From: Skeletonema tropicum | Taxonomy: Eukaryota > Bacillariophyta > Thalassiosirophyceae > Thalassiosirales > Thalassiosiraceae | Direction of reading: 5' to 3' | DNA length: 64,000 nucleotides | Assembly: GCA_037178625.1 (NCBI GenBank) | Contig: CM074148.1 | Location: 186,001-250,000 of the forward strand | Part shown: piece by piece, positions 1 to 64,000 of the stretch | How the letters are laid out: each line of letters starts with the position of its first letter | Position numbering within the stretch: the first letter of the stretch is position 1 | Position numbers and translations under genes: made by a program | The notes under the pieces: model-generated | What the model was told of the DNA's origin: nothing | The model's database searches: none | What the model saw: the letters and a program-made list of their open reading frames with translations, nothing else

Positions 1-429
1 CGATCGGTACACCTAACCGGACACAAGAGAGGAGAGACACTTCAGAAGAGAGAGACAGGAGTGGTGCGAAAATTGGGTTAAACTCTCAGTTTGACCCCCT
101 TGCCCTGACACAAGCTATGCTGGGGTTCCATTTGGAATCTTAGCTGAGCTTTTGTGCCCCACCCAGTTGCGTGTACGCAACCTCAGGGCAAGGAGGAGGG
201 AGTGATGAGATTTTCGAAGAATACCCCACCTGCACAGAAGGAAGTTTGGATGTGATGGAGGCTGTGTCGGGGCCAGCATCACAGAACAAACTCTTTCTGG
301 GCTTCGAGCCACTCCTTTCTCTGAGACCTGAATCGCGTTGTGTCTCTCCATACTCATACTTGGGAGGAGTTCCTGAAACTAAAATAAAGGAAAGCAATTT
401 GTGAGAAGTATCTCCCGCCCAGACTCGGT

Positions 430-1790
430 CCCTGCCTTTGCCGATCTGATTTTTGCCAGCACGTGTCTTAGCCCGTGCGAACTAGTTGTCGCCAATTGCC
501 GTTGTTGGGAGGTGCCACCACCTGCCTTTGCCGAGGTGAAATTTTGACTGCGCGTACAGACGAAATGGCAAGTTTGCCACCAGCCACTTGCCTTTGCGGG
601 GAAGTTGCCACCACCTGCCTTTGCCGATGATGCAAGATTGCCTGCGCGTGCCAGACGATCCCGCTGTATTACCGCCACTTGCCGTTGTTTGGAAGTGCAA
701 CCACCTGCCTTTGCCAGTGGACCACCACAATAAATAATAACATTTGTCATGAAAAAAAAAACGAAAATTTACATACAAATCGTACCTGTTCGGAGAAGAC
801 TGCCAATTCCTCTGCACGTTGCTTCTAGCCTCTGGTACCAACGCTGAGCTGTGAGGGCCTCGTGCCACGGCTGCTTCCAATTGTTCCATCGTCCAATTTG
901 GGCCAGTTTCCACTGGGCATCATATCACTCGCCATAGGTTGGAAGTTATCATCTCCGGCAGTTGCCAATGTGGCCTCGTTTTTCCACCCCTGCCATAGCG
1001 AACTCGGTCGTCTTCTGCTTCACTCAAACTTTCCGATGTGGATGGTAGCCTTTCTTCCCGTGCCGTTGCCCGCTCAGACGCAATCATATCACTCGCCGTA
1101 GGTTGGAAGTTATCATCTCGGGCAGTTGCCAAAGGTGAAGGATGACTTCCAGTGGTTCGATCAGACGCAGTCTTATCACTTGCCTTAGGATGGAAGTTAT
1201 TATCTCCGGCAGTTGCCGAAGGTGAAGGATGACTTCCAGCGTTGTGTCCACCTGTGTGGATGCTTCCTGCCACAGTTGTGGGGTTGCCGAATTTTTCGCC
1301 ACTTCCCTTTGTTGGGAATTTACCATCGACAGCAGTTGCTGAGGTTGGAGAATCGTCTGCACGCCAAGACGACCCTGCGCTAGTTTTACCACAACTTGCC
1401 CGGACAGGGAAGTTGATGACACTCGCTGTTGCGAAGTTGCCACAGCCACTTGCCATAGATATGGAGCAGCTTTTGTCGTCACGTGCAGTTGCCCGCGCCG
1501 ACGAGGTTTGCCGTAGGTTGGAAGTTATCATCTCCGGCAGGTGCCGAAGGTGAAGGATTACTTCCAGTGGGAAACCTGGTTGGAAAGTTTCCACTAACTG
1601 CAGTTGCAGATGAGGAAAGCTTCCCTGCGTTGTGTCCACCCACAGTTGTGGGATGGATGCTTCCTGCCACAGTTGTGGGGTTGCCGAATTTTTCGCCACT
1701 TCCCTTTGTTGGGAATTTACCATCGACAGCAGTTGCTGAGGTTGGAGAATCGTCTGCACGCCAAGACAACCCTGCGCTAGTTTCTTTCTA
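430..1790. repeat. Degenerate tandem and interspersed short repeats
   Basis: From about 430 to 720 a short word resembling 'ccacctgcctttgccg' recurs four or more times with variable spacers. From about 900 to 1600 a longer word, 'ggttggaagttatcatct' followed by 'ccggcagttgcc', recurs at least four times, often followed by 'gaaggatgacttccag'. Long ORFs on both strands here simply translate the repeats (AKAGGG-type periodicity) and I do not call them genes. The rest of 1-2130 shows no recognisable gene or RNA. Confidence 0.75.
1257..1783 (+). repeat. 130-bp direct duplication (1257-1386 and 1654-1783)
   Basis: Positions 1257-1386 and 1654-1783 are 130-bp direct copies. I see a single difference (gacgacc against gacaacc near the end). 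The near identity marks a recent duplication inside the older, more diverged repeat field. Confidence 0.85.
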
Positions 1791-2130
1791 CAAACTAACA
1801 GCTAAACCCAAACGTCTAGGCGTGCCAATCGACATGGAGGTTGCATGCCGATCCCAAAAGATCGAATGAGAGGAACGATCGAGATCTGCGCCCTCCATTA
1901 TCGTCCGTCCGTCACAACAAGTTTTTTTATTGTGTTCGACCTTCAGCTAAGTAATAAAGCCCCACATGGCATGAACAAACGTCACTGACTGCTTTATCAA
2001 GAGCATAATCTAGAGAATACCAACGGCATGCAGTTGGCGGTTTGAGCTGACGGGCGCAAGTCGGGATGATTGATTTGCATCAAGCATCATCATGTTATGT
2101 TTCAACGGAACCAACCCGGTACCCGGTAAT

Positions 2131-2423
2131 TGTTGGAAATCAGAGTGAACAGGATAAGTGGGCCGGCACGAAAGGTAAGAAGCAGCCCACGTATGCTGAC
2201 GTCGTCTCTCGCAGCTAATGCAATCACCTACCTCCACGTATCAGCCAAGAAGGGCTGATCATGACAAGAGCCAAGATCGATGAGCTCACAATCGATAAAA
2301 TACGTATTACCCTAGTATAAGTAAAAGTTATCGATAGTGTGTTAAATAGATTGCTGGATCTTGGTGGGCGCAAAGGTTGGGGTGATCTCCACCATTATCT
2401 CCAGGAGAAGCCATTCTGCAACA
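2131..2423 (+). repeat. 5' LTR
   Basis: 293 bp, starts TGTTGG and ends CAACA, preceded by the target-site copy gtaat. It contains the last 88 nt of the gag-pol reading frame because the 3' LTR does. It should hold the promoter; no canonical TATA box stands out. Confidence 0.95.
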
Positions 2424-2451
2424 TATTTTATCGATTGGGATAGTTGCTCTT

Positions 2452-5400
2452 ATGAGTGCTGAAGAATCGAAGACAAGCCCTGCGGGGGCGGGGGCGGATG
2501 AATCCAGTAAGAATGCTGGTACGGTCAACCAACAACGCGGTGGCAGTCACAACAAACAAAAGAAACAAAAACAAAATCAACATCAAAACAACTCGGACAG
2601 GTCGACGTTCAAAGGCGAGGTTCCCGAGCTCGGAGCAATCATGGTTGGAGAAACAGCAGCAAAAACAAAGTCCTTCTTCGACAAAGTAGATAAGTCAATT
2701 AAGCTCCGCATCGGAAGGGAAATGGACCAATTGACACTTCAGTCAATCAATGCTGGAGAGATGATCAAGCCTGATGAGTATGACGCGGAACTGAAGGCTG
2801 ACGGCAACTTCAAGGACGCTAAGGAAAAGCTTAAGTATGAAATCCATTACAGTAAGAACCTTAAACGGGAGGAGCTAGTAGAGAATGAGCTTACGCAGGT
2901 GTTCCATCTCTACATCGGACAATGCAGTGACGAGGTCAAGTCAACCCTCAAGGAACATGAGAAATACGACGAGATGGAAAAGAAGATGGATGTGTTCCTC
3001 CTACGCAAGATGCTGCTCAACCTATCGGTGGGTTTTAAGAGCACTAAGCAACCTGTGAAAACGCTATTTGTATGTCTCAGGGAGTTCATGATGATTCGTC
3101 AGCATAAGGGTGAACCCAATGCAACCTTCCTCAAGCGGTTCAAGGATCTGAAGGCCACTGTGCAAGAACTCATTGGGGGGGATGATGAACCTTTTATCTA
3201 CGCCTATCTATCACTCCTCAAGATGCACTGCAAGTCGTTGAATATTGATGATCACACAAAGCTCGACGGTGACACCAAAACGGAATACATGACGTTGCAA
3301 CAATCGAAGATGGAAGCCATGCACTTCGTCCTTGCGTCTGATCAAGATCGCTATGGCGGGATGATTCAGGACTTCGACCGGGCCTATCTCAGTGGAGTGG
3401 ACAAGTACCCTGTCACCCTAATCAAGGCCTACAATTTGCTCAACCACTGGCATGCTGACAAGAGGCAGAAGAAAAAGGCAACAAGTGACACCGAGTTGGG
3501 AGTTTCGTTCAACCAGGTCGGGGATCAGGATGGCAACGAAAACACTGACAATCACCGGGTGACGTGCGAACGATGCGGCAGGCAACACCGTGGTACATGC
3601 ACTGCTACCAAGCACAAAGACGGAACGGTCCTACATATTGGTGGAAGTGTGACGGAAGTAGAATCTGGTGGTGGCGGTGGTGATGACTCTGTAAGTAACT
3701 GTCCCGAGCCTCATGCTCCAGAGAATGATTGTGATGTATACTGTAGTGAAATTATGGAATCGCTCATCTTCGTTCAATCAAATATTGATCACAGTGGGGG
3801 GGATCAAAAGAGGTCGAATCCTCCTTCTAACAACAAAATGCTGGTCATGGATTGCGGGTCATCGGTCGATCTCGTCAGCAATCCTGACCTATTGAAAGAA
3901 ATTTATGAATCTGACACGGTTTTAACAATCAGATGCAATGCGGGGGTAAAGACTACGCGGTGGAGAGGAAAGCTTCCAGGACTAGGCTGGGTATGGCTTC
4001 TCCACGGTGGAGTCGCTAATATTCTTTCTTTGAGCCGCATGAAGGAGAGATTTAGAGTCACTTACGATAGTGCTCTGGGCAACTCATTCAATGTGATCAA
4101 GGAGGATGGGAGAGTAGTCCGGTTCACTGAGAGAAGTAACCGTTTATATTGTTTTGATATGCACGAACGAACTGAAGAGAGCACCATTCTAATCACTACA
4201 GTAGACGATAACAAACTAAAATTCTCTGGACAGGACGTTGCCAAAGCAGATCAGGCGAGAATACTCCAGCGACGACTCGGCCGGCCATCCACAGCTGACT
4301 TCATTCGTTATATCCAGAACAAATTGATCAAAAACTGCCCCGTGACTGCACAAGATGTCAGAAATGCTGAGATAATCTATGGCCCTGATTTGGGAAACCT
4401 GAAGGGCAAGACTACCAGAGTGAAACCACCTCCCATTCGTGTGCAACACATTGAAATACCTCGACACATTATGGAGCACTACAAGAATGTAACACTCTCC
4501 GTTGACATTATGAAGGTTACGGGAATTCCTTTCCTCATGACCATCTCCGAACATATTAAATTTGGTACCGCTGGAAGACTTGCTACCATGAAAACGAGTC
4601 ATATCATCGAACATTTTAAGAAAATCATCGGTCTATACATTGTGAGAGGATTTCGTGTGAAGATAATGCTTGCTGACAATCAATTTGAATCGATGCGTGA
4701 TGATATTGCTAACTTACACGTCCAATTGCACATCGTTGCAAGGGATGAACATGTTCCCGAAGTTGAACGGTTCAACCGCACCATCAAGGAGAGAGTGAGA
4801 GCTAGCTACAACACCCTTCCTTTCACTCACTACCCACCAGTCTTGGTCGCCGAAATGGTGTTTGCTGCAGTGTTTTGGAGGAATATGTTCCCATTAAAAG
4901 GTGGCGTCTCTCAAACTCAAAGTCCCGCTGAACTCATTGTGAATCGTTCCCTTGATGTTCATGCTCACTGCAAGGTTGGATTGGGAGACTACGTACAAAC
5001 TCATGAAGAACATGACAATTCCATGGACAGTCGTACAATTGGAGCTATCGCTCTTCGGCCAGCAGACGGAGACAACTCGTATTACTTCTTGAATCTTTCC
5101 ACTGGACGCCGCATTCACCGTCGCAGCTTCACACCTCTGCCCATGCCGCAGGGGGTTATTGACCAAGTTCACCGTTTGGCACGTCGGCAGAAAGCATCCA
5201 AAACTCTTACCTTCACTAACACTGCCGGTGAAGACCTGGACATCCTCTACGCTGACCTCGACCGTGATGAAGACGATCTCCCACTTGATGAGGCGAACGC
5301 AGGAGTGAATGATGATGATGACGATGACGATGACAGCGATTATGAAGACAATGGCAGTGAAGGCACCGGAAATAGTAATGATGATGATGAAAGTGATGAC

Positions 5401-7935
5401 GACAGCAACGATGGTAACTACTACAATGCTCTCAGAGAAGATGATGACGATGAAGAAGATGACGATGTAGCTGAAGATGATGTCGAGTATGAAGTGACTG
5501 CAGCAGAGGCAACAGAGGATGCTATGGCAGAAGATGATGCACAAGAATCCGAGGAAAATGCAGGAGTGAATGATGACAATGCAGAACCGGAGGAAAATGC
5601 AGAAGTGAATGATGATAATAATAATACGCCCGACTCTGACGACGAGGAAATCCCAGGAGTGGGTGACGACGAGGAAATCCCAGGAGTGGATGATCACCTC
5701 GACAGTGTAAATGAAGATGAAGATGGCCATGATGTTGAAGACGTTGAAGATGAAGCAGACAATGGTCATCTCGAAACTGAGGATGACGCGGATGCAAATG
5801 AAGAGCGTACGTACAACAGGATGAACTTGCGCAACCAGCCAAGGAAGAACTACAATGTGTTTGCCATGGAAGGCAGTGAAATACCTGACGATATTGAAAT
5901 GGTAATGCTTACCCTTAATGATGACTGTGAGACAGGAGTGGAGGAAACAAAGCTTGATCCAGAGGAATTCGAACTCGCACGGGTGACAGCTGAGTGTATG
6001 TTCCTGACAGGACACCTCGGCTGGAAGGAAGGCCTTGATAGTGACGACATGCCTCTAAGTGAATATGCGTTTATGATGGAAGAAATCACACTCGTCACCG
6101 AGCAAATGAACTGGAAAAAGGGGCTCAAAGTATTTAAACAACAAGGCAAGGAGGACCTGGCAGAAGAAGCCATCACGAAGGAGCTACAGCAAATACACGA
6201 CATGCAGGGTTTCCAGCCTAAACACTGGTATGAAATGACAAAAGAAGAGAGAGCAAATGCACTCAACTATCTCATGTACTTGAAAGAGAAAAGAAATGGG
6301 ATTATCAAGGGACGTGGCTGTGCTGACGGTCGACCACAGAGATTATACACGACAAAAATGGAGGCATCTTCTCCGACAGTGAGGCAAGCCTCAATCATGT
6401 TGACATGCATGATAGATGCATATGAAAAAAGAGCCGTTGCTACTGCAGATATTCCAGGTGCATTCCTACAGACAAAATGGCCAAAGGACAAAAAGGATGT
6501 GCATGTAATGTTGGACGGCGAAATGGCGATGCTACTGGCAAAAATCGATCCACCTACATATCAAGAGTTTGTGCACCACCGTCGAGGAGAGCCATACATC
6601 TACTGCAGGTTAAACGTCGCACTATATGGGACTCTTCTTGCGGCAGTATTGTTCTGGAAGAAGCTCACCCGCTTCATGGTCGACAATGGCTTTGAAGTCA
6701 ACCCGTATGACTGGTGCGTGGTGAATAAAATGATTGATGGGAAACAGTGCACCATCGTGTGGCATGTGGATGATCTGAAGATCTCCCATGTGAGCGAGGA
6801 CGTTGTCAGTGACATCATCGATCTACTGCAAAAAGAATACGGAAAGGTGGGCAACCTAGCTGTTACTAGAGGAAAGGTACATGAATACCTCGGCATGACC
6901 CTAGACTTCTCGGACGCCAAAAAGATTATCGTTGATATGGAAAAATTCTTCGATGGAGTGCTAGAGGATCTTCCGGACGATATGGACGGATATGCTGCCA
7001 CTCCAGCAGCTGATCACCTCTTCAAAACAAGAGATAACGCGCCGAAGCTTGACGAAAAGAGAGCTGAACTGTTCCGATCCAAGACAGCACAGATTCTGTT
7101 TGGATCCCAGCGGGCTAGGCCCGATCTAAGGCTGGTCGTATCCTTCCTCACCAAGAGAGTGAAGACACCCGACGAGGATGATTACAAGAAGCTAGCAAGA
7201 GCAATGAAATACATCAGAAGAACAAAATGGCTACGGCTGACCATTGAAGCAGAATACCTCGACCAAAATCACTGGTTCATTGATGGAGCATTTGCGGTGC
7301 ACGATGACATGAGAAGCCACACCGGAGGGTACATGACCTTCGGAAGGGGAATGATCGACGGGTCATCCAGTGGTCAAAAGATAAACACAACTAGTTCAAC
7401 AGAAGCTGAAGTCGTGGGGGTGCATGATAATATGCCTGCCATCCTTTGGACTCGATATTTCATGGAGGCACAGGGATATCCACTCAAGCCATCTGTCATT
7501 CATCAAGACAACATGAGTGCCATGTTGCTAGAGACCAACGGGAGAGGCTCAAGCAGCAAGCGAACCAGACATATGAATGTCAGGTACTTCTTTGTAGCGG
7601 ACGTGTTGAAGCGAAAGGAAGCAGTCTTACAATATTGTCCAACCGATGAAATGATCGGAGACTTCTTCACAAAACCTCTCGGCGGAGCAAAGTTCCGACG
7701 ATTCAGGAACATTATCATGAACATTACCCACGATGAGCATGGTCCAGTGGATGTTGATGAACTCATGGCCAGTCATTATGATAAGATGAAGGAAAGAATT
7801 GATGAGTCTAAACCAATGCAATCCATTGATTCAGGCTCACAGGAGTGTGTTGGAAATCAGAGTGAACAGGATAAGTGGGCCGGCACGAAAGGTAAGAAGC
7901 AGCCCACGTATGCTGACGTCGTCTCTCGCAGCTAA
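2452..7935 (+). CDS. copia gag-pol polyprotein
   Basis: A single uninterrupted 1827-codon ORF, starting at ATG 29 nt after the 5' LTR. The Gag-like region is followed by a zinc knuckle at residues 372-383 (CERCGRQHRGTC, a short CX2CX3HX3C form), a protease with LVMDCGSS at about 464-471 (DCG rather than DTG/DSG), and a pre-integrase segment near 600-640. The integrase catalytic residues appear to be D685, D742 and E772 (in VPEVERFNR), with only 29 residues between the last two. A very acidic Asp/Glu linker spans about 945-1130. Reverse transcriptase follows (ADIPGAF near 1332, WHVDD with D1440-D1441), then RNase H (FIDGAF, D1611, through SSTEAE and TKPLGG). The stop codon lies 88 nt inside the 3' LTR. 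Protease-IN-RT-RH order defines copia. There is no separate gag stop or frameshift, so the Gag:Pol ratio must be set another way. Confidence 0.95.
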   Translation: MSAEESKTSPAGAGADESSKNAGTVNQQRGGSHNKQKKQKQNQHQNNSDRSTFKGEVPELGAIMVGETAAKTKSFFDKVDKSIKLRIGREMDQLTLQSINAGEMIKPDEYDAELKADGNFKDAKEKLKYEIHYSKNLKREELVENELTQVFHLYIGQCSDEVKSTLKEHEKYDEMEKKMDVFLLRKMLLNLSVGFKSTKQPVKTLFVCLREFMMIRQHKGEPNATFLKRFKDLKATVQELIGGDDEPFIYAYLSLLKMHCKSLNIDDHTKLDGDTKTEYMTLQQSKMEAMHFVLASDQDRYGGMIQDFDRAYLSGVDKYPVTLIKAYNLLNHWHADKRQKKKATSDTELGVSFNQVGDQDGNENTDNHRVTCERCGRQHRGTCTATKHKDGTVLHIGGSVTEVESGGGGGDDSVSNCPEPHAPENDCDVYCSEIMESLIFVQSNIDHSGGDQKRSNPPSNNKMLVMDCGSSVDLVSNPDLLKEIYESDTVLTIRCNAGVKTTRWRGKLPGLGWVWLLHGGVANILSLSRMKERFRVTYDSALGNSFNVIKEDGRVVRFTERSNRLYCFDMHERTEESTILITTVDDNKLKFSGQDVAKADQARILQRRLGRPSTADFIRYIQNKLIKNCPVTAQDVRNAEIIYGPDLGNLKGKTTRVKPPPIRVQHIEIPRHIMEHYKNVTLSVDIMKVTGIPFLMTISEHIKFGTAGRLATMKTSHIIEHFKKIIGLYIVRGFRVKIMLADNQFESMRDDIANLHVQLHIVARDEHVPEVERFNRTIKERVRASYNTLPFTHYPPVLVAEMVFAAVFWRNMFPLKGGVSQTQSPAELIVNRSLDVHAHCKVGLGDYVQTHEEHDNSMDSRTIGAIALRPADGDNSYYFLNLSTGRRIHRRSFTPLPMPQGVIDQVHRLARRQKASKTLTFTNTAGEDLDILYADLDRDEDDLPLDEANAGVNDDDDDDDDSDYEDNGSEGTGNSNDDDESDDDSNDGNYYNALREDDDDEEDDDVAEDDVEYEVTAAEATEDAMAEDDAQESEENAGVNDDNAEPEENAEVNDDNNNTPDSDDEEIPGVGDDEEIPGVDDHLDSVNEDEDGHDVEDVEDEADNGHLETEDDADANEERTYNRMNLRNQPRKNYNVFAMEGSEIPDDIEMVMLTLNDDCETGVEETKLDPEEFELARVTAECMFLTGHLGWKEGLDSDDMPLSEYAFMMEEITLVTEQMNWKKGLKVFKQQGKEDLAEEAITKELQQIHDMQGFQPKHWYEMTKEERANALNYLMYLKEKRNGIIKGRGCADGRPQRLYTTKMEASSPTVRQASIMLTCMIDAYEKRAVATADIPGAFLQTKWPKDKKDVHVMLDGEMAMLLAKIDPPTYQEFVHHRRGEPYIYCRLNVALYGTLLAAVLFWKKLTRFMVDNGFEVNPYDWCVVNKMIDGKQCTIVWHVDDLKISHVSEDVVSDIIDLLQKEYGKVGNLAVTRGKVHEYLGMTLDFSDAKKIIVDMEKFFDGVLEDLPDDMDGYAATPAADHLFKTRDNAPKLDEKRAELFRSKTAQILFGSQRARPDLRLVVSFLTKRVKTPDEDDYKKLARAMKYIRRTKWLRLTIEAEYLDQNHWFIDGAFAVHDDMRSHTGGYMTFGRGMIDGSSSGQKINTTSSTEAEVVGVHDNMPAILWTRYFMEAQGYPLKPSVIHQDNMSAMLLETNGRGSSSKRTRHMNVRYFFVADVLKRKEAVLQYCPTDEMIGDFFTKPLGGAKFRRFRNIIMNITHDEHGPVDVDELMASHYDKMKERIDESKPMQSIDSGSQECVGNQSEQDKWAGTKGKKQPTYADVVSRS

Positions 7936-8140
7936 TGCAATCACCTACCTCCACGTATCAGCCAAGAAGGGCTGATCATGACAAGAGCCAAGATCGATGA
8001 GCTCACAATCGATAAAATACGTATTACCCTAGTATAAGTAAAAGTTATCGATAGTGTGTTAAATAGATTGCTGGATCTTGGTGGGCGCAAAGGTTGGGGT
8101 GATCTCCACCATTATCTCCAGGAGAAGCCATTCTGCAACA
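7848..8140 (+). repeat. 3' LTR
   Basis: Matches the 5' LTR along its full 293 bp. It carries codons 1800-1827 and the stop of gag-pol, and is followed by the target-site copy gtaat (8141-8145). Confidence 0.95.
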
Positions 8141-8145
8141 GTAAT

Positions 8146-9077
8146 TGGAGGAGGAGAATCATATTCTAATCAGTCGATAACTATAGATTTTTACCGCTGA
8201 TCAGGGAGATCGCAGAGCTCTATGAATTCCATCGTTCGATGAAGAGGCGAATGAGCATCTGTTGATTACTCGGCAAAAGCGAACGAACCACATCGATACA
8301 AATGAATATTTTTTGGTTGAAAAGGACGAATATATTGCTACAATTGAGTGATAATGGAGAGATGATCCCACATCACCCGTCAAGTCAGATTGTCAGTGAA
8401 GAGGGAAAAGAAGAATGCATCTAAGGGAACCATACAACTATGCAACTCGCCGCTGAGACTTAGTGTATGATTTCAAATAAGTCCAACAGAGTAGGAGTGT
8501 CAAAGATTGACGTCTTTGATAAGGAGTATGAGTTTTGAGTTCTGGTCAGCTTCTACTGACGCATGCATGGGCGCCCCAATGAAAATGTATGAACAGCCAA
8601 TCTAACCAATATATATTGCCTCGAGAGAGATGTCCAGTTTTCTATCAACAATTGTATAAGAATCAAGCTTGTATCATAGTCGATGGACAATTTATCTTGC
8701 TTTTTGTTTGCTGCCCACCGCCACGCTGCCACAAGTAAGAGATCAGCTGCAGCAGGAATGTTTGCGCTCACACCACAGGCTTCTCAAATTCAGGTAGCTC
8801 CCGCTCGTAAAATTTCTCTCTTGTGGCCGATCATTTCTCAGGACTAGGCGATGTGGGCACATTTGCGACTGAGCAATAGACAATGAAGATGCAGACAAAG
8901 AATCGAGACTGTTTTGTTGAATAGATGTTAGTATTATTTTATGCATCGCAAAGAAAAGAGCGACACATTACAAAGAGATATAGAAACATAATCTAGAGAT
9001 TCGCCAGTTTGGTCTTGGTCGGCTGTGAAAGAATAGTAAATCAAACTCGAACGTCGGCTGATTGATGTACAAAGCAA
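8146..9077. other. No gene recognised
   Basis: AT-rich flank between the retrotransposon and the next gene. Short ORFs on both strands show no domain, repeat or codon pattern that I can defend. Confidence 0.5.
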
Positions 9078-10250
9078 TTATGTATTGTTCAGATATGCCT
9101 TTTCTGCCGCTTTTTTGCTACGGTAGATAGGCGTTCCTTTAGGCGGTATGTAATACTTTGCACGAGTGCCATTGACATATCTGCGTGTTCTAACCGTCCA
9201 ACCCTCATACCCCTCCCACGGACCTTCACTTTCTATAGTAGATCTTCCGGGCGCAGGACGGTCCCCCCCCTGGTTTGGAACGAACACATCCCCTCCAGGT
9301 GAAACATACCATACAGATGTTCCCACACCCTCTCGGCCGTTGCTTCCCTCCCGCCCAGAAAGATCGGCGGGCTGATTTTCAGGATGCTCGGACACTTGTC
9401 CACGTTGACGAGATGATGATGAAGAGGAGAGATCGTCACCAGGATGCTCCGCCCTATCTTTCTCCGAATCTTCATTATTATCTTCATAATCGGAAACATC
9501 TCTGACTGCGTTCACCGACGAAAAGTTCACTGACGAAAAGGAGAGGGACATTTGAGAAGAATCGTTTGCATTGTCTAGATCATCCTCAACCGGTTGCTCT
9601 ACCCCCGAATCTTGATCTTTTTCCTCTGTGTCAGTGTGAGAATCAGAGAGGTACTCATTGCTTCTCGCATCATTAGAATGCTCCGATACACTCCGTTTGG
9701 GCATCCATTCAAAATGTCCTATGATCGTATGCCTCAGTTCACTACCTAGTTCTGCCTTAGTCATGCCAAACTTTGCAGCAAAGGCAATCAAGAGTTCATC
9801 GTGGGTCATTTCGGCATCGCAATTATGGCGAAGGCTGTCTCGAAGGCTGTCTACAATTCTAATAATTTCGAGAAAGCTCAGGCGCAGGTTGGCAGGATGA
9901 TTTTCAGGTGGTGGCACGTCGATCGGGACATTTCCCCCCTCTTGCCCTACATTGACATTCAAATCTTCACGTTCAGACAGCTGCACTCCATCAGGCTGCT
10001 CATCTGAATCAAGAGTATTCTCTGTTCTGGTACTTTCAGAAAGTGGACTCTCATTTCCATCACCAGTGACGACACTTTGTTGCGGCGAGGTGACAGTGGG
10101 AAAGCTAGAAGATGACTGGTAAGTTGACCTCTGGTCTAACTTTTTCGGGGTGGCTTCTTCGTCCTCTCTAGACTCTGTGCTATTGGCGTGAGCAGAAGGT
10201 AATACAACACGATCGGAGCCCGGAGAGGAAGGAATACTAGAGCTTGGATC
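9078..10250 (-). CDS. Acidic/Ser-rich tail in frame with the upstream gene; MBD-like C-terminus
   Basis: 390 codons open in exactly the frame of the gene at 10251-12301, separated from it only by the TGA at 10251-10253. There is no ATG near the 5' end of this stretch, so it is unlikely to be an independent gene. It is rich in Ser, Asp and Glu. About residues 110-190 of the segment hold a predicted-helical, conserved-looking part (LSFLEIIRIVDSLRDSL, then HDELLIAFAAKFGM). The extreme C-terminus reads GWTVRTR...AKYYIPPKG...YRSKKAAEKAYL, the spacing of Trp, Tyr-Tyr, Pro-Pro-x-Gly and Arg-Ser-Lys seen in methyl-CpG-binding (MBD/TAM) folds. That similarity is by eye only. Likely the distal part of one protein, reached by an intron that removes the TGA or by readthrough; alternatively a recent nonsense mutation. 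Confidence 0.55.
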   Translation of the reverse strand, partial: DPSSSIPSSPGSDRVVLPSAHANSTESREDEEATPKKLDQRSTYQSSSSFPTVTSPQQSVVTGDGNESPLSESTRTENTLDSDEQPDGVQLSEREDLNVNVGQEGGNVPIDVPPPENHPANLRLSFLEIIRIVDSLRDSLRHNCDAEMTHDELLIAFAAKFGMTKAELGSELRHTIIGHFEWMPKRSVSEHSNDARSNEYLSDSHTDTEEKDQDSGVEQPVEDDLDNANDSSQMSLSFSSVNFSSVNAVRDVSDYEDNNEDSEKDRAEHPGDDLSSSSSSRQRGQVSEHPENQPADLSGREGSNGREGVGTSVWYVSPGGDVFVPNQGGDRPAPGRSTIESEGPWEGYEGWTVRTRRYVNGTRAKYYIPPKGTPIYRSKKAAEKAYLNNT

Positions 10251-12301
10251 TCATTTTCGCTGCTCCCTTACATCCTCAAACTTTTCAGCAAAAGAAACGC
10301 ATGGAGGATCGGGTGGTCGTGATGAAGACGTTGAACTCGGAGATGTCACGCTCACTTTTTGACTAGAAGGATCGGGCCTGCTGTGATTGTGAGAAGAGGA
10401 TGTCAGCTCGTCCGATACTCCAGAAACCCTCACAAATCCAGGAGACTGAACGTTTGCCTCAAGAGTACTCTGTGTTCCGGTACCGCCAGCATTATCGCCC
10501 GAATCAACAACGGCGGTAGTAGTTGGGCTGTCCTGAGGATGTTGTTTGGCTAGAAGGTCCCCAAGCGATGCCAAGTCAAGGAGATCCACCAATGAAGTGG
10601 GGTTTGAAGAATTGTCGACGAGGCTGCCAGCGAAAGCATTATTTGTGTCTTGAGCCCTGACGCTTACTGCAGTTGGGACCTCCACCTCCGCTTCTATCTT
10701 CTCTTCATCCGTAGCACTATTGTGGTCATCATGCGCACGAGTGTTGTCGTCATCCTTTTCGCCGTCCACATCTTTAGTAACCGTACTATTGACTGGAGCA
10801 AAATTGCCACCATCACTCTTCGCCTCAGCCATGGGGTCCACCTCCTGCTCCCCCGCAGTCTCATTAGGCAGGGGTTCATCTTCATCATTTCCAGCAAAGG
10901 GAGATTGACTGCGATCGACAAGATTACCCTCACTGGTTGGCAAGGCTGCAACAACTTGGCTTGCGTTATTAGAATTGCTGGCAACACCTCCAACATCCAC
11001 ACGGATAAGCACAAACGAGCCTTCATCCTCAGAGAATTTGACTTTCAAGGCCGAGGCATAGATGATGCCGCCAATGCATGCAGCACGAACAATCTCATAA
11101 TCATTCAGAAACTTTGCAGCCACCATCGTTGCCAAGTGCTGCGTTGAAAGGTCGACCCTGACGACATAGCAATAGCGTTCTGATAGAACAAATCCCATGC
11201 CATCGTGGAATTTCACGAGGACTACGCGACCACACCCATGCACGAAAAATGTAAGTTGGCTATGGATGTTCTGCTGAATTAGACCCCTGCACGTCACAGC
11301 AAGTTCATGTGATCGTTCATCAGAATATGAAGCATGCATTAGCACCGTATCCGATCCTTCGCAGATGAACGTGGCTGCGTCTGCCTCAATAAATTCAGCC
11401 TGCAAAGGAATCATATTGCCATCAGTAGTACTGCTTGAGAAAAGCAACAACCCATTGTTGTTGCTCGAGAGGAGGCAAAATTTTCCATCGGGTGACATCT
11501 CAAAATCAGTCAAGACAGCGGCTGTTCCGTCGAGAGTGAGAGTGCGTGTGTTCCATTTTAGGACGGGATCAACAAAAGGCGAGCTCGTGTCCCAGAAGTA
11601 AAGCTTGTAACGAGAATTTTGTTCTAGAACATAGAGTAGGATGTCGTCAGAGACCCAGTGAAGAAATTTTGTGTCTTGGATAGATTCGTCTTTATAGCTG
11701 AGTTCGATACTCCCTGTCACTGGCCTTGAGTCATGCTGAGACTGAAACGTTTTGACGAAGATTTTGTTTCCAATTCGAGCAACATAACAGTTGTTGTTGT
11801 TCAATGCAGCATTCATGACTGTCACTCCTTCCCCTCCTATCCTTGTGCCTTTGCCAGCTTCAGGGTTGATTACGCTAGTTCGGCGTTCAGGTCCGTCGGG
11901 TGCCTGATGATCATTTCTATTGCCAACGGGCCGTCTGTTTCTATTGAAAACGGACTGTCTACCACGATTCTGGGGCGGCGGGCGGGTGGCACATAGGACG
12001 ACATGCACCAATCCATTATTAGTGACACCGAACGATGGCACATCTGGATTCCTACATTCGACATAATGCCCCGGGATGACCCTCATGAGCTAGTGCATAT
12101 TATGCAGCAAAGCACAAAGATATGTTAGAAAAACGGTCCATCAAAACAACGGCACACCAAACAGCGGAGCGAGTTGTTCGACGCACGTTAGGCACTTACC
12201 TCACGCTCTACAATTTCAATAATTTCAATCTCATCATCATCGTTGTTTGCCGCTTCCACCGCCGGGGCGGCTTGTCCATTTCCTTCGTTATTTTCAGCCA
12301 T
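10251..12301 (-). CDS. Beta-propeller-like protein, unknown function (two exons)
   Basis: Exon 1 (12301-12200) starts at ATG and encodes 34 residues (MAENNEGNGQ..., acidic end EIEIIEIVERE). A 110-nt GTAAGT...CACTAG intron (12199-12090) is followed by exon 2 (12089-10251), giving 646 residues to the TGA. The middle, about residues 120-420, has WD/beta-propeller-like strands (DTKFLHWVSDDILLYVLE, LYFWDTS, DFEMSPDGKFCLLSS) in spaced blades. The rest is Ser/Pro/Asp-rich linker. Similar propellers occur in mRNA-decay and trafficking scaffolds, but I do not recognise the family. The reading frame stays open for 390 further codons after the TGA. A GTAAGG at 10271 and a TTACCAG ending at 10116 would form an in-phase 156-nt intron that removes the stop. 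Confidence 0.75.
12090..12199 (-). other. Spliceosomal intron, 110 nt
   Basis: On the minus strand: donor G|GTAAGT after codons for ...VERE, acceptor GCACTAG|CTCATG. Joining is in phase 0 and links the only upstream ATG exon to the long exon 2 ORF. Predicted from sequence only. Confidence 0.75.
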
Positions 12302-13420
12302 GATGTGAATGATGCAATGATTTATTTTTTATGCATCAAATGCGGAAGTGCCATTGAATACTTCTTGATGCAGCGTTGGTTGTTTTTGACCGTTGTTGCC
12401 TCCTCGCTCCTCCTGTGTTGTGTCGTGCTGTGCACTCGGCTATAGCGCTGCACTTGGCAAGACAGAGCGCCCGCCGAGGAGGTGCTTCCAAGCAGCTGCG
12501 AGCGCATCTTTAGCGGCAAGATGGTCAAGATGCTAAAATTATCCAACGAGAAAGCTGTTTTTCGGAGCTATCTAGCGCAGCCCACAGCTGCCACAGAGCG
12601 TCCTCCACCATACCATAGAGTAGCGGCATCATTATTACCATCATCGACCTCCGCTAGCCGCTGAGAGTCAATGATAGCAAAGCATCTGCCGTCCGGTTGA
12701 TGTGATGGCTTCTCGGTGATGGCTCGGTGATGTGCTGTGATTGAACGATGATCGACGACGATCGACAATTTTTTTGATTTTTTGTGCCGCCACTCTTGTG
12801 TGTGTGGGAAGACGAAGAAAGGAGCAAGAATGAGAAGAGGCGATTGCTAAGGGAGGAGACGACGAGGATACTTATCGTACTTCGTGTTGAGGGCCTTGTG
12901 GCTTGCGAGGGCAGCTCCGAAGCATCTGAGATAATGGGTTTTGTGTATGGTGTAAAGATATGCAGAGAAATCTCTCCGAGAGACAGGCGAGACAATGGAT
13001 GTACATGTATAAATAATGTTAAGCCCACGACGGAAAAGCAAACTTGGTGACAACTCTTGACTAAAGTGAGCTGAATGTGGTCATTCAATTGATACAGCAA
13101 TAATTTAAACTCCAGACACCACGCAGCTAATCAGGACATGTGTGGCGCAGGAGACCCCCCTGATTTTCAAAAAGTCACAAGCTGCGCAAGCTGAGGCTGC
13201 TAGTGCTTATTTACCCTTGCTGCTAGTTAGAATGCCACACCATTTCCCTGATTCTTTCAAAAGGCACTCACAATAATCGCGAACGGGGAGGGACCCGTGA
13301 AGCGCCAAGAACAAAAACGAATACTCAAGAATCCAGGGTTGTTCACATTCGTTCGCATTCCCTTAAGTGTAGAACTCGGAAATTATTGCGGGACTCCATT
13401 TACTTAGGGGGGAGGCAACC

Positions 13421-13476
13421 TTCCAAAACTCTTGCTCCTTTCCATCACTTCCAAAACTCTTGCTCCTTTCCATCAC
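13421..13476 (+). repeat. 28-bp tandem duplication
   Basis: Two adjacent 28-bp copies beginning ttccaaaactcttgctcc, at 13421-13448 and 13449-13476, seemingly identical. Confidence 0.85.
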
Positions 13477-14400
13477 TTTCATGTTCGTACGTGCCACTCG
13501 CACCCAATGATACTCGCACTTTCGAGTTCAATCGTTCGTGGTTCATCGTTTGACTCAATCGAAAGCTACCATGTCCATGGCCACGGCCGTCAGTCGACGA
13601 AGCGGAGAAGATTGCCGTGTGTGTCGAGGTACGATAGGTACTGACATAATAGTATTTATGTATCGATCTCTTTACGTAGATATTCAGAAGAAGTGCGTAG
13701 GAAAGATCCACGTCGACAGCATCTTCTCCATATCCATTAACAACCATGAAGAAGTCTAGTAGTAGTAACACTCACAATTATTAATATTGTCAATCGATCA
13801 TAGACTCCCTCTAGAACTGAATTCAGCTTACCTGGTCAGTGTGAATCGTTTTGCTTCAATTTTAATCAAATGTATCATTTGCCTCCTAGAATTTGACGGC
13901 ATAGTATACACATTAAGATTTTGGCCGTGCTTTTGGAGCTCGAAACGCAATGTCAAAATATTATACAATCATTGGAGGAACGGAAGTCTATCGAACTGAT
14001 GATCATGCCAATGCCTCGTGGAATAAATTAGAAACTGAAGGCAGGCGTAATCCAGCTTGCCCGACAGGAAGAGTCTGCAGGACCTCGTTGAGAGGACGAC
14101 GTGCCAGAGCTGAAGAGATTGCTCCAATAGCTCAAGAGAAAGAGAACGGAATGCTCGCCTTGCTCAGAGGATGAGAATGATCACCGAGAGGAAGTGGAAA
14201 GTGATAGAAAGATTCAAGAAGAGGATGATTTGATACTGAAGCAATTATTAGTCTTACTCTTACAGCTTCCGAGTCTTACTAACTGCGAAGATTGCAGCAC
14301 TTTTAGCACTATCGTACAATTCATTATCAAATCATGAGAAAGAAGATTGATCGAATGAGGCAATGCTCCACGCACAGCTATGATCCTTGCTCCCAGGCAC

Positions 14401-14640
14401 AATGCGAAGAAAGGTTTTAGTAGCTTTTAACAGCTAGCAGCATTTAATGAGTATTGAGACAAATCTGCCGCCGACCCCATCGCCTGCATCTTGCAGGCAT
14501 GGGGTCGGCTTTCGAAACTCAAAATCTAAGATACCTGTGACTTCCTTGGTTGCCACTCATTTCGCTGGCGTGCATGCGTCTATCTATCTGCTTCATCTCT
14601 TCTCAACACTACTTATGTACTCTCTAAATAGCACACGGTG
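14401..14640 (+). repeat. Dispersed repeat with perfect-stem hairpin, copy 1
   Basis: Contains an inverted repeat at 14471-14508: arm ccgacccc...gcctgc, 5-nt loop, arm gcaggc...ggggtcgg, with one internal mismatch. The sequence before it (agcttttaa, gagac-aatctgccg) and after it (gacttcc, gctggcgtgca, ctgcttatctcttct-like words) is shared with 63273-63495. A weaker relative of the downstream part follows at about 14690-14800. Confidence 0.75.
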
Positions 14641-15999
14641 CATGGTGCACAATAGTGCCGAATGTTCATACTAATTAATCGCCCTCCAAACTTACGCCGC
14701 GAAGTTTTGGGAGAGCCAGAGATACTATGACTTCCGAGGTTGATGCACCTATGTATCTGCTTGAACTTCTCTCTATTCTAGAGCGCACGGTGCATCCTAG
14801 TCGCTACTTCTCGCTGGCAGCAGGTCTCACTCTTCAACTAACTGACTTTGTTTAGCTGCTAGAAGAGAGGTCAAACTGTGCGTAGGCATTCAATGACTCC
14901 GCAGTTCAGAGGAAAATGCTTAGTGCGTGTCGGTCCTTTAGCTCTGAAAACAACGTTAGCTTAGACAGGTTGGAAAGCAAGGTTGATAGAGCATTATCTC
15001 TCGTGTAACAGAAAAGTCTGACCAAACCATCGCACGTGCAGATGCACCAGTGAGATGACAAGTTTTGATGGTAAAATCTTGAATAGCTTGTCCACAATGA
15101 CAAGAAGAGTCACTTGCTACAGGAGAAAGTCTTTCCTCTGAAGAATGAATAAGAAAGACTTCTCGACTTCGACTTCCAACTTCTCAGTTAAATACACTTA
15201 CTCTTACAAGTTACACATTAAGCTCTTTTTTATCTTCTCCTACAAAGCTACCTATACTACATCACATCAGGTCATATAAATTTGCTCAATAATTTCTTGT
15301 TTCAGATTGTTGGAGACTCTAGATTCATCTCGTCCAGTTTCGTTTCAATATATACTCCCTAAACCAGTAGCTGTTCCAAGTGATACCTGTGCGGGTCCAC
15401 CTCAATAACCACGCTGTATAATACTTCAATCGTCTTTGTAACGCTATTGTTCGCAACAAGAAAGAATGTTTTCGGAGGTGCAGACGCATTTTCACACGGT
15501 TCTGGTTTAGACCACCGCGAAATAGTCTGCGGTCGAGGCATCCAATGTCATTCTCAACTCACTGGTGCAGCATTAGCTCCAACAGTTGTTGTGTGCCACT
15601 AAAAAAGTTTGTCTATGCTATCAATCTTGCCGTAGCATTAACATGGATGGTGTGGATTGTGCAGCGAGAAAAAGTTTTGGTGGAAGTCGTCGTTCGAAAT
15701 GTCTTGTTTTTCGTCGATACGCCACTTCAAAGTAGTAGCTCGATAGCCTATAGGGCCAAAGTTGTACCCCTCACGTGTGTTTCATCCGGCCAATTGATGG
15801 GCGTGTTTGATTTCTCTGGAGATTTTCTGCTACTGCTGCTGGCAATGTACATAAAAGCTTGTGAGCGAGGCGGCATCGATATTATGACGTTGAGAGGAAG
15901 ACGAGACCTACTTTTCGACCACTATACATTGTTGTTGCTTGGTGCCTCGCATCTGTCTTGCTGGACGTAGACATCGTCATCAATGAAACTAATTCGATG

Positions 16000-16137
16000 T
16001 CATGAAATAATTTGATGGCCTGAAAAAGATTTTTCTGGACGTTTTGGAAAGTTGCTGGATGTTTCAACGGCGAAGAAAAAACATTGGACGTGCTATTATT
16101 GAGAAGCGGCGAAGATCTCTTGTAGTATGATAGAGGG
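16000..16137 (+). repeat. Dispersed repeat, copy 1 (partner 35495-35624)
   Basis: Shares a stretch beginning tcatgaaata and including tggcctgaaaaagattt and caacggcgaagaaaaaac with 35495-35624 in the same orientation, with a few indels. Non-coding as far as I can see. Confidence 0.8.
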
Positions 16138-16797
16138 ATCGCTCATTCTTATTCGTTTCTTCTGATTTTGTTGCTGTAGAGTGTCGAAGAGAAGACGAAC
16201 CAATGATGTGTTGATGTTGATGTGTCGGGAGATTGGGCAGTCAGTTTCTGCATGAATATTTAATAATATTTACTCAACTATGCCATAAAAATTGTTGCCA
16301 TGCACAGCCAGTGATGATAATTAACAGCGGCATTGCTCGTTACTGTTTTTTGGTGGATAGTTTGCCGTGCGTTCGCATCAGTATGGTAGGTGACGACATG
16401 GTACCATATGTTGTGTGTTCGGTGACGGCAAGTTGCAAGTTGCAAGTTGCAAAAATGAAGGGTTTATACTGAGGGCTAATGATTTAAACTTAGTTACTGG
16501 CAGCTCCTTGTAGTTTGGCCCACGTGGGCCGACCGTGGAAGCGTATCCACATTTTTCAAAAAAGTCACAAAAGTTACGTACAATACAAGACGGCCACTCT
16601 CCTCGGGAGAGTCGGAGGAGGGCACTCACTGAGTTCAAATAAATAGGAGTATATTTCAAGGCACCACGTCATATTGAATTGATTAAGAGTAACTAAAAGT
16701 AGTGAATACAAGAAAGTAAACAGATGATTAGATCAATACAATCTTGATATCAATTGCATGGGAGAAATGACAGCATTTGAATCTTCTGCACGCGGAT

Positions 16798-17873
16798 CTA
16801 TGAACTGACTCCAGCAACCTCGTGAATCACAACTGATCCCTGCCGTAGCTGCTCGATACCATTATCCATCTTGAATACAAAAGGATATGCGTCATACTTG
16901 TCACTGCACTTCCGTCCACTCATTCTGGTAGATATGGGGCCACAGGTCGTATTCCAAAAGTTTGGCTTTCCACCATCAGGATGCGATTCAAAGTCGCGTA
17001 ACTCTAATGGCATGTTGGTAGCTGGTATTGGCACTCGCTCTGTACCAAACAGTTCTGTTCGAAATGGAAACCAGGCATCATATGGGTAGACAGTGGGTCC
17101 AGGTAAGCTCGGAAAAACTTTCCTATAACTATAAATTCTCCGCAGTTCAAATCCGACGGTCGTGGGTGGCCAACACACGTAACGTTCTTAGATTCAATAT
17201 TCTTGTACATCCACACATCAATGTAAGTGTCAAAATCTTTTGTCTGATATATCTGAAATCCAAAGTCTGATTTGTTAATTTTGAGATTCAAATGTGGTTG
17301 CGTATCAAGTGCTGTTTGCATTACTCTTTCGACCTGAACTGGATCAGTTGAGAATACGGCGAGATCGACGTCTTTTTCGTTGAATGGGATGACCCCATGA
17401 TGTCTCAACGCACCTAGAAGCGACCCGAAAGTTAGTGCAACATCGATGTGCTGGTTTTGGAACTCTTCAATAAGCTTATAAGTCAGTGCATACGTATGAG
17501 CGAGATTGTTCAATCGATTCTTGGTTTCCTCGACTATGAAATCGCCGTGTACTATCATGTGCTCTTTTAGAAGTGTAGACTCTATCTCAGCAACAGTAGG
17601 TACAGCTTGCATCTTTTGAATGGGTTCCTCTCTATCAATTCCCACGATGTCTTTCACTGTATGCTCGACATTAGAGGTAAAAAAAACGATGGCTGCGGCG
17701 AGTGCAATAGTGAGACCTCTGCTGTTCCTGTTCATATTCATACCGAGAACTCTGCTGTTGCGCTTCGATATCGCATAAGCAAATATTTCCTGTGCCTGTG
17801 CCTGTTGAGATGATAATGATGAAACATTTCCAGAAGCAGCACGCGATCTCCTTGAAAGCTTCTGGTCAGTCAT
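16798..17873 (-). pseudogene. LicD-like (fukutin-type) protein, broken by a 1-nt frameshift
   Basis: The first frame (17873 down to about 17115) starts MTDQKLSRRS and has a hydrophobic segment near residues 53-67 (GLTIALAAAIVFFTS), a likely type II Golgi/ER anchor. It then carries the LicD signature FGSLLGALRHHG followed by the Asp motif KDVDLAV near residue 168. The C-terminal part (PSLPGPTVYPYDAWFPF, then TERVPIPATN and a final stop at 16798) is in another frame. The switch falls at the TTTTT run at 17113-17117, consistent with one missing nucleotide. LicD-domain proteins are nucleotidyl/phospho-transferase-like enzymes that modify glycans with phospho-sugars or phosphocholine; the substrate here is unknown. 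It may be a real pseudogene or an intact gene with a sequence error. Confidence 0.75.
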
Positions 17874-18085
17874 TGTAGGTATAGATCTTCTAGATTGACG
17901 GATTAGACAGTCAGCGTAGGGGTACTTGGAGAAGTGACGACAGTCGACAGGGTTTGATACGATGAGCTAGGTGAGTTTGTTGCGAAGATCTTGTGTGAAG
18001 ATTTGATGTTCACTTTGTCCTCGGCTAAATTTTATGGCTCCGAAAGTGATCTCGCGCTTGCGCTTGTATATGTAATTTTCACCAA

Positions 18086-18577
18086 GGGAGCGCGGGAAAG
18101 CGGGCTGCATCCCGATTTTTATGCCGATAAATGCCCCCTTTTCTGATAATACCTAATGTAAAGTAATCCAATAAGATTCAACGCATACCATTGATCGCCA
18201 AAAATTGATTTGCCGCTCGGCATTACGGTTACGCCGATTAACGCCGAATAACCCCGAGTAACGCCGCTCGGCATTACGGTTACGCCGACTAATGCCGAGT
18301 AATGCCGAGTAATGCCGAGCGGCTCATGATGTGCGCATATCATAATGCCGAGTAACGCCGAGTAATTCCGAGTAGTGCCGCTCGGCATAGTAGTTATGCC
18401 GAGTAACGCCGAGTAACGCCGAGTAAAGCAGGCGGCGTAACCGTTATGCCGAGCGGCACAATATTTGGCGATATGCGTTGAATTTCTTAAAAATGGGAAA
18501 CTTGACATTTGACACTTTCGCTTTTAATGCCGGATGATTCCGAGTAAAAGTACGCAAGCCCCCTTTCCCGCGCTCCC
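18086..18577. mobile_element. MITE-like foldback element with internal ATGCCGAGTA array
   Basis: About 490 bp. The outer ends are inverted (gggagcgcgggaaag at 18086, matched inverted at 18563-18577) and flanked on both sides by CAA, a possible 3-bp target duplication. A second nested inverted pair, ttcaacgcat...gccgctcggcat, encloses roughly 18180-18475. The core is an imperfect ~10-bp tandem array of gccgagtaat/gccgagtaac words in both orientations. No transposase is encoded, so it is non-autonomous. GGG-starting termini with 3-bp duplications recall PIF/Harbinger MITEs, but that assignment is inference. The long minus-strand ORF across it is a repeat translation, not a gene. Confidence 0.75.
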
Positions 18578-18905
18578 CAAGTTGTTTCCTTTTCCCACGA
18601 AAAAACGTCGCGAAGGAAGAGTAGTTGCTCGAAGGTTGTTTGATGTCCGATATGATGAGATCATATAAAACAATGAGGAGCAATACTCGACATCGTCTGA
18701 GCAATATTCTCAAGCAAAAGATTGGAATAGCGTTATGGGAAGGCAGCGCAGACCGGAGACTGCTGTACAATATATCCAAGATGTTGAAGTGCACTTACAT
18801 ATTATTGGTGAAAGTGCCGGAAGATATGTATTGAAATGACTTGTCCGATCAGTCAAAACTGTGACAGAAACTTTTACGACATGCCGGAGTACCGAACTCT
18901 AGAGA

Positions 18906-20195
18906 GTTAGGATCTATCTCTATCACTTCTCCTCTCATTATTTTTTAGATCATGAGCATGAGACAGAGAGAGCATGAACCAAGACAGCAGAGGAGGGGCA
19001 GCCGCTTGGCTACTGATGATCTCACAAACACTGGTGGCGTTGGTGCTCCTGCTCCTGTCAATGGCACACCTTACAGCTACAGCCGCACCAATGACAATCC
19101 AGAACACATTCAAGAAAATGAAGACATCGAGATGCAGCCGCTGAAAGGACGAGGACTTATTACTGAAAAAGAAAAAAGCACAGCAAAAAACGAAGACAGT
19201 GACCCCAAGTTTTTCAGAATTCTTATTGTAGCCTACATTTCAAGCTGGGTTGGTTTTTGTCTGCTAGTCCATCACAACAAGGAGGCAAAGGATTTGAGCA
19301 GTGTTCCTTCAATTATCATCACGGTCGAAATTGTAAAACTAGCGTTTGCATCGGTATTGTTCTGCAAGTCTAGCGGTGGTGCTGGCGAGTTGATGCACTT
19401 TTTCCGAGACCATGAACAGTTTTTGAAAGAAATGAAGCGCTACTTCCCGATTGCGGCTCTCTACGCTATATGCAATAATCTCATGATGTTCAATCTGAAA
19501 AATAACAATCCGATTGTATACCAGATCTTAAAAGGCTCCAGACTCTTAATGGTGGCAGTTGTATGGCAGATTTTCTTTCAGACGCAAATTCCCAAGAAAA
19601 GAAAGGTTGCATTAGTCCTCATCACAATTGGTCTCATGATCAAATGCTTCGAACAAAATGGTGATGCTGGAGTCAAGGATGTTCATATGGAGAAGAGTTG
19701 GTGGGAAGCTCTCTTTGGTTTTTCCCTGGTATTACTGGAAATGGCCTGCGGTGTCATGGCTTCAGTGTACAATGAAAAAATGTTAAAGCAAGTGAAATGT
19801 GATCAATACCTGCAGAATATCTGCTTGTACCTCAATTCGATTGTGATCAACGCGGCTATCTTTCTTGTACCAACCGATACCAACGGAGGGGGGCAGGAGG
19901 CATCCTTGCTTTCCAAAACAAGTGTCATGATTGTGATTGCGCTTGCTGCGGGTGGACTCATGACAGCAATGATGATACGTGCAGCAGGATCAGTGACGAA
20001 ATGTGTGGTCGCGGCTTCCATAACCATTGTCACATGCGTGATTGATGTAGCATTCTTCAATTACAAACTTGTGACTCCAGAGGCTGTAGCAGTGACCTTG
20101 GTAACTTTGGGGAGTGCTATTTATAGTTTACACTAAAATTACTTAGTAGACTCAATTATTACTAATCCCTCTGTAGTTGTTTCGTTGGTCTTAAC
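18906..20195 (+). repeat. 1290-bp inverted segmental duplication, arm A
   Basis: Matches arm B (27749-29038) in inverted orientation over exactly 1290 bp. The one difference I found is C at about 19204 (Pro codon) against the His codon in arm B. The homology includes the whole transporter gene, 46 bp upstream and 59 bp downstream. Confidence 0.95.
18952..20136 (+). CDS. Nucleotide-sugar transporter (SLC35A-like), copy A
   Basis: 394 residues, single exon. An N-terminal cytosolic-type stretch of about 80 polar residues is followed by multiple hydrophobic helices (FRILIVAYISSWVGFCLLV from about residue 87). The family-diagnostic part runs through IAALYAICNNLMMFNLKNN, then YQILKGSRLLMVAV near 189, and ends with LVTLGSAIYSLH. 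This pattern is that of the SLC35A / UDP-galactose-CMP-sialic-acid transporter family, Golgi antiporters that exchange nucleotide sugar for nucleoside monophosphate. The exact substrate cannot be read from sequence. Two in-frame ATGs are close together (18952 and 18958). 'attattttttag' just before the start resembles a 3' splice site, so an upstream exon is possible. An inverted near-identical copy lies at 27808-28992. Confidence 0.9.
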   Translation: MSMRQREHEPRQQRRGSRLATDDLTNTGGVGAPAPVNGTPYSYSRTNDNPEHIQENEDIEMQPLKGRGLITEKEKSTAKNEDSDPKFFRILIVAYISSWVGFCLLVHHNKEAKDLSSVPSIIITVEIVKLAFASVLFCKSSGGAGELMHFFRDHEQFLKEMKRYFPIAALYAICNNLMMFNLKNNNPIVYQILKGSRLLMVAVVWQIFFQTQIPKKRKVALVLITIGLMIKCFEQNGDAGVKDVHMEKSWWEALFGFSLVLLEMACGVMASVYNEKMLKQVKCDQYLQNICLYLNSIVINAAIFLVPTDTNGGGQEASLLSKTSVMIVIALAAGGLMTAMMIRAAGSVTKCVVAASITIVTCVIDVAFFNYKLVTPEAVAVTLVTLGSAIYSLH

Positions 20196-20288
20196 GTGCA
20201 TTGTGCCAGACATGACATCATTTTTTATGATGTCATCAGAGAGAGTACATACAACCACGGAACCGCGGCAACGTTTTTGTGCTGGGGC

Positions 20289-20351
20289 TGCAAAAACCGG
20301 TCACGGAGGGTGCAAAAACCGATCACGGAGGAGTGCAAAAACCGGTCACCT
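20289..20351 (+). repeat. Three ~22-bp tandem repeats
   Basis: The unit tgcaaaaaccggtcacggag recurs three times with small variations at its 3' end. Just downstream of transporter copy A and outside the duplicated segment. Confidence 0.8.
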
Positions 20352-21638
20352 CCAGTCACGAGGTTCAACGTTTATCGTGTATGTAACACATAAAAAAACT
20401 AGTCACGTAGAGTTTTGATACGTGATCGGTTTTGACATCAAACCCATCAAACTCCCATCAAACCATGATGTCCGTCAGAGATAGCCGGCGCCAACTGCGG
20501 CATACACAACTACCGAGTCCCCACAAATAATGACTTGATCGTCGGCCGCACCCAGCCGGTCCTTTGGATCGATCTGTAGAGGCAAAACACTCAAATCGCC
20601 GTCGTAGTTATTCAAATTGTGTACAAACATCAGGAGCGATGTTTGTGGCACCTCTCCGCGTCGACGGCTCCTTCTAAACTCCATCTTCGAACGATTCCTT
20701 ATAACCAATCCAGCGTAAATGAGGATAAAGAATATTGCAATACTGCTGACAATCCGATAAATTCATTGCATCATCAAGATCACAAATTACTCAACACGTG
20801 GTGATTGGGATGCTTTGGGCATTGCTCGACGTCAACCAAACCGATGCGTCGGGTGAAGCTAGTGTCCCTCCTGGTAGTGGAAACACTCTTCGAATGGTTC
20901 ATATCCATCGGCTTGGTCAAAGATACGGTTTTGCTGGCGCTGGTGGCTGTATCATTCGGTTATGCAAGTGGCTTTGTAGCGTATGTAATAGGGCATATGT
21001 CCGCACACATAACATCTTCATGCTACAATTATTATCTAGTATGAGCAGCATCAACAATAACGCATGGAATTACTCTACTTGTGCCATTTTGTGTGGTTTT
21101 GCAGTGGAGAAGGTTTCAAAGTTTGGAACAAGCGAATACATAATATGTGAGGGCAAGGAAGCATTACTGATAGTATTCAACTCTTGCGGCAAAAAAGATT
21201 TGAGATTCGACAACAAATCAGTTCTACCGCACAGCAGAAGATTGGAGAGGACTGTAACTGATAATAAAGAAAGTTGACACACATGAAAGAGAGTTCACAG
21301 CCTTACTATCCATATCAAGAGTTTAGGTCCTGCAGGTCCTGCGTGATGCATTCAAGAAGCCATCGATGTAGCCTTGAGCTTGAGGCTTGAATAAACATTA
21401 ATATAGGAGAAAAATAACAATATATTTATTTATTAGAAGAATAACAATAGTAATCTGCATCTTTCATCTGTTGGTGCAGCTACCAGACGACACGAACTTT
21501 CCTCCTTCTTTCCTCCCTTCTTTTTCGCCCCCAAAATCGACGAAGGAACCGCCACGACAATAGCTTCGAGATAGGAGGCCTGCAACAACTTCTTGCCACG
21601 TTGCATGTCGATAGAAGTATCATTATTAAACTAGCAAA
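20352..21638. other. No confident gene
   Basis: A minus-strand frame near 20475-20770 encodes a hydrophobic stretch (IAIFFILIYAGLVIRNR) followed by a polar tail ending ...VVVYAAVGAGYL and a stop. It could be the last exon of a membrane protein, but the frame is closed upstream by TGA. Plus-strand frames at 20800-21280 are open but featureless. Confidence 0.35.
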
Positions 21639-22670
21639 ATGGCAGGGGGCAGACCAAAGGGGAGCAAGAACTCCTACAAATGAACACGCAACCAGACTTC
21701 TTATCAAAAGCAGATGCAAGTTCAACGCAGCAATGCAACGAGACAAAAGACGGCGAAGCGGCAGCAAAAAGAAAAGGCAGCGAAAAATGCTGCCGAGAAA
21801 AAGGCAGCACATGCACAATTATTCGGTATCAGTACAGTTTATAGTGATACAACTTCCGCCGCTGCCGCTGCCGCTGCCACGCGTCCGTCACCGCCGCGGC
21901 AGCTGCTTCCATTGACATGACTGCCGATCATACTAATAGTGATACAACAACAGCCGCCACAGTCGCCGGTGCATCTGTTGACATGACGGACAATACTGCT
22001 ACTGCTACTGCTACTGCTGTTGAACCGAACAACTCCACCGCTCTAGATACGACTTGCGATGACTCTGAAGAAGACAACGATGTAGTTATTGTTAATAACC
22101 CAACAATAATCGCTACAGGCTACAGGAGATCGACTTGGAGCGGTGAAGTTGACGAATGATCTGCAGTATATGTTTGACGCGATGGGTGTTCCACTACCCT
22201 TTCTGCCATTCTCGGGGGAAGCGGAGGACAAGCTCTTTGCAAAGTTGATGCTAGCTCACGAAGGGAAACTTGATGATGTGAAGTTTTCATTGGAATGGTG
22301 TAAGCATGTAAATCCGGAGAATGTGCATGCATGCAAAGTTACCTATTCGTGTGAAAGCTGCAGAGTTTGATAGAAATCAGCGCATTAGAGCCACAATGGA
22401 TAAAGCAAGGAGTGGAAGGGAAGTACTAAATGAGTTGCATTCAAAGGTCTTACCAACAATACTCGAAGAAGATTTCGTTAATAACACTCAAGAAAAGTAC
22501 TCGAAGAAGATTCCGATAATAACACTCAAGAAGATGATTCACCCGCAGCGACAAAACCCCCTCCATCTACAAAAAATCCTCCTTCTCGGAAAAGAAAAGC
22601 ATTGGCCGTGGGACTTAGCCATACATTGCGAGAACCAACACACCCTCGTTATTTCCCAATACCACTAGTC
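21639..22670 (+). pseudogene. Decayed gene with AT-hook-like start, unknown family
   Basis: Opens MAGGRPKGSKNSYK and meets a TGA, then continues in the same frame with a Lys/Ala/Gln-rich basic segment (KRQQKEKAAKNAAEKKAA) to another stop. The next pieces lie in other frames: a Thr/Ala-rich acidic stretch (21917-22159), DLQYMFDAMGVPLPFLPFSG (22143-22370), KAAEFDRNQRIRATMDKA (from about 22342), and a tail with the basic, NLS-like PPSRKRKALAV. A duplicated ~38-bp word near 22450-22530 causes one of the shifts. GGRPKGSK resembles an AT-hook. The pattern suggests a decayed nuclear protein or transposon ORF. I do not recognise the family. Confidence 0.45.
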
Positions 22671-22860
22671 TGCATCCAATTTCATTTGCACTCGGCCATT
22701 ATTTGTTGATATTATGTCCAATGAGTAAGCAGAATTTGCAAGTTGTTTTAGATTTTTCGTCGCTGCTACTTCCGTATCGTACCAGATCGAAAACGTTTGG
22801 TTGATGTTGATCCAGCACCACGTTTCGTGAGTGGAGGTAAGATTTCCGGATCATCAGCGT

Positions 22861-23333
22861 TCACATCATCACTCCAGTTCGAGGAAGAAGACAACTCGAT
22901 TCCACATAGTCTGCGGAAGCAGTGATTATCTCCTTTGTGGATTTGCTTTGGATGTTACTTCTCAACCACCTCATTACTCCTAGTGCCTTGTAAAACAGAT
23001 CTTCATTATCACCCAATACAATGGTAGCAATTTGTTTCCCCTCTTCTACGATCATGTTATACTTCTGCGTGTAATCAAGTTTCTTCTTTCGACGTTCGCT
23101 TTGGACAGCAGAGCATTGCCTTTCACAATACTACGACTGCCGGCAGGTGCATAGTCAGTCACAAACACTCCAACTCCATCACGAGCACCATTACAAATGT
23201 TTTCTTTTCCAGCGTCAACATTCCTGACGACACTTTTTTCAACACTGCCTTGACTGCTTTGAGTAGGAAACGTCACATCTCCTGAATCATACACTATTTC
23301 TTCATTTGCGGCTGTGGTATGACCTTGACGCAC
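22861..23333 (-). pseudogene. Short broken ORF, unknown
   Basis: The first frame (23333-23052) reads ...SKANVERRN and runs out of frame at an aagaagaaac run near 23085. The neighbouring frame continues as LDYTQKYNMIVEEGKQ to a stop at 22861. One missing nucleotide would join the two into about 155 residues. No domain recognised. Confidence 0.35.
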
Positions 23334-23391
23334 GATACATAGGATCTTCCACTACATTATCACGATTACGCCAATGGTTGTTGAACTGCTG

Positions 23392-23669
23392 CTCCACAAA
23401 ACGCCCTCAAGGGTGTTTTGTGGAGAGCGCATTTAATATATTCACAAGGCATAAGTACCCCAATTAAGGTCTTTCTTTTGCAGTCACAGCGCATTAAGTA
23501 CTCCATTGATTTTCACCACAGTCCTTGGACTTGGTGGAAAAGAGAGTTCTGGTGTGTCTATCTTGGTCCTTGGGGCAAGAAAGGGGTCTTGCCCCAAGAA
23601 AAAATCTGCCCTTGCTTTGCCCTCCAAAAACAAAAGGTAATTATTGCCACGTCATAGATGACGTGGCAC
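23392..23669. other. Cluster of three strong hairpins
   Basis: Inverted repeats at 23392-23425 (ctccacaaaacgccct with a 2-nt loop and one G-T pair), 23569-23598 (cttggggcaag, 8-nt loop, perfect 11-bp stem) and 23646-23669 (tgccacgtcat, 2-nt loop, perfect 11-bp stem). The last contains two TGACGTGG/CCACGTCA words, the core bound by bZIP factors, and a TATAAATT follows at about 23671. The function is not known. Confidence 0.6.
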
Positions 23670-23732
23670 TTATAAATTCGAGTGGTGTGTAAACTCTTAC
23701 CCCATTTCTTACCCACCGCAACAGTGTCATTG

Positions 23733-23924
23733 TCAAAAAATCAGATGACACCACGGTAGCCTGGATGGAATATGTATATTATCAGTCGCAAAAATATCAT
23801 CTTTCAATGGAATAGTGATTCGTTCTAGAGAGGTGCAGAAAATAAATGCCCTCTGATCAAATCTTTTCAGCTTGTTACCGAATGTCAAAGTGAACTGTAC
23901 AATATTACCGCCTTCGGCCGCCAT
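23733..23924 (-). pseudogene. BspA-like LRR gene fragment with internal deletion
   Basis: Begins MAAEGGNIVQFT like the intact gene at 39297, then jumps directly to the last LRR (LTFGNKLKRFDQRAF, then SLERITIPLKDD). About 140 codons of LRRs are deleted and the frame ends soon after. The 5' flank (gcttgatcaagggtaaata, atgcttgga) also matches that of 39297, so this is a copy of the same locus. Confidence 0.8.
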
Positions 23925-24400
23925 GATGGGCCAATAGAAGTTAATTGAAGGATTTTCCAAGCATTTATTTACCCTTGATCAAGCGACATCTTCCATCTTC
24001 GTGAGACAGATCAAAGATAGATACGATGTGGTAGAAAGTGGTGCAGCTGCAGCTGGCCAGCCCACACCGCCCACACTGGACCTGGACCTCTCAAACTCAA
24101 ATCAGCTACAACTATGAGGCTGCAGCATCGTGCTTCTACGCATGCCAGCCGTCTGCGTCTGAGCAGTTCAAAGAGCTTGTATAGCATCACCGCCACCGCC
24201 GAGTGGAATGGGCCACCAGGAGCGGCTCGTGCACATATTGACGACGATAGATAATTAGATACAATATGGTAGACTGTGGCTTTGGCTTCGGTGCGTGTTG
24301 CTGCTTTCTGCTGGCACAGCAATCAAAGTCGGATCTTTCAGATCAGTTACTTTGACGTTGTTCTAACATGCTCCTGACGCATCTGAAGCATGTTTTGTAT

Positions 24401-24588
24401 GCACCGCACCACACCACATCAAAGAAGAAGATGAGCTGTTTCCGCCCCACTAGCTATAGCGGCTTTCTGGATAATGTATATTGTTGCATGATTATTGGGT
24501 TGGCCTCCCAAGAGCGAGAGAGCGAGCGAGTTCTCCAGTGCGTATAATATTGTTGATGGGTCGCCGCCAGCTAGAACACCTCAGCTGT
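24401..24588 (+). repeat. Inverted partner of a segment in the RPS1 intron
   Basis: Matches 36360-36557 in opposite orientation with small indels. Shared words include caccacaccacatcaaag, gttgcatgattattgggt and gatgggtcgccgccagct. Non-coding. Confidence 0.8.
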
Positions 24589-25382
24589 GGAAGTGGTGTG
24601 CTCGCCTCTTGGTATATATGGTGCTTGGTGCCTTTGTCGCCTTGGCTGCTTGGCGCTTGGCCGTTTGATGTTGGGGGAAGATTTGGTACCAATTCCTACG
24701 CTGCTGTTGAGACGGTCATCTTGATAGAAAGACCATACATCATGCACAGGCACATGGCTGACCGCTCATAAGTACTCACCAATCACTCGAACAGACTCGA
24801 ATGAAGCTCAACAATGACATAAACGGCCGATACTTATCTTCCGTTCTCTAGTGGTTCAATGAAGACGATAAGTGTCGTTTTGGAAAGTTCTCGAGTAGAC
24901 CTATCGATTGATCGTATAACCAGTTTGATTGGAAGACTTTCGTGTGATCGGTCAGGCTAAAATGGGTCTAGAAAGTGATCGGCAGCTTGCAAACCGGCTT
25001 TACAGCCAGAATTTCACATCCGAATTCAAAATTTGACCAAACTACAAATTGACCACCATTCGAATCGTCTTTTCATTCTGAATCGATTAGTGCCATTATT
25101 GCTATCGGAATAACAACACGATAGAATGACATACTGCAAAAAATCATCATCCACTACTAACTACTTGCTGAGCGGTGTCATAACGGTGTTAGAAGTCTTG
25201 CTTCTGAGACAATATCAGCTTCTAGATCGCACCGTGTGGTTCTGCATTTTGCTGTTGTTCTACAGAGTCTTGGACTGGGCCCTCAAAACAGGGGTGACCA
25301 ATACTGGTAATCGAATCAAAGTCGCCCAAAGTATAAGTATAAAGCAGCGATAGTTTGACGTATTTCTACCCCCTCAATGAGT

Positions 25383-25874
25383 TCAACGTGGTTCAGATTC
25401 TCGCACCAATGGGATGGTGATTCGTTCTAGAGAGGTGCAGTTGCCGAATGCCTCCTCATCAAATCTTTCCAGCTTGCTACCAAATTTCACGCTCGTCAGA
25501 TCGGTGCAATCTTCGAATGCACTTTGTCCAACGATCCTGGCCCTGGCAGTTCGCAGGTTGATACTTCTCAAAGATCTGCAGTGAATGAATGCCCATGCTT
25601 TTGTTATTTCCAGCTTGTCACATTCCATATCCGTCAGGGCAGTACAATTATAGAATGCACTCCCCTCAACAATTTTGACGCGCCGCCGCATGATTACTCG
25701 TCTCAAACGAGGGCAGTTTTTGAATGACCGTTCTTCGATCTTTTCGACTTTATCGTAAAATAACATGGAGAAAGAATGCCTAGCCTTTGCTTCAGTTTTA
25801 GATGAAAGATGAGAAGTGTGATGATCGATGGGAGCCCTCTCTAGCCCATTCTTCCCTCCACCAAAACTAAACAC
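25383..25874 (-). pseudogene. BspA-like LRR gene, central fragment
   Basis: Carries four to five LRR_5-type units (SFKNCPRLRRVIMR, AFYNCTALTDMECDKLEI, AFIHCRSLRSINLR, AFEDCTDLTSVKFG, AFGNCTSLERITIPL). It lacks both the MAAEGG start and the C-terminal region of the family. The upstream part is unrelated sequence that matches the 49375-49500 flank. A small insertion makes 'MRRRVKI' where relatives have MRGVKI. Confidence 0.75.
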
Positions 25875-26033
25875 CTGAAGACTTCTTACTGCAGAGCGAT
25901 TTCAAGACTCAAGACAATTGTGCTTGTGATATGCCAAGCTGCGAAGTGTCTACAACTAGCGGCACAGCTATTTATTCGTAACGTCAGGTTTTTCACATTG
26001 ACTCAGAAAGCAGCAAGATAACAGCATGATTAT

Positions 26034-26660
26034 TTGATCCTACTTATAACTTATGTCACCTCTCCTACCTCCCCTTCAATCTCATCATTGCCTTCGTCTT
26101 CCTCACCTCCTTTTCCATCTACGTCATGGTCACCCATTGTCCTCTTCCAACTCTTGCTCCTTCATATTTTCTCATCTCTTTCTGCCAGGCAAGTGATAGA
26201 TGTACAAAAGGATTTACTTGACACTGCATATCGTCTTCATTCTGCGCATCTTCACGATCCTCCACTCCAAACGTGTTTGGTGGCAATTCGAGAAAAGAGA
26301 GGACATTATCCATTACAAGATCTCGAGGTAAACCTAACTCAAGTGTAGTTGCAGCCACATCCAATATTCGCTGATGCTCTGCTCGATAGCGAATCATTTT
26401 GTCAAGAACGGATCTGATCCACCTTTGTACTACTTGGGCCTTTTCTCCCGTATCATTAAAATTAAATCCTCCAGCAGGTGCATTGGGAAGAATCTGATTG
26501 ATTGAAGTAATTTCTTGACCCATATCATTTCTCCAATCCTCCATGTGCAACCCAGTGATAATTTCATGAAATTCTGCTCTCTCTCGACCAGATCGACATG
26601 CTTCAAATTAGTGCACCTCATGAAAATATTTTCAGCGGTAATCAAACGCAAACGGGAACC
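26034..26660 (-). pseudogene. BspA-like LRR gene, 3' half with internal deletion
   Basis: Starts within LITAENIFMRCTNLKHVD and continues to HMEDWRNDMGQEI, RSVLDKMIRYRAEHQRILD, LPRDLVMDNVLSFLELPP and the acidic 3' tail. A 2-nt insertion in a GA run near 26575-26585 shifts the frame. Immediately upstream lies sequence matching the 5' flank of the gene at 39297 (word gatctttcttctcgg), so promoter-side DNA is fused to the gene's second half by a deletion of about 650 bp. Confidence 0.75.
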
Positions 26661-26702
26661 TTCGTTTTCTCTTTTCCGAGAAGAAAGATCAGGTCTTTCG
26701 TT

Positions 26703-27748
26703 TGTGACAAGTGCACGTTCTCACGAAGCTCACTGGTTTTCTGGCATAACTTAATGCTTAGATCTCTATTTACCGATTGGGGATGTAGACCCGCTCTTCT
26801 CTATCCATTCGTTTCACGTTCATCTTAACAGATCTTTCGCATACGATTTCCTCTCTGTATTGCACGGGTGACGGCTATTCAGCGGTCGGCCACTTTTCAG
26901 TGACGTACGGGATCAGCACGTAGCGTAAACGCTCTCTGATCCCATAAACCTGTACCAGGAATCTTGTCTTCTGCTACTAGATCCGCATCGAAAGAACAAC
27001 AAATATTCGGACTTTGAAGGCTTCGAATCATTACCCCCCTCAGACGAAGGAAGCAATGACCGAAATAACCCAGGGCCGGGTGGGTGTGAAAATAAAAAGG
27101 CTGTGGTGGAAAGCGCGTGAAGATTAAGAGTGTTGATCGGTCCCTCCACTAACGCATCCAACAGTCTATCTCCCATTCAAGCGACGAGCGTTGTCATTGT
27201 TACCTCACGTGTTGATAAGACAAAGAGTGAGCTTGCAACTTTGTTAATCTCAAATTGCCCGCCAAGATTTGTTCAACTTGCTTGGTGACTCGTTTCTTCT
27301 TGCACTTGCATGTCCGCTGTTTGTCCTCCCAATGCTGCTCGGACAACTCTCCATCCAATACCACTCGTCGCTTGATTGTGTCGTTGTATCGACTGCGCAG
27401 TCGTCACAAAGTATATATACAGACCATATTCACAGTGGGTTTAACTCGTAACATGTATCAGGCCCAAAGGAGGAAAGGGTCTCGTCTACATCTATGAAAT
27501 AAGTACTTATTTGATGGGCTGGGGCGAGAAGTATGTTTAAGACGGATACACTCATTACGTTTTGTAGAGACGGAAGTATGCCAACATACAGACAGGAAAG
27601 GTAAGGGTACATCGATTTGGAGGTTTGCGAGGTGATGCACGTGAGCGTGCGTGAGTTCGCACACAAGACTCACCTTTACAATGCATGAATCATCCTTGGT
27701 ATCTATTCCAATGTCACAGACTTCCAATTCAAAGTTGTGCAGGTGCAT
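26703..27748. other. Insertion-containing flank, no gene
   Basis: About 26703-27445 interrupts homology with 39105-39125 (the copy there runs straight through). About 27445-27545 again matches 38999-39105 inverted (words catacttctcgcccca, gacgagaccctttcctcc). No gene recognised. Confidence 0.55.
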
Positions 27749-29038
27749 GTTAAGACCAACGAAACAACTACAGAGGGATTAGTAATAATTGAGTCTACTA
27801 AGTAATTTTAGTGTAAACTATAAATAGCACTCCCCAAAGTTACCAAGGTCACTGCTACAGCCTCTGGAGTCACAAGTTTGTAATTGAAGAATGCTACATC
27901 AATCACGCATGTGACAATGGTTATGGAAGCCGCGACCACACATTTCGTCACTGATCCTGCTGCGCGTATCATCATTGCTGTCATGAGTCCACCCGCAGCA
28001 AGCGCAATCACAATCATGACACTTGTTTTGGAAAGCAAGGATGCCTCCTGCCCCCCTCCGTTGGTATCGGTTGGTACAAGAAAGATAGCCGCGTTGATCA
28101 CAATCGAATTGAGGTACAAGCAGATATTCTGCAGGTATTGATCACATTTCACTTGCTTTAACATTTTTTCATTGTACACTGAAGCCATGACACCGCAGGC
28201 CATTTCCAGTAATACCAGGGAAAAACCAAAGAGAGCTTCCCACCAACTCTTCTCCATATGAACATCCTTGACTCCAGCATCACCATTTTGTTCGAAGCAT
28301 TTGATCATGAGACCAATTGTGATGAGGACTAATGCAACCTTTCTTTTCTTGGGAATTTGCGTCTGAAAGAAAATCTGCCATACAACTGCCACCATTAAGA
28401 GTCTGGAGCCTTTTAAGATCTGGTATACAATCGGATTGTTATTTTTCAGATTGAACATCATGAGATTATTGCATATAGCGTAGAGAGCCGCAATCGGGAA
28501 GTAGCGCTTCATTTCTTTCAAAAACTGTTCATGGTCTCGGAAAAAGTGCATCAACTCGCCAGCACCACCGCTAGACTTGCAGAACAATACCGATGCAAAC
28601 GCTAGTTTTACAATTTCGACCGTGATGATAATTGAAGGAACACTGCTCAAATCCTTTGCCTCCTTGTTGTGATGGACTAGCAGACAAAAACCAACCCAGC
28701 TTGAAATGTAGGCTACAATAAGAATTCTGAAAAACTTGTGGTCACTGTCTTCGTTTTTTGCTGTGCTTTTTTCTTTTTCAGTAATAAGTCCTCGTCCTTT
28801 CAGCGGCTGCATCTCGATGTCTTCATTTTCTTGAATGTGTTCTGGATTGTCATTGGTGCGGCTGTAGCTGTAAGGTGTGCCATTGACAGGAGCAGGAGCA
28901 CCAACGCCACCAGTGTTTGTGAGATCATCAGTAGCCAAGCGGCTGCCCCTCCTCTGCTGTCTTGGTTCATGCTCTCTCTGTCTCATGCTCATGATCTAAA
29001 AAATAATGAGAGGAGAAGTGATAGAGATAGATCCTAAC
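27749..29038 (-). repeat. 1290-bp inverted segmental duplication, arm B
   Basis: Inverted partner of 18906-20195; same length, near-identical. Beyond 29038 about 300 bp (29039-29339) is absent from arm A. Then about 60 bp (29340-29400, word ccggcatgtcgtaaaag) again matches the DNA just upstream of arm A (18845-18903). Confidence 0.95.
27808..28992 (-). CDS. Nucleotide-sugar transporter (SLC35A-like), copy B
   Basis: 394 residues, identical to copy A except for one substitution (SDHKF here, SDPKF in copy A, at residue 85). The helices and motifs are as in copy A. Both copies are open, so both could be expressed. The 5' context differs: this copy has a 300-bp stretch upstream that copy A lacks, so the promoters may differ. 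Confidence 0.9.
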   Translation of the reverse strand: MSMRQREHEPRQQRRGSRLATDDLTNTGGVGAPAPVNGTPYSYSRTNDNPEHIQENEDIEMQPLKGRGLITEKEKSTAKNEDSDHKFFRILIVAYISSWVGFCLLVHHNKEAKDLSSVPSIIITVEIVKLAFASVLFCKSSGGAGELMHFFRDHEQFLKEMKRYFPIAALYAICNNLMMFNLKNNNPIVYQILKGSRLLMVAVVWQIFFQTQIPKKRKVALVLITIGLMIKCFEQNGDAGVKDVHMEKSWWEALFGFSLVLLEMACGVMASVYNEKMLKQVKCDQYLQNICLYLNSIVINAAIFLVPTDTNGGGQEASLLSKTSVMIVIALAAGGLMTAMMIRAAGSVTKCVVAASITIVTCVIDVAFFNYKLVTPEAVAVTLVTLGSAIYSLH

Positions 29039-29715
29039 ACGGGAACCTGGGGTTGACAGTGGCTGCTTTTTGTTAGCAGCCGATTTGTCGAGAGCTTGCC
29101 AGGAGTTTCAAGTCGTGGTTCTAAAAAATCTAGCGTTGAGGTGCGTTGAGGTTGATTTCTGATGGCCTGTTCCGTCAAAAACTTGCCGCCGACGCCACGG
29201 ATCGCGTTGAGCTTCTACGGGCTTGTACTATTCCTACGTAGAAATGACTATTAGATCTGAAAGGGGTCGTAAATGACGGATGGTATGACGAAAACGCCAC
29301 ACGCGCGGGCAAAAACATTTGTTCTGGAAAATGTATGTAGTAGAGTTCGGTACTCCGGCATGTCGTAAAAGTTTGTGTCCCAGTTTAGACTGATCGGGTA
29401 ACATTGGGTATTTTGAGCTCTTTTGTACCTGATTAGTGTAGTTGTGGGCCCCACGTGGGCGCCGCCCAGCCCCAAGTTGGCGCCGCCCACAACATACCAT
29501 GAAAAGCGCCCACTATCCCGGCACGCCTAGAGAGTAGTGACTAAAAAAATCTAGAACAGTACCAGTCAGATGAGTTAGTGGTGTATTCAAGTAGGATACT
29601 GGACTGTCGCACGGAAATTCTGAAGTGCGTCTTTGCAAAATCTCATTCAAGGCCTGCCCCCCCGGAGGTGCGTTCTCGTTCTCGTTGACCGTAAGGATCG
29701 GCCTAAGTAGTAAGT
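29039..29715. other. Arm-B-specific flank and intergenic DNA
   Basis: 29039-29339 is present only upstream of transporter copy B. 29430-29500 holds a GC-rich stretch with twice the word ggcgccgccca. No gene recognised. Confidence 0.45.
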
Positions 29716-29813
29716 ACCATTCCTATTATTGGCAGTTCAGGTTCAGTTATTAGGACGGAGTCCCATTATTTCCAACCCAAAGGTCCGGGTACTGGATTTC
29801 TTGTACACAAGAA
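29716..29813 (+). repeat. MULE left terminal inverted repeat
   Basis: 98 bp; matches 33077-33174 inverted with one mismatch (cttgtacac against cttgcacac near the inner end). Confidence 0.92.
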
Positions 29814-30094
29814 CCTCCTCTATTTCAAATCCGCTCCAAGCCAACGGTGAGTTCACTTCCACGACCTACCGCACCTCCCACACCCACTACACCTACCACC
29901 TACCTACCACCGCACAATGAATGTCACCTTGACAATGGAAGGGCCGTCTCCTATGCGAAGCGAGCGCAGCGAGCGGAGCATCTCCATGGGGAAGATGAGC
30001 CGAGCGGAGCGATACGATGTTCTAAGTGGAGCGTTGCTCTCACAGAGAACTATATTCAGTCTAAGTCAGATGCGTACAGTGTCGGTCCTAATAA

Positions 30095-31666
30095 GAAAGA
30101 TATAAATGTAAAGTTTACCGAGGGACTATTGCAGTTTTGCGCTACTTCTTTCTATGTCCTGAGGTTGTCACTTTCGATGTGACGAGCCATACAAACAAGA
30201 ATGGGTTCCACTTGTTGACCTTCTCATGCCGCACAAGTGTCGACAAGCAGGTTGTTTTCTGCCGTGTGTGGTTGCCTGACCAACGACGAGCATCCTTTCG
30301 GTATGTGTTTCAGGAAGGCTTGAGGAAAATATTGCCCGCACATGTCTTAGCAAGAGTTAACCATGGTCTCAAGTCTCATGCTGCAGCCGTAAAAGCAACT
30401 CATGCGATGAACACAGCTGCCAAGGCTATGTCCATTCAAGATCGTGCAAAGCGGGCAGAATTGGATCAAATAGTGGGCAGAGACTTCCGGAATAGAGACA
30501 AGTCTTCTTGGTCAAATCTTCCGACTGGCCCGCATTTACTGACTTACGCGGAGGGGTTGATGGTCCAATCACATAAGAGAGCGCAACTTTACAAAGTTCG
30601 CCGTGTTGGCAGAAGTCGGTTTCAGGTTGTGTATGTGGGGGAAAATTGTGACCATTCCTTTGTCTCTCGCTATATTGATGATTGGTCGTCCGCCGAGGAT
30701 GATGATGCCACAATTTCATCAGACGACACAAATGGCAAGGGTAGCGAAGAAGAGGATGACATTGGAGGTGCATATTGTCCACGTTTCAGCAGAGCATATA
30801 CTGTTGATTTGAATGAAACCTGCAGTAGCTGTGATTGTTATCACTTTCAGCGAGCTGGATTTCCCTGCCCACATATGAATGCATCGGCAAATGCAGTTTG
30901 CGACGCAAATGGTACAAAGTTCGAAGGATTTGGACATCATAGTGTCAGTGTAAGATGGTGGACAAATTACATGTATTGGGGATATAGGTGTCCAGAATGT
31001 CCTGAAGAAAAAGAGATGCCGAAACTTTTTCATCATCTTGCCAAGAATGATGCTAAGGGGCCGCAGTTTTGCCATGTCATTCCTTCGTCAATGCCGATCA
31101 AGCCACCCGTTGAACCCTTGCCTGCTGTTGAACGGATCAAGAACTATCCGAAAGCTTCACTGCCCTCTCTCTTGCAACATTACAGGTCTGACAGATTTGA
31201 TATGTTGTTGTCAGAAACTCATCTCCCATCTGGGTCTCAAGAATTGGAAGCCTCTGTTGATGATGATTACATTCTTGGTGAAATTGATGTGCTTCGTGCC
31301 TCAAGCGATGGTAACTTTGAAGCCATCATGGATGAATTGAACCAACAAGATACCCTTTCTTTGCAAGAAGTCGATTCTACTAGAGATGTACAGGTCGCAT
31401 TGAAGCCAGTCTTTAATGAAGCATGTGATCTCCTCAAACAATGCCCTGAAATGGCACCAGAGTTTGAGCGCATGATGAAGTCGTGCATTGCTGACATGCA
31501 CAAGAAAATAGCTGCAAAGGAAGCCGCATCTCAAGACTCTTCAACTTCGCCGACGACGGAACCCACTACGGCTGGAAAGAAGAGGTCTTGGAAAGCTGTT
31601 ACTTCTAGAGAGTACAATGGGCCACCAAGGGTAAAAGTTGCTAAGAATAGTAAATTTTCAAGTTAG
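30095..31666 (+). pseudogene. MULE transposase remnant with SWIM zinc finger
   Basis: Open from just after tandem TAA codons at 30089-30094 to a stop at 31666. There is no in-frame ATG before the conserved domain, so the 5' part is missing or spliced on. It opens with the MULE DDE-domain core (VVTFDVTSHTNKNGFHLL, then VWLPDQRRASFRYVFQEG). It then passes straight to HVLARVNHGLKSHAA, without the segment that normally carries the second catalytic Asp and the C-x-x-H stretch. A SWIM finger follows (CSSCDCYHFQRAGFPCPH). The C-terminus is Ser/Thr-rich with a basic end (KKRSWKAV). Probably inactive but recognisable; a domesticated role cannot be excluded. Confidence 0.75.
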
Positions 31667-31921
31667 TGTTGTAATTACGGTGTTGCTGTCCACTTTTGGT
31701 GCGTCGGCGAAATGGGATGCACATGATATGACTTCGGTCCACTAGCGTGCGTCAATACTTGGTACAGCAAGCAACCATCAACTATTTTATTGCAAGTGGC
31801 TGCGACCTTTGGAGCTGCATGACCAAGTTCGACAACAAAGAAGGCTGCACCTCAAAACTTCGCCGACGTCGGACACTACTACTTCTGGAGAGAAGAGGTC
31901 TTGGAGAGCTGTTACAGAAAT

Positions 31922-32264
31922 AGTGTCTATTGCAGGTCGGTGGGACGAGTCATCCGCAGTAGGTTTTATCCGACGCATCGGTTGAGACGCCGAAACTTTA
32001 ACACCCACTACTGATGACTCATCTTTCCTCTCGATAATTGACAACGTCTGTAGTCGGAGGAATGTGTATTTCAAAAATGACTTCTTACCTTTTGCCGCCC
32101 AAATTCTTCGCGTGCAGTAATTCGGAATTCATCGAGAACGTCAAGAGTGTCCATTGCAGGTCGGTATGAAGAGTCACGCGCAGTTGGTTTTATTCGACGC
32201 ATCGGTTGAGACGCCAAAACTTTAACACCCACTACTGATGACTCATCTTTCTTCTCAACAATGG
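31922..32264 (+). repeat. ~120-bp direct repeat inside the MULE
   Basis: 31922-32042 and 32145-32264 are about 85-90% alike (shared words cgacgcatcggttgagacgc, ctttaacacccactactg). Minus-strand frames of both copies stay open and encode the same peptide core (KDESSVVGVKV, SQPMRRIKPTA), which hints at a duplicated exon or a former gene carried by the element. A further short minus-strand ORF at 32465-32713 begins MSLLTKDKV and holds MACVECRRAKARTK. Confidence 0.65.
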
Positions 32265-33076
32265 CCACCCCTTTCGTCTCAAGTCAGTTCTTCTCCATGG
32301 AACACCGTTGGAGCAGGTCAAGAAAATAGCACAGAGAGTAAACAGAAAAGCAGCCCGAGCAGCCTTGAGGAAGCTTGTTGACACAAGTGCAGATAAGCTA
32401 CCTAGATATTCCTTTCTTTTCTAATGCCATCCTTGAAGTGATCACTTGATACTTGAGTGAGTTGTCATTTCTGATTGACCAGAGCCCTCTTCTTCCCTGA
32501 CAAAATACCGAACCCTTGTTGCACATCAACATCACTTGTATCACCGGGTGATTCTATGTGTCCCAAAGGGGACGAACGTTGAATTCGTTGTGGTGGAAGC
32601 GACTCATGCTTTAATAGGTCCGTCTTCGTCCTTGCCTTGGCCCTTCGGCATTCAACACAAGCCATGATAGATGGAATAGAGAGAATTACTTTATCCTTCG
32701 TCAAAAGAGACATGTAAGTGGAAATGTTAGAGCATGGTTGAAGTTAATACGAGTCGGTGGCATGAAAAGAGTTGTTCTCACCAATTATTTTTGGTATTTG
32801 TCCGTTCTGTTCACAGCAGAAAATAATTCCCATCATGCTCCGTTCTTTGACATATCCATAATTTATCATGTCCGTACAGTGTTGACGTTATACATTGCGG
32901 ATGATGAGAGGGCAGGTGGAGGCGGCCGGCGGTCCGCAGCGTCTTATCATGGTCAATAGGTAACTCAAGCAGTGTTGTCGATGGGTTGAGCGAGCGAGGT
33001 GGTTTCGGGTTGCTGTTTTATTTGAGTTTTGATGAATTTGGGGTGACCGTTTGCTTTTTTGAAAGTTGGATTCTCA

Positions 33077-33174
33077 TTCTTGTGTGCAAGAAATCCAGTA
33101 CCCGGACCTTTGGGTTGGAAATAATGGGACTCCGTCCTAATAACTGAACCTGAACTGCCAATAATAGGAATGGT
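33077..33174 (-). repeat. MULE right terminal inverted repeat
   Basis: Inverted copy of 29716-29813, 97 of 98 positions matching by eye. Followed by a T-run and tagattactag. Confidence 0.92.
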
Positions 33175-33313
33175 TTTTTTAGATTACTAGCCTCGCTGAC
33201 GCTCGTCTAGCCGCTGCGCGGGTTTTCTAAATAAGAGAGGAGGCACCGGCTATCTACTACGACATTGATTGTGTCTACTTAGAAGTATATACATAGCAGT
33301 ATTCAAATTCGAT

Positions 33314-33622
33314 CTAAAAACGGGGGGGCAAGGGGGGGTGTCCCCCCTGAACAATCAAATCTAAGCCAATCAAAGAAAGAGTCAATCGAAAATTCTAAAA
33401 ACGGGGGGCAAGGGGGGTGTCCCCCCCTGAACAATCAAATCTAAGCCAATCAAAGAAAGAGTCAATCGAAAATTCTAAAAACGGGGGGGCGAGGGGGGGT
33501 GTCCCCCCTGAACAATCAATCAAATCTAAGCCAATCAAAGAAAGAGTCAATCGAAAATTCTAAAAACGGGGGGGGCAAGGGGTCAAATCAAGCCAATCAA
33601 AGAAAGAGTCGATCGAAAATGC
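33314..33622 (+). repeat. Four ~80-85-bp G-rich tandem repeats
   Basis: Units start at about 33314, 33395, 33475 and 33560. Each has ctaaaaacggggggg, a G-rich/C-rich pair (gggggggtgtcccccc) that can fold back, and the tail gccaatcaaagaaagagtc. The fourth unit lacks part of the G/C pair. The units do not carry unique spacers, so this is not a CRISPR-type array. Confidence 0.85.
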
Positions 33623-33654
33623 CCGTGAAGGCCAAAGGACACGCCAAAGGGCCC

Positions 33655-33724
33655 GGACAGAACGACCGACCGACAGAACGACAGAACGACCGACCGACAG
33701 AACGACCGACCGACCGACCGAACG
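33655..33724 (+). repeat. gaccgacc/gaacgacc microsatellite
   Basis: Simple 4-bp-based repeat (gacc/gaac/gaca words) of about 70 bp between the G-rich tandem repeats and the LicD-like gene. Confidence 0.85.
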
Positions 33725-33927
33725 ACTTAGCTCCTCTCATTATTTAGATTTTAGTCTCTACTCAAACGCTACTTGTGTTCCCTTACACCAGCAACCACAA
33801 CCTACGAGACCTCCCTGCACGACACAAGAGTAGCACAGAAGTAGATAATGTAAAGCTTCGCTCTCGAAACACTGAAATGCACCTGTGGAACTGGAACTGA
33901 TTTTAATTTTACAAATTCAAATTGATT

Positions 33928-34950
33928 ATGACCCGCATTCGATGGAGATATGATGTTGTTATCCTGGTCGCAATAATCACGTTGGTATGTCATAATTTGA
34001 GCAAGCTGGCAATCTTGATGATGAATCCAGAGGATATGATAGCCCACCATCTTGCGAGCACCAAAACGTCAGAGCAACAGTTGGAAATGTCGAAAAAGGA
34101 GGAGGAGCTGGATAGTTTCTGGACTGAGTGTGCTGCCTACACACCTGAGTGCGAATCCGAAGAAGTCATCAAGACAACGTGGCATTACGGCAAAGATGAT
34201 TACAGCCAAACTAATTGCTGCAATGAACATCGATTGATTCGCTATGGCATGACACATCTCTGGGACGCATTGGATCACTTTAACGTGACAGCTTGGATGG
34301 ACTCCGGTTCTGCCATTGGTGTTGCAAGGCATGGGGGCACCCAAATCCCATGGGATTATGACGGTGACATTGCAGTATTGATGGACTTTGATGAAGAGGC
34401 TAGAGAATGGTACCCAAATGAGCATCCGCCTTTGATCTTACATGATAAAGATGAGGCCAGTGAGTGGCTGGATCATTTAGTTGATTATGTGTTTGACAAA
34501 CAACAACAACAACAACAAAGGGTCGAGGAAAAGAGATATGCAACGATGCCTGAAAAATGGAGCTACCATTTCGTGCATTTCAATGAAGGGTGTGTTCAGA
34601 TTCATCTCAAAATTCCTGGTCTAACAAAAAATCTGGATTTGTTTGGTGTGCGTGATCAAAGTCGAAGCAGTAAAGAAGACAAAAAAATGGAGCTAAAGAT
34701 GATTGACAATATTCTACGACAGCCAGTGAATTATTTTGGATGTTTTCACAAGGAAAGTAATCACAACGAGCACAGTTACTACGTATTCCCTCCGGTGCCC
34801 TGCACGTATTATGGCAAACAAGTTTGGTGCGCAAGAGATAATGAGCAATATCTCAAACACTATTATGGAGAGAATGTCATGCGTTATGGGGTCTCACATG
34901 ATGGCTTCTTCGGGCGCAACTGGAAGCCAGGTGCAGGAGATGGAATCTAA
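33928..34950 (+). CDS. LicD-like family protein, type II membrane
   Basis: 340 residues from the first ATG (MTRIRWRYD). A hydrophobic helix at about 9-24 (VVILVAIITLVCHNL) suggests a signal anchor, placing the rest in the Golgi/ER lumen. The LicD core is clear: WMDSGSAIGVARHGG then IPWDYDGDIAVL near residues 125-155, with the DxD-type Asp pair used for metal/nucleotide binding. Cys-containing blocks follow (NCCNEH, VPCTYYGKQVWCARD), and the end FGRNWKPGAGDGI. A polyglutamine run (about 7) sits near residue 192. The family includes fukutin-like and LicD enzymes that add phospho-sugars or phosphocholine to glycans; the acceptor is unknown. It is only distantly similar to the broken gene at 16798-17873. 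Confidence 0.8.
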   Translation: MTRIRWRYDVVILVAIITLVCHNLSKLAILMMNPEDMIAHHLASTKTSEQQLEMSKKEEELDSFWTECAAYTPECESEEVIKTTWHYGKDDYSQTNCCNEHRLIRYGMTHLWDALDHFNVTAWMDSGSAIGVARHGGTQIPWDYDGDIAVLMDFDEEAREWYPNEHPPLILHDKDEASEWLDHLVDYVFDKQQQQQQRVEEKRYATMPEKWSYHFVHFNEGCVQIHLKIPGLTKNLDLFGVRDQSRSSKEDKKMELKMIDNILRQPVNYFGCFHKESNHNEHSYYVFPPVPCTYYGKQVWCARDNEQYLKHYYGENVMRYGVSHDGFFGRNWKPGAGDGI

Positions 34951-36099
34951 ACTAAGAGAGAGAAGCTTGACGTGTTGTTTTGAGAAAATCATTGCACTCT
35001 ATGAAATAGACGAGAATCACACGTGCCACTACGGCAACCGGCGAGTTTCTCCTACCCTGCTTTTCCATCATTATGCAACTGTTACCCACAGGAGTCAACC
35101 ATGTCAAATAATATAGGTTAAGCCGTATAAAGTGGGATCGTGTGTATTGGGCCATCTTCAACCAAACAACGTTGATATTTCTTCTCTGCAAACACAAGGT
35201 TTACATTTTTTCTTCTCGGAGTACTCGGATATGACCCTTTGGGATCTCAACCATTCCGTAGAAACCTTTGATTCCATCTGTTTTGGGGATGATTCCAAGC
35301 TGCTTCTGTTTTTTGTTGTTTTTCCGAAAGAGAGCGAGTAGTTACTTCTCCTTGAGCTTTTTTTCGGCTTCTATTCTTCTTCCCTGACACACATCTCCTG
35401 TGTGAAACTTTCTTCTTTTTCCACTTGAGCCTCCTCGTTTCACCTGAGCTCTCTCAAGAAGAAGTGTTCATCAGTGAAAACTGGTGTGGTGACATCATGA
35501 AATAGTTTGAGATGGCCTGAAAAAGATTTCTCTGAACGTTTCAACGGCGAAGAAAAAACATTGGACGTGCTATATTATTGAGAAGCGATGATGCAGATCT
35601 CTTGTAGTATTGTATGATAGAGGAATTTCGGGTCTGCTCTGCGGCGGCGGAGGAGGAGATGCTACGCACTTCGTGATCATGCTGCCTATGACCTATGATA
35701 CCTCTTATTTACTTCTGATGACAGCCGACAGGCGCAAAGGAATTTTGCTCGGTGTCTCGTGCCTGAGTTTTCGAGTCAGAAAATTGGCCCATGGTTCACT
35801 GCCCGCCCACGGCGTACAAAGAGTCACCGACTGACGCATGAAGTTGAGCAAGCCTGTCCGTCCTCATAATGTCATTTCACTTATCGACCTATTTCACCGC
35901 TACAAATTATAGGTCAATTTAATAACATGATCCATCTACTGTCACAAATGAGTCACCTTCCACCTTTCAACAAATTGTACGCATCAGCCAACCCATCTCT
36001 CCTTTGGTTCGGAACGCTCTCCTTGTGTGCCTCAGCTCAACAATAGCATCGGCAAATTGCAACGGGCACTATTCGTAATATTCACAGGCGAGAAGAACG
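34951..36099. other. Intergenic DNA
   Basis: Short ORFs only. It includes the dispersed repeat at 35495-35624 and, toward 36099, the presumed promoter of RPS1. I see nothing else that I can name. Confidence 0.45.
35495..35624 (+). repeat. Dispersed repeat, copy 2 (partner 16000-16137)
   Basis: Same-strand relative of 16000-16137; lacks about 15 bp in the middle and has small indels (tatattattg against tattattg). Confidence 0.8.
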
Positions 36100-37985
36100 A
36101 TGAAGTTATCAATAGCACTTTTATCTCTTACGGCGGGAGCTAGCGCTTTCACTACTGCTCCTTTGCAGACCAGGTGAGTTTAGAAATTGGTGTGCGGCAA
36201 TACTGTTCTTTTCGTGGTGGATTTTTTAGAAGTGGTGCCCATGTGGTTGGTTGATGCGTCATCGTCTCTTTCGGTGTAGTGATCGATGGGATTTTGATGG
36301 GCGGCTCGAATTAGAGGAAAAATCAACAACGGGACGAGCTGGAAAATATTAATTGGAGCAGCTGAGGTGTTCTTATTACATCGGTAGAGCTGGCGGCGAC
36401 CCATCAACAATAATAATATACACGCACTGAAGAACTCGCTCTCTCGCCAACCCAATAATCATGCAACAATATACAATATACAGCCCTTTATGCAGAAAGC
36501 CGCTATATAGCAAGTGGCGGAAACAGCTCATCATTTTCTTTGATGTGGTGTGGTGCAGTGCAGTGTGACGCCATTCATTTCACTGCATGCAGGACGGATT
36601 TCTGTACATCGTCTCATCTGGCACACAACACAACTACTTGCGGCGGAGGGTCAAGAAAGAGAAATATCCACACTATGAATGCTCCTCGATAGATAAAAAA
36701 CAACGCCCATTCACGTGCCGTACAAAGAACCACAGCAATCCACTACCACTACATCATGTCAAACTGAATTTTGCACCATACAATTTCAATTACTTCTTCT
36801 TCTTCTATCTCACCATGCACAACTTCTCGTTTTCTCTCCTTTTTTTCATTTCATCTCATCAACAGCTCCCCCTCCACCACATCCCTTCAATCCACCCTCG
36901 AAAAGCCCAAGCAACTCACCCGATTCGACCGCATCAAGGCCAAATATAAGGGACCTCAAATCAACATCTCTTCCGATGTCGAAGCCGAGGTTGGCTTCTC
37001 TTATTCTGCCTTTGATGATGCCGTCGCTGCCACCGATTACTCATTCAACCGTAACGACGTTGTCAAGGGAACTGTTGTCCAATACGACAAGGGAGGCTGC
37101 ATCGTTGACATTGGGGCCAAGGCATCTGCCTTCTTGCCCCTTCAGGAGGCTGCCCTCATCCAAGATCAGGGTAACTCCATCGAAAGCCTTATTGAGATTG
37201 ATGAGGAGCGCAACTTTGAAATCATCAGTGAGGAAGATGAAAATGGACAGCTTATGGTTTCCATCAGACGCATCCAATACCGTGAGGCATGGGACCAGGT
37301 CATCGCCAAGCAGGAGACCGATGAAGCCTTCGATGCCGAGTGCGTAAGTGTCAACCGTGGTGGTGCCATCTTCCTCGTCGAGGGACTTCGTGCCTTCTTG
37401 CCCGGATCACACCTCACCGGACGTTTGCCCGATGAGGACCTTATTGGACAAACTCTCCCACTCAAGTTCTTGGAAGTGAACCAGGAGGAGAACAAGCTTG
37501 TTGTTTCCAACCGTCGTGCTGTTGTTGAGGCACAGATGGAGGACTTGTCACGAGGAGATGTGATTGATGGTCTTGTCAAGGCTCTCAAACCCTACGGTGC
37601 CTTCGTCGAAGTTGGTGGGATGTCCGGACTTCTTCACATTTCCCAAATCTCCATGGATCGTATTGTTGACCTTGAGAAGGTCCTTCAGCCCGGACAGAAG
37701 ATTAAATGTATGATTATTGATCACGATAAGGTCAATGGACGTATAGCACTCAGTACAAAGACATTGGAGCCAGAGCCCGGTGACATGATTCGGGACCCAG
37801 AGCGTGTGTATGAGATGGCGGATGAGACTGCACGAATTTATTTGGAGAAGCAGGAGGCCGAACGTAAGAAGAGGGAGGCTAGTGCCAAGGATATTGTTTT
37901 GGGATTGGGTGATGCTCTTGACGAGCTTGGGTCAAATGATGAGAGCTCGGATGCTTCGGATAACTTGGATTCCCTTTTGAGCTAA
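36100..37985 (+). CDS. Plastid 30S ribosomal protein S1, nuclear-encoded (two exons)
   Basis: Exon 1 (36100-36173) encodes MKLSIALLSLTAGASAF plus TTAPLQT. This is a signal peptide cleaved at the ASA-F motif typical of diatom plastid import, followed by a short transit peptide. A 692-nt GTGAGT...CAACAG intron (36174-36865) leads to exon 2 (36866-37985); the mature frame continues SSPSTTSLQSTLEKPKQ. Total 397 residues, the usual size for chloroplast S1. Three S1 RNA-binding domains are visible: RNDVVKGTVVQYDKGG (first), ECVSVNRGGAIFLVEGLRAF (second) and RGDVIDGLVKALKPYGAF with GLLHISQIS (third). The end is acidic. Role: mRNA binding on the plastid small ribosomal subunit. The intron holds an inverted copy of sequence found at 24401-24588. 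Confidence 0.93.
36360..36557 (-). repeat. Inverted repeat partner inside RPS1 intron 1
   Basis: Opposite-strand relative of 24401-24588. Lies wholly inside the 692-nt intron and accounts for about 200 nt of it. Confidence 0.8.
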
Positions 37986-38383
37986 AAAAGTTAAGTACAT
38001 ATACAATACGCACGCCTTGTTCTTGTTGTTAGAGAAAACTTAAAAAGAGTAATAAAAAAAGAATGTATTAAGTCTACTACTGCAACATTGCACGAGTGAG
38101 ATTGCGTAGAATGTTTTTTTGATGTATGTAGTGTTGAAGTTGATATTTGATTGTCATATCTGTGAGCACCTAAGTAGCCTTGTGTGTGTGGGTATGGTTC
38201 AAAATTATTCAAATTGGTGATAGGGTGCTGCTACTAAGTTTGCGAGAGATTTCCTGTCCGTGTTTCGACTCTACTTCTCTCGAAAATATTCCTTTAGTAT
38301 CGTATTTCCTTGCTCAAAACAAAACTGAAGTGAAGATAGAAGCACTGACGGACAGGAGAAGAAGCCTACCTTGTACTTGGAAC

Positions 38384-38707
38384 ATGCCAGAGTCTCGACT
38401 ACTAACGCTGCGGAAAGAATCGGAACGCTTTTCAATTGAGATCAAAGAAAAAGAGGCAGACAATATTGATCTTCGGAAGCAAATACGTGAGATCAAGTCG
38501 ACAATTCATCAGACACAACGAGATTATGATGCAACAGCAAAGGGAACAAGCAAAGCCGAGAATCAAAGGATAAAGATGCAAAAGCTTCTGAAGAGGCAAA
38601 AAGTGGCAAATGAAGTCAATGCTCAAGAGAAGGAGATTGGCGAACTCAGATTAGTGCTGAAACGATTGTCCAAGAAGACTTTTCCTCAATTTGACGAGAG
38701 GATATGA
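38384..38707 (+). CDS. Small coiled-coil protein or terminal exon, unknown
   Basis: From ATG MPESRLLTLRKESERFS, 107 residues, almost entirely charged heptad-like helix (EIKEKEADNIDLRKQIREIK, then KMQKLLKRQKVANEVNAQEKE) ending KKTFPQFDERI. The frame is open upstream to about 38180. It may therefore be the last exon of a longer coiled-coil gene or a truncated copy. Follows RPS1 by 400 bp on the same strand. Family not recognised. Confidence 0.4.
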   Translation: MPESRLLTLRKESERFSIEIKEKEADNIDLRKQIREIKSTIHQTQRDYDATAKGTSKAENQRIKMQKLLKRQKVANEVNAQEKEIGELRLVLKRLSKKTFPQFDERI

Positions 38708-39296
38708 TGGCCATTACAAATATGAAAGATCTCTCTCCTCTCTCTCTCTTGCTCTTGTGGTACTTCTTTCATATCAAGACATTAAGAAAAGTGTTCTTCC
38801 TCTTTGCATCTCATTTCTTGAGTTGAGTCTCTACAGATCAGTCATTCTTCATTCTACTAGAATCGATCGAAGAGGGTGAGAACATGTTTCAATCCTCCAG
38901 GATGACAAATTGGCTGGGACTCCTTTCTATTTCTGGATCTGGAGAGCCTGCAGAAGGCGAGAATTCACAAACTTTCGCTTTACGGCAAACCATTTGATAG
39001 TAATGAGTGCATTCGTCTCAAACATACTTCTCGCCCCACCATCAAATAAGTATTATTTCATAGATAGACGAGACCCTTTCCTCCTTTGCATTTGGGCCTG
39101 ATACATGTTAGTTACTGATCTTTCTTCTCGGAAAAGAGAAAACGAAGGTTCCCGTTTCTTGTACTTTTGGCTTCTCAAAATCACATCATCAACCCGAACA
39201 CGAGAGATGAAGATGGAGGATGTAAGTAGCTTGATCAAGGGTAAATAATAAATGCTTGGACAATAAGATTATCAATTACCTTGCTATTGTTTCATC

Positions 39297-40253
39297 ATGG
39301 CGGCCGAAGGCGGTAATATTGTACGGTTCACTTACACCGGCGCGGATGGCGAAATTATTCCTGACGATGCCACTCATGTCTATGTGGACGTCAAAATCAT
39401 TCCGGCATATGCATTTTATAGGCATGCCAGCATCGTTGAGGTCATTTGTGATGATAAAGTCGAAACGATTGAAAGATTAGCATTCCAAAAGTGCCCTCGC
39501 TTGAGGCGAGTAATTATGCGGGGCGTCAAAATTGCTGAGGAGTGTGCATTCCATAATTGTGAAGCTCTAACGGATGTGGAATGTGACGAGTTGGAAATAG
39601 TTGGATATATGACATTCTGTATCTGCAGATCTTTAAGGAGTATCAACCTGCAATCTGCCAGGATCGTTAAGGTGAATGCATTCTGCGATTGTAGAGCCCT
39701 GAAGGACGCGAAATTTAGTAAAAAGCTGGAAAGATTTGATGAGGGGGCATTCTGGGGCTGCCGCTCTCTGGAACGAATTGCTATCCCAATGAAAGATGGC
39801 TTGATTACCGCTGAAAATATTTTCATCTATTGCACTAATTTGAAGCATGTCGATCTGGTCGAGAGAGCAGAATTACATGAAATTATCACTGCGTTGCACA
39901 TGGAGGAATGGAGAAATGATATGTGTCAAGAAATTACTTCAATCAATCAGATTCTTCCCAATGCACCTGCTGGAGGATTTAATGATGTGGGAGAAAAGGC
40001 CCAAGTAGTACAAAGGTGGATCAGATCCGTTCTTGACAAAATGATTCGCTATCGTGCAGAGCATCAGCGAATATTGGATGAGGCTGCAACTACACTTGAG
40101 TTAGGTTTACCTCGAGATCTTGTAATGGTTAATGTCCTCTCTTTCCTTGAATTGCCACCAAACACGTTTGGAGTGGAGGATCGTGAAGATGCGCAGAATG
40201 AAGACGATATGCAGTGTCAAGTAAATCCTTTTGTACATCTATCACTTGCCTGA
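39297..40253 (+). CDS. BspA-like leucine-rich repeat (LRR_5) protein
   Basis: 318 residues from ATG (MAAEGGNIVRFTYTG); no signal peptide, probably cytosolic. About residues 35-190 are six or more ~23-residue LRR_5/BspA units with the AFxxC..L pattern (AFQKCPRLRRVIMRGVKI, AFHNCEALTDVECDELEI, AFCDCRALKDAKFSKKL). A conserved helical C-terminal region follows (HMEEWRNDMCQEITSINQIL, then LDKMIRYRAEHQRILDEA and LPRDLVMVNVLSFLELPP). BspA-type LRRs mediate protein binding and are expanded in diatoms. This is the only copy of the local family with an unbroken frame from start to tail. A downstream acidic segment (40301-40398, MGDKEGDNDVDG...) is coding-like and may be joined by splicing near 40221; relatives keep that segment. 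Confidence 0.8.
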   Translation: MAAEGGNIVRFTYTGADGEIIPDDATHVYVDVKIIPAYAFYRHASIVEVICDDKVETIERLAFQKCPRLRRVIMRGVKIAEECAFHNCEALTDVECDELEIVGYMTFCICRSLRSINLQSARIVKVNAFCDCRALKDAKFSKKLERFDEGAFWGCRSLERIAIPMKDGLITAENIFIYCTNLKHVDLVERAELHEIITALHMEEWRNDMCQEITSINQILPNAPAGGFNDVGEKAQVVQRWIRSVLDKMIRYRAEHQRILDEAATTLELGLPRDLVMVNVLSFLELPPNTFGVEDREDAQNEDDMQCQVNPFVHLSLA

Positions 40254-40806
40254 CGGAAAGAGAGGAGAAAATATGAAGGAGCGAGAGTTGGAAGATGACA
40301 ATGGGCGACAAAGAAGGTGATAATGACGTAGATGGAAAAGGAGGTGAGGAAGACGAAGGCAATGATGAGATTGAAGGGGAGGTAGGAGAGGTGACATAAG
40401 TTATAATTAGGATCAAATAATCATGCTGCTATCTTACTGCTTGCTGCACGACGATACAGCGCAGATAGAGGCTTTGGAAGTGCACCTGCGACTTATATCA
40501 CCTACCCCTCTCTCTCTAGAGAGAGATAGAGAGACAGAAAGTGGAGACAGAGGTGGCGAGGTAGTAACCTCGAATCCTCCCAACAAATTGATGAGACAGA
40601 CATCTTTTCTAGCTGTCGCATCTCTCGCTTCGCGCACAAAATAAATCAAAGGCGACGCGACGGGCGGGACGCGACTGGGATCGATGGGATAAAAATGGGA
40701 AATGGGAAATGGGATCCATCCAGCGCAGTAGAGAGTATTGAAGTGCTGTACGCTGTATTGGTTAATCAGCTTCTATCATTATTTTGTTGTATTATACTGT
40801 TCCATA

Positions 40807-41696
40807 ATGGCAGCCGAGGGCGGAAATAATATCACTTGGTTCACTTATACCGGCGAGGACGGCGAAATTATTCCTCACGACGCCACTCATGTCTTTGTGG
40901 ACGCCAAACTCACTCCGACGCGGGCATTCTATAATCGTCCTAACATCGTTGAAGTCATTTGTCATGATAGAGTCGAAAGGATAGAGACACAAGCATTCCA
41001 GTGGTGTCTTTCCTTGAGGCGAGTAATCATGCGGGGCGTCAAAATTGTTCAGCAGAGGGCATTCTATTGGTGTAGAGCCCTTGAGGAGGTTGAATGTGAC
41101 GAGCTGGAAATCATTGGAGATAGGGCATTCCATTATTGCATCTCTCTGAGGAGTATATCAATCTACCATCTGCCGAGATCGTTAAGTCGAATGCATTCAA
41201 ATCTTGTAAAGCTCTGGCGCACGTGAAATTCGGTAGCAATCTGCAACGAATTGAGGGGCACGCATTCTGCTGCTCCTCTTTGGAACGAATTACGATCCCA
41301 TTGAAAGATGGCATGATTACCAATAATGATATATTCCTAGCGTGTGATAATTTGAAGCAAGTTGATCTGGCCGAGAGAGTAGAAATACGTGAAATTATCA
41401 CTGGGTTGCACATGGAGGATTGGAGAAATGATTTGAGTGCAGAAATTGATTCAATCACACAGATTCTCCCCATTGCAGATACCAATGATGTGGGAGAAAC
41501 GGCCCAAGCAATACGAGGATGGATTACATCTGTTCTTGGAAAAATGATTCTCTACAAAGCACAGCATCAACGCATATTGGATGAGGCTGCAACAACACTC
41601 CTCCAGGTTGCTCTACCTCGCGACATTGTGATGAATACTGTCCTCTCTTTTCTCGACTTGCCACCACATACGTTTGGAGAGGAGGATCGTGAATAA
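40807..41696 (+). pseudogene. BspA-like LRR protein, 2-nt insertion
   Basis: Starts MAAEGGNNITWFTYTGED and runs in frame through several LRR units to CISLRSI. There a 2-nt 'at' duplication (tatat, 41153-41157) shifts the frame. Reading resumes as NLPSAEIVKSNAFKSCKAL, then HMEDWRNDLSAEIDSI and LPRDIVMNTVLSFLDLPP to a stop at 41696. Otherwise full length relative to 39297. About 550 bp downstream of that gene on the same strand, so a tandem duplicate. Confidence 0.8.
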
Positions 41697-43117
41697 AGAC
41701 GATGAAGACGCAGAAAACGATACATAGTGTCATTGAATGAACAAGAATCGGAAGAGGACGATGCTATATAACACAACGAAGCAAGGATATATGTAGATAA
41801 ATGAAGAGAACGAACAGGGAAAAAGAGGAAGAGCAGCCACGATATATGACGAATGTAATTCCACGACCTCGGATGATATCTTGACAATGATGTGATGGAT
41901 GATGTCAATGTAAGACAGTGATGTTACGAAATAAACAGCAGTGTTGCTTTAGATAAGTCTAGATATTATAGATACTTCCTCAATTTGGTATCATAACTTT
42001 TTCGTTTCAGACTTGATATATTCATATACAAGCTTGAGTGTAGAAATCTGTTCATTTTTGTCCCACATGAATCCCCACGTAGCGTCGACACCATTGTACT
42101 GCATATTACACTCTGCATATATAGCATCGTGTCAAATGACGCAATGCTGCATTGTAGCAATGGAAACGGAAGTCGTCATGATCATCTTTTCCACTCTCTT
42201 TTTTTTTTTTGCAAGATTTCAAAACGGTCTGTTTTCGTTCGTCTCAACCGCCGCTTCTTATGCGCACAGCAACAAAAAACAAACAAGAGCGAGGCGAATC
42301 CACTGTTTGTCAAGAGGTGAGGGAGGGAAACGACCATGGGCGGCAGCTCTCCTGCCACAATAATATATAGTGAAAGGGTGGGATGATAGTCATTGGTGTG
42401 CATTGAAAGTGGTCACCACCTAATAGTTATTGAGAGAGGGGTTCAATTTATGACGTAGAGCCATGATGAATTTCAAATAATAGTACATAGTTGGTGGTGG
42501 TGGTGCGGACAAAGTGCCAATGAAGTGGAATACATTCCACCACAATATATATATATATGAAGCCGTATGCACTCCACTCGACTTCTCCAAGTGAGGGGGG
42601 GGCGTGACAAGTGAGATGGTTGGACACACAGCAATCTCGCAGTATATTATTTATTTATTGCGGTGCGACCAACTGCATTGAATTATTTATTGACGGCCTT
42701 TTTCAGCGACTTGGGGGGGAGAGTTGAGAAACGGGGAAGGCATTGACTCGCTCTATATACAGTGATGGGGCTATTGGTATATATTGCGGCATGATTATTA
42801 GTTGCTACACTTAAGGAATGGCGACATGTGGATGAGAAGACCCCCTCCAAACAAGAGAAGGCCGTTGGCAAGAAACATTGAGATTGACCCACCCCCTCTG
42901 CTGTGCGGCACCATTGTCCTCTATAACTTGCCCACGGTTACATGGATACAATGAAGGACCAGCATAAAATGACATTTCTCTCTCTATACAACTGCACGTC
43001 TCTACTCAAATCACATCTCATTTGCAACAATCTTCTCACACTCTCTTCTGTTCTTCTTTTTTTTTCAATTCATTCCAGGCATTTCTATTTTTTTTGTAGA
43101 AATAGGAAAAAAAAACA
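41697..43117. other. Intergenic and promoter DNA
   Basis: No gene recognised. It contains AT stretches (atatatatatatat near 42546) and pyrimidine-rich DNA leading up to the OSCP start. Confidence 0.45.
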
Positions 43118-43980
43118 ATGTTGTCCAACGCATCCATCCTTCGTAAGGCGGCTACTACTGCCATTCGTCGTTCCATGGCTACCGAGGGTAAGTCCTTTGT
43201 GTTTTTGTTGTTGTTATTGTAGTCATTGTTGGTATGTGGAAGGAAAAGTCTTTGCTTACTGAGTGTGAAAAAGTACCATTTCCCCATGCCCATGTTTACT
43301 ATATCCACACATCTCACCAAAATTTCTTCACTCTCTCTATCTCTTTCTATTTCTGTCCAATCATTATCAATTCATCCTCTCATTTCACCCCATCAAAAAA
43401 TCAACACAAAAAACAACAACAGCCGCCCACAAGCCACCCCTCGACCTATACGGTCTCAACGCCCGTTACGCCAACGCAACCTACATCGCCGCCTCCAAAT
43501 CCAACACCCTCGACCAAGTCGAATCCGAACTCCTTGCCATTAAAAACTCGGCATCCACCTCCAAGGCATTTGCCTCCTTTCTCGAAAATCCATTGATTTC
43601 ACGTGATGATAAAACCAAATCGGTCACTGACATGCTTACCGGGAAAACTTCTCCCGTTACCTTGAACTTGATGACGGTTCTTGCCGGAAACGCACGTCTT
43701 AACGCCATTGTAGGTATTGCCGATACATACTGTTCAACTCATGAAGGCCAAGCGTGGTGAAGTGGAGGCTACCATCATTAGTGCCGAGCCACTCAACAAG
43801 ACACAAACAGCTGCTGTGCAGGATGCCATGAAGAGTCAATTCCCCGCCGGAGCCAAGGTTGTGTTGGAGAGTAAGGTGGATCCTAGTATTTTGGGAGGGT
43901 TGCAGATTCAGATTGGGGATAAGTTTTTGGATTTAAGTGTGGGTAGTAGGATTGAGGAGGTTGGAAGGACTGCTGTTTAA
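43118..43980 (+). CDS. Mitochondrial ATP synthase OSCP (delta) subunit, with a frame break
   Basis: Exon 1 (43118-43187) gives MLSNASILRKAATTAIRRSM, a basic amphipathic mitochondrial presequence. A 235-nt GTAAGT...CAACAG intron (43188-43422) is followed by exon 2 (43423-43980). Exon 2 encodes PLDLYGLNARYANATYIAA, the usual OSCP N-terminal start, then NLMTVLAGNARLNAI. Near 43730 the frame shifts by one extra nucleotide; the rest is VQLMKAKRGEVEATI, DPSILGGLQIQIGDKF and a final RTAV. Size is about 209 residues as expected. OSCP links F1 to the peripheral stalk of the F1Fo ATP synthase at the inner membrane. Loss would be severe, so a sequence error or a second intact allele is likelier than a true null. 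Confidence 0.9.
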
Positions 43981-44222
43981 GAAGTAGTAGTATTGGTTTT
44001 TAGGAATGGGATGATTGAGGATGGGTGAAAGATTTGTTGGGAGGAGTGAGAATTGGGATTGTTGTATACACAATTGTGGATTGAAGAAGAAAAAGCATTA
44101 CGTGGACAATGCACTGTCAGCATTACATGGCGGTTGATATTGTCAATGTGTGTTTTGAGGTATTGAATTAGTTCTGAACGTAAAATAACATGTGAAAGAA
44201 TGCCTTGCCTATGCTTCAGGTG
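43981..44222 (+). repeat. OSCP 3'-flank block (partner 49101-49420)
   Basis: Starts directly after the OSCP stop. Shared with 49101-49420 in the same orientation: gatgattgaggatgg, gggaggagtgagaattggga, ttgaattagttctgaacg. The partner has additional internal insertions. Confidence 0.85.
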
Positions 44223-44256
44223 TTACAATATGCTGTCTTATGATGGGTTGTAACCT

Positions 44257-44630
44257 GGTCTTTGTGTCACAGCTTCTTGAAGTCCAAGAGGAGAAGTAGG
44301 TGAGATTGTGAGATATGCGATAGGTTGGGTTGAATGTAAATAAATTCTCTACTACGATTGGGGGTTATCAACCCTTGCCCTGTACGAATACCAATGTCAG
44401 CTCTGAAATCCTAGCTTCGCCAGTCCGGTTGAGGCAGGACATCTTGGCCCCCTGGGTGGCCCTCTCTCAAGGAGAGGGGAAGACCCAGGCTGCGAGATCC
44501 TCTCAAATAAATGGAGGTAAAGAGAACAAGGAGCCATCCAAGTCTCTAGAGTCCTGCCCGTCCTGCGTCGCGCAAAGGTCGTAAGATTTCGTCACAAAAA
44601 CAAAGGCGTGACGTGTCACGGCATAAACCC
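44257..44630 (+). repeat. ~375-bp direct duplication, copy 1
   Basis: Matches 44930-45309 in direct orientation. Copy 2 differs by a 4-nt and a 2-nt insertion (ggttagttatc and cctgtgggt). Non-coding by inspection, with the purine-rich core ctctcaaggagaggggaaga. Confidence 0.9.
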
Positions 44631-44929
44631 AGGGTCGTGGTGGGTGGGGAAAAACTAATTTCTGTGATAGATGCAACTGGGTAAGCTGTACGGTCTTTCC
44701 CACTGGCACACAGATAATACTCTAAGCTTCTCCGATGCTGCTGCTGGTCGTTTCAAACAACTTTGATCTCACGGTTGTTGGAAGCACCGAGGCTCCTGCC
44801 GATACGTCATCAAGTTGGATCTTTCGTCGTCTTTCGTCAGGATTCTCGTCATTACCGACTCAGCAACTTCATCATATTGATCCTCGCAATTACCTGCTCC
44901 TCGAGACCATCTAAGCAGAAGCACGTGTC

Positions 44930-45309
44930 GGTCTTTGTGTCACAGCTTCTTGAAGTCCAAGAGGAGAAGTAGGTGAGATTGTGAGATATGCGATAGGTTG
45001 GGTTGAATGTAAATAAATTCTCTACTACGATTGGGGGTTAGTTATCAACCCTTGCCCTGTACGAATACCAATGTCAGCTCTGAAATCCTAGCTTCGCCAG
45101 TCCGGTTGAGGCAGGACATCTTGGCCCCCTGTGGGTGGCCCTCTCTCAAGGAGAGGGGAAGACCCAGGCTGCGAGATCCTCTCAAATAAATGGAGGTAAA
45201 GAGAACAAGGAGCCATCCAAGTCTCTAGAGTCCTGCCCGTCCTGCGTCGCGCAAAGGTCGTAAGATTTCGTCACAAAAACAAAGGCGTGACGTGTCACGG
45301 CATAAACCC
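44930..45309 (+). repeat. ~380-bp direct duplication, copy 2
   Basis: Copy of 44257-44630 separated by a 300-bp spacer; both end at ...ggcataaaccc. Confidence 0.9.
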
Positions 45310-45784
45310 CCTCTCGGTGCCCCCCTAGAGGGCTTTCGAGAAAGAAGCATGGCTTTCACTGTAAGACGCAAGTCTGTGTAAACCTGCCTCATCGTAAGCC
45401 CGGCTTCTTCCCTTTTGCTCGTTCCTTCTCCCTCCAGCGCTGACGTGGAGAGTGCCACGCTGGTGAGGAACTACTTAGAGATCAAATGTGACCTCTACGT
45501 TGCGCGGAAGAATACGCTAGTCAATTCCTTGGTCAAAGCGATGAAGGAAGCAGGCTTCCTCTCACCAGAGAAGAACCATCTGTGCCTGCGGCCAACCTAA
45601 CCCTTAACCTCTGGTGAGGGGGGAGGTTGTGGTTCCATGATGCAGCGCGATGTAAATCGTACACAGAATGCTTGACGTAAGACCAGGCTCTGCTTAACCC
45701 GGTCTATCGACCTTCATCTGCAACAAAAGAAACATTGCATCTATTCGGCCTCATTCAAAATGATTCCACTCTGCAAAGAGATTG

Positions 45785-46115
45785 CTTCCACTTTTCCTCT
45801 ACCACAAAAACAGTAGTTCTTTCGCTGGTACAATTATAAAGTTTCTGTGCAAAATTGCAGGATCCAATCCTGCTCAATGCGATTGATTTCACTTTTCCTC
45901 TACCACAAAAACGGTAGTTCAATTTCCACTTTTCCTCTACCACAAAACGGTAGAGTTCAATTTTTCCGCCGCTACAATTATAAAGTTTCTGTGCAAAAAC
46001 GCAGGATCCAATCCTGCTCAATGCGATTGATTCCACTTTTCCTCTACCACAAAAACGGTAGTTCAATTTTCCCGCTGCTTCCATACTTATACAGATTCTG
46101 CGCAAAACGCAGGAT
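45785..46115 (+). repeat. Imperfect tandem repeats, ~100-140 bp unit
   Basis: Three larger units, each with cttttcctctaccacaaaa, ggtagttcaatttt, attataaagtttctgtgc and aggatccaatcctgctc. The first word recurs four times. The last unit is the most diverged. Confidence 0.8.
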
Positions 46116-48149
46116 CCAACCCTGCTCCTATCTTGCCCCTCATCTGTCTTTCGGCGATCCGTAGGGTCGCCCTAGCCAATATATCGCCAATTATTCCTTC
46201 TCTTCCGCCACGGGGCCAACCTACCCTTTAAAGGTGCTTAAAATGCTGCTCTTGTTGAGCTGAGTTTGAATCCGTTGTGCATCTTTTGAAATTAAAAAAT
46301 ATTTTGTTAGCCCCACTTCTAGCTTGACGTTAGGGTTATCCCCAAAAAAGGTCAACTTATCCAGTTTCCTTGGGTCTTTGGCTCCATATCACACATTGAT
46401 TTCACCATGATTCGTAATTACCTCAAATGCACCCCGGAATTGAACTCAGCTCATCGAGAGGATTCCAGAACTGTGTTCACCTTTTTCAGAGCACCAATAT
46501 TCGAAGAGAAGGAATCTGCTGGCTAGGGCAACCCTACGGATCGCCTTTCACATCCTCGTTCGTCCAAACACTCTGCCAATGAGTTGCTGGGACAGCTCTT
46601 TGATTTGCTTGCCAGCCAACCTTGTATTGCTCTTCACCCGTGATCGGGATACATGTCACAGCAGTACGTCTAGGGACCACAGTGATGGATGAGACCCTGC
46701 CTATACCCTCGTTCTCACCTTGCCAGTTCTTCCTGAGATCTAGCAATGAAGATTATTTGAGCTTGCGGCATCGATGATATGGAATGCAGATGAAGTTGCG
46801 TGCTATCAACTAGAGAGGCACGATGTCGTATGATGAGCCATGATAACCGGGAAAGGATAGATGTAGATAGAGTCGTCTGAATCACTCCCTCACTAATAAA
46901 GGGACCAACGCATCCTCCTTCATCACTCTGACCCCATAACAATTTGTAGTATCGTATGGCGACGTCATTCTAATGACCTATGATGCATGCTGCTCCTGGG
47001 TTGGATGGCCACCAAACTTGCGTCGATCTATCCTGCTACGATGGAGCATGTAAGGTGGGGCCGCCCTGCTATACATAAATTGCCTACTCACAAAGAAAGA
47101 TGGTGGAGATGAGTATCGACCTACTTCGTAACAACACACACCGTAGGTGATCCACCCCCCTCCGGAGCCCCCAACAATTCCTGGCCTGCAGCACACGAGA
47201 GCAGGCAGGATTTGATAGAGCACATCGCTCTCACTGACGCTATTGATCAAATAGTGAACTCCACACTTGGCGTATGGAGAAGCTTTTAGAGCGGCGTGAT
47301 GCGGGATGCACCCAAGAAATCCCTAAAAAGGCCTTATTTAGGGTTAATATCTCGCAAGAAGTTGAATTCCTGCATTCTGCATGTGAGTAAATTTAAGTGA
47401 CTTCTTCGGTACACATTACCCCCTACTTATGGGCGTCTTTTCTATGTACTTATTACCGAAAGGGGGGAGATTCCTGTACTTACATACATAGGAGTCAAGG
47501 GAAGGCCTTCCTCCCTCTCCTTCCTGCCTCCTCGATAGACGAAAGTGGCATTTCACTTCAATATTGTAATGCGCCGAGCAAATTGCCGTTTTCATTCTTC
47601 ATCCCATGCATTCCCATGCGAATGCAGCAATTTTGACACCCGGCATTTCAATGAGAGAGAAACGAGAACAGAAAAAGGAGTCATACTTAGAGATCTAAAA
47701 GGTTTTGAATCGAAAGTAATCATCAGAATTTCTCTGAGCCACAAAAATGCATGGACCATGGCTTATTTAACGAACAATGCTGCCTGCACCTTTCTTTTTT
47801 CATTTGTCTCATCATAATATCATTCACAAGGTGTGTTGCTGTTGACTGTCTGCTCTCGGTTATATCAAGTATTCACAAGAGTAAAGATAGGGCTATCTCA
47901 TATCAGGAAGCGCGATTGCATGAGCGGGGCTCATCATTGAAGAATGGGCTCTTGTTGTTGAATGATACGATAGAGGATAGTCCGTATCATGTACTGAACC
48001 TGACAACAGTCTCACGACTCACAGACGTCTCGCTGTCGCTGGCTTAGAGCGACTTTGGTGCTATGATGTATTGCTGCGCAAATCATTTTCATTGCTAACT
48101 TCTTGCCTTTTTCTCATAACACAGTCACCAGTGTGTGCTATAATCAAGT
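46116..48149. other. No gene recognised
   Basis: Short ORFs on both strands without recognisable domains. The promoter of the PA14 gene should lie near 48000-48149. Confidence 0.45.
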
Positions 48150-49097
48150 ATGAATATGACTACGAGCAACCCTTTTGAGCAAACTGCCCCTTCTGCAAAT
48201 GCCGATGGAGGCAATGATACAGGAACAGGAGCAGGAGTGGAAGTTGAGGCTAGTTGGTGGAACTGGAACAACGAAGGGGATTCCGAGGCAGGTTTTGAAG
48301 GTCAAGATGGTGACGGTGCTGGCCCACGCTGTTGGCATCGGAGCTGGAATAAAACGTCAAAGTATGCAGGAGCTGCTGCGTTGTTGGTAATGGTTGCTGC
48401 TGGAGCAGGGATTGGGGTGTGGCAAAACAAGAACAAGAACATTGTTGATAAGTACCAAGCTTCCGCTATTACTGGAGCAAGAGGAAAATCGTCCAAGGGG
48501 CCGCAATCCTATAGGGTGCCTAAGTCAAAGTCGTCAAAGGCGCCATCACCTGAACCATCTCTTCTTCCGTCGGCGGTACCTTCGGACAGCCCTTCAGTTA
48601 CCCGTGGTGCACTTTTAGAACGTTGGGTTGAAATCGGCTGCGCCAACTCCGGCGTTGAGTGTCTAGTAAATAATGCAGCATTCCCTTCCAATCCCTCTGC
48701 AGTTCTGATCTTGACTTCTACTCTTGAAGTTGGGAGTGCTGGAGTCAATTATGGTCAGCGATTGCAAACACGCATCTCGCCTCCAGTGACTTGCGAGTGG
48801 GACTTGTACATATCTTCGGACGATCAGTCCGAGTTGGCCCTGAGCACTGACACAAATCCTTCCAATAAGGAAAAAATTGCATACGTAAATGGGTACACTA
48901 ACTTCAATGAATGGGATAAGTATTCATCACAAAAGGGGAAAAAAACTCTTGAGGCGGGGAAGGAGTACTACCTTGAAGCGATTCACGTGCAAGGAGAAGG
49001 TGGTAATCATCTTGCTATTGGATGGGAATGTGTTGAACATAGCATTCCACTCCAAGTCATCCCAGCAATGCACACTAGGTTTCCTGCTGACTTGTAA
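48150..49097 (+). CDS. PA14-domain type II membrane protein
   Basis: 315 residues. A polar N-terminal tail of about 70 residues is followed by one hydrophobic helix at about 72-91 (AGAAALLVMVAAGAGIGVW) without a cleavage site, so a signal-anchor. A Ser/Pro/Lys linker (SKAPSPEPSLLPSAVPSDS) of the kind common in diatom surface proteins comes next. The C-terminal 150 residues fit a PA14 fold: LLERWVEIGCANSG, ISPPVTCEWDLYISSDDQSE, AYVNGYT, then LEAGKEYYLEAIHVQGEGGN and HLAIGWECV. PA14 domains bind carbohydrates in adhesins, glycosidases and toxins; here cell-surface glycan binding is the likeliest role (inference). The 3' flank is shared with the OSCP gene. Confidence 0.75.
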   Translation: MNMTTSNPFEQTAPSANADGGNDTGTGAGVEVEASWWNWNNEGDSEAGFEGQDGDGAGPRCWHRSWNKTSKYAGAAALLVMVAAGAGIGVWQNKNKNIVDKYQASAITGARGKSSKGPQSYRVPKSKSSKAPSPEPSLLPSAVPSDSPSVTRGALLERWVEIGCANSGVECLVNNAAFPSNPSAVLILTSTLEVGSAGVNYGQRLQTRISPPVTCEWDLYISSDDQSELALSTDTNPSNKEKIAYVNGYTNFNEWDKYSSQKGKKTLEAGKEYYLEAIHVQGEGGNHLAIGWECVEHSIPLQVIPAMHTRFPADL

Positions 49098-49100
49098 CGT

Positions 49101-49420
49101 TGAGAAGTATTGGTATAGATGGGATTTTAGATGGGATGATTGAGGATGGTGGATGAAAGTCTTGTTGGGAGGAGTGAGAATTGGGATTGTTGTATACACA
49201 CTTGCATTTGTTCTGATTAACTTTGTATTTATTTATGCATTTGTGGATTGAAGAAGAAAACATTACGTGGACAATGACACTGTCAACGTCAACATTACAT
49301 GGCGGTGTTGATATTGCTTATGTGTGTTTTGAGGTATTGATGTGTGTGTTTTGAGGTATTGAATTAGTTCTGAACGTAAAATAACATGTGAAAGAATGCC
49401 TTGCCTTTGCTTCAGGTGTT
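49101..49420 (+). repeat. Copy of the OSCP 3'-flank block after the PA14 gene
   Basis: Begins within a few bases of the PA14 stop codon and matches 43981-44222 with extra internal insertions, including a duplicated gtgtgttttgaggtattga. From about 49375 on it also matches 25755-26050. Confidence 0.85.
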
Positions 49421-49679
49421 CATGATGAAGATTCTTGAGAGTGTGCCGCTCAAAGGAAGCCCTCTCTGACCCATCCGTCCGTCCACTCAAACTAACATAA
49501 ACACCATGAAGACTTACTATGGAGTGATAGATGTCAAGACGAATTGCTTGTGCTAGGTACCAAGCTGCGAAGTATCTACAACTAGCGACACACCATTTAT
49601 TCGTGACATCCTTGCTCCACATTGACTTGCGTTTGAGCAGTAAGATTAGCAGCATGATTAATTGATCCTAATTATAACT

Positions 49680-49909
49680 TATGTCACCTCTCCTACCTCC
49701 CCTTCAACCTCATCATTGTCTTCGTCTTCCTCACCTCCTTTTCCATCGTCATTGTCACCTTCTTTTTCACCCATTGTCCTCTTCGACCTGTTGCTCCTTC
49801 TTGTTTTCTCTCTTCCTGTCAGGCAAGTGATGGATGAACAAAAAGAATTTATTGTACCTTGACACTGCATATCGTCTTCATTCTGCATCTTCACGATCCT
49901 CCACTCCAC
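49680..49909 (-). pseudogene. BspA-like gene tail (acidic C-terminal segment only)
   Basis: Encodes the family tail (NEDDMQCQ, then MGEKEGDNDDGKGGEEDED and EGEVGEVT, stop) with no LRR part attached. Reading from its left-hand end (49680, the stop), it matches the 3' ends at 26034-26250 (inverted frame of reference) and 40200-40398. Confidence 0.7.
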
Positions 49910-49996
49910 AGACCTTGCGGTTGCAATTTCCTTTTTGTCGCATCATCCTCTTCCAACTCTTGCTCTTTTTTTTATGACGCTACCACTAGAGATCTA

Positions 49997-50958
49997 TCAC
50001 ATGCCGACTTCCATTTCCTCTCTGTTAACAACGTCTTCTTCACTATCATCTTCGTGATCCTCCACTCCAAACATGTGTGGTGGCAATTCGAGAAAAGGAA
50101 GGGCATTATTCATCACAAGATCTCGAGGTAAAATTAGCTCAAGAGTAGCTGCAGCAACATCCAATACACGTTGATGTTCTGCTGTGTAGTGAATCATTTT
50201 GTCAAGAACTGATCTAATCCACCATCGTATTGTCTGGGCCTTTTCTCCGGGAGTATCATCTTCGATATCATAATCATACTCACCTCCAGAATCTGCATTG
50301 GGAAGGATTTGATGGATTGCATTAATTTCTTCATTCATATCATTTTTCCATTCCTCCAAATGTAAAGCAGCGATAGTTTCACGTAATTCTCCCCCCTCGA
50401 CCAGATCTACGTGCTTCAAATTTTCACATCCCTCGAAGATATTATCGTCAGTAATCATGCCATCTTTCAATGGAATGGTGATTCGTTCCAGAGAGGAGCA
50501 GTCAGAAATGAATGCCGCCCTATCAAATCTTCCAGCTTGCTACCAAATTTCACATCCGTCAGGGTTTCACAATATGAAAATGTCCACATCTTAACGATCC
50601 TAGCAGATGGAAGGTTGATGCTCCTCAAAGATTCGCAGGCATGAAATGCCCTCTGTTCAATTATTTCCAGCTTGCCGCATTCCACATCCGTCAGGGCAAT
50701 ACAATTATTGAATGCCCACCCCTCAACAATTTTGACGCCCCGCATGATTACTCGCCTCAAGCGAGGGCAGGCAAGGAAAGCCATTTCTTCAATCGTTTCG
50801 ACTCTATCGTGACAAATGACCTCAACGATGTTAGGATGATATTCGAATGCCCGCCTACGAATGATTTTGGCGTCTACAAAGACATGAGTGGCATCGTCGG
50901 GAATATCTTCCTCACCGGTGTAAGTGAACCGTACAATATCACCGCCCTCGGCCGCCAT
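49997..50958 (-). pseudogene. BspA-like LRR protein, 1-nt deletion
   Basis: Starts MAAEGGDIVRFTYTGEED and carries the full LRR series (AFEYHPNIVEVICHDRV, AFLACPRLRRVIMRGV, AFHACESLRSINLPS). Near 50530 one nucleotide is missing (gaaga where relatives have gaaaga). Reading resumes in the next frame as FIS-CSSLERITIPL, then MKDGMITDDNIF, HLEEWKNDMNEEI, LPRDLVMNNALPFLELPP and the end EEMEVGM. Otherwise complete; oriented opposite to the copies at 39-41 kb. Confidence 0.8.
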
Positions 50959-51424
50959 TATGGGACAATAGCTTTCGCAAGATAAGTCGTCTATCCAATA
51001 CGACAGAGACTCGATGAGCTACTTTTCAAATATCGCAGTACAATACCAGTCGCCCGAGCCGTCATGGTTGTTCGTTCAAAAAAAAAATCAAGGGCCGGCG
51101 TTACGTTATCGGTGAAGTTGTTGAATATTGTACCTCAACCAAGAAATCCGTTCTCCCAAAGATTCAAAATCATGGCCCCACCACAGATAAGATAGATGAA
51201 GCTAGCTGACCTTTGACTTGTACCCCCCTTGATAGCCTATTAAATAATAGCCAATTCTTACATCCGAAGGGGTACACGGTTAAAAGTCGCGTCGGACCAC
51301 GGACAGACCATTTGAAAATCTTTTGCGAAGAGTCAAAAAAAAGAGAGGTGGATCATGACTTCCGTTTTCAATGCTACCAACCTCTCTGCGTCATTTGACC
51401 GATATATTATATAATTAGAAGTAA

Positions 51425-51434
51425 TATATAAAAG
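51425..51434 (+). promoter_or_regulatory. Candidate TATA box of the Sec16 gene
   Basis: tatataaaag lies 128 bp upstream of the Sec16 ATG in an AT-rich stretch (atattatataatt just before). The position suits a TATA box with a short leader; not verified by any transcript evidence. Confidence 0.35.
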
Positions 51435-51562
51435 TGCACAGCAGTAGTGTGATGCTGCCTTAGATATTGAACAACACACGCCAGACCAAATAATATATCA
51501 TACGAGATATTGCTCTAAAACAATCACCACGCAGTATAGTCATTGCCACTAAGAGAAAATTT

Positions 51563-54500
51563 ATGGACGCCTCTGCCTTTTTTTCCAGTGGTCCTTCTGC
51601 TCCACCGCAGCAGCCGTCTCGATACAATAATAATACGATCAACAGCAGCAGTGGTGGCGGCAACATAATGAGGAACAGAGAGCTCCAGAAAAGCGAATCA
51701 GAAGAGTTTGAAACTCTGGATATCAATGCTCCTCCTCTCACCACCACTACTGCCCATGTGAATAGAAGTACTGCTCTAGGTGCTAGTGCTGCACCTCTAT
51801 CTATAACTAGAAGTAATAATGGAGACGCTGCCAATTATTTTGGCGGGCCCAATGATGTGAATCATGGACCTCTGTCAGGGCATCCTACAACAGCAGTAGG
51901 TGGTGTGGGAAGAAGAAGTGGTGGCGTGGCAGATGGATTTGTGGCCAGTTCGGGTCCGGAATGTTTTTCCATGCCAAATAATACTACTACTGGTGCTGGT
52001 GGTGGAAATTATGACAATAGCAGCGGTGGTGCAACTACATACACCAGCGGGAATAAGTATAACCATCCAGAAGTGCAACAGCAGCAGCAGCAAGAACCAA
52101 TGGAATACGAAGGGGTAGCACTCCAAACAGCCCTCAATACATTCACCGCCGTTGGTCGATTGGGTGGTGGTATTGCTACCAATGTGTTTGGGGGTGCGGT
52201 CAAAATGAAACAGGGGATTCATACCTCGTTGGGTACTGGTACTGCGAAGGGTAGAAGTGCAAATACAGCAGCAGGAAACAACACAGCAGCAGCAGCAGCC
52301 GGTGCAAGAAACAACACATCCTCCACTACAGTAGTCAACAATACCAAACAGGCTCCATCATCCACCAAACGTGTTGGAAATGTCATTCAAAACATTGGCA
52401 ACTTTGCAAGTGGACTAGTCAAGGAAATAGGAGTAGGTGGAGAGGAAGATGATGAAATTGCAAGGGCAATGGTGCAGTGGGCTGAGGAACGGAAGAGACA
52501 GCAGAATCAGCAGCAAGTTCAGGGAAATAGTGGTGGTCAACAACAGTTACAAGAGGGGTATTATTTGCAAGAGGGATATTTGCAGCAAGAGAATCTTCAG
52601 CAACAACAACAACAATTTTCTCAACAGCAGGGATATACTCACACAATCACCAACAACAACAGCAACAACAGCAGCATGGCACAGCAAGTATTCAGTGCGC
52701 CATCTCCATCCAACACTCCTCAATTTGGTCCAACCCCCACTACTACTGCGACGACGAATGTGGGACCTCCGGCAATGTCATTGGGAACATCGGCAGCGGA
52801 CGTCTTTGGTGGAAATAATTCATCATCGTCTTCTTCTTTTTCTGCTGCTGGTGGCACTGCTGCTGCACCAATGAGTAGAATGGCATCGGATGCTTCGGCG
52901 GCAGACGTATTTGGTGGTACTGGTACTAATCCACCTCCATCGGAAAAGGTTTCAACAGCGGCAGACGTATTTGGAACGACGAATCCACCTCCATCAGAAA
53001 CGGTTTCTACGGCGGCAGACGTATTTGGAGCAACGAATCCACCTACATCGGAAAACGTTTCCACAGCGGAAGAAGTTTTTGGAGCAACGCCATCTGAAAA
53101 TGATTCTGCGGCGGCAGGCGTATTTGGAGCAACGAATACTGTTGCTTCGGAAAATGTTTCTACTGCGGCAGACGTATTTGGAGCAACGAATACAACTGCT
53201 TCAGAAAAAGTTTCTGCGGCAGCAGCAGGCGTATTTGGAGCAACGAATCCACCTCCATCTGAAAAATCCTCTGCTGAAAATGGTTTCGGTGCCAATTCTG
53301 GTCAAGAAAAGAAGATGATGTTTGGTGTTTCTACTACTTCAGTTGGTACTAAAATTGCTTCTGCGGAGGATGTCTTTGGTGCAAGTACGTCTGAAAAAGC
53401 TTCTGCTGCGGATGTCTTTGGTGCAACGAATGTTGTGGCTGCCTCTGCGGCGGATGTTTTCGGTACAACGAATGTGGTTGCTACAGAAAATGCCTCTACG
53501 ACGGATGTTTACGGCACAACGAATGTTGTGGCTGCTACAGAAAATGCCTCTGCAGCGGATGTGTTCGGTGCAACGAATGTGGCTGTAACAGAAAATGCCT
53601 CTGCGGCGGATGTTTTCGGTGCAACGAATCCAGCAGGTACGTCTGAAAATGCTTCTGCGGCGAATGTTTACGGCACCACTTCTGCTTACGGAAATCCTGC
53701 CCAAGAGGTTTTAGGTGGTGTCAATACGGCTGCTACTGAAAAGACTTCCGCAGCAGACGTAGTATTTGGAGCGTCTTCTGCCTCCAATCCTACGTCTGCA
53801 TCAGAGGTCTTTGGTAGTAACGCAGCTGCAGGAAATGTTGTAGTTGATGGAGCTATTACCTATCCTCCTACAACATCTGCAGAAGAGGTATTTGGTGGGG
53901 ATAATAAAGCCACAGAAAATCCAATCGCGGGAGAGAGTAGTATTGTTGAGGTGCCGCCACCACTTCCTGAGGGATGGTTCAAGGGCATTGATGAGGCGAG
54001 TGGCAATGCGTACTACTACAACAATGTTACTGGTGAAAGTTCGTGGGAGGTGCCTCGGGAGGAGGATAAGTTGAAAGAAGTAGTAGCACCTACTGGACAG
54101 GGCTATGTGGCTGTCGAGGGTGCCGCCGTTGATACCCTCAAAAGTACCAAAGAAATCAAAGAAGAACCGCTTCAACAACAACATCCGGTAGTCGTTCATC
54201 GCCAATCATCAAATCAATTAAACTCCCTTGAATGCGCTGAACATGATCCCAACTTTCAATATTCGGATCCATTAGTTGGGTCTGCTGTCGCTCCTACTAC
54301 AACTGCCACAAATGCTAATGGTGGTAGTGGAATTTCCAAGCCTCCCGTCACTGGAAATGTTCTTGCCATGGAGATTGGAAATTATCATCCTCCTACTGCC
54401 ATGGTGACAATGATGGAAAAAGAGCAAGAAATGAATGCTCCTGCTTCTGTTGATGCTGCCACCACTTTCAGTGAAAATGTTGTGGTGAAGCCAAATGAAC

Positions 54501-57500
54501 CGGTGGTGGTGGGAGTGGATTCAGCTACTGTCGATGCGACTACTCCCGAAACGACTGTTGAAGAAACTTTGATCCAGCACGAAACACCATCACTTGCAGC
54601 ATCATCATCCAATGTGCCAACGATTGCACCATCACCTGCTGAGGGTACCGAAAAGCACACCATCTCTTCATTTGCACCACCAGAAAAGCGTCCTGCCATC
54701 GCTACTACCTCCAATACCCACCGTCGATTTCAACTCAATCTACCAAAAAAGGCCAGTCTTCCACTTCCTCCTCCTCGCAGTAAGAAAACGCCCAGTTCTG
54801 TTAGCGGTGGAGGGTCATTGGGGAGTACCTCACGGAAGAAAAAGGTGACTTCTTCCTCGCCATTCCGTAAGCCCCCTCCGATGGAAGTTAGTGCTACACC
54901 TCGATTTCACGTCCCTCCCCCCGCTGGTGGGAGCAGCAGCGTGGGCAGTGGTGGCAGTGGTAGTCACCATCATTACCATTTGCCCAAGGCGGCAACGACA
55001 CCGGGAGCTACGTCGGTGTTGACGACAAGTCCATTGCCTACCCCGAGGGTATTGGATGATGGTAAGGATGATAATGATGTTCCTTCTTCGGCGTCTCCTC
55101 TTCTCCCAGCGACTTCAACACGAGCGGTGGAGGAAGCTGTGGTAGTGAAAACGACAGATAGTGAACCCACGTACACTTCTCCCGAAGTATCATCCGTATC
55201 AAATGATGGGGATAAGTCATTGACGGTAGCAGAGGCATCAGTTGGAGCAGAAAGTAAACCACCGGTGGTGTTCCAACCGCTCGAGCTGGATCAAATCGTT
55301 GAAGCTGTTGCTGCTGCTCCGGGAGAGTTCAAAATGGAATTGCCTAAAAAGGAGGTAAAATATGATGCGGGTGAAGATGTCTTGAACAATGTAGCGTCAA
55401 CCACGGCCCACGAAGTAATGCAGGACGCTGTCCTTAATGTAGCTTCAACTGCAATCAGTACTGAGATTCCCCCTCCCACCTACAGTTTAACAACACGTCC
55501 AATTTATCACGAAGATGAACCCCCTAAAGCTGGATCGTCTCTTTTTACTGAAGGTGGTGCTAGTGATTACCAATCGACTCTTCGTGATGAGGACTTGCCT
55601 CCAATGGCCGATGGCAATGAAGAGGATGGGGAGATATTGAATTCTGTTGAGAGTGTTGTGGCACCAACGCAAGTCGAACCGGAAAATCTCGTTGCAGCTC
55701 TAGATATCCCCAAGAATGATGAAGATGGGGAACTTTCGGGTGGTGAGGCAATGGTTAGTTCTTCAGTCGCCACAGAGTATCCCATGAGTGATTACCAAGA
55801 GCAAGTCACGGATGAAGATTTTGTCGTTGTTGGCACCAACGACGTTGATAACAATGTCATCTCCCCCGATGATGCGGTGCCGGCCTCATCCTCATGGGTC
55901 GAAACTATTGACCCTACTTCTGGACAGCCTTACGATTACAATCAGAAAAGTTGGCAGGCGGCTGCGAATGAAGAAAAAGTGGAATCAACGGTGTTAGAAG
56001 CGTCTCCAGAAGTAGTATCACCGATGACTGCTCAAGTTGTAGCGGAGATTGTGAATTTACCTCCAGCTGATAATGCTAATGAATCACCAGGCAATATGGA
56101 AGATGAAGTTGTTGTTGAACCTGAATTCACTGAGGATGAAGCTCCACAACTGCCAGATGGATGGGTCAAGTGCATTGATGAGGCGAGTGGCAACACATAC
56201 TACTACAACACTGTCACCAATGAAAGCTCGTGGGATTTGCCATCGGATGATACCTCCAATGCAGTTGCGTCGACAGAGCAGGATCATGTGGCTGGTGAAA
56301 GTGCTGCTGTCGTTACCAATAGTAATGCCGAAGAGAGCAATGATTCGTCCAAACCAGATGTAACTGATGACGTGCATCCCAAGGTTGAAGTTGAACATGA
56401 AGAGTTGGCAACAGTCAATGCCGAGCAGGTTGCGCAAGTGAACGCTGATCACAATGACTCTGCAGCGGAGAGCCAAGTAGAGGAAGAGAGTAATGTGGAA
56501 CCGGAGAAGTCAGAACTCGGCCCCCTACCAGCAGGTTGGAAAGAATTCAATGATCCGAGTGGTAGAGTCTTCTATTACAATGCGAGCACTGAAGAGAGCA
56601 GTTGGGAGCGCCCCAAGATTGTCGTTCCTGAGGCTGTAGAAGACTCAACTCCTGCTATGGCTAATGACGCTGAAGACGAACAACCCATAGATTCAGCCGA
56701 AGTGGAACCCGTTGATGAAGATGTGAAAACTGAAGAAAATGCACATGTTCAAACCAATTCATTGATTACGGAAGAGTCACTGGCCACACTTGAAGATGAC
56801 GAATGCAATCTTTCATTTGAATCTCTACCTCCTGGTTGGATTGAAACGAAAGACTCAGCTTCCGGCAAGATCTACTACTACAATGAAATTACGGGAGAAT
56901 CCTCTTGGGAAAGGCCTACGGTGGCGCCAGAGACAGTTGACGACCCAGCTGTGAATATTGCTGATGAAGTAGAGTCTGAAGCTATTGTTGAGTCGGATAT
57001 TGCCCCGGAGACTGTTGAACAGTCGGCGCCATCAGTGGCTAGTATCAACGATGAGGCCAGTATTGTTGTGGTGGATCAAGAGCCTGTAGAAGAGCCTCGC
57101 CTGTCACATGAAGACTATTCTGACTTACCTGCCGGTTGGATTGAAGCAGTACATGAAGGGAACGCTTACTTCTATAATGAAGAAACTGGGGAAACGTCCT
57201 GGTCAAGGCCAGAAATGGAAATTGTTGATGGTCAAGAGGTTGATTCTCCAGTAGATTTGGCACTTGCTCCGGAAGAGTCACCAGAAGTGACATCTACGTC
57301 GCTAGTAGTAGGAGATGAAATTCCAGAGGGAAATGAAGCGAACTTGAACCTTCCAGAATCGCACGTCAATGATACTGTTGATGAACCTACTACGTCTGAG
57401 GAGATTGTTACTTCAGAGGAACTCCCACCAGGTTGGGTTTCATCGATCGACGAGGCGAGTGGAAGCACTTATTACTACAATGAAGTGACGGGGGAGAGCA

Positions 57501-60500
57501 AGTGGGAAAGGCCATTAGCTGAAGTCGTCGATGGCAGATCTGTGGATAACGTATCAGTTGAAGAATCTGCAACTTTAGAAACCGATGTCGCCGATACAAA
57601 TGGAATTGAGAATGATGTTGATTCGAATAATCAGCAGCCTCAAGCTGACGAAGCTGAAGAAGAGAGTGAACCTTTCGAAGAGACTGCTCTGCCATCAATT
57701 GATCAAACTCCATTGGACGACGTGCTTCCTCCAGGTTGGTTTTCGTCTGTCGATGAGTCGAGCGGGAAAACATTTTATTACAACGAAGACGGAGAAAGTT
57801 CATGGGAGAAGCCAAAGGTTGAAGTTGGTGATGCTGCATCTGAAGACGAAGGACCAGTTGGACAGGTGGATGCGAATGAAACGGAGGCTACAGAGCTTGA
57901 TGGTGACGTTTGTGAGAAAGATGAAACGTTCCTTAAGGAGCCTGAAGCTGTTGAGGAATCAGGTACTGTCGAAGACACTGCTTCGCCGGAGGACGAGCTT
58001 CCGGAAGGCTGGTTGTCATCAATCGACGAAACATCTGGTAAAACCTTTTATTACAACAAGGAAACAGGGGAGAGCATGTGGGAAAAGCCCTCTAACCAGA
58101 AAGCTCCGTATGCTTCGCCTGAAGATGAAGTGCCAGCTGGTGACGCTGATGAGTGCAAAACGGAAGTTTCTGAATCAGAAGAGTTGGAACGTGATGCAAA
58201 TATGGAAGAATTGCAAAGCGCTGACGCAGTCACCGATGGACCGGTAGCTGCTGTTGATGATGAGGAACCAATCATAGTCGAAGAGACTGCTTCGCCCGAT
58301 GAGGGGCTCCCAGCAGGCTGGTCGTCATCAATTGACGAGACAAGTTGCAAGACATTCTATTACAATGAGGAAACGGGAGAGAGTACTTGGGAGAAGCCCT
58401 CGATCAAAGAAGGGCACGATGATGACGTATCTAATGACATTGCAGCTGATAAGGTTGCAGTAGCTGAAACAGAAGAGGTGGTCGATGATGCAAATATTGA
58501 TCAGTTGGAAGGCGCTGAAGTAATCACCGATAAGGCAGCTTTTGTTGAGGGTGGGGAACCTGTAGAAGACGAGAAACCAATCACTGTTGAAGACGCTTCG
58601 CCCGATGAGGGGCTCCCAGCAGGCTGGTCGTCATCAATTGACGAGACAAGTGGCAAGACATTCTATTACAATGAGGAAACGGGAGAGAGTACTTGGGAGA
58701 AGCCCTCGATCAAAGAAGGCCACGATGATGATGAACCAAATGATGTTGCAACTGATGACATTGCAGCTGCCGAACCAGAGCCGGTGGTCGATGATGCAAA
58801 TATTGATCAGTTGGAAGGCGCTGAAGTAATCACCGATGAGGCAGCTTCTGTTGAGGGTGGGGAACCTGTAGAAGACGAGAAACCAATCACTGTTGAAGAC
58901 GCTTCGCCAGAGGACGAGCTTCCCGAAGGCTGGTTGTCATCAATTGACGAGACTACTGGCAAGACCTTCTATTACAATGAGGAAACTGGGGAAAGTACTT
59001 GGGAGAAGCCATCGATTAAAAAAGGTCAAAATGACGACGTACCAGATGACATCGCAGCTGATAAGGTTACAATTGCTGAAATAGAAGAGGTGGTCGATGA
59101 TGCAAATCTTGATCAGTTGGAAGTCGATGAAGCTGTCTGTGAACAAGAAGCCATTGTTGAAGATGAGGAACCAGCTACTGTCGAAGAGACTGCTTCGCCT
59201 AGGGAAGAGGAGCTGCCCGAAGGCTGGCTGTCGTCAGTCGACGAGACTAGTGGCAAGACCTTCTATTACAACGAGGAAACGGGGGAAAGTATGTGGGAGA
59301 AGCCTTCAAATAAAAAAGTTCCTGATGCTTCACCTGAAGATGATATACCAGCGGATGACACTGCAGCTGCCGAACCAGAACAGGCGGTCGATGATGTTGA
59401 TGAGGAGCCTTCACCGGCCGAAGAGAATCCGTCATCAGAAGAATCAGACGACCTTCCACCAGGATGGTCTTCATCGGTCGATGAGGCCAGTGGCAACATC
59501 TTTTATTACAATGACGAAGGAATAACTTCATGGGATAAGCCGTCTGTTGAAAGATCACCTGACCAGGCTGAAACTGAAAATGAAGCACCAGTTGACGGAG
59601 TGATGGAGCACCAAGAGGAAGAAGCGGCTGGAACAGATCGATCTTTAGAACCTCAGGGGGGAGAGACTGACATTAATCTTACGACAGAGGAAACGTCGAA
59701 GACAGTTGGGCTTCCCCATGGTTGGAGAGAACTTGAGGATGAGACCACTGGAAATGTTTACTATTGGAATGAAGAAACAAATGAAACCAGTTGGGATTAT
59801 CCTCCTTCGACTGAAGATGCTGATGCTGCAGACGTGCAAACAGGAAATAAAGAAGCGAGTGAACAAGTAGGGGAGTTTGAGGACTTTAGTGAACAAGTCG
59901 TGTCAGATGAGAATGTCGGAGATGGAGCCGAGCCCCAACCAAATGATCAGCAAAGTGAACTGCTGGAAGGTTGGGTAGCCACAGTCGACGAAGCTAGTGG
60001 CAATACCTACTATTACAATGAGAAGACGAACGAAACAAGTTGGGATAAGCCCGTTGCTGAAACCAAAGCGGAACTTCCATCTATTGCAACACCGAAGCCT
60101 GTCCAGCGATGTAGGCCGGCGCACGCAATTGCAACGTTTGGATTTGGTGGTAGACTCTGCGTCATGATGCCGCAAGTTGCGGCTTCTCTTTCTGGCACAA
60201 TGTCGCAGCCTTCCTCGTCAAGTCACCCTACAATGCGACGAGGTCCTGTTGTTATTCATCGGGTGAAGGACCTCATACCAAGCGGGGACAAATTCTCCAT
60301 CCCTTCTTCAGCAGATTCTGACACAGTAGGTCCACTAGTGAAAGCAAAAGAAAAGGATGTCATGTCCTTCTTAAAGCAAAAGAGTGCGTCTCCGGAAAAT
60401 TTGATATGGAACCTGATCAACATTGCCGCTCAAAATAAAGGAAGGCTAAAGAATGGCGACGACGTTGTTGATGGAGGACCTGAGGAAGCCATTGTCGACT

Positions 60501-62443
60501 TACTGCTTTCAGTGGGGACAAATGGAAAGTCCTCTCAACCCCAAGCTTCTTCAATTCAATCCACCAATTCTGATCTCGGTGACGTTCAAGACTTGCTACT
60601 TCGTGGAGATCGGGATCGTGCTGTTGTTGAAGCACTGAAAGAGAAGAATTATGCCCTCGCCCTAATTATTGCAACCATGTGCGACGACGACACTTACCAG
60701 ATGGTAGCGCGACAATTTGCAGAAGATGTACTTTCTGCCGGTTCTCCTCTATACACTACCACTTTGCTCCTCACTGACAATCTTCACTTGCCGCCAAAAG
60801 ACCAACTTAGAGACCCAAGACATGGATTGTCATTTTGGTGTGAAGATCCGTACGAAGATCTTTACACGAACTGGACGCAGCAGTTAGCAACTATTTTGAG
60901 CAACAAGAGAGCGAATTACACAAAAATAATCATGACGCTAGGGGATAGGCTCATGCAATTAGGGCATTGTCATGCTGCTCATGTTTGCTATCTAGCCACA
61001 TCTTTGTCGCTTAACAATCCGTCGAAGCCGTCGACTCGAATGGTGCTATTGGGATGTGACCACACTGTCCCCTTGAACAGAGTGCTAATGACGCCGGAGG
61101 CAATTGAAGCGTTTGAACGCTCTGAAGCGTTCGAGTGGGCTAGACGATTGGGAAACAAAAGGACGACTTTTTCTTCTCTACAACCATTCAAGTTGAGGTA
61201 TGCAGAGCTCCTAGCAGACGTTGGGCATGAAGTTTTGGCACGAGAATATTTGCTCAGCATTCGAATCTGCACTGGAATCGGAATCATCAAAAGAGCGAAG
61301 GGAAACCCGGCTTCATTGTATGATAGCAGCTTTATTCAGTCGCTTAGAGAACTTGATGATCGAATCTGCGGTTCGATTGGAGCTGAAAGATCGTCCTGGA
61401 ATGCAAATGAAGAGTCATTCAAAGGTTCCATGTTCTCTCTGGGTAGGCTAAGCGCACTTGTTCGTGGCAAAGAGAAACAGGGGGAAGAAGTTGTGACGCC
61501 TAGACCAGAAAGTGAAGCGGATCCGCTCCTTGAGCTCGACACTGTTACGCCGCCAGCAATTCAATCGCAGGAAGAAGAGCTGGTGCCCCCTGTAGCTGCG
61601 AAACCTGCTGAGAAGCCATCTGAGCCTCTGCAGCAGATTGATGCTTTCAATACTTCAATCGGAACCAGCAATGACTCTGATTCAAAAAAGGCATCCACTA
61701 TTGATGACGCCCCCGCGTCAGCGCCTCCGTCATTGGCAATTGGTGAAAGTGCAATCGATCGAGCTGATGATTCAAAGGCAATTGAGGAGAAACTCTCAGA
61801 AAAACTGTTAACTCCAAGCGAAGCTAGCAAGAAGGATGAGAAGAAGAAAGCTCCCGCATCGGAGCCACCAGTGAGTGCTGGACTTTTGGCAAGACTGTTT
61901 GGACGTGACAAGGATTCCAAGGTGAAGGTTGCCGATGTTGGAGAGGAAATGAAGGCATATTACGATGAGGTTAGTACGAATCTTTGTTCCTATCATTTTA
62001 CTTTCTTAGCCTAGAAACGCAGCTCAAATCTTCATGTTTTTTCTTCATTTTTGCAGAAATTGAAGCGTTGGATCTTCCCCGGTGACGATCCAGCGGAGGT
62101 TGCCAAACCATTGCCTCCTCCACCAATTATTAAATCAAGTGACAAAGCGCCGTCGACTCCTGCACCCGCTCCTGCTGCATCTAATGACCCACTTGCTGCC
62201 TTGATGGCTCCTCCGAGTCGAGCGTCGACCGCAAGGAAAGGAATGCCTCCTGTCCGCGGAATGCCCCCAACAACGTCAAAATATGCGGATCCTCTTGCAT
62301 CGATGTCGATGGGAAATATGTCGACTCCTGGTGCGACCATGAAGAAAGAAGCAGCACCAACTCCAAAGTTTGCTGTATTTCAACCAATCCCGACAAAATC
62401 TGATCCTTCTAAAGACGAGAAGGAAAATGTTGCTTCTTCCTAA
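51563..62443 (+). CDS. Sec16-like ER exit site scaffold with 15 WW domains
   Basis: Exon 1 (51563-61969) and exon 2 (62057-62443) are joined across an 87-nt GTTAGT...TTGCAG intron, giving about 3597 residues. Order: a Ser/Asn/Gln-rich low-complexity N-terminus; about 18 repeats of S-A-A-D-V-F-G-A-T-N (about residues 410-780); a first WW domain near 801-830; a long disordered acidic/Pro stretch; fourteen more WW domains between about 1530 and 2830; the Sec16 central conserved/ACE1-type helical domain (about 2929-3235, with DVQDLLLRGDRDRAVVEAL, YALALIIATM, CHAAHVCYLAT); and the Sec16 C-terminal motif MKAYYDE-KLKRWIFP, split by the intron. Sec16 organises COPII assembly at ER exit sites. The ACE1 domain binds Sec13, and the C-terminal motif supports homology beyond low complexity. 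WW domains bind Pro-rich ligands; their presence is not part of the usual Sec16 plan I know. Confidence 0.9.
52790..53905 (+). repeat. AADVFGATN peptide repeats in Sec16
   Basis: About 18 in-frame copies of (S/T)AADVFG(A/T)TN separated by short variable spacers (PPPSEKVS, VVATENAS). Variants include AEEVFG, AAGVFG and TTDVYG. The corresponding DNA words gcggcagacgtatttgg and gcggatgt.ttcgg are similar enough to expand or contract by slippage. Confidence 0.85.
53963..60054 (+). repeat. Array of 15 WW domains in Sec16
   Basis: Each unit has L-P-x-G-W, Y-Y-Y/F-N and T-G-E-S-S-W-E-x-P. Approximate starts: 53963, 56147, 56520, 56823, 57126, 57417, 57723, 58005, 58308, 58605, 58917, 59208, 59451, 59706, 59967. 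Between the first and second is a decayed unit (SSSWVETIDPTSG, YDYN) lacking the second Trp context. Units 9 and 10 (58305 and 58602) are almost identical in DNA, 297 nt apart, so duplicated very recently. In unit 9 the usual SG is SC (DETSCKT). Confidence 0.92.
61970..62056 (+). other. Spliceosomal intron in Sec16, 87 nt
   Basis: Donor GAG|GTTAGT at 61970 and acceptor TTTTTGCAG at 62056, phase 0. Joining restores the conserved YYDE-KLKRW motif. Without splicing the protein would end 14 residues into the intron. Confidence 0.85.
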
Positions 62444-62753
62444 GAATCTATGCTCAAATTAGTCAACTCTTGATCTTGTAGATATCGTACAACTAATTTA
62501 AGTCGCAGTGTCATTTTCTTTTTGTTTACATCTCTGGCGAGTGGCTCTGCATTGGGAGACAGGTTTAGAGGTCAACTCTTTATGATGTGTTGCAAAGAAT
62601 TCTAACGTACCATTACTTTTGTAGAAGTTGACACGAAGTGTTTCGTCTAAAATAATGCTCTTTTAATGTTTCATGCATGACGTCCTCTCTTGTTGAGCGA
62701 GGGAATAAGCGTTCAAGACCTCGTTCGAATCGCCTAACCCCCCCTGTGAATTA

Positions 62754-62975
62754 CGCCGATGGCACGCTGTAGTCCTCGGAACAGAGATCATTCGAATTTT
62801 ATCCCAAAATATTTTTTTGCGCGAGGGTTTTAATTTTGGAGGGACGGGCTGATCTCTGTAACGATCCGTGATTTCTTTCCGCCAAACCATATTCGCGCAT
62901 TTTTTAATTTTTTTTAATACTTACACGTAAGTACTTAGGATCTCGATACCGAGGACTACAGCGTGGCCGATGGCG
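62754..62975. mobile_element. Short foldback (MITE-like) element
   Basis: About 222 bp with imperfect ~36-bp inverted ends: cacgctgtagtcctcgg at 62763 and its complement ccgaggactacagcgtg at 62950. The core is AT-rich with T-runs and encodes nothing. No clear target duplication seen. Confidence 0.6.
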
Positions 62976-63272
62976 TCGAAAGACCGGCGCGTGCGGGGAG
63001 GGACCCGCGAGCGCCTAAAAAAAAAAATCTGGGAACTAGCGAACGGACCTGTCATTCATGTTGTCCGCGAACGGCTTATTAATAAATCGCAAATGAATTT
63101 TAAATTTATCTAGCGTGTTACGTTTTTGTTACATTTTGTTACCCAAAAAGTTCGAATCGTTACAAATGTTACAATCGTTTCGCGTCGCACAGTCATACTA
63201 CAAAAGCAATCATTCGATTGATCGAATAAAGAATATAGCAATGCGCTGCCCGCTTAAGCAATGAAACGGCTA

Positions 63273-63495
63273 GCAATGCGAAAGAAAAGAATTATAGCTT
63301 TTAATAGCAACATAGAGTATTGTAGTGAGACGAATCTGCCGCCGACCCCATCGCCTGCCTTTCGCAGGCATGGGGTCGGCGCTCGAAAATCGATGATGCC
63401 TGACTTCCTGCGGTTACCGCCTCTCTTTCAGCTGGCGTGCAGGCGCATACACTGCTTATCTCTTCTCTCTTCTAGCACATTTAGGGCTCTCTCGT
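63273..63495 (+). repeat. Dispersed repeat with hairpin, copy 2
   Basis: Relative of 14401-14640. The hairpin at 63344-63379 uses the same arms (ccgacccc...gcctgc / gcaggc...ggggtcgg) with a different loop (ctttc against atctt). Flanks show about 70-80% similarity by eye. Confidence 0.75.
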
Positions 63496-64000
63496 CTATT
63501 CCCAATTATTCAGCACCCACTTTTGATCATTAGGTGAGACTCCCAATTAGAGCCTAGGAAAAAAATTTGAAGATTTTTTTTGCTTGATTTTAAGGTTAAC
63601 CCTAATTTTTTTCGCTCCTGAAATCCGATCCTAAACTAGGTACTGGCGGGAAGAAACTGTCACCGTCACCACGGTGACAGCTCACAAATTTCACGCACAA
63701 AACACTAACAAAATTGTGATAGTCTAAATATGGCAATGCTACTCGACGAAAATACATAGAGCAGTCTAAAAATAGCATCCCAAACAATATATCTACATTA
63801 TCTGATGTAGAAGAGACTATAATTCATCGAGGTAGAGCACCTACTGACGAATTTGGGACCAATAACTGCTATTTCGAGCTAGAATGACGCATGCCTGCGG
63901 CAGATCTGCATGCCTGTACTGCTGCTGCTATGCGAGTATACTGCATATAACGTTGACCAGTGGTTCTATCGAAAGCTAATAGTCTGTACTATCGTATTAT
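63496..64000. other. No gene recognised
   Basis: Ends of the window. Contains a small inverted word (gtcaccgtcaccacggtgac, about 63659) and otherwise featureless AT-rich DNA. Confidence 0.45.

Follow-up and report, generated by a model that had tools for sequence, protein, structure and literature searches.

An array of PRP40/FBP11-like WW domains ahead of the core of a predicted Sec16 orthologue in the diatom Skeletonema tropicum

Comparison of predicted proteins has shown that, in diatoms, the region ahead of the Sec16 core is a string of WW domains of the PRP40/FBP11-like type, carried on acidic linkers. The gene described here lies in a 64,000-nucleotide stretch of S. tropicum DNA (hereafter the window, whose numbering is used throughout). 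Further features that appear to be new are the single WW domain of a Sec31 nearly devoid of PPP, the PRP40/FBP11-like character of the WW domains, and a conserved basic proline-rich module in Sec16. The best explanation that we can offer, to which we give about an even chance, is that a multivalent WW-proline network concentrates COPII at diatom ER exit sites.

The Sec16 core and gene structure

A single open frame runs stop-to-stop from 51494 to 62014 on the forward strand (3506 codons), and its translation is confirmed as that of a genuine Sec16 orthologue, as the initial annotation had proposed, by profile matches, predicted fold and C-terminal motif. Translation from the ATG at 51563 begins with MDASAFFSSGP, a start common to the S. 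marinoi model P0003, and with one inferred intron the protein comprises 3597 amino acids (Table 1). In a Pfam search it matched the WW profile PF00397 (526.8 bits, 15 stretches) and, in its C-terminal part, both Sec16 profiles: PF12932, the Sec16 mid-region profile (residues 2877-2969; 39.1 bits against a cut-off of 23), and PF12931 (TPR_Sec16, the central Sec13/Sec23-binding domain; 136.8 bits, cut-off 22, residues 3031-3304). A WD40 propeller, which would mark Sec31, was absent among the protein's seven Pfam matches. A match to PF17451 (glycosyl hydrolase 101), which spans WW unit 5 together with the linker ahead of it, was taken as spurious. Searching the genome with PF12932 gave no match besides this gene; Sec16 is single-copy in the genome.

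In the AlphaFold2 model of the ACE1 region (mean pLDDT 75.4), a beta segment precedes the helices. The predicted fold is closest to that of yeast Sec16, since the top Foldseek match is Sec13/Sec16 (3mzk; E 5.1e-9, TM 0.53/0.65); Sec13/31 was matched no better than E 2.0e-4. The C-terminal YYDE-KLKRW motif, also pointed out before, is present but interrupted by the putative 87-bp intron, and splicing out 61970-62056 restores YYDE joined to KLKRWIFPGDDPAEV, as in P0006, P0013, P0015 and P0016. The fungal Sec16 P0032 has a similar C-terminal motif, YYDKELKRW, while the pattern YYD..LKRW had no match in P0030, P0033 or P0034. The diatom protein thus has the mid-region, the ACE1 domain with a Sec16-like predicted fold and the YYD..LKRW C-terminus in common with known Sec16, whose counterparts we take to include human SEC16A and plant MAIGO5; what it adds is 15 WW domains and acidic linkers ahead of the core. 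The Sec16 proteins P0030, P0032 and P0034, fungal by name, have no WW domain.

Table 1. Features of the Sec16 gene, in coordinates of the window
Feature	Position	Strand	Remarks
Sec16 exon 1	51563..61969	+	3469 codons, ATG at 51563
Low-complexity region	52799..53896	+	repeated SAADVFG-type short motifs; motif matches
WW unit 1	53963..54055	+	isolated, upstream of main array; Pfam match
Basic proline-rich module	54704..54958	+	LPKKASLPLPPPRSKK...FRKPPPMEV...FHVPPP; residues 1071-1155
PPTY (PPxY) motif	55472..55483	+	motif match
WW unit 2	55883..55963	+	decayed
WW unit 3	56150..56242	+	first of dense array; Pfam match
WW unit 4	56525..56614	+	Pfam match
WW unit 5	56825..56917	+	conserved leader [LI]SFESLP
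WW unit 6	57125..57211	+	Pfam match
WW unit 7	57422..57514	+	Pfam match
WW unit 8	57725..57814	+	Pfam match
WW unit 9	57998..58090	+	Pfam match
WW unit 10	58307..58399	+	inside 306-bp tandem repeat 58284-59132
WW unit 11	58613..58705	+	inside 306-bp tandem repeat 58284-59132
WW unit 12	58919..59011	+	inside 306-bp tandem repeat 58284-59132
WW unit 13	59213..59305	+	Pfam match
WW unit 14	59453..59542	+	Pfam match
WW unit 15	59711..59803	+	Pfam match
WW unit 16	59960..60052	+	Pfam match
Sec16 mid-region (PF12932)	60122..60400	+	with predicted beta strands ahead of solenoid
Sec16 central ACE1/TPR_Sec16 domain (PF12931)	60584..61405	+	Pfam profile, predicted fold
Sec16 C-terminal conserved region	61958..62443	+	YYDE-KLKRWIFPGDDPAEVAKPLPPPP...; split by 87-bp intron
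Sec16 intron	61970..62056	+	87 bp, GT...AG, phase 0, inferred from sequence
Sec16 exon 2	62057..62443	+	C-terminal 128 codons and stop

WW domains and their candidate ligands

We found 16 WW-like units, 15 intact and one decayed, between 53963 and 60052. The initial annotation had given the same count over 53963..60054, and its remark that most of the array is packed into about 1300 residues agrees with the 14 units in residues 1553-2853 (1301 aa). At the position of the decayed unit, S. marinoi P0003 has an intact one (residues 1432-1461). Chance matches are ruled out, because a loose WW pattern that occurs 15 times in the real protein was met 0.045 times on average, and at most once, in 200 shuffled versions. 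The genome as a whole holds 77 WW matches.

Residues W5, N20, W28 and P31 are invariant in an alignment of the 15 units (15/15). The closest single-domain match, among 3 of 124 matches, was PRP40 WW1 (36.5 bits, YYYN core), and the Pfam TCERG1 WW profile also matched (100.6 bits); PRP40/FBP11 (PRPF40A) and TCERG1 are splicing and transcription proteins that resemble the diatom protein in their WW domains and are unrelated to it elsewhere. An aromatic residue occupies the position that we take to be equivalent to YAP L30 in 192 of 202 Sec16 WW domains. PPxY-type (group I) WW domains are marked by a His at the Tyr-binding position, a residue found in 1 of the 202 Sec16 WW domains and in none of 106 from Sec31. 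PPxY, named earlier among the ligand types of WW domains in general, is therefore unlikely as a ligand here and was rejected as the main ligand class; the Sec16 WW domains look PRP40/FBP11-like (group II/III, poly-Pro type) instead.

Ahead of the array, the low-complexity region contains 13 of the protein's 14 matches to [DEN][LVMIF]FG, as well as DNA tandem repeats at 52928-53673. The Sec16 sequence P0031 has DLFG-type motifs and no WW domain. The basic proline-rich module carries a net charge of +13 in 60 residues (LPLPPPR...FRKPPP). When conservation is smoothed over 15 residues, the two highest peaks in the N-terminal half fall in this module; the peaks derive from ten sequences, four of them close Skeletonema relatives; in 25-residue windows FRKPPP ranks third and LPLPPP only 54th of 1747. 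By this comparison the module is among the best-conserved parts of the disordered N-terminal half. It is a plausible candidate WW ligand, in cis or in trans, or could instead be a membrane-binding stretch.

In the network that we propose, the Sec16 array would bind short proline-rich motifs through many weak sites. One of the two likeliest ligands would be the protein's own basic proline-rich module, whose binding in cis would amount to auto-inhibition and in trans to Sec16-Sec16 cross-linking. The other would be the poly-proline tails of Sec24, a protein of the inner coat, together with the PPPP loop of Sec23. The single WW domain of Sec31 could bind these motifs as well, which would bring Sec31 to Sec16 or to the inner coat. 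With WW domains on the scaffold and outer coat, and proline motifs on the scaffold and inner coat, a multivalent network would result. PPPP is present in both the Sec24 frame of this genome, which has long poly-Pro tails, and the Sec23 frame, where it forms the loop. The Pro-rich C-terminal stretch of Sec24 shifts reading frame several times in the assembly. Poly-Pro Sec24 N-termini occur outside diatoms too and therefore give no sign of a matched change. The proline motifs could instead bind other partners, through the gelsolin-PPP contact of Sec23 or through SH3 or profilin proteins.

A precedent for binding in cis is PRPF40A, in which, in the accessible part of the report (PMC11079029), autoinhibition comes about when the WW domains bind a proline motif within the same polypeptide. 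The Sec16 described here likewise combines both elements in a single protein, with 15 WW domains of putative function where PRPF40A has two. The same portion of the report describes PRP40-type WW domains as binding poly-Pro motifs of several proteins, which would also suit an array that recruits non-COPII partners to ER exit sites, such as an ER ubiquitin ligase, actin/formin or RNA-processing factors. This is the alternative that survives best, though we regard it as unlikely. One synoviolin/Hrd1-like ligase encoded in this genome likewise contains a WW domain. Of the 15 Sec16 sequences with an SDYQ landmark, 11 have a PPxY motif ahead of it, and this motif could attract other WW proteins; however, the presence of WW domains in both diatom Sec16 and Sec31 speaks for a role in the coat itself.

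Conservation of the array

The linkers are strongly acidic (32.6% D/E, 3.3% K/R, net charge -255 over 872 aa), and one could picture the array as mainly a repeat expansion, either passive or drifting fast, that acts as an acidic spacer or brush and whose WW folds bind little. Such an origin would fit the 9-16 units of the near-complete models P0001 and P0003-P0010, the 306-bp tandem repeat, the decay of one unit in this gene and the spread of the N-terminal half in the form of very large repetitive frames that have no Sec16 core. The substitution pattern makes it improbable: across 105 pairs of WW units the median pN (0.27) is far under the median pS (0.79), with pN<pS in 104 pairs, and the WW units are more conserved than the linkers in 7/7 comparisons, identity to the four closest relatives (P0002-P0005) being 0.75-0.79 for WW units and 0.45-0.53 for linkers. 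Moreover, the anchor unit with its [LI]SFESLP leader recurs in 16 of 29 sequences (P0001-P0029). By these comparisons strong purifying selection acts on the WW units and keeps them intact.

Sec31 and the COPII interfaces

The Sec31 of this genome has exactly one WW domain, as do 108 of the 120 Sec31 homologues listed, out of 244 matches. Among the matches listed, 105 homologues extend as far as a conserved YGDGF stretch C-terminal to the WW domain, and 104 of these possess the domain; 11 of the 12 without it stop short of that stretch. S. marinoi P0043 reaches YGDGF with most of the WW domain missing and its SSWDPP end kept, and the Thalassiosira exigua model P0082 also has no WW domain; these and the other WW-less sequences are probably incomplete or faulty models. 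The Sec31 WW domains have Ala (95/106) where those of Sec16 have an aromatic residue, so the two may differ in ligand.

The Sec31 frame found in this genome was searched for PPP with no match, and among the 108 WW-bearing homologues PPP is absent from the roughly 110 residues before the WW domain in 105 (three have it) and from the 130 residues after it in 100 (eight have it). In yeast and human, according to the available sections of PMC7594496, the disordered region of Sec31 is Pro-rich with PPP, and the initial annotation had proposed the array as a tether between Sec16 and Pro-rich partners such as Sec31. We consider this very unlikely, because diatom Sec31 is nearly without PPP and has a WW domain of its own, and Sec31 was rejected as the Pro-rich target.

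The same sections describe PPP motifs in the disordered regions of yeast Sec16 and a Sec31-Sec23 and Sec16-Sec23 PPP-gelsolin interface, in which proline recognition helps to join inner coat, outer coat and scaffold, and suggest that proline-based COPII contacts are ancient (PMC7594496). In diatoms, by contrast, it is the outer coat and scaffold that have WW domains, a proline-binding type. We therefore entertain, as a tentative idea with clearly less than an even chance, that the COPII recognition code is inverted in diatoms: in yeast and animals Sec23 recognises proline motifs that belong to Sec31 and Sec16, whereas diatom Sec31 would have a WW domain in place of the PPP stretch and Sec16 a WW array, with the proline motifs on the Sec16 basic module and on the inner-coat proteins Sec24 and Sec23. 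Scaffold, inner coat and outer coat would then be connected through WW-proline contacts in one network. Against too strong a reading, yeast can grow without PPP binding as long as nothing else weakens the coat, and quite different disordered sequences can substitute for that of Sec31, again as far as the available sections go (PMC7594496); altered motifs therefore need not mean a new mechanism.

Schlacht and Dacks, in the part of their study at hand (PMC4419792), found five COPII subunits (Sar1, Sec23, Sec24, Sec13 and Sec31) in all the eukaryotes that they sampled. The WW domains on Sec16 and Sec31 suggest that this widespread coat may be held together differently in diatoms. If so, a major algal group would be a natural experiment in the re-wiring of an essential coat, and would offer a countable, ready-made multivalent system in which to ask whether Sec16 acts by condensation. 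In diatoms the outermost plastid membrane forms a continuum with the ER, and the proposed network would also bear on how export sites are organised in such a cell. A literature search (titles and abstract starts; few subscription papers and no bioRxiv) found no description of a WW-bearing Sec16 or Sec31, and to that extent the earlier statement that none had been described holds.

Distribution and continuity of the gene

WW domains were found in 26 of 33 Sec16 matches, and both WW and PF12931 in 21 of the 33; the array is therefore not peculiar to this strain. The named sequences among these 21 proteins are all from diatoms, of several genera, in Sec16 and Sec31 comparison sets that include no named non-diatom stramenopile sequence. 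There is neither a stop nor a frame change between the end of the last WW unit (60052) and the start of the Sec16 mid-region (60122), so that one uninterrupted frame joins the two parts, as first annotated. The notion that an adjacent WW-array gene and Sec16 gene were mistaken for one, which could draw only on the gene model being a prediction from sequence, was rejected as having almost no likelihood, given this continuity and the 21 joint proteins, which include the Dactyliosolen entry P0021, whose MMETSP label presumably denotes a transcriptome project.

Identity of the Sec16 gene

The gene encodes Sec16. An uninterrupted + strand frame spans 51494-62014 (3506 codons stop to stop), and its first ATG, at 51563, opens the translation MDASAFFSSGP, a start shared with the S. 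marinoi model P0003. The sequence, together with relatives' models reading YYDEKLKRW, points to a short intron before the last exon (see table). The Sec16 homology proposed in the initial annotation is borne out by Pfam, with the mid-region at 39.1 bits (cut-off 23) and TPR_Sec16 at 136.8 bits (cut-off 22); no WD40 is among the Pfam matches of the protein. Across the whole genome the mid-region profile has a single match, and the central-domain profile has two, the window gene and Sec31 on contig C12. Residues 2860-3345 were modelled with AlphaFold2 (mean pLDDT 75.4, pTM 0.72); the top structural match of the model is yeast Sec16 in the Sec13/Sec16 crystal 3mzk (E 5.1e-9; TM 0.53 by query, 0.65 by target), ahead of Sec31 structures (best E 2.0e-4). 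A sequence-only search also picks 3mzk, weakly (E 0.0068), as its sole match up to E 10. The C-terminal YYD..LKRW motif recurs in the fungal Sec16 P0032. The source is probably a Skeletonema, since the Sec16 core shares 88% identity with S. menzelii, 86% with both S. marinoi and S. dohrnii, and 77% with S. potamos.

Features of the Sec16 gene, related frames in the same genome (G000) and other elements of the window
Feature	Location	Strand	Details
Repeated SAADVFG-type short motif	Sec16 residues 436-801, 52799-53896		14 [DEN][LVMIF]FG matches in whole protein
WW unit 1	residue 824		isolated
WW unit 2	residue 1464; 55883-55963		decayed
Dense array	residues 1553-2853		fourteen WW units
Predicted Sec16 intron	61970-62056	+	87 bp, GT-AG, phase 0; near 3' end; splices YYDE onto KLKRWIFPGDDPAEV
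Sec16 stop codon	62441-62443	+	protein of 3597 aa
Two giant open frames	G000:C34:45176-57775 and 69121-85659	-	4200 and 5513 codons
Candidate LTR retrotransposon	2131-8140	+	RVT_2 frame 2386-7935, 1849 codons
Inverted duplication	18906-20200 and 27744-29038		99.8% identity, 1295 bp
Gene family, several diverged copies	about 39270-41700 and 50050-51000	both	74-77% DNA identity

The WW array is under selection

The count of 15 WW domains was likewise recovered by Pfam (15 stretches, 526.8 bits), and 16 units are discernible when decayed unit 2 is included. Among unit pairs the median pS is 0.79, with synonymous sites near saturation, and pN, at 0.27, is the lower value in 104 of 105 pairs; only the near-identical units 10 and 11 depart from this. 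In all seven comparisons with other proteins, WW columns are better conserved than linkers (0.79 versus 0.45 for S. potamos, 0.47 versus 0.23 for Chaetoceros debilis). The array is thus under selection. The 13 linkers of the dense array measure 49-94 residues each, eight of them 67-72, and are extremely acidic (D/E 32.6%, K/R 3.3%, net -255 over 872 residues). Units 10-12 lie within a 306-bp tandem repeat, so the number of units changes over time but their fold is retained. The window strain has a broken unit 2, and an intact WW stands at the matching place in S. marinoi; single units are therefore lost as well as gained.

WW-bearing Sec16 in other diatoms

Of the 33 Sec16 hits from two protein searches (9 + 24), 26 have WW domains. 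WW and PF12931 occur together in 21; the remaining five WW-bearing hits (P0025-P0029) stop short of PF12931. Among the seven WW-less hits, P0016 and P0020 begin within the core, P0030, P0032 and P0034 are fungal by name, and the others are P0031 and P0033. The named WW-bearing hits come from S. marinoi, S. dohrnii, S. potamos, S. menzelii, Thalassiosira exigua, Thalassiosira sp. AJA248-18, Chaetoceros debilis and Dactyliosolen fragilissimus (taxon verified), and from a record with CCRYP gene names, which we take to be Cyclotella cryptica. Near-complete models (P0001, P0003-P0010) carry 9-16 units by profile and 8-15 by pattern, and a unit with an [LI]SFESLP leader occurs in 16 of 29 sequences (P0001-P0029). 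The Chaetoceros protein is already named 'Protein transport protein sec16' in the database, so the architecture is already in public data. Literature searches directed at Sec16 with WW domains and at Sec16 and COPII of diatoms, mostly outside subscription journals, showed nothing on a WW-bearing Sec16 in titles and abstract starts. Neither 'WW domain' nor 'diatom' occurs in the main text of PMC4419792; PMC2951903 tabulates Sec16 presence, and the taxa it names include Phaeodactylum and Thalassiosira pseudonana.

WW class and candidate proline ligands

A PPxY-type WW requires a His. Of the WWs scored, one among 202 in Sec16 has this His, and none among 106 in Sec31. Among the three alignments listed of 124 matches, PRP40 WW1 is the best single domain (36.5 bits), above Itchy (25.0) and NEDD4L (22.9); the Itchy and NEDD4L chains nonetheless come first by summed score among the 124. 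PPLP and poly-Pro are ligands of PRP40-type WWs, according to extracts of PMC11079029.

Conservation of the Sec16 N-terminal half, over ten sequences (four from Skeletonema) with 15-residue smoothing, averages 0.37 and peaks at FRKPPPMEV...FHVPPP (0.81), LPKKASLPLPPPRSKK (0.73) and a PPxY (0.70). In 25-residue windows these peaks rank 3, 54 and 107 of 1747, so by that measure only the first is exceptional. The basic proline-rich module (residues 1071-1155) is conserved: F[RK][KI]PPP occurs in 10/10 sequences holding the region and LPLPPP in 9/10 (LPLPLP in Chaetoceros). In nine of ten, the 60-residue stretch of Sec16 with the strongest basic charge overlaps this module; the WW array has the opposite charge. 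Of 15 sequences bearing the SDYQ landmark, 11 have a PPxY ahead of it, and three of the four exceptions start near the landmark.

In this genome, Sec24 on contig C21 has PPPP runs in both its N-terminal frame (seven) and its C-terminal frame (six), and three more runs are in a Sec24-like protein on C4; of the Sec23 and Sec31 frames scanned, both incomplete genes, the former has one and the latter none. Towards the 3' end of the C21 Sec24 gene (L041) the Pro-rich C-terminal stretch changes reading frame several times, which suggests assembly indel errors or a decayed tail.

A conserved WW in Sec31

The Sec31 frame of this genome holds one WW (51.3 bits), placed behind the ACE1 portion and ahead of the C-terminal portion, and this WW is conserved. 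Among 120 homologues listed of 244 matches, 108 carry a single WW and 12 lack it; 11 of the 12 end upstream of a conserved YGDGF stretch behind the WW, including the T. exigua model P0082, which ends ahead of the WW position. The WW is present in 104 of the 105 listed homologues reaching YGDGF; the sole exception, P0043, retains just the WW end, and another S. marinoi entry, P0042, has the domain. WW-bearing Sec31 among those listed includes Skeletonema menzelii and marinoi, Stephanocyclus/Cyclotella meneghiniana, Attheya, Chaetoceros debilis, Ditylum brightwellii and the incomplete labels Thalas..., Odonte... and Psemu1 (presumably Pseudo-nitzschia). Their linkers are rich in Gln, averaging 16.7% Q ahead of the WW. 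PPP is nearly absent, missing from 105 of 108 upstream and 100 of 108 downstream windows. According to extracts of PMC7594496, the Sec23 gelsolin domain binds PPP motifs of yeast and human Sec31; such motifs also occur in yeast Sec16, and yeast can do without the contact as long as nothing else weakens the coat. Titles and abstract starts of the literature matches listed held nothing on Sec31 with a WW.

A possible WW-proline network

The initial annotation had suggested a tether for Pro-rich COPII partners. We propose that Sec16 WWs could contact proline motifs within and between Sec16 molecules as well as those of Sec24/Sec23, and that Sec31 would dock through its own WW. A precedent for contact in cis is PRPF40A, in which, according to PMC11079029, a proline motif folds back onto the WWs of its own chain. 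Alternatively, the basic stretch of Sec16 may bind membrane rather than serve as a WW ligand, or the WW partners may lie outside COPII.

Related sequences elsewhere in the genome

The giant frames on C34 represent amplified copies of the N-terminal half of Sec16. They are 99% alike across 3208 residues; their longest matches have 54-58% identity to parts of Sec16 residues 463-1244, and they carry 6 and 7 WWs by pattern, an ADVFG region and a single basic proline module. Both begin with an unknown domain and lack the Sec16 core. A relative lies at C95:47256.

The SAADVFG-type repeat is possibly a second multivalent docking motif. Its [DEN][LVMIF]FG pattern matches 2-11 times in P0003-P0010, six times in WW-less P0031 and at most once in each of the remaining four Sec16s without WW (P0030, P0032-P0034).

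Locus L019 (G000:C7:822876) encodes a synoviolin/Hrd1-like RING ubiquitin ligase that has a WW behind the RING and is possibly a third early-secretory protein with a WW in this genome. In a 2324-codon frame at locus L010 (G000:C6:3162377), two WWs precede a FYVE domain.

Other features of the window

In the diverged gene family, the translation of 50467-51018 gives an impression of BspA-type leucine-rich repeats, and the part at 50000-50539 has no Pfam match. Each copy of the inverted duplication holds a 395-codon nucleotide-sugar transporter frame, in opposite orientations. The RVT_2 frame is flanked by two 293-bp direct repeats and the element is probably an LTR retrotransposon; the repeats are 100% identical, so its insertion is recent.
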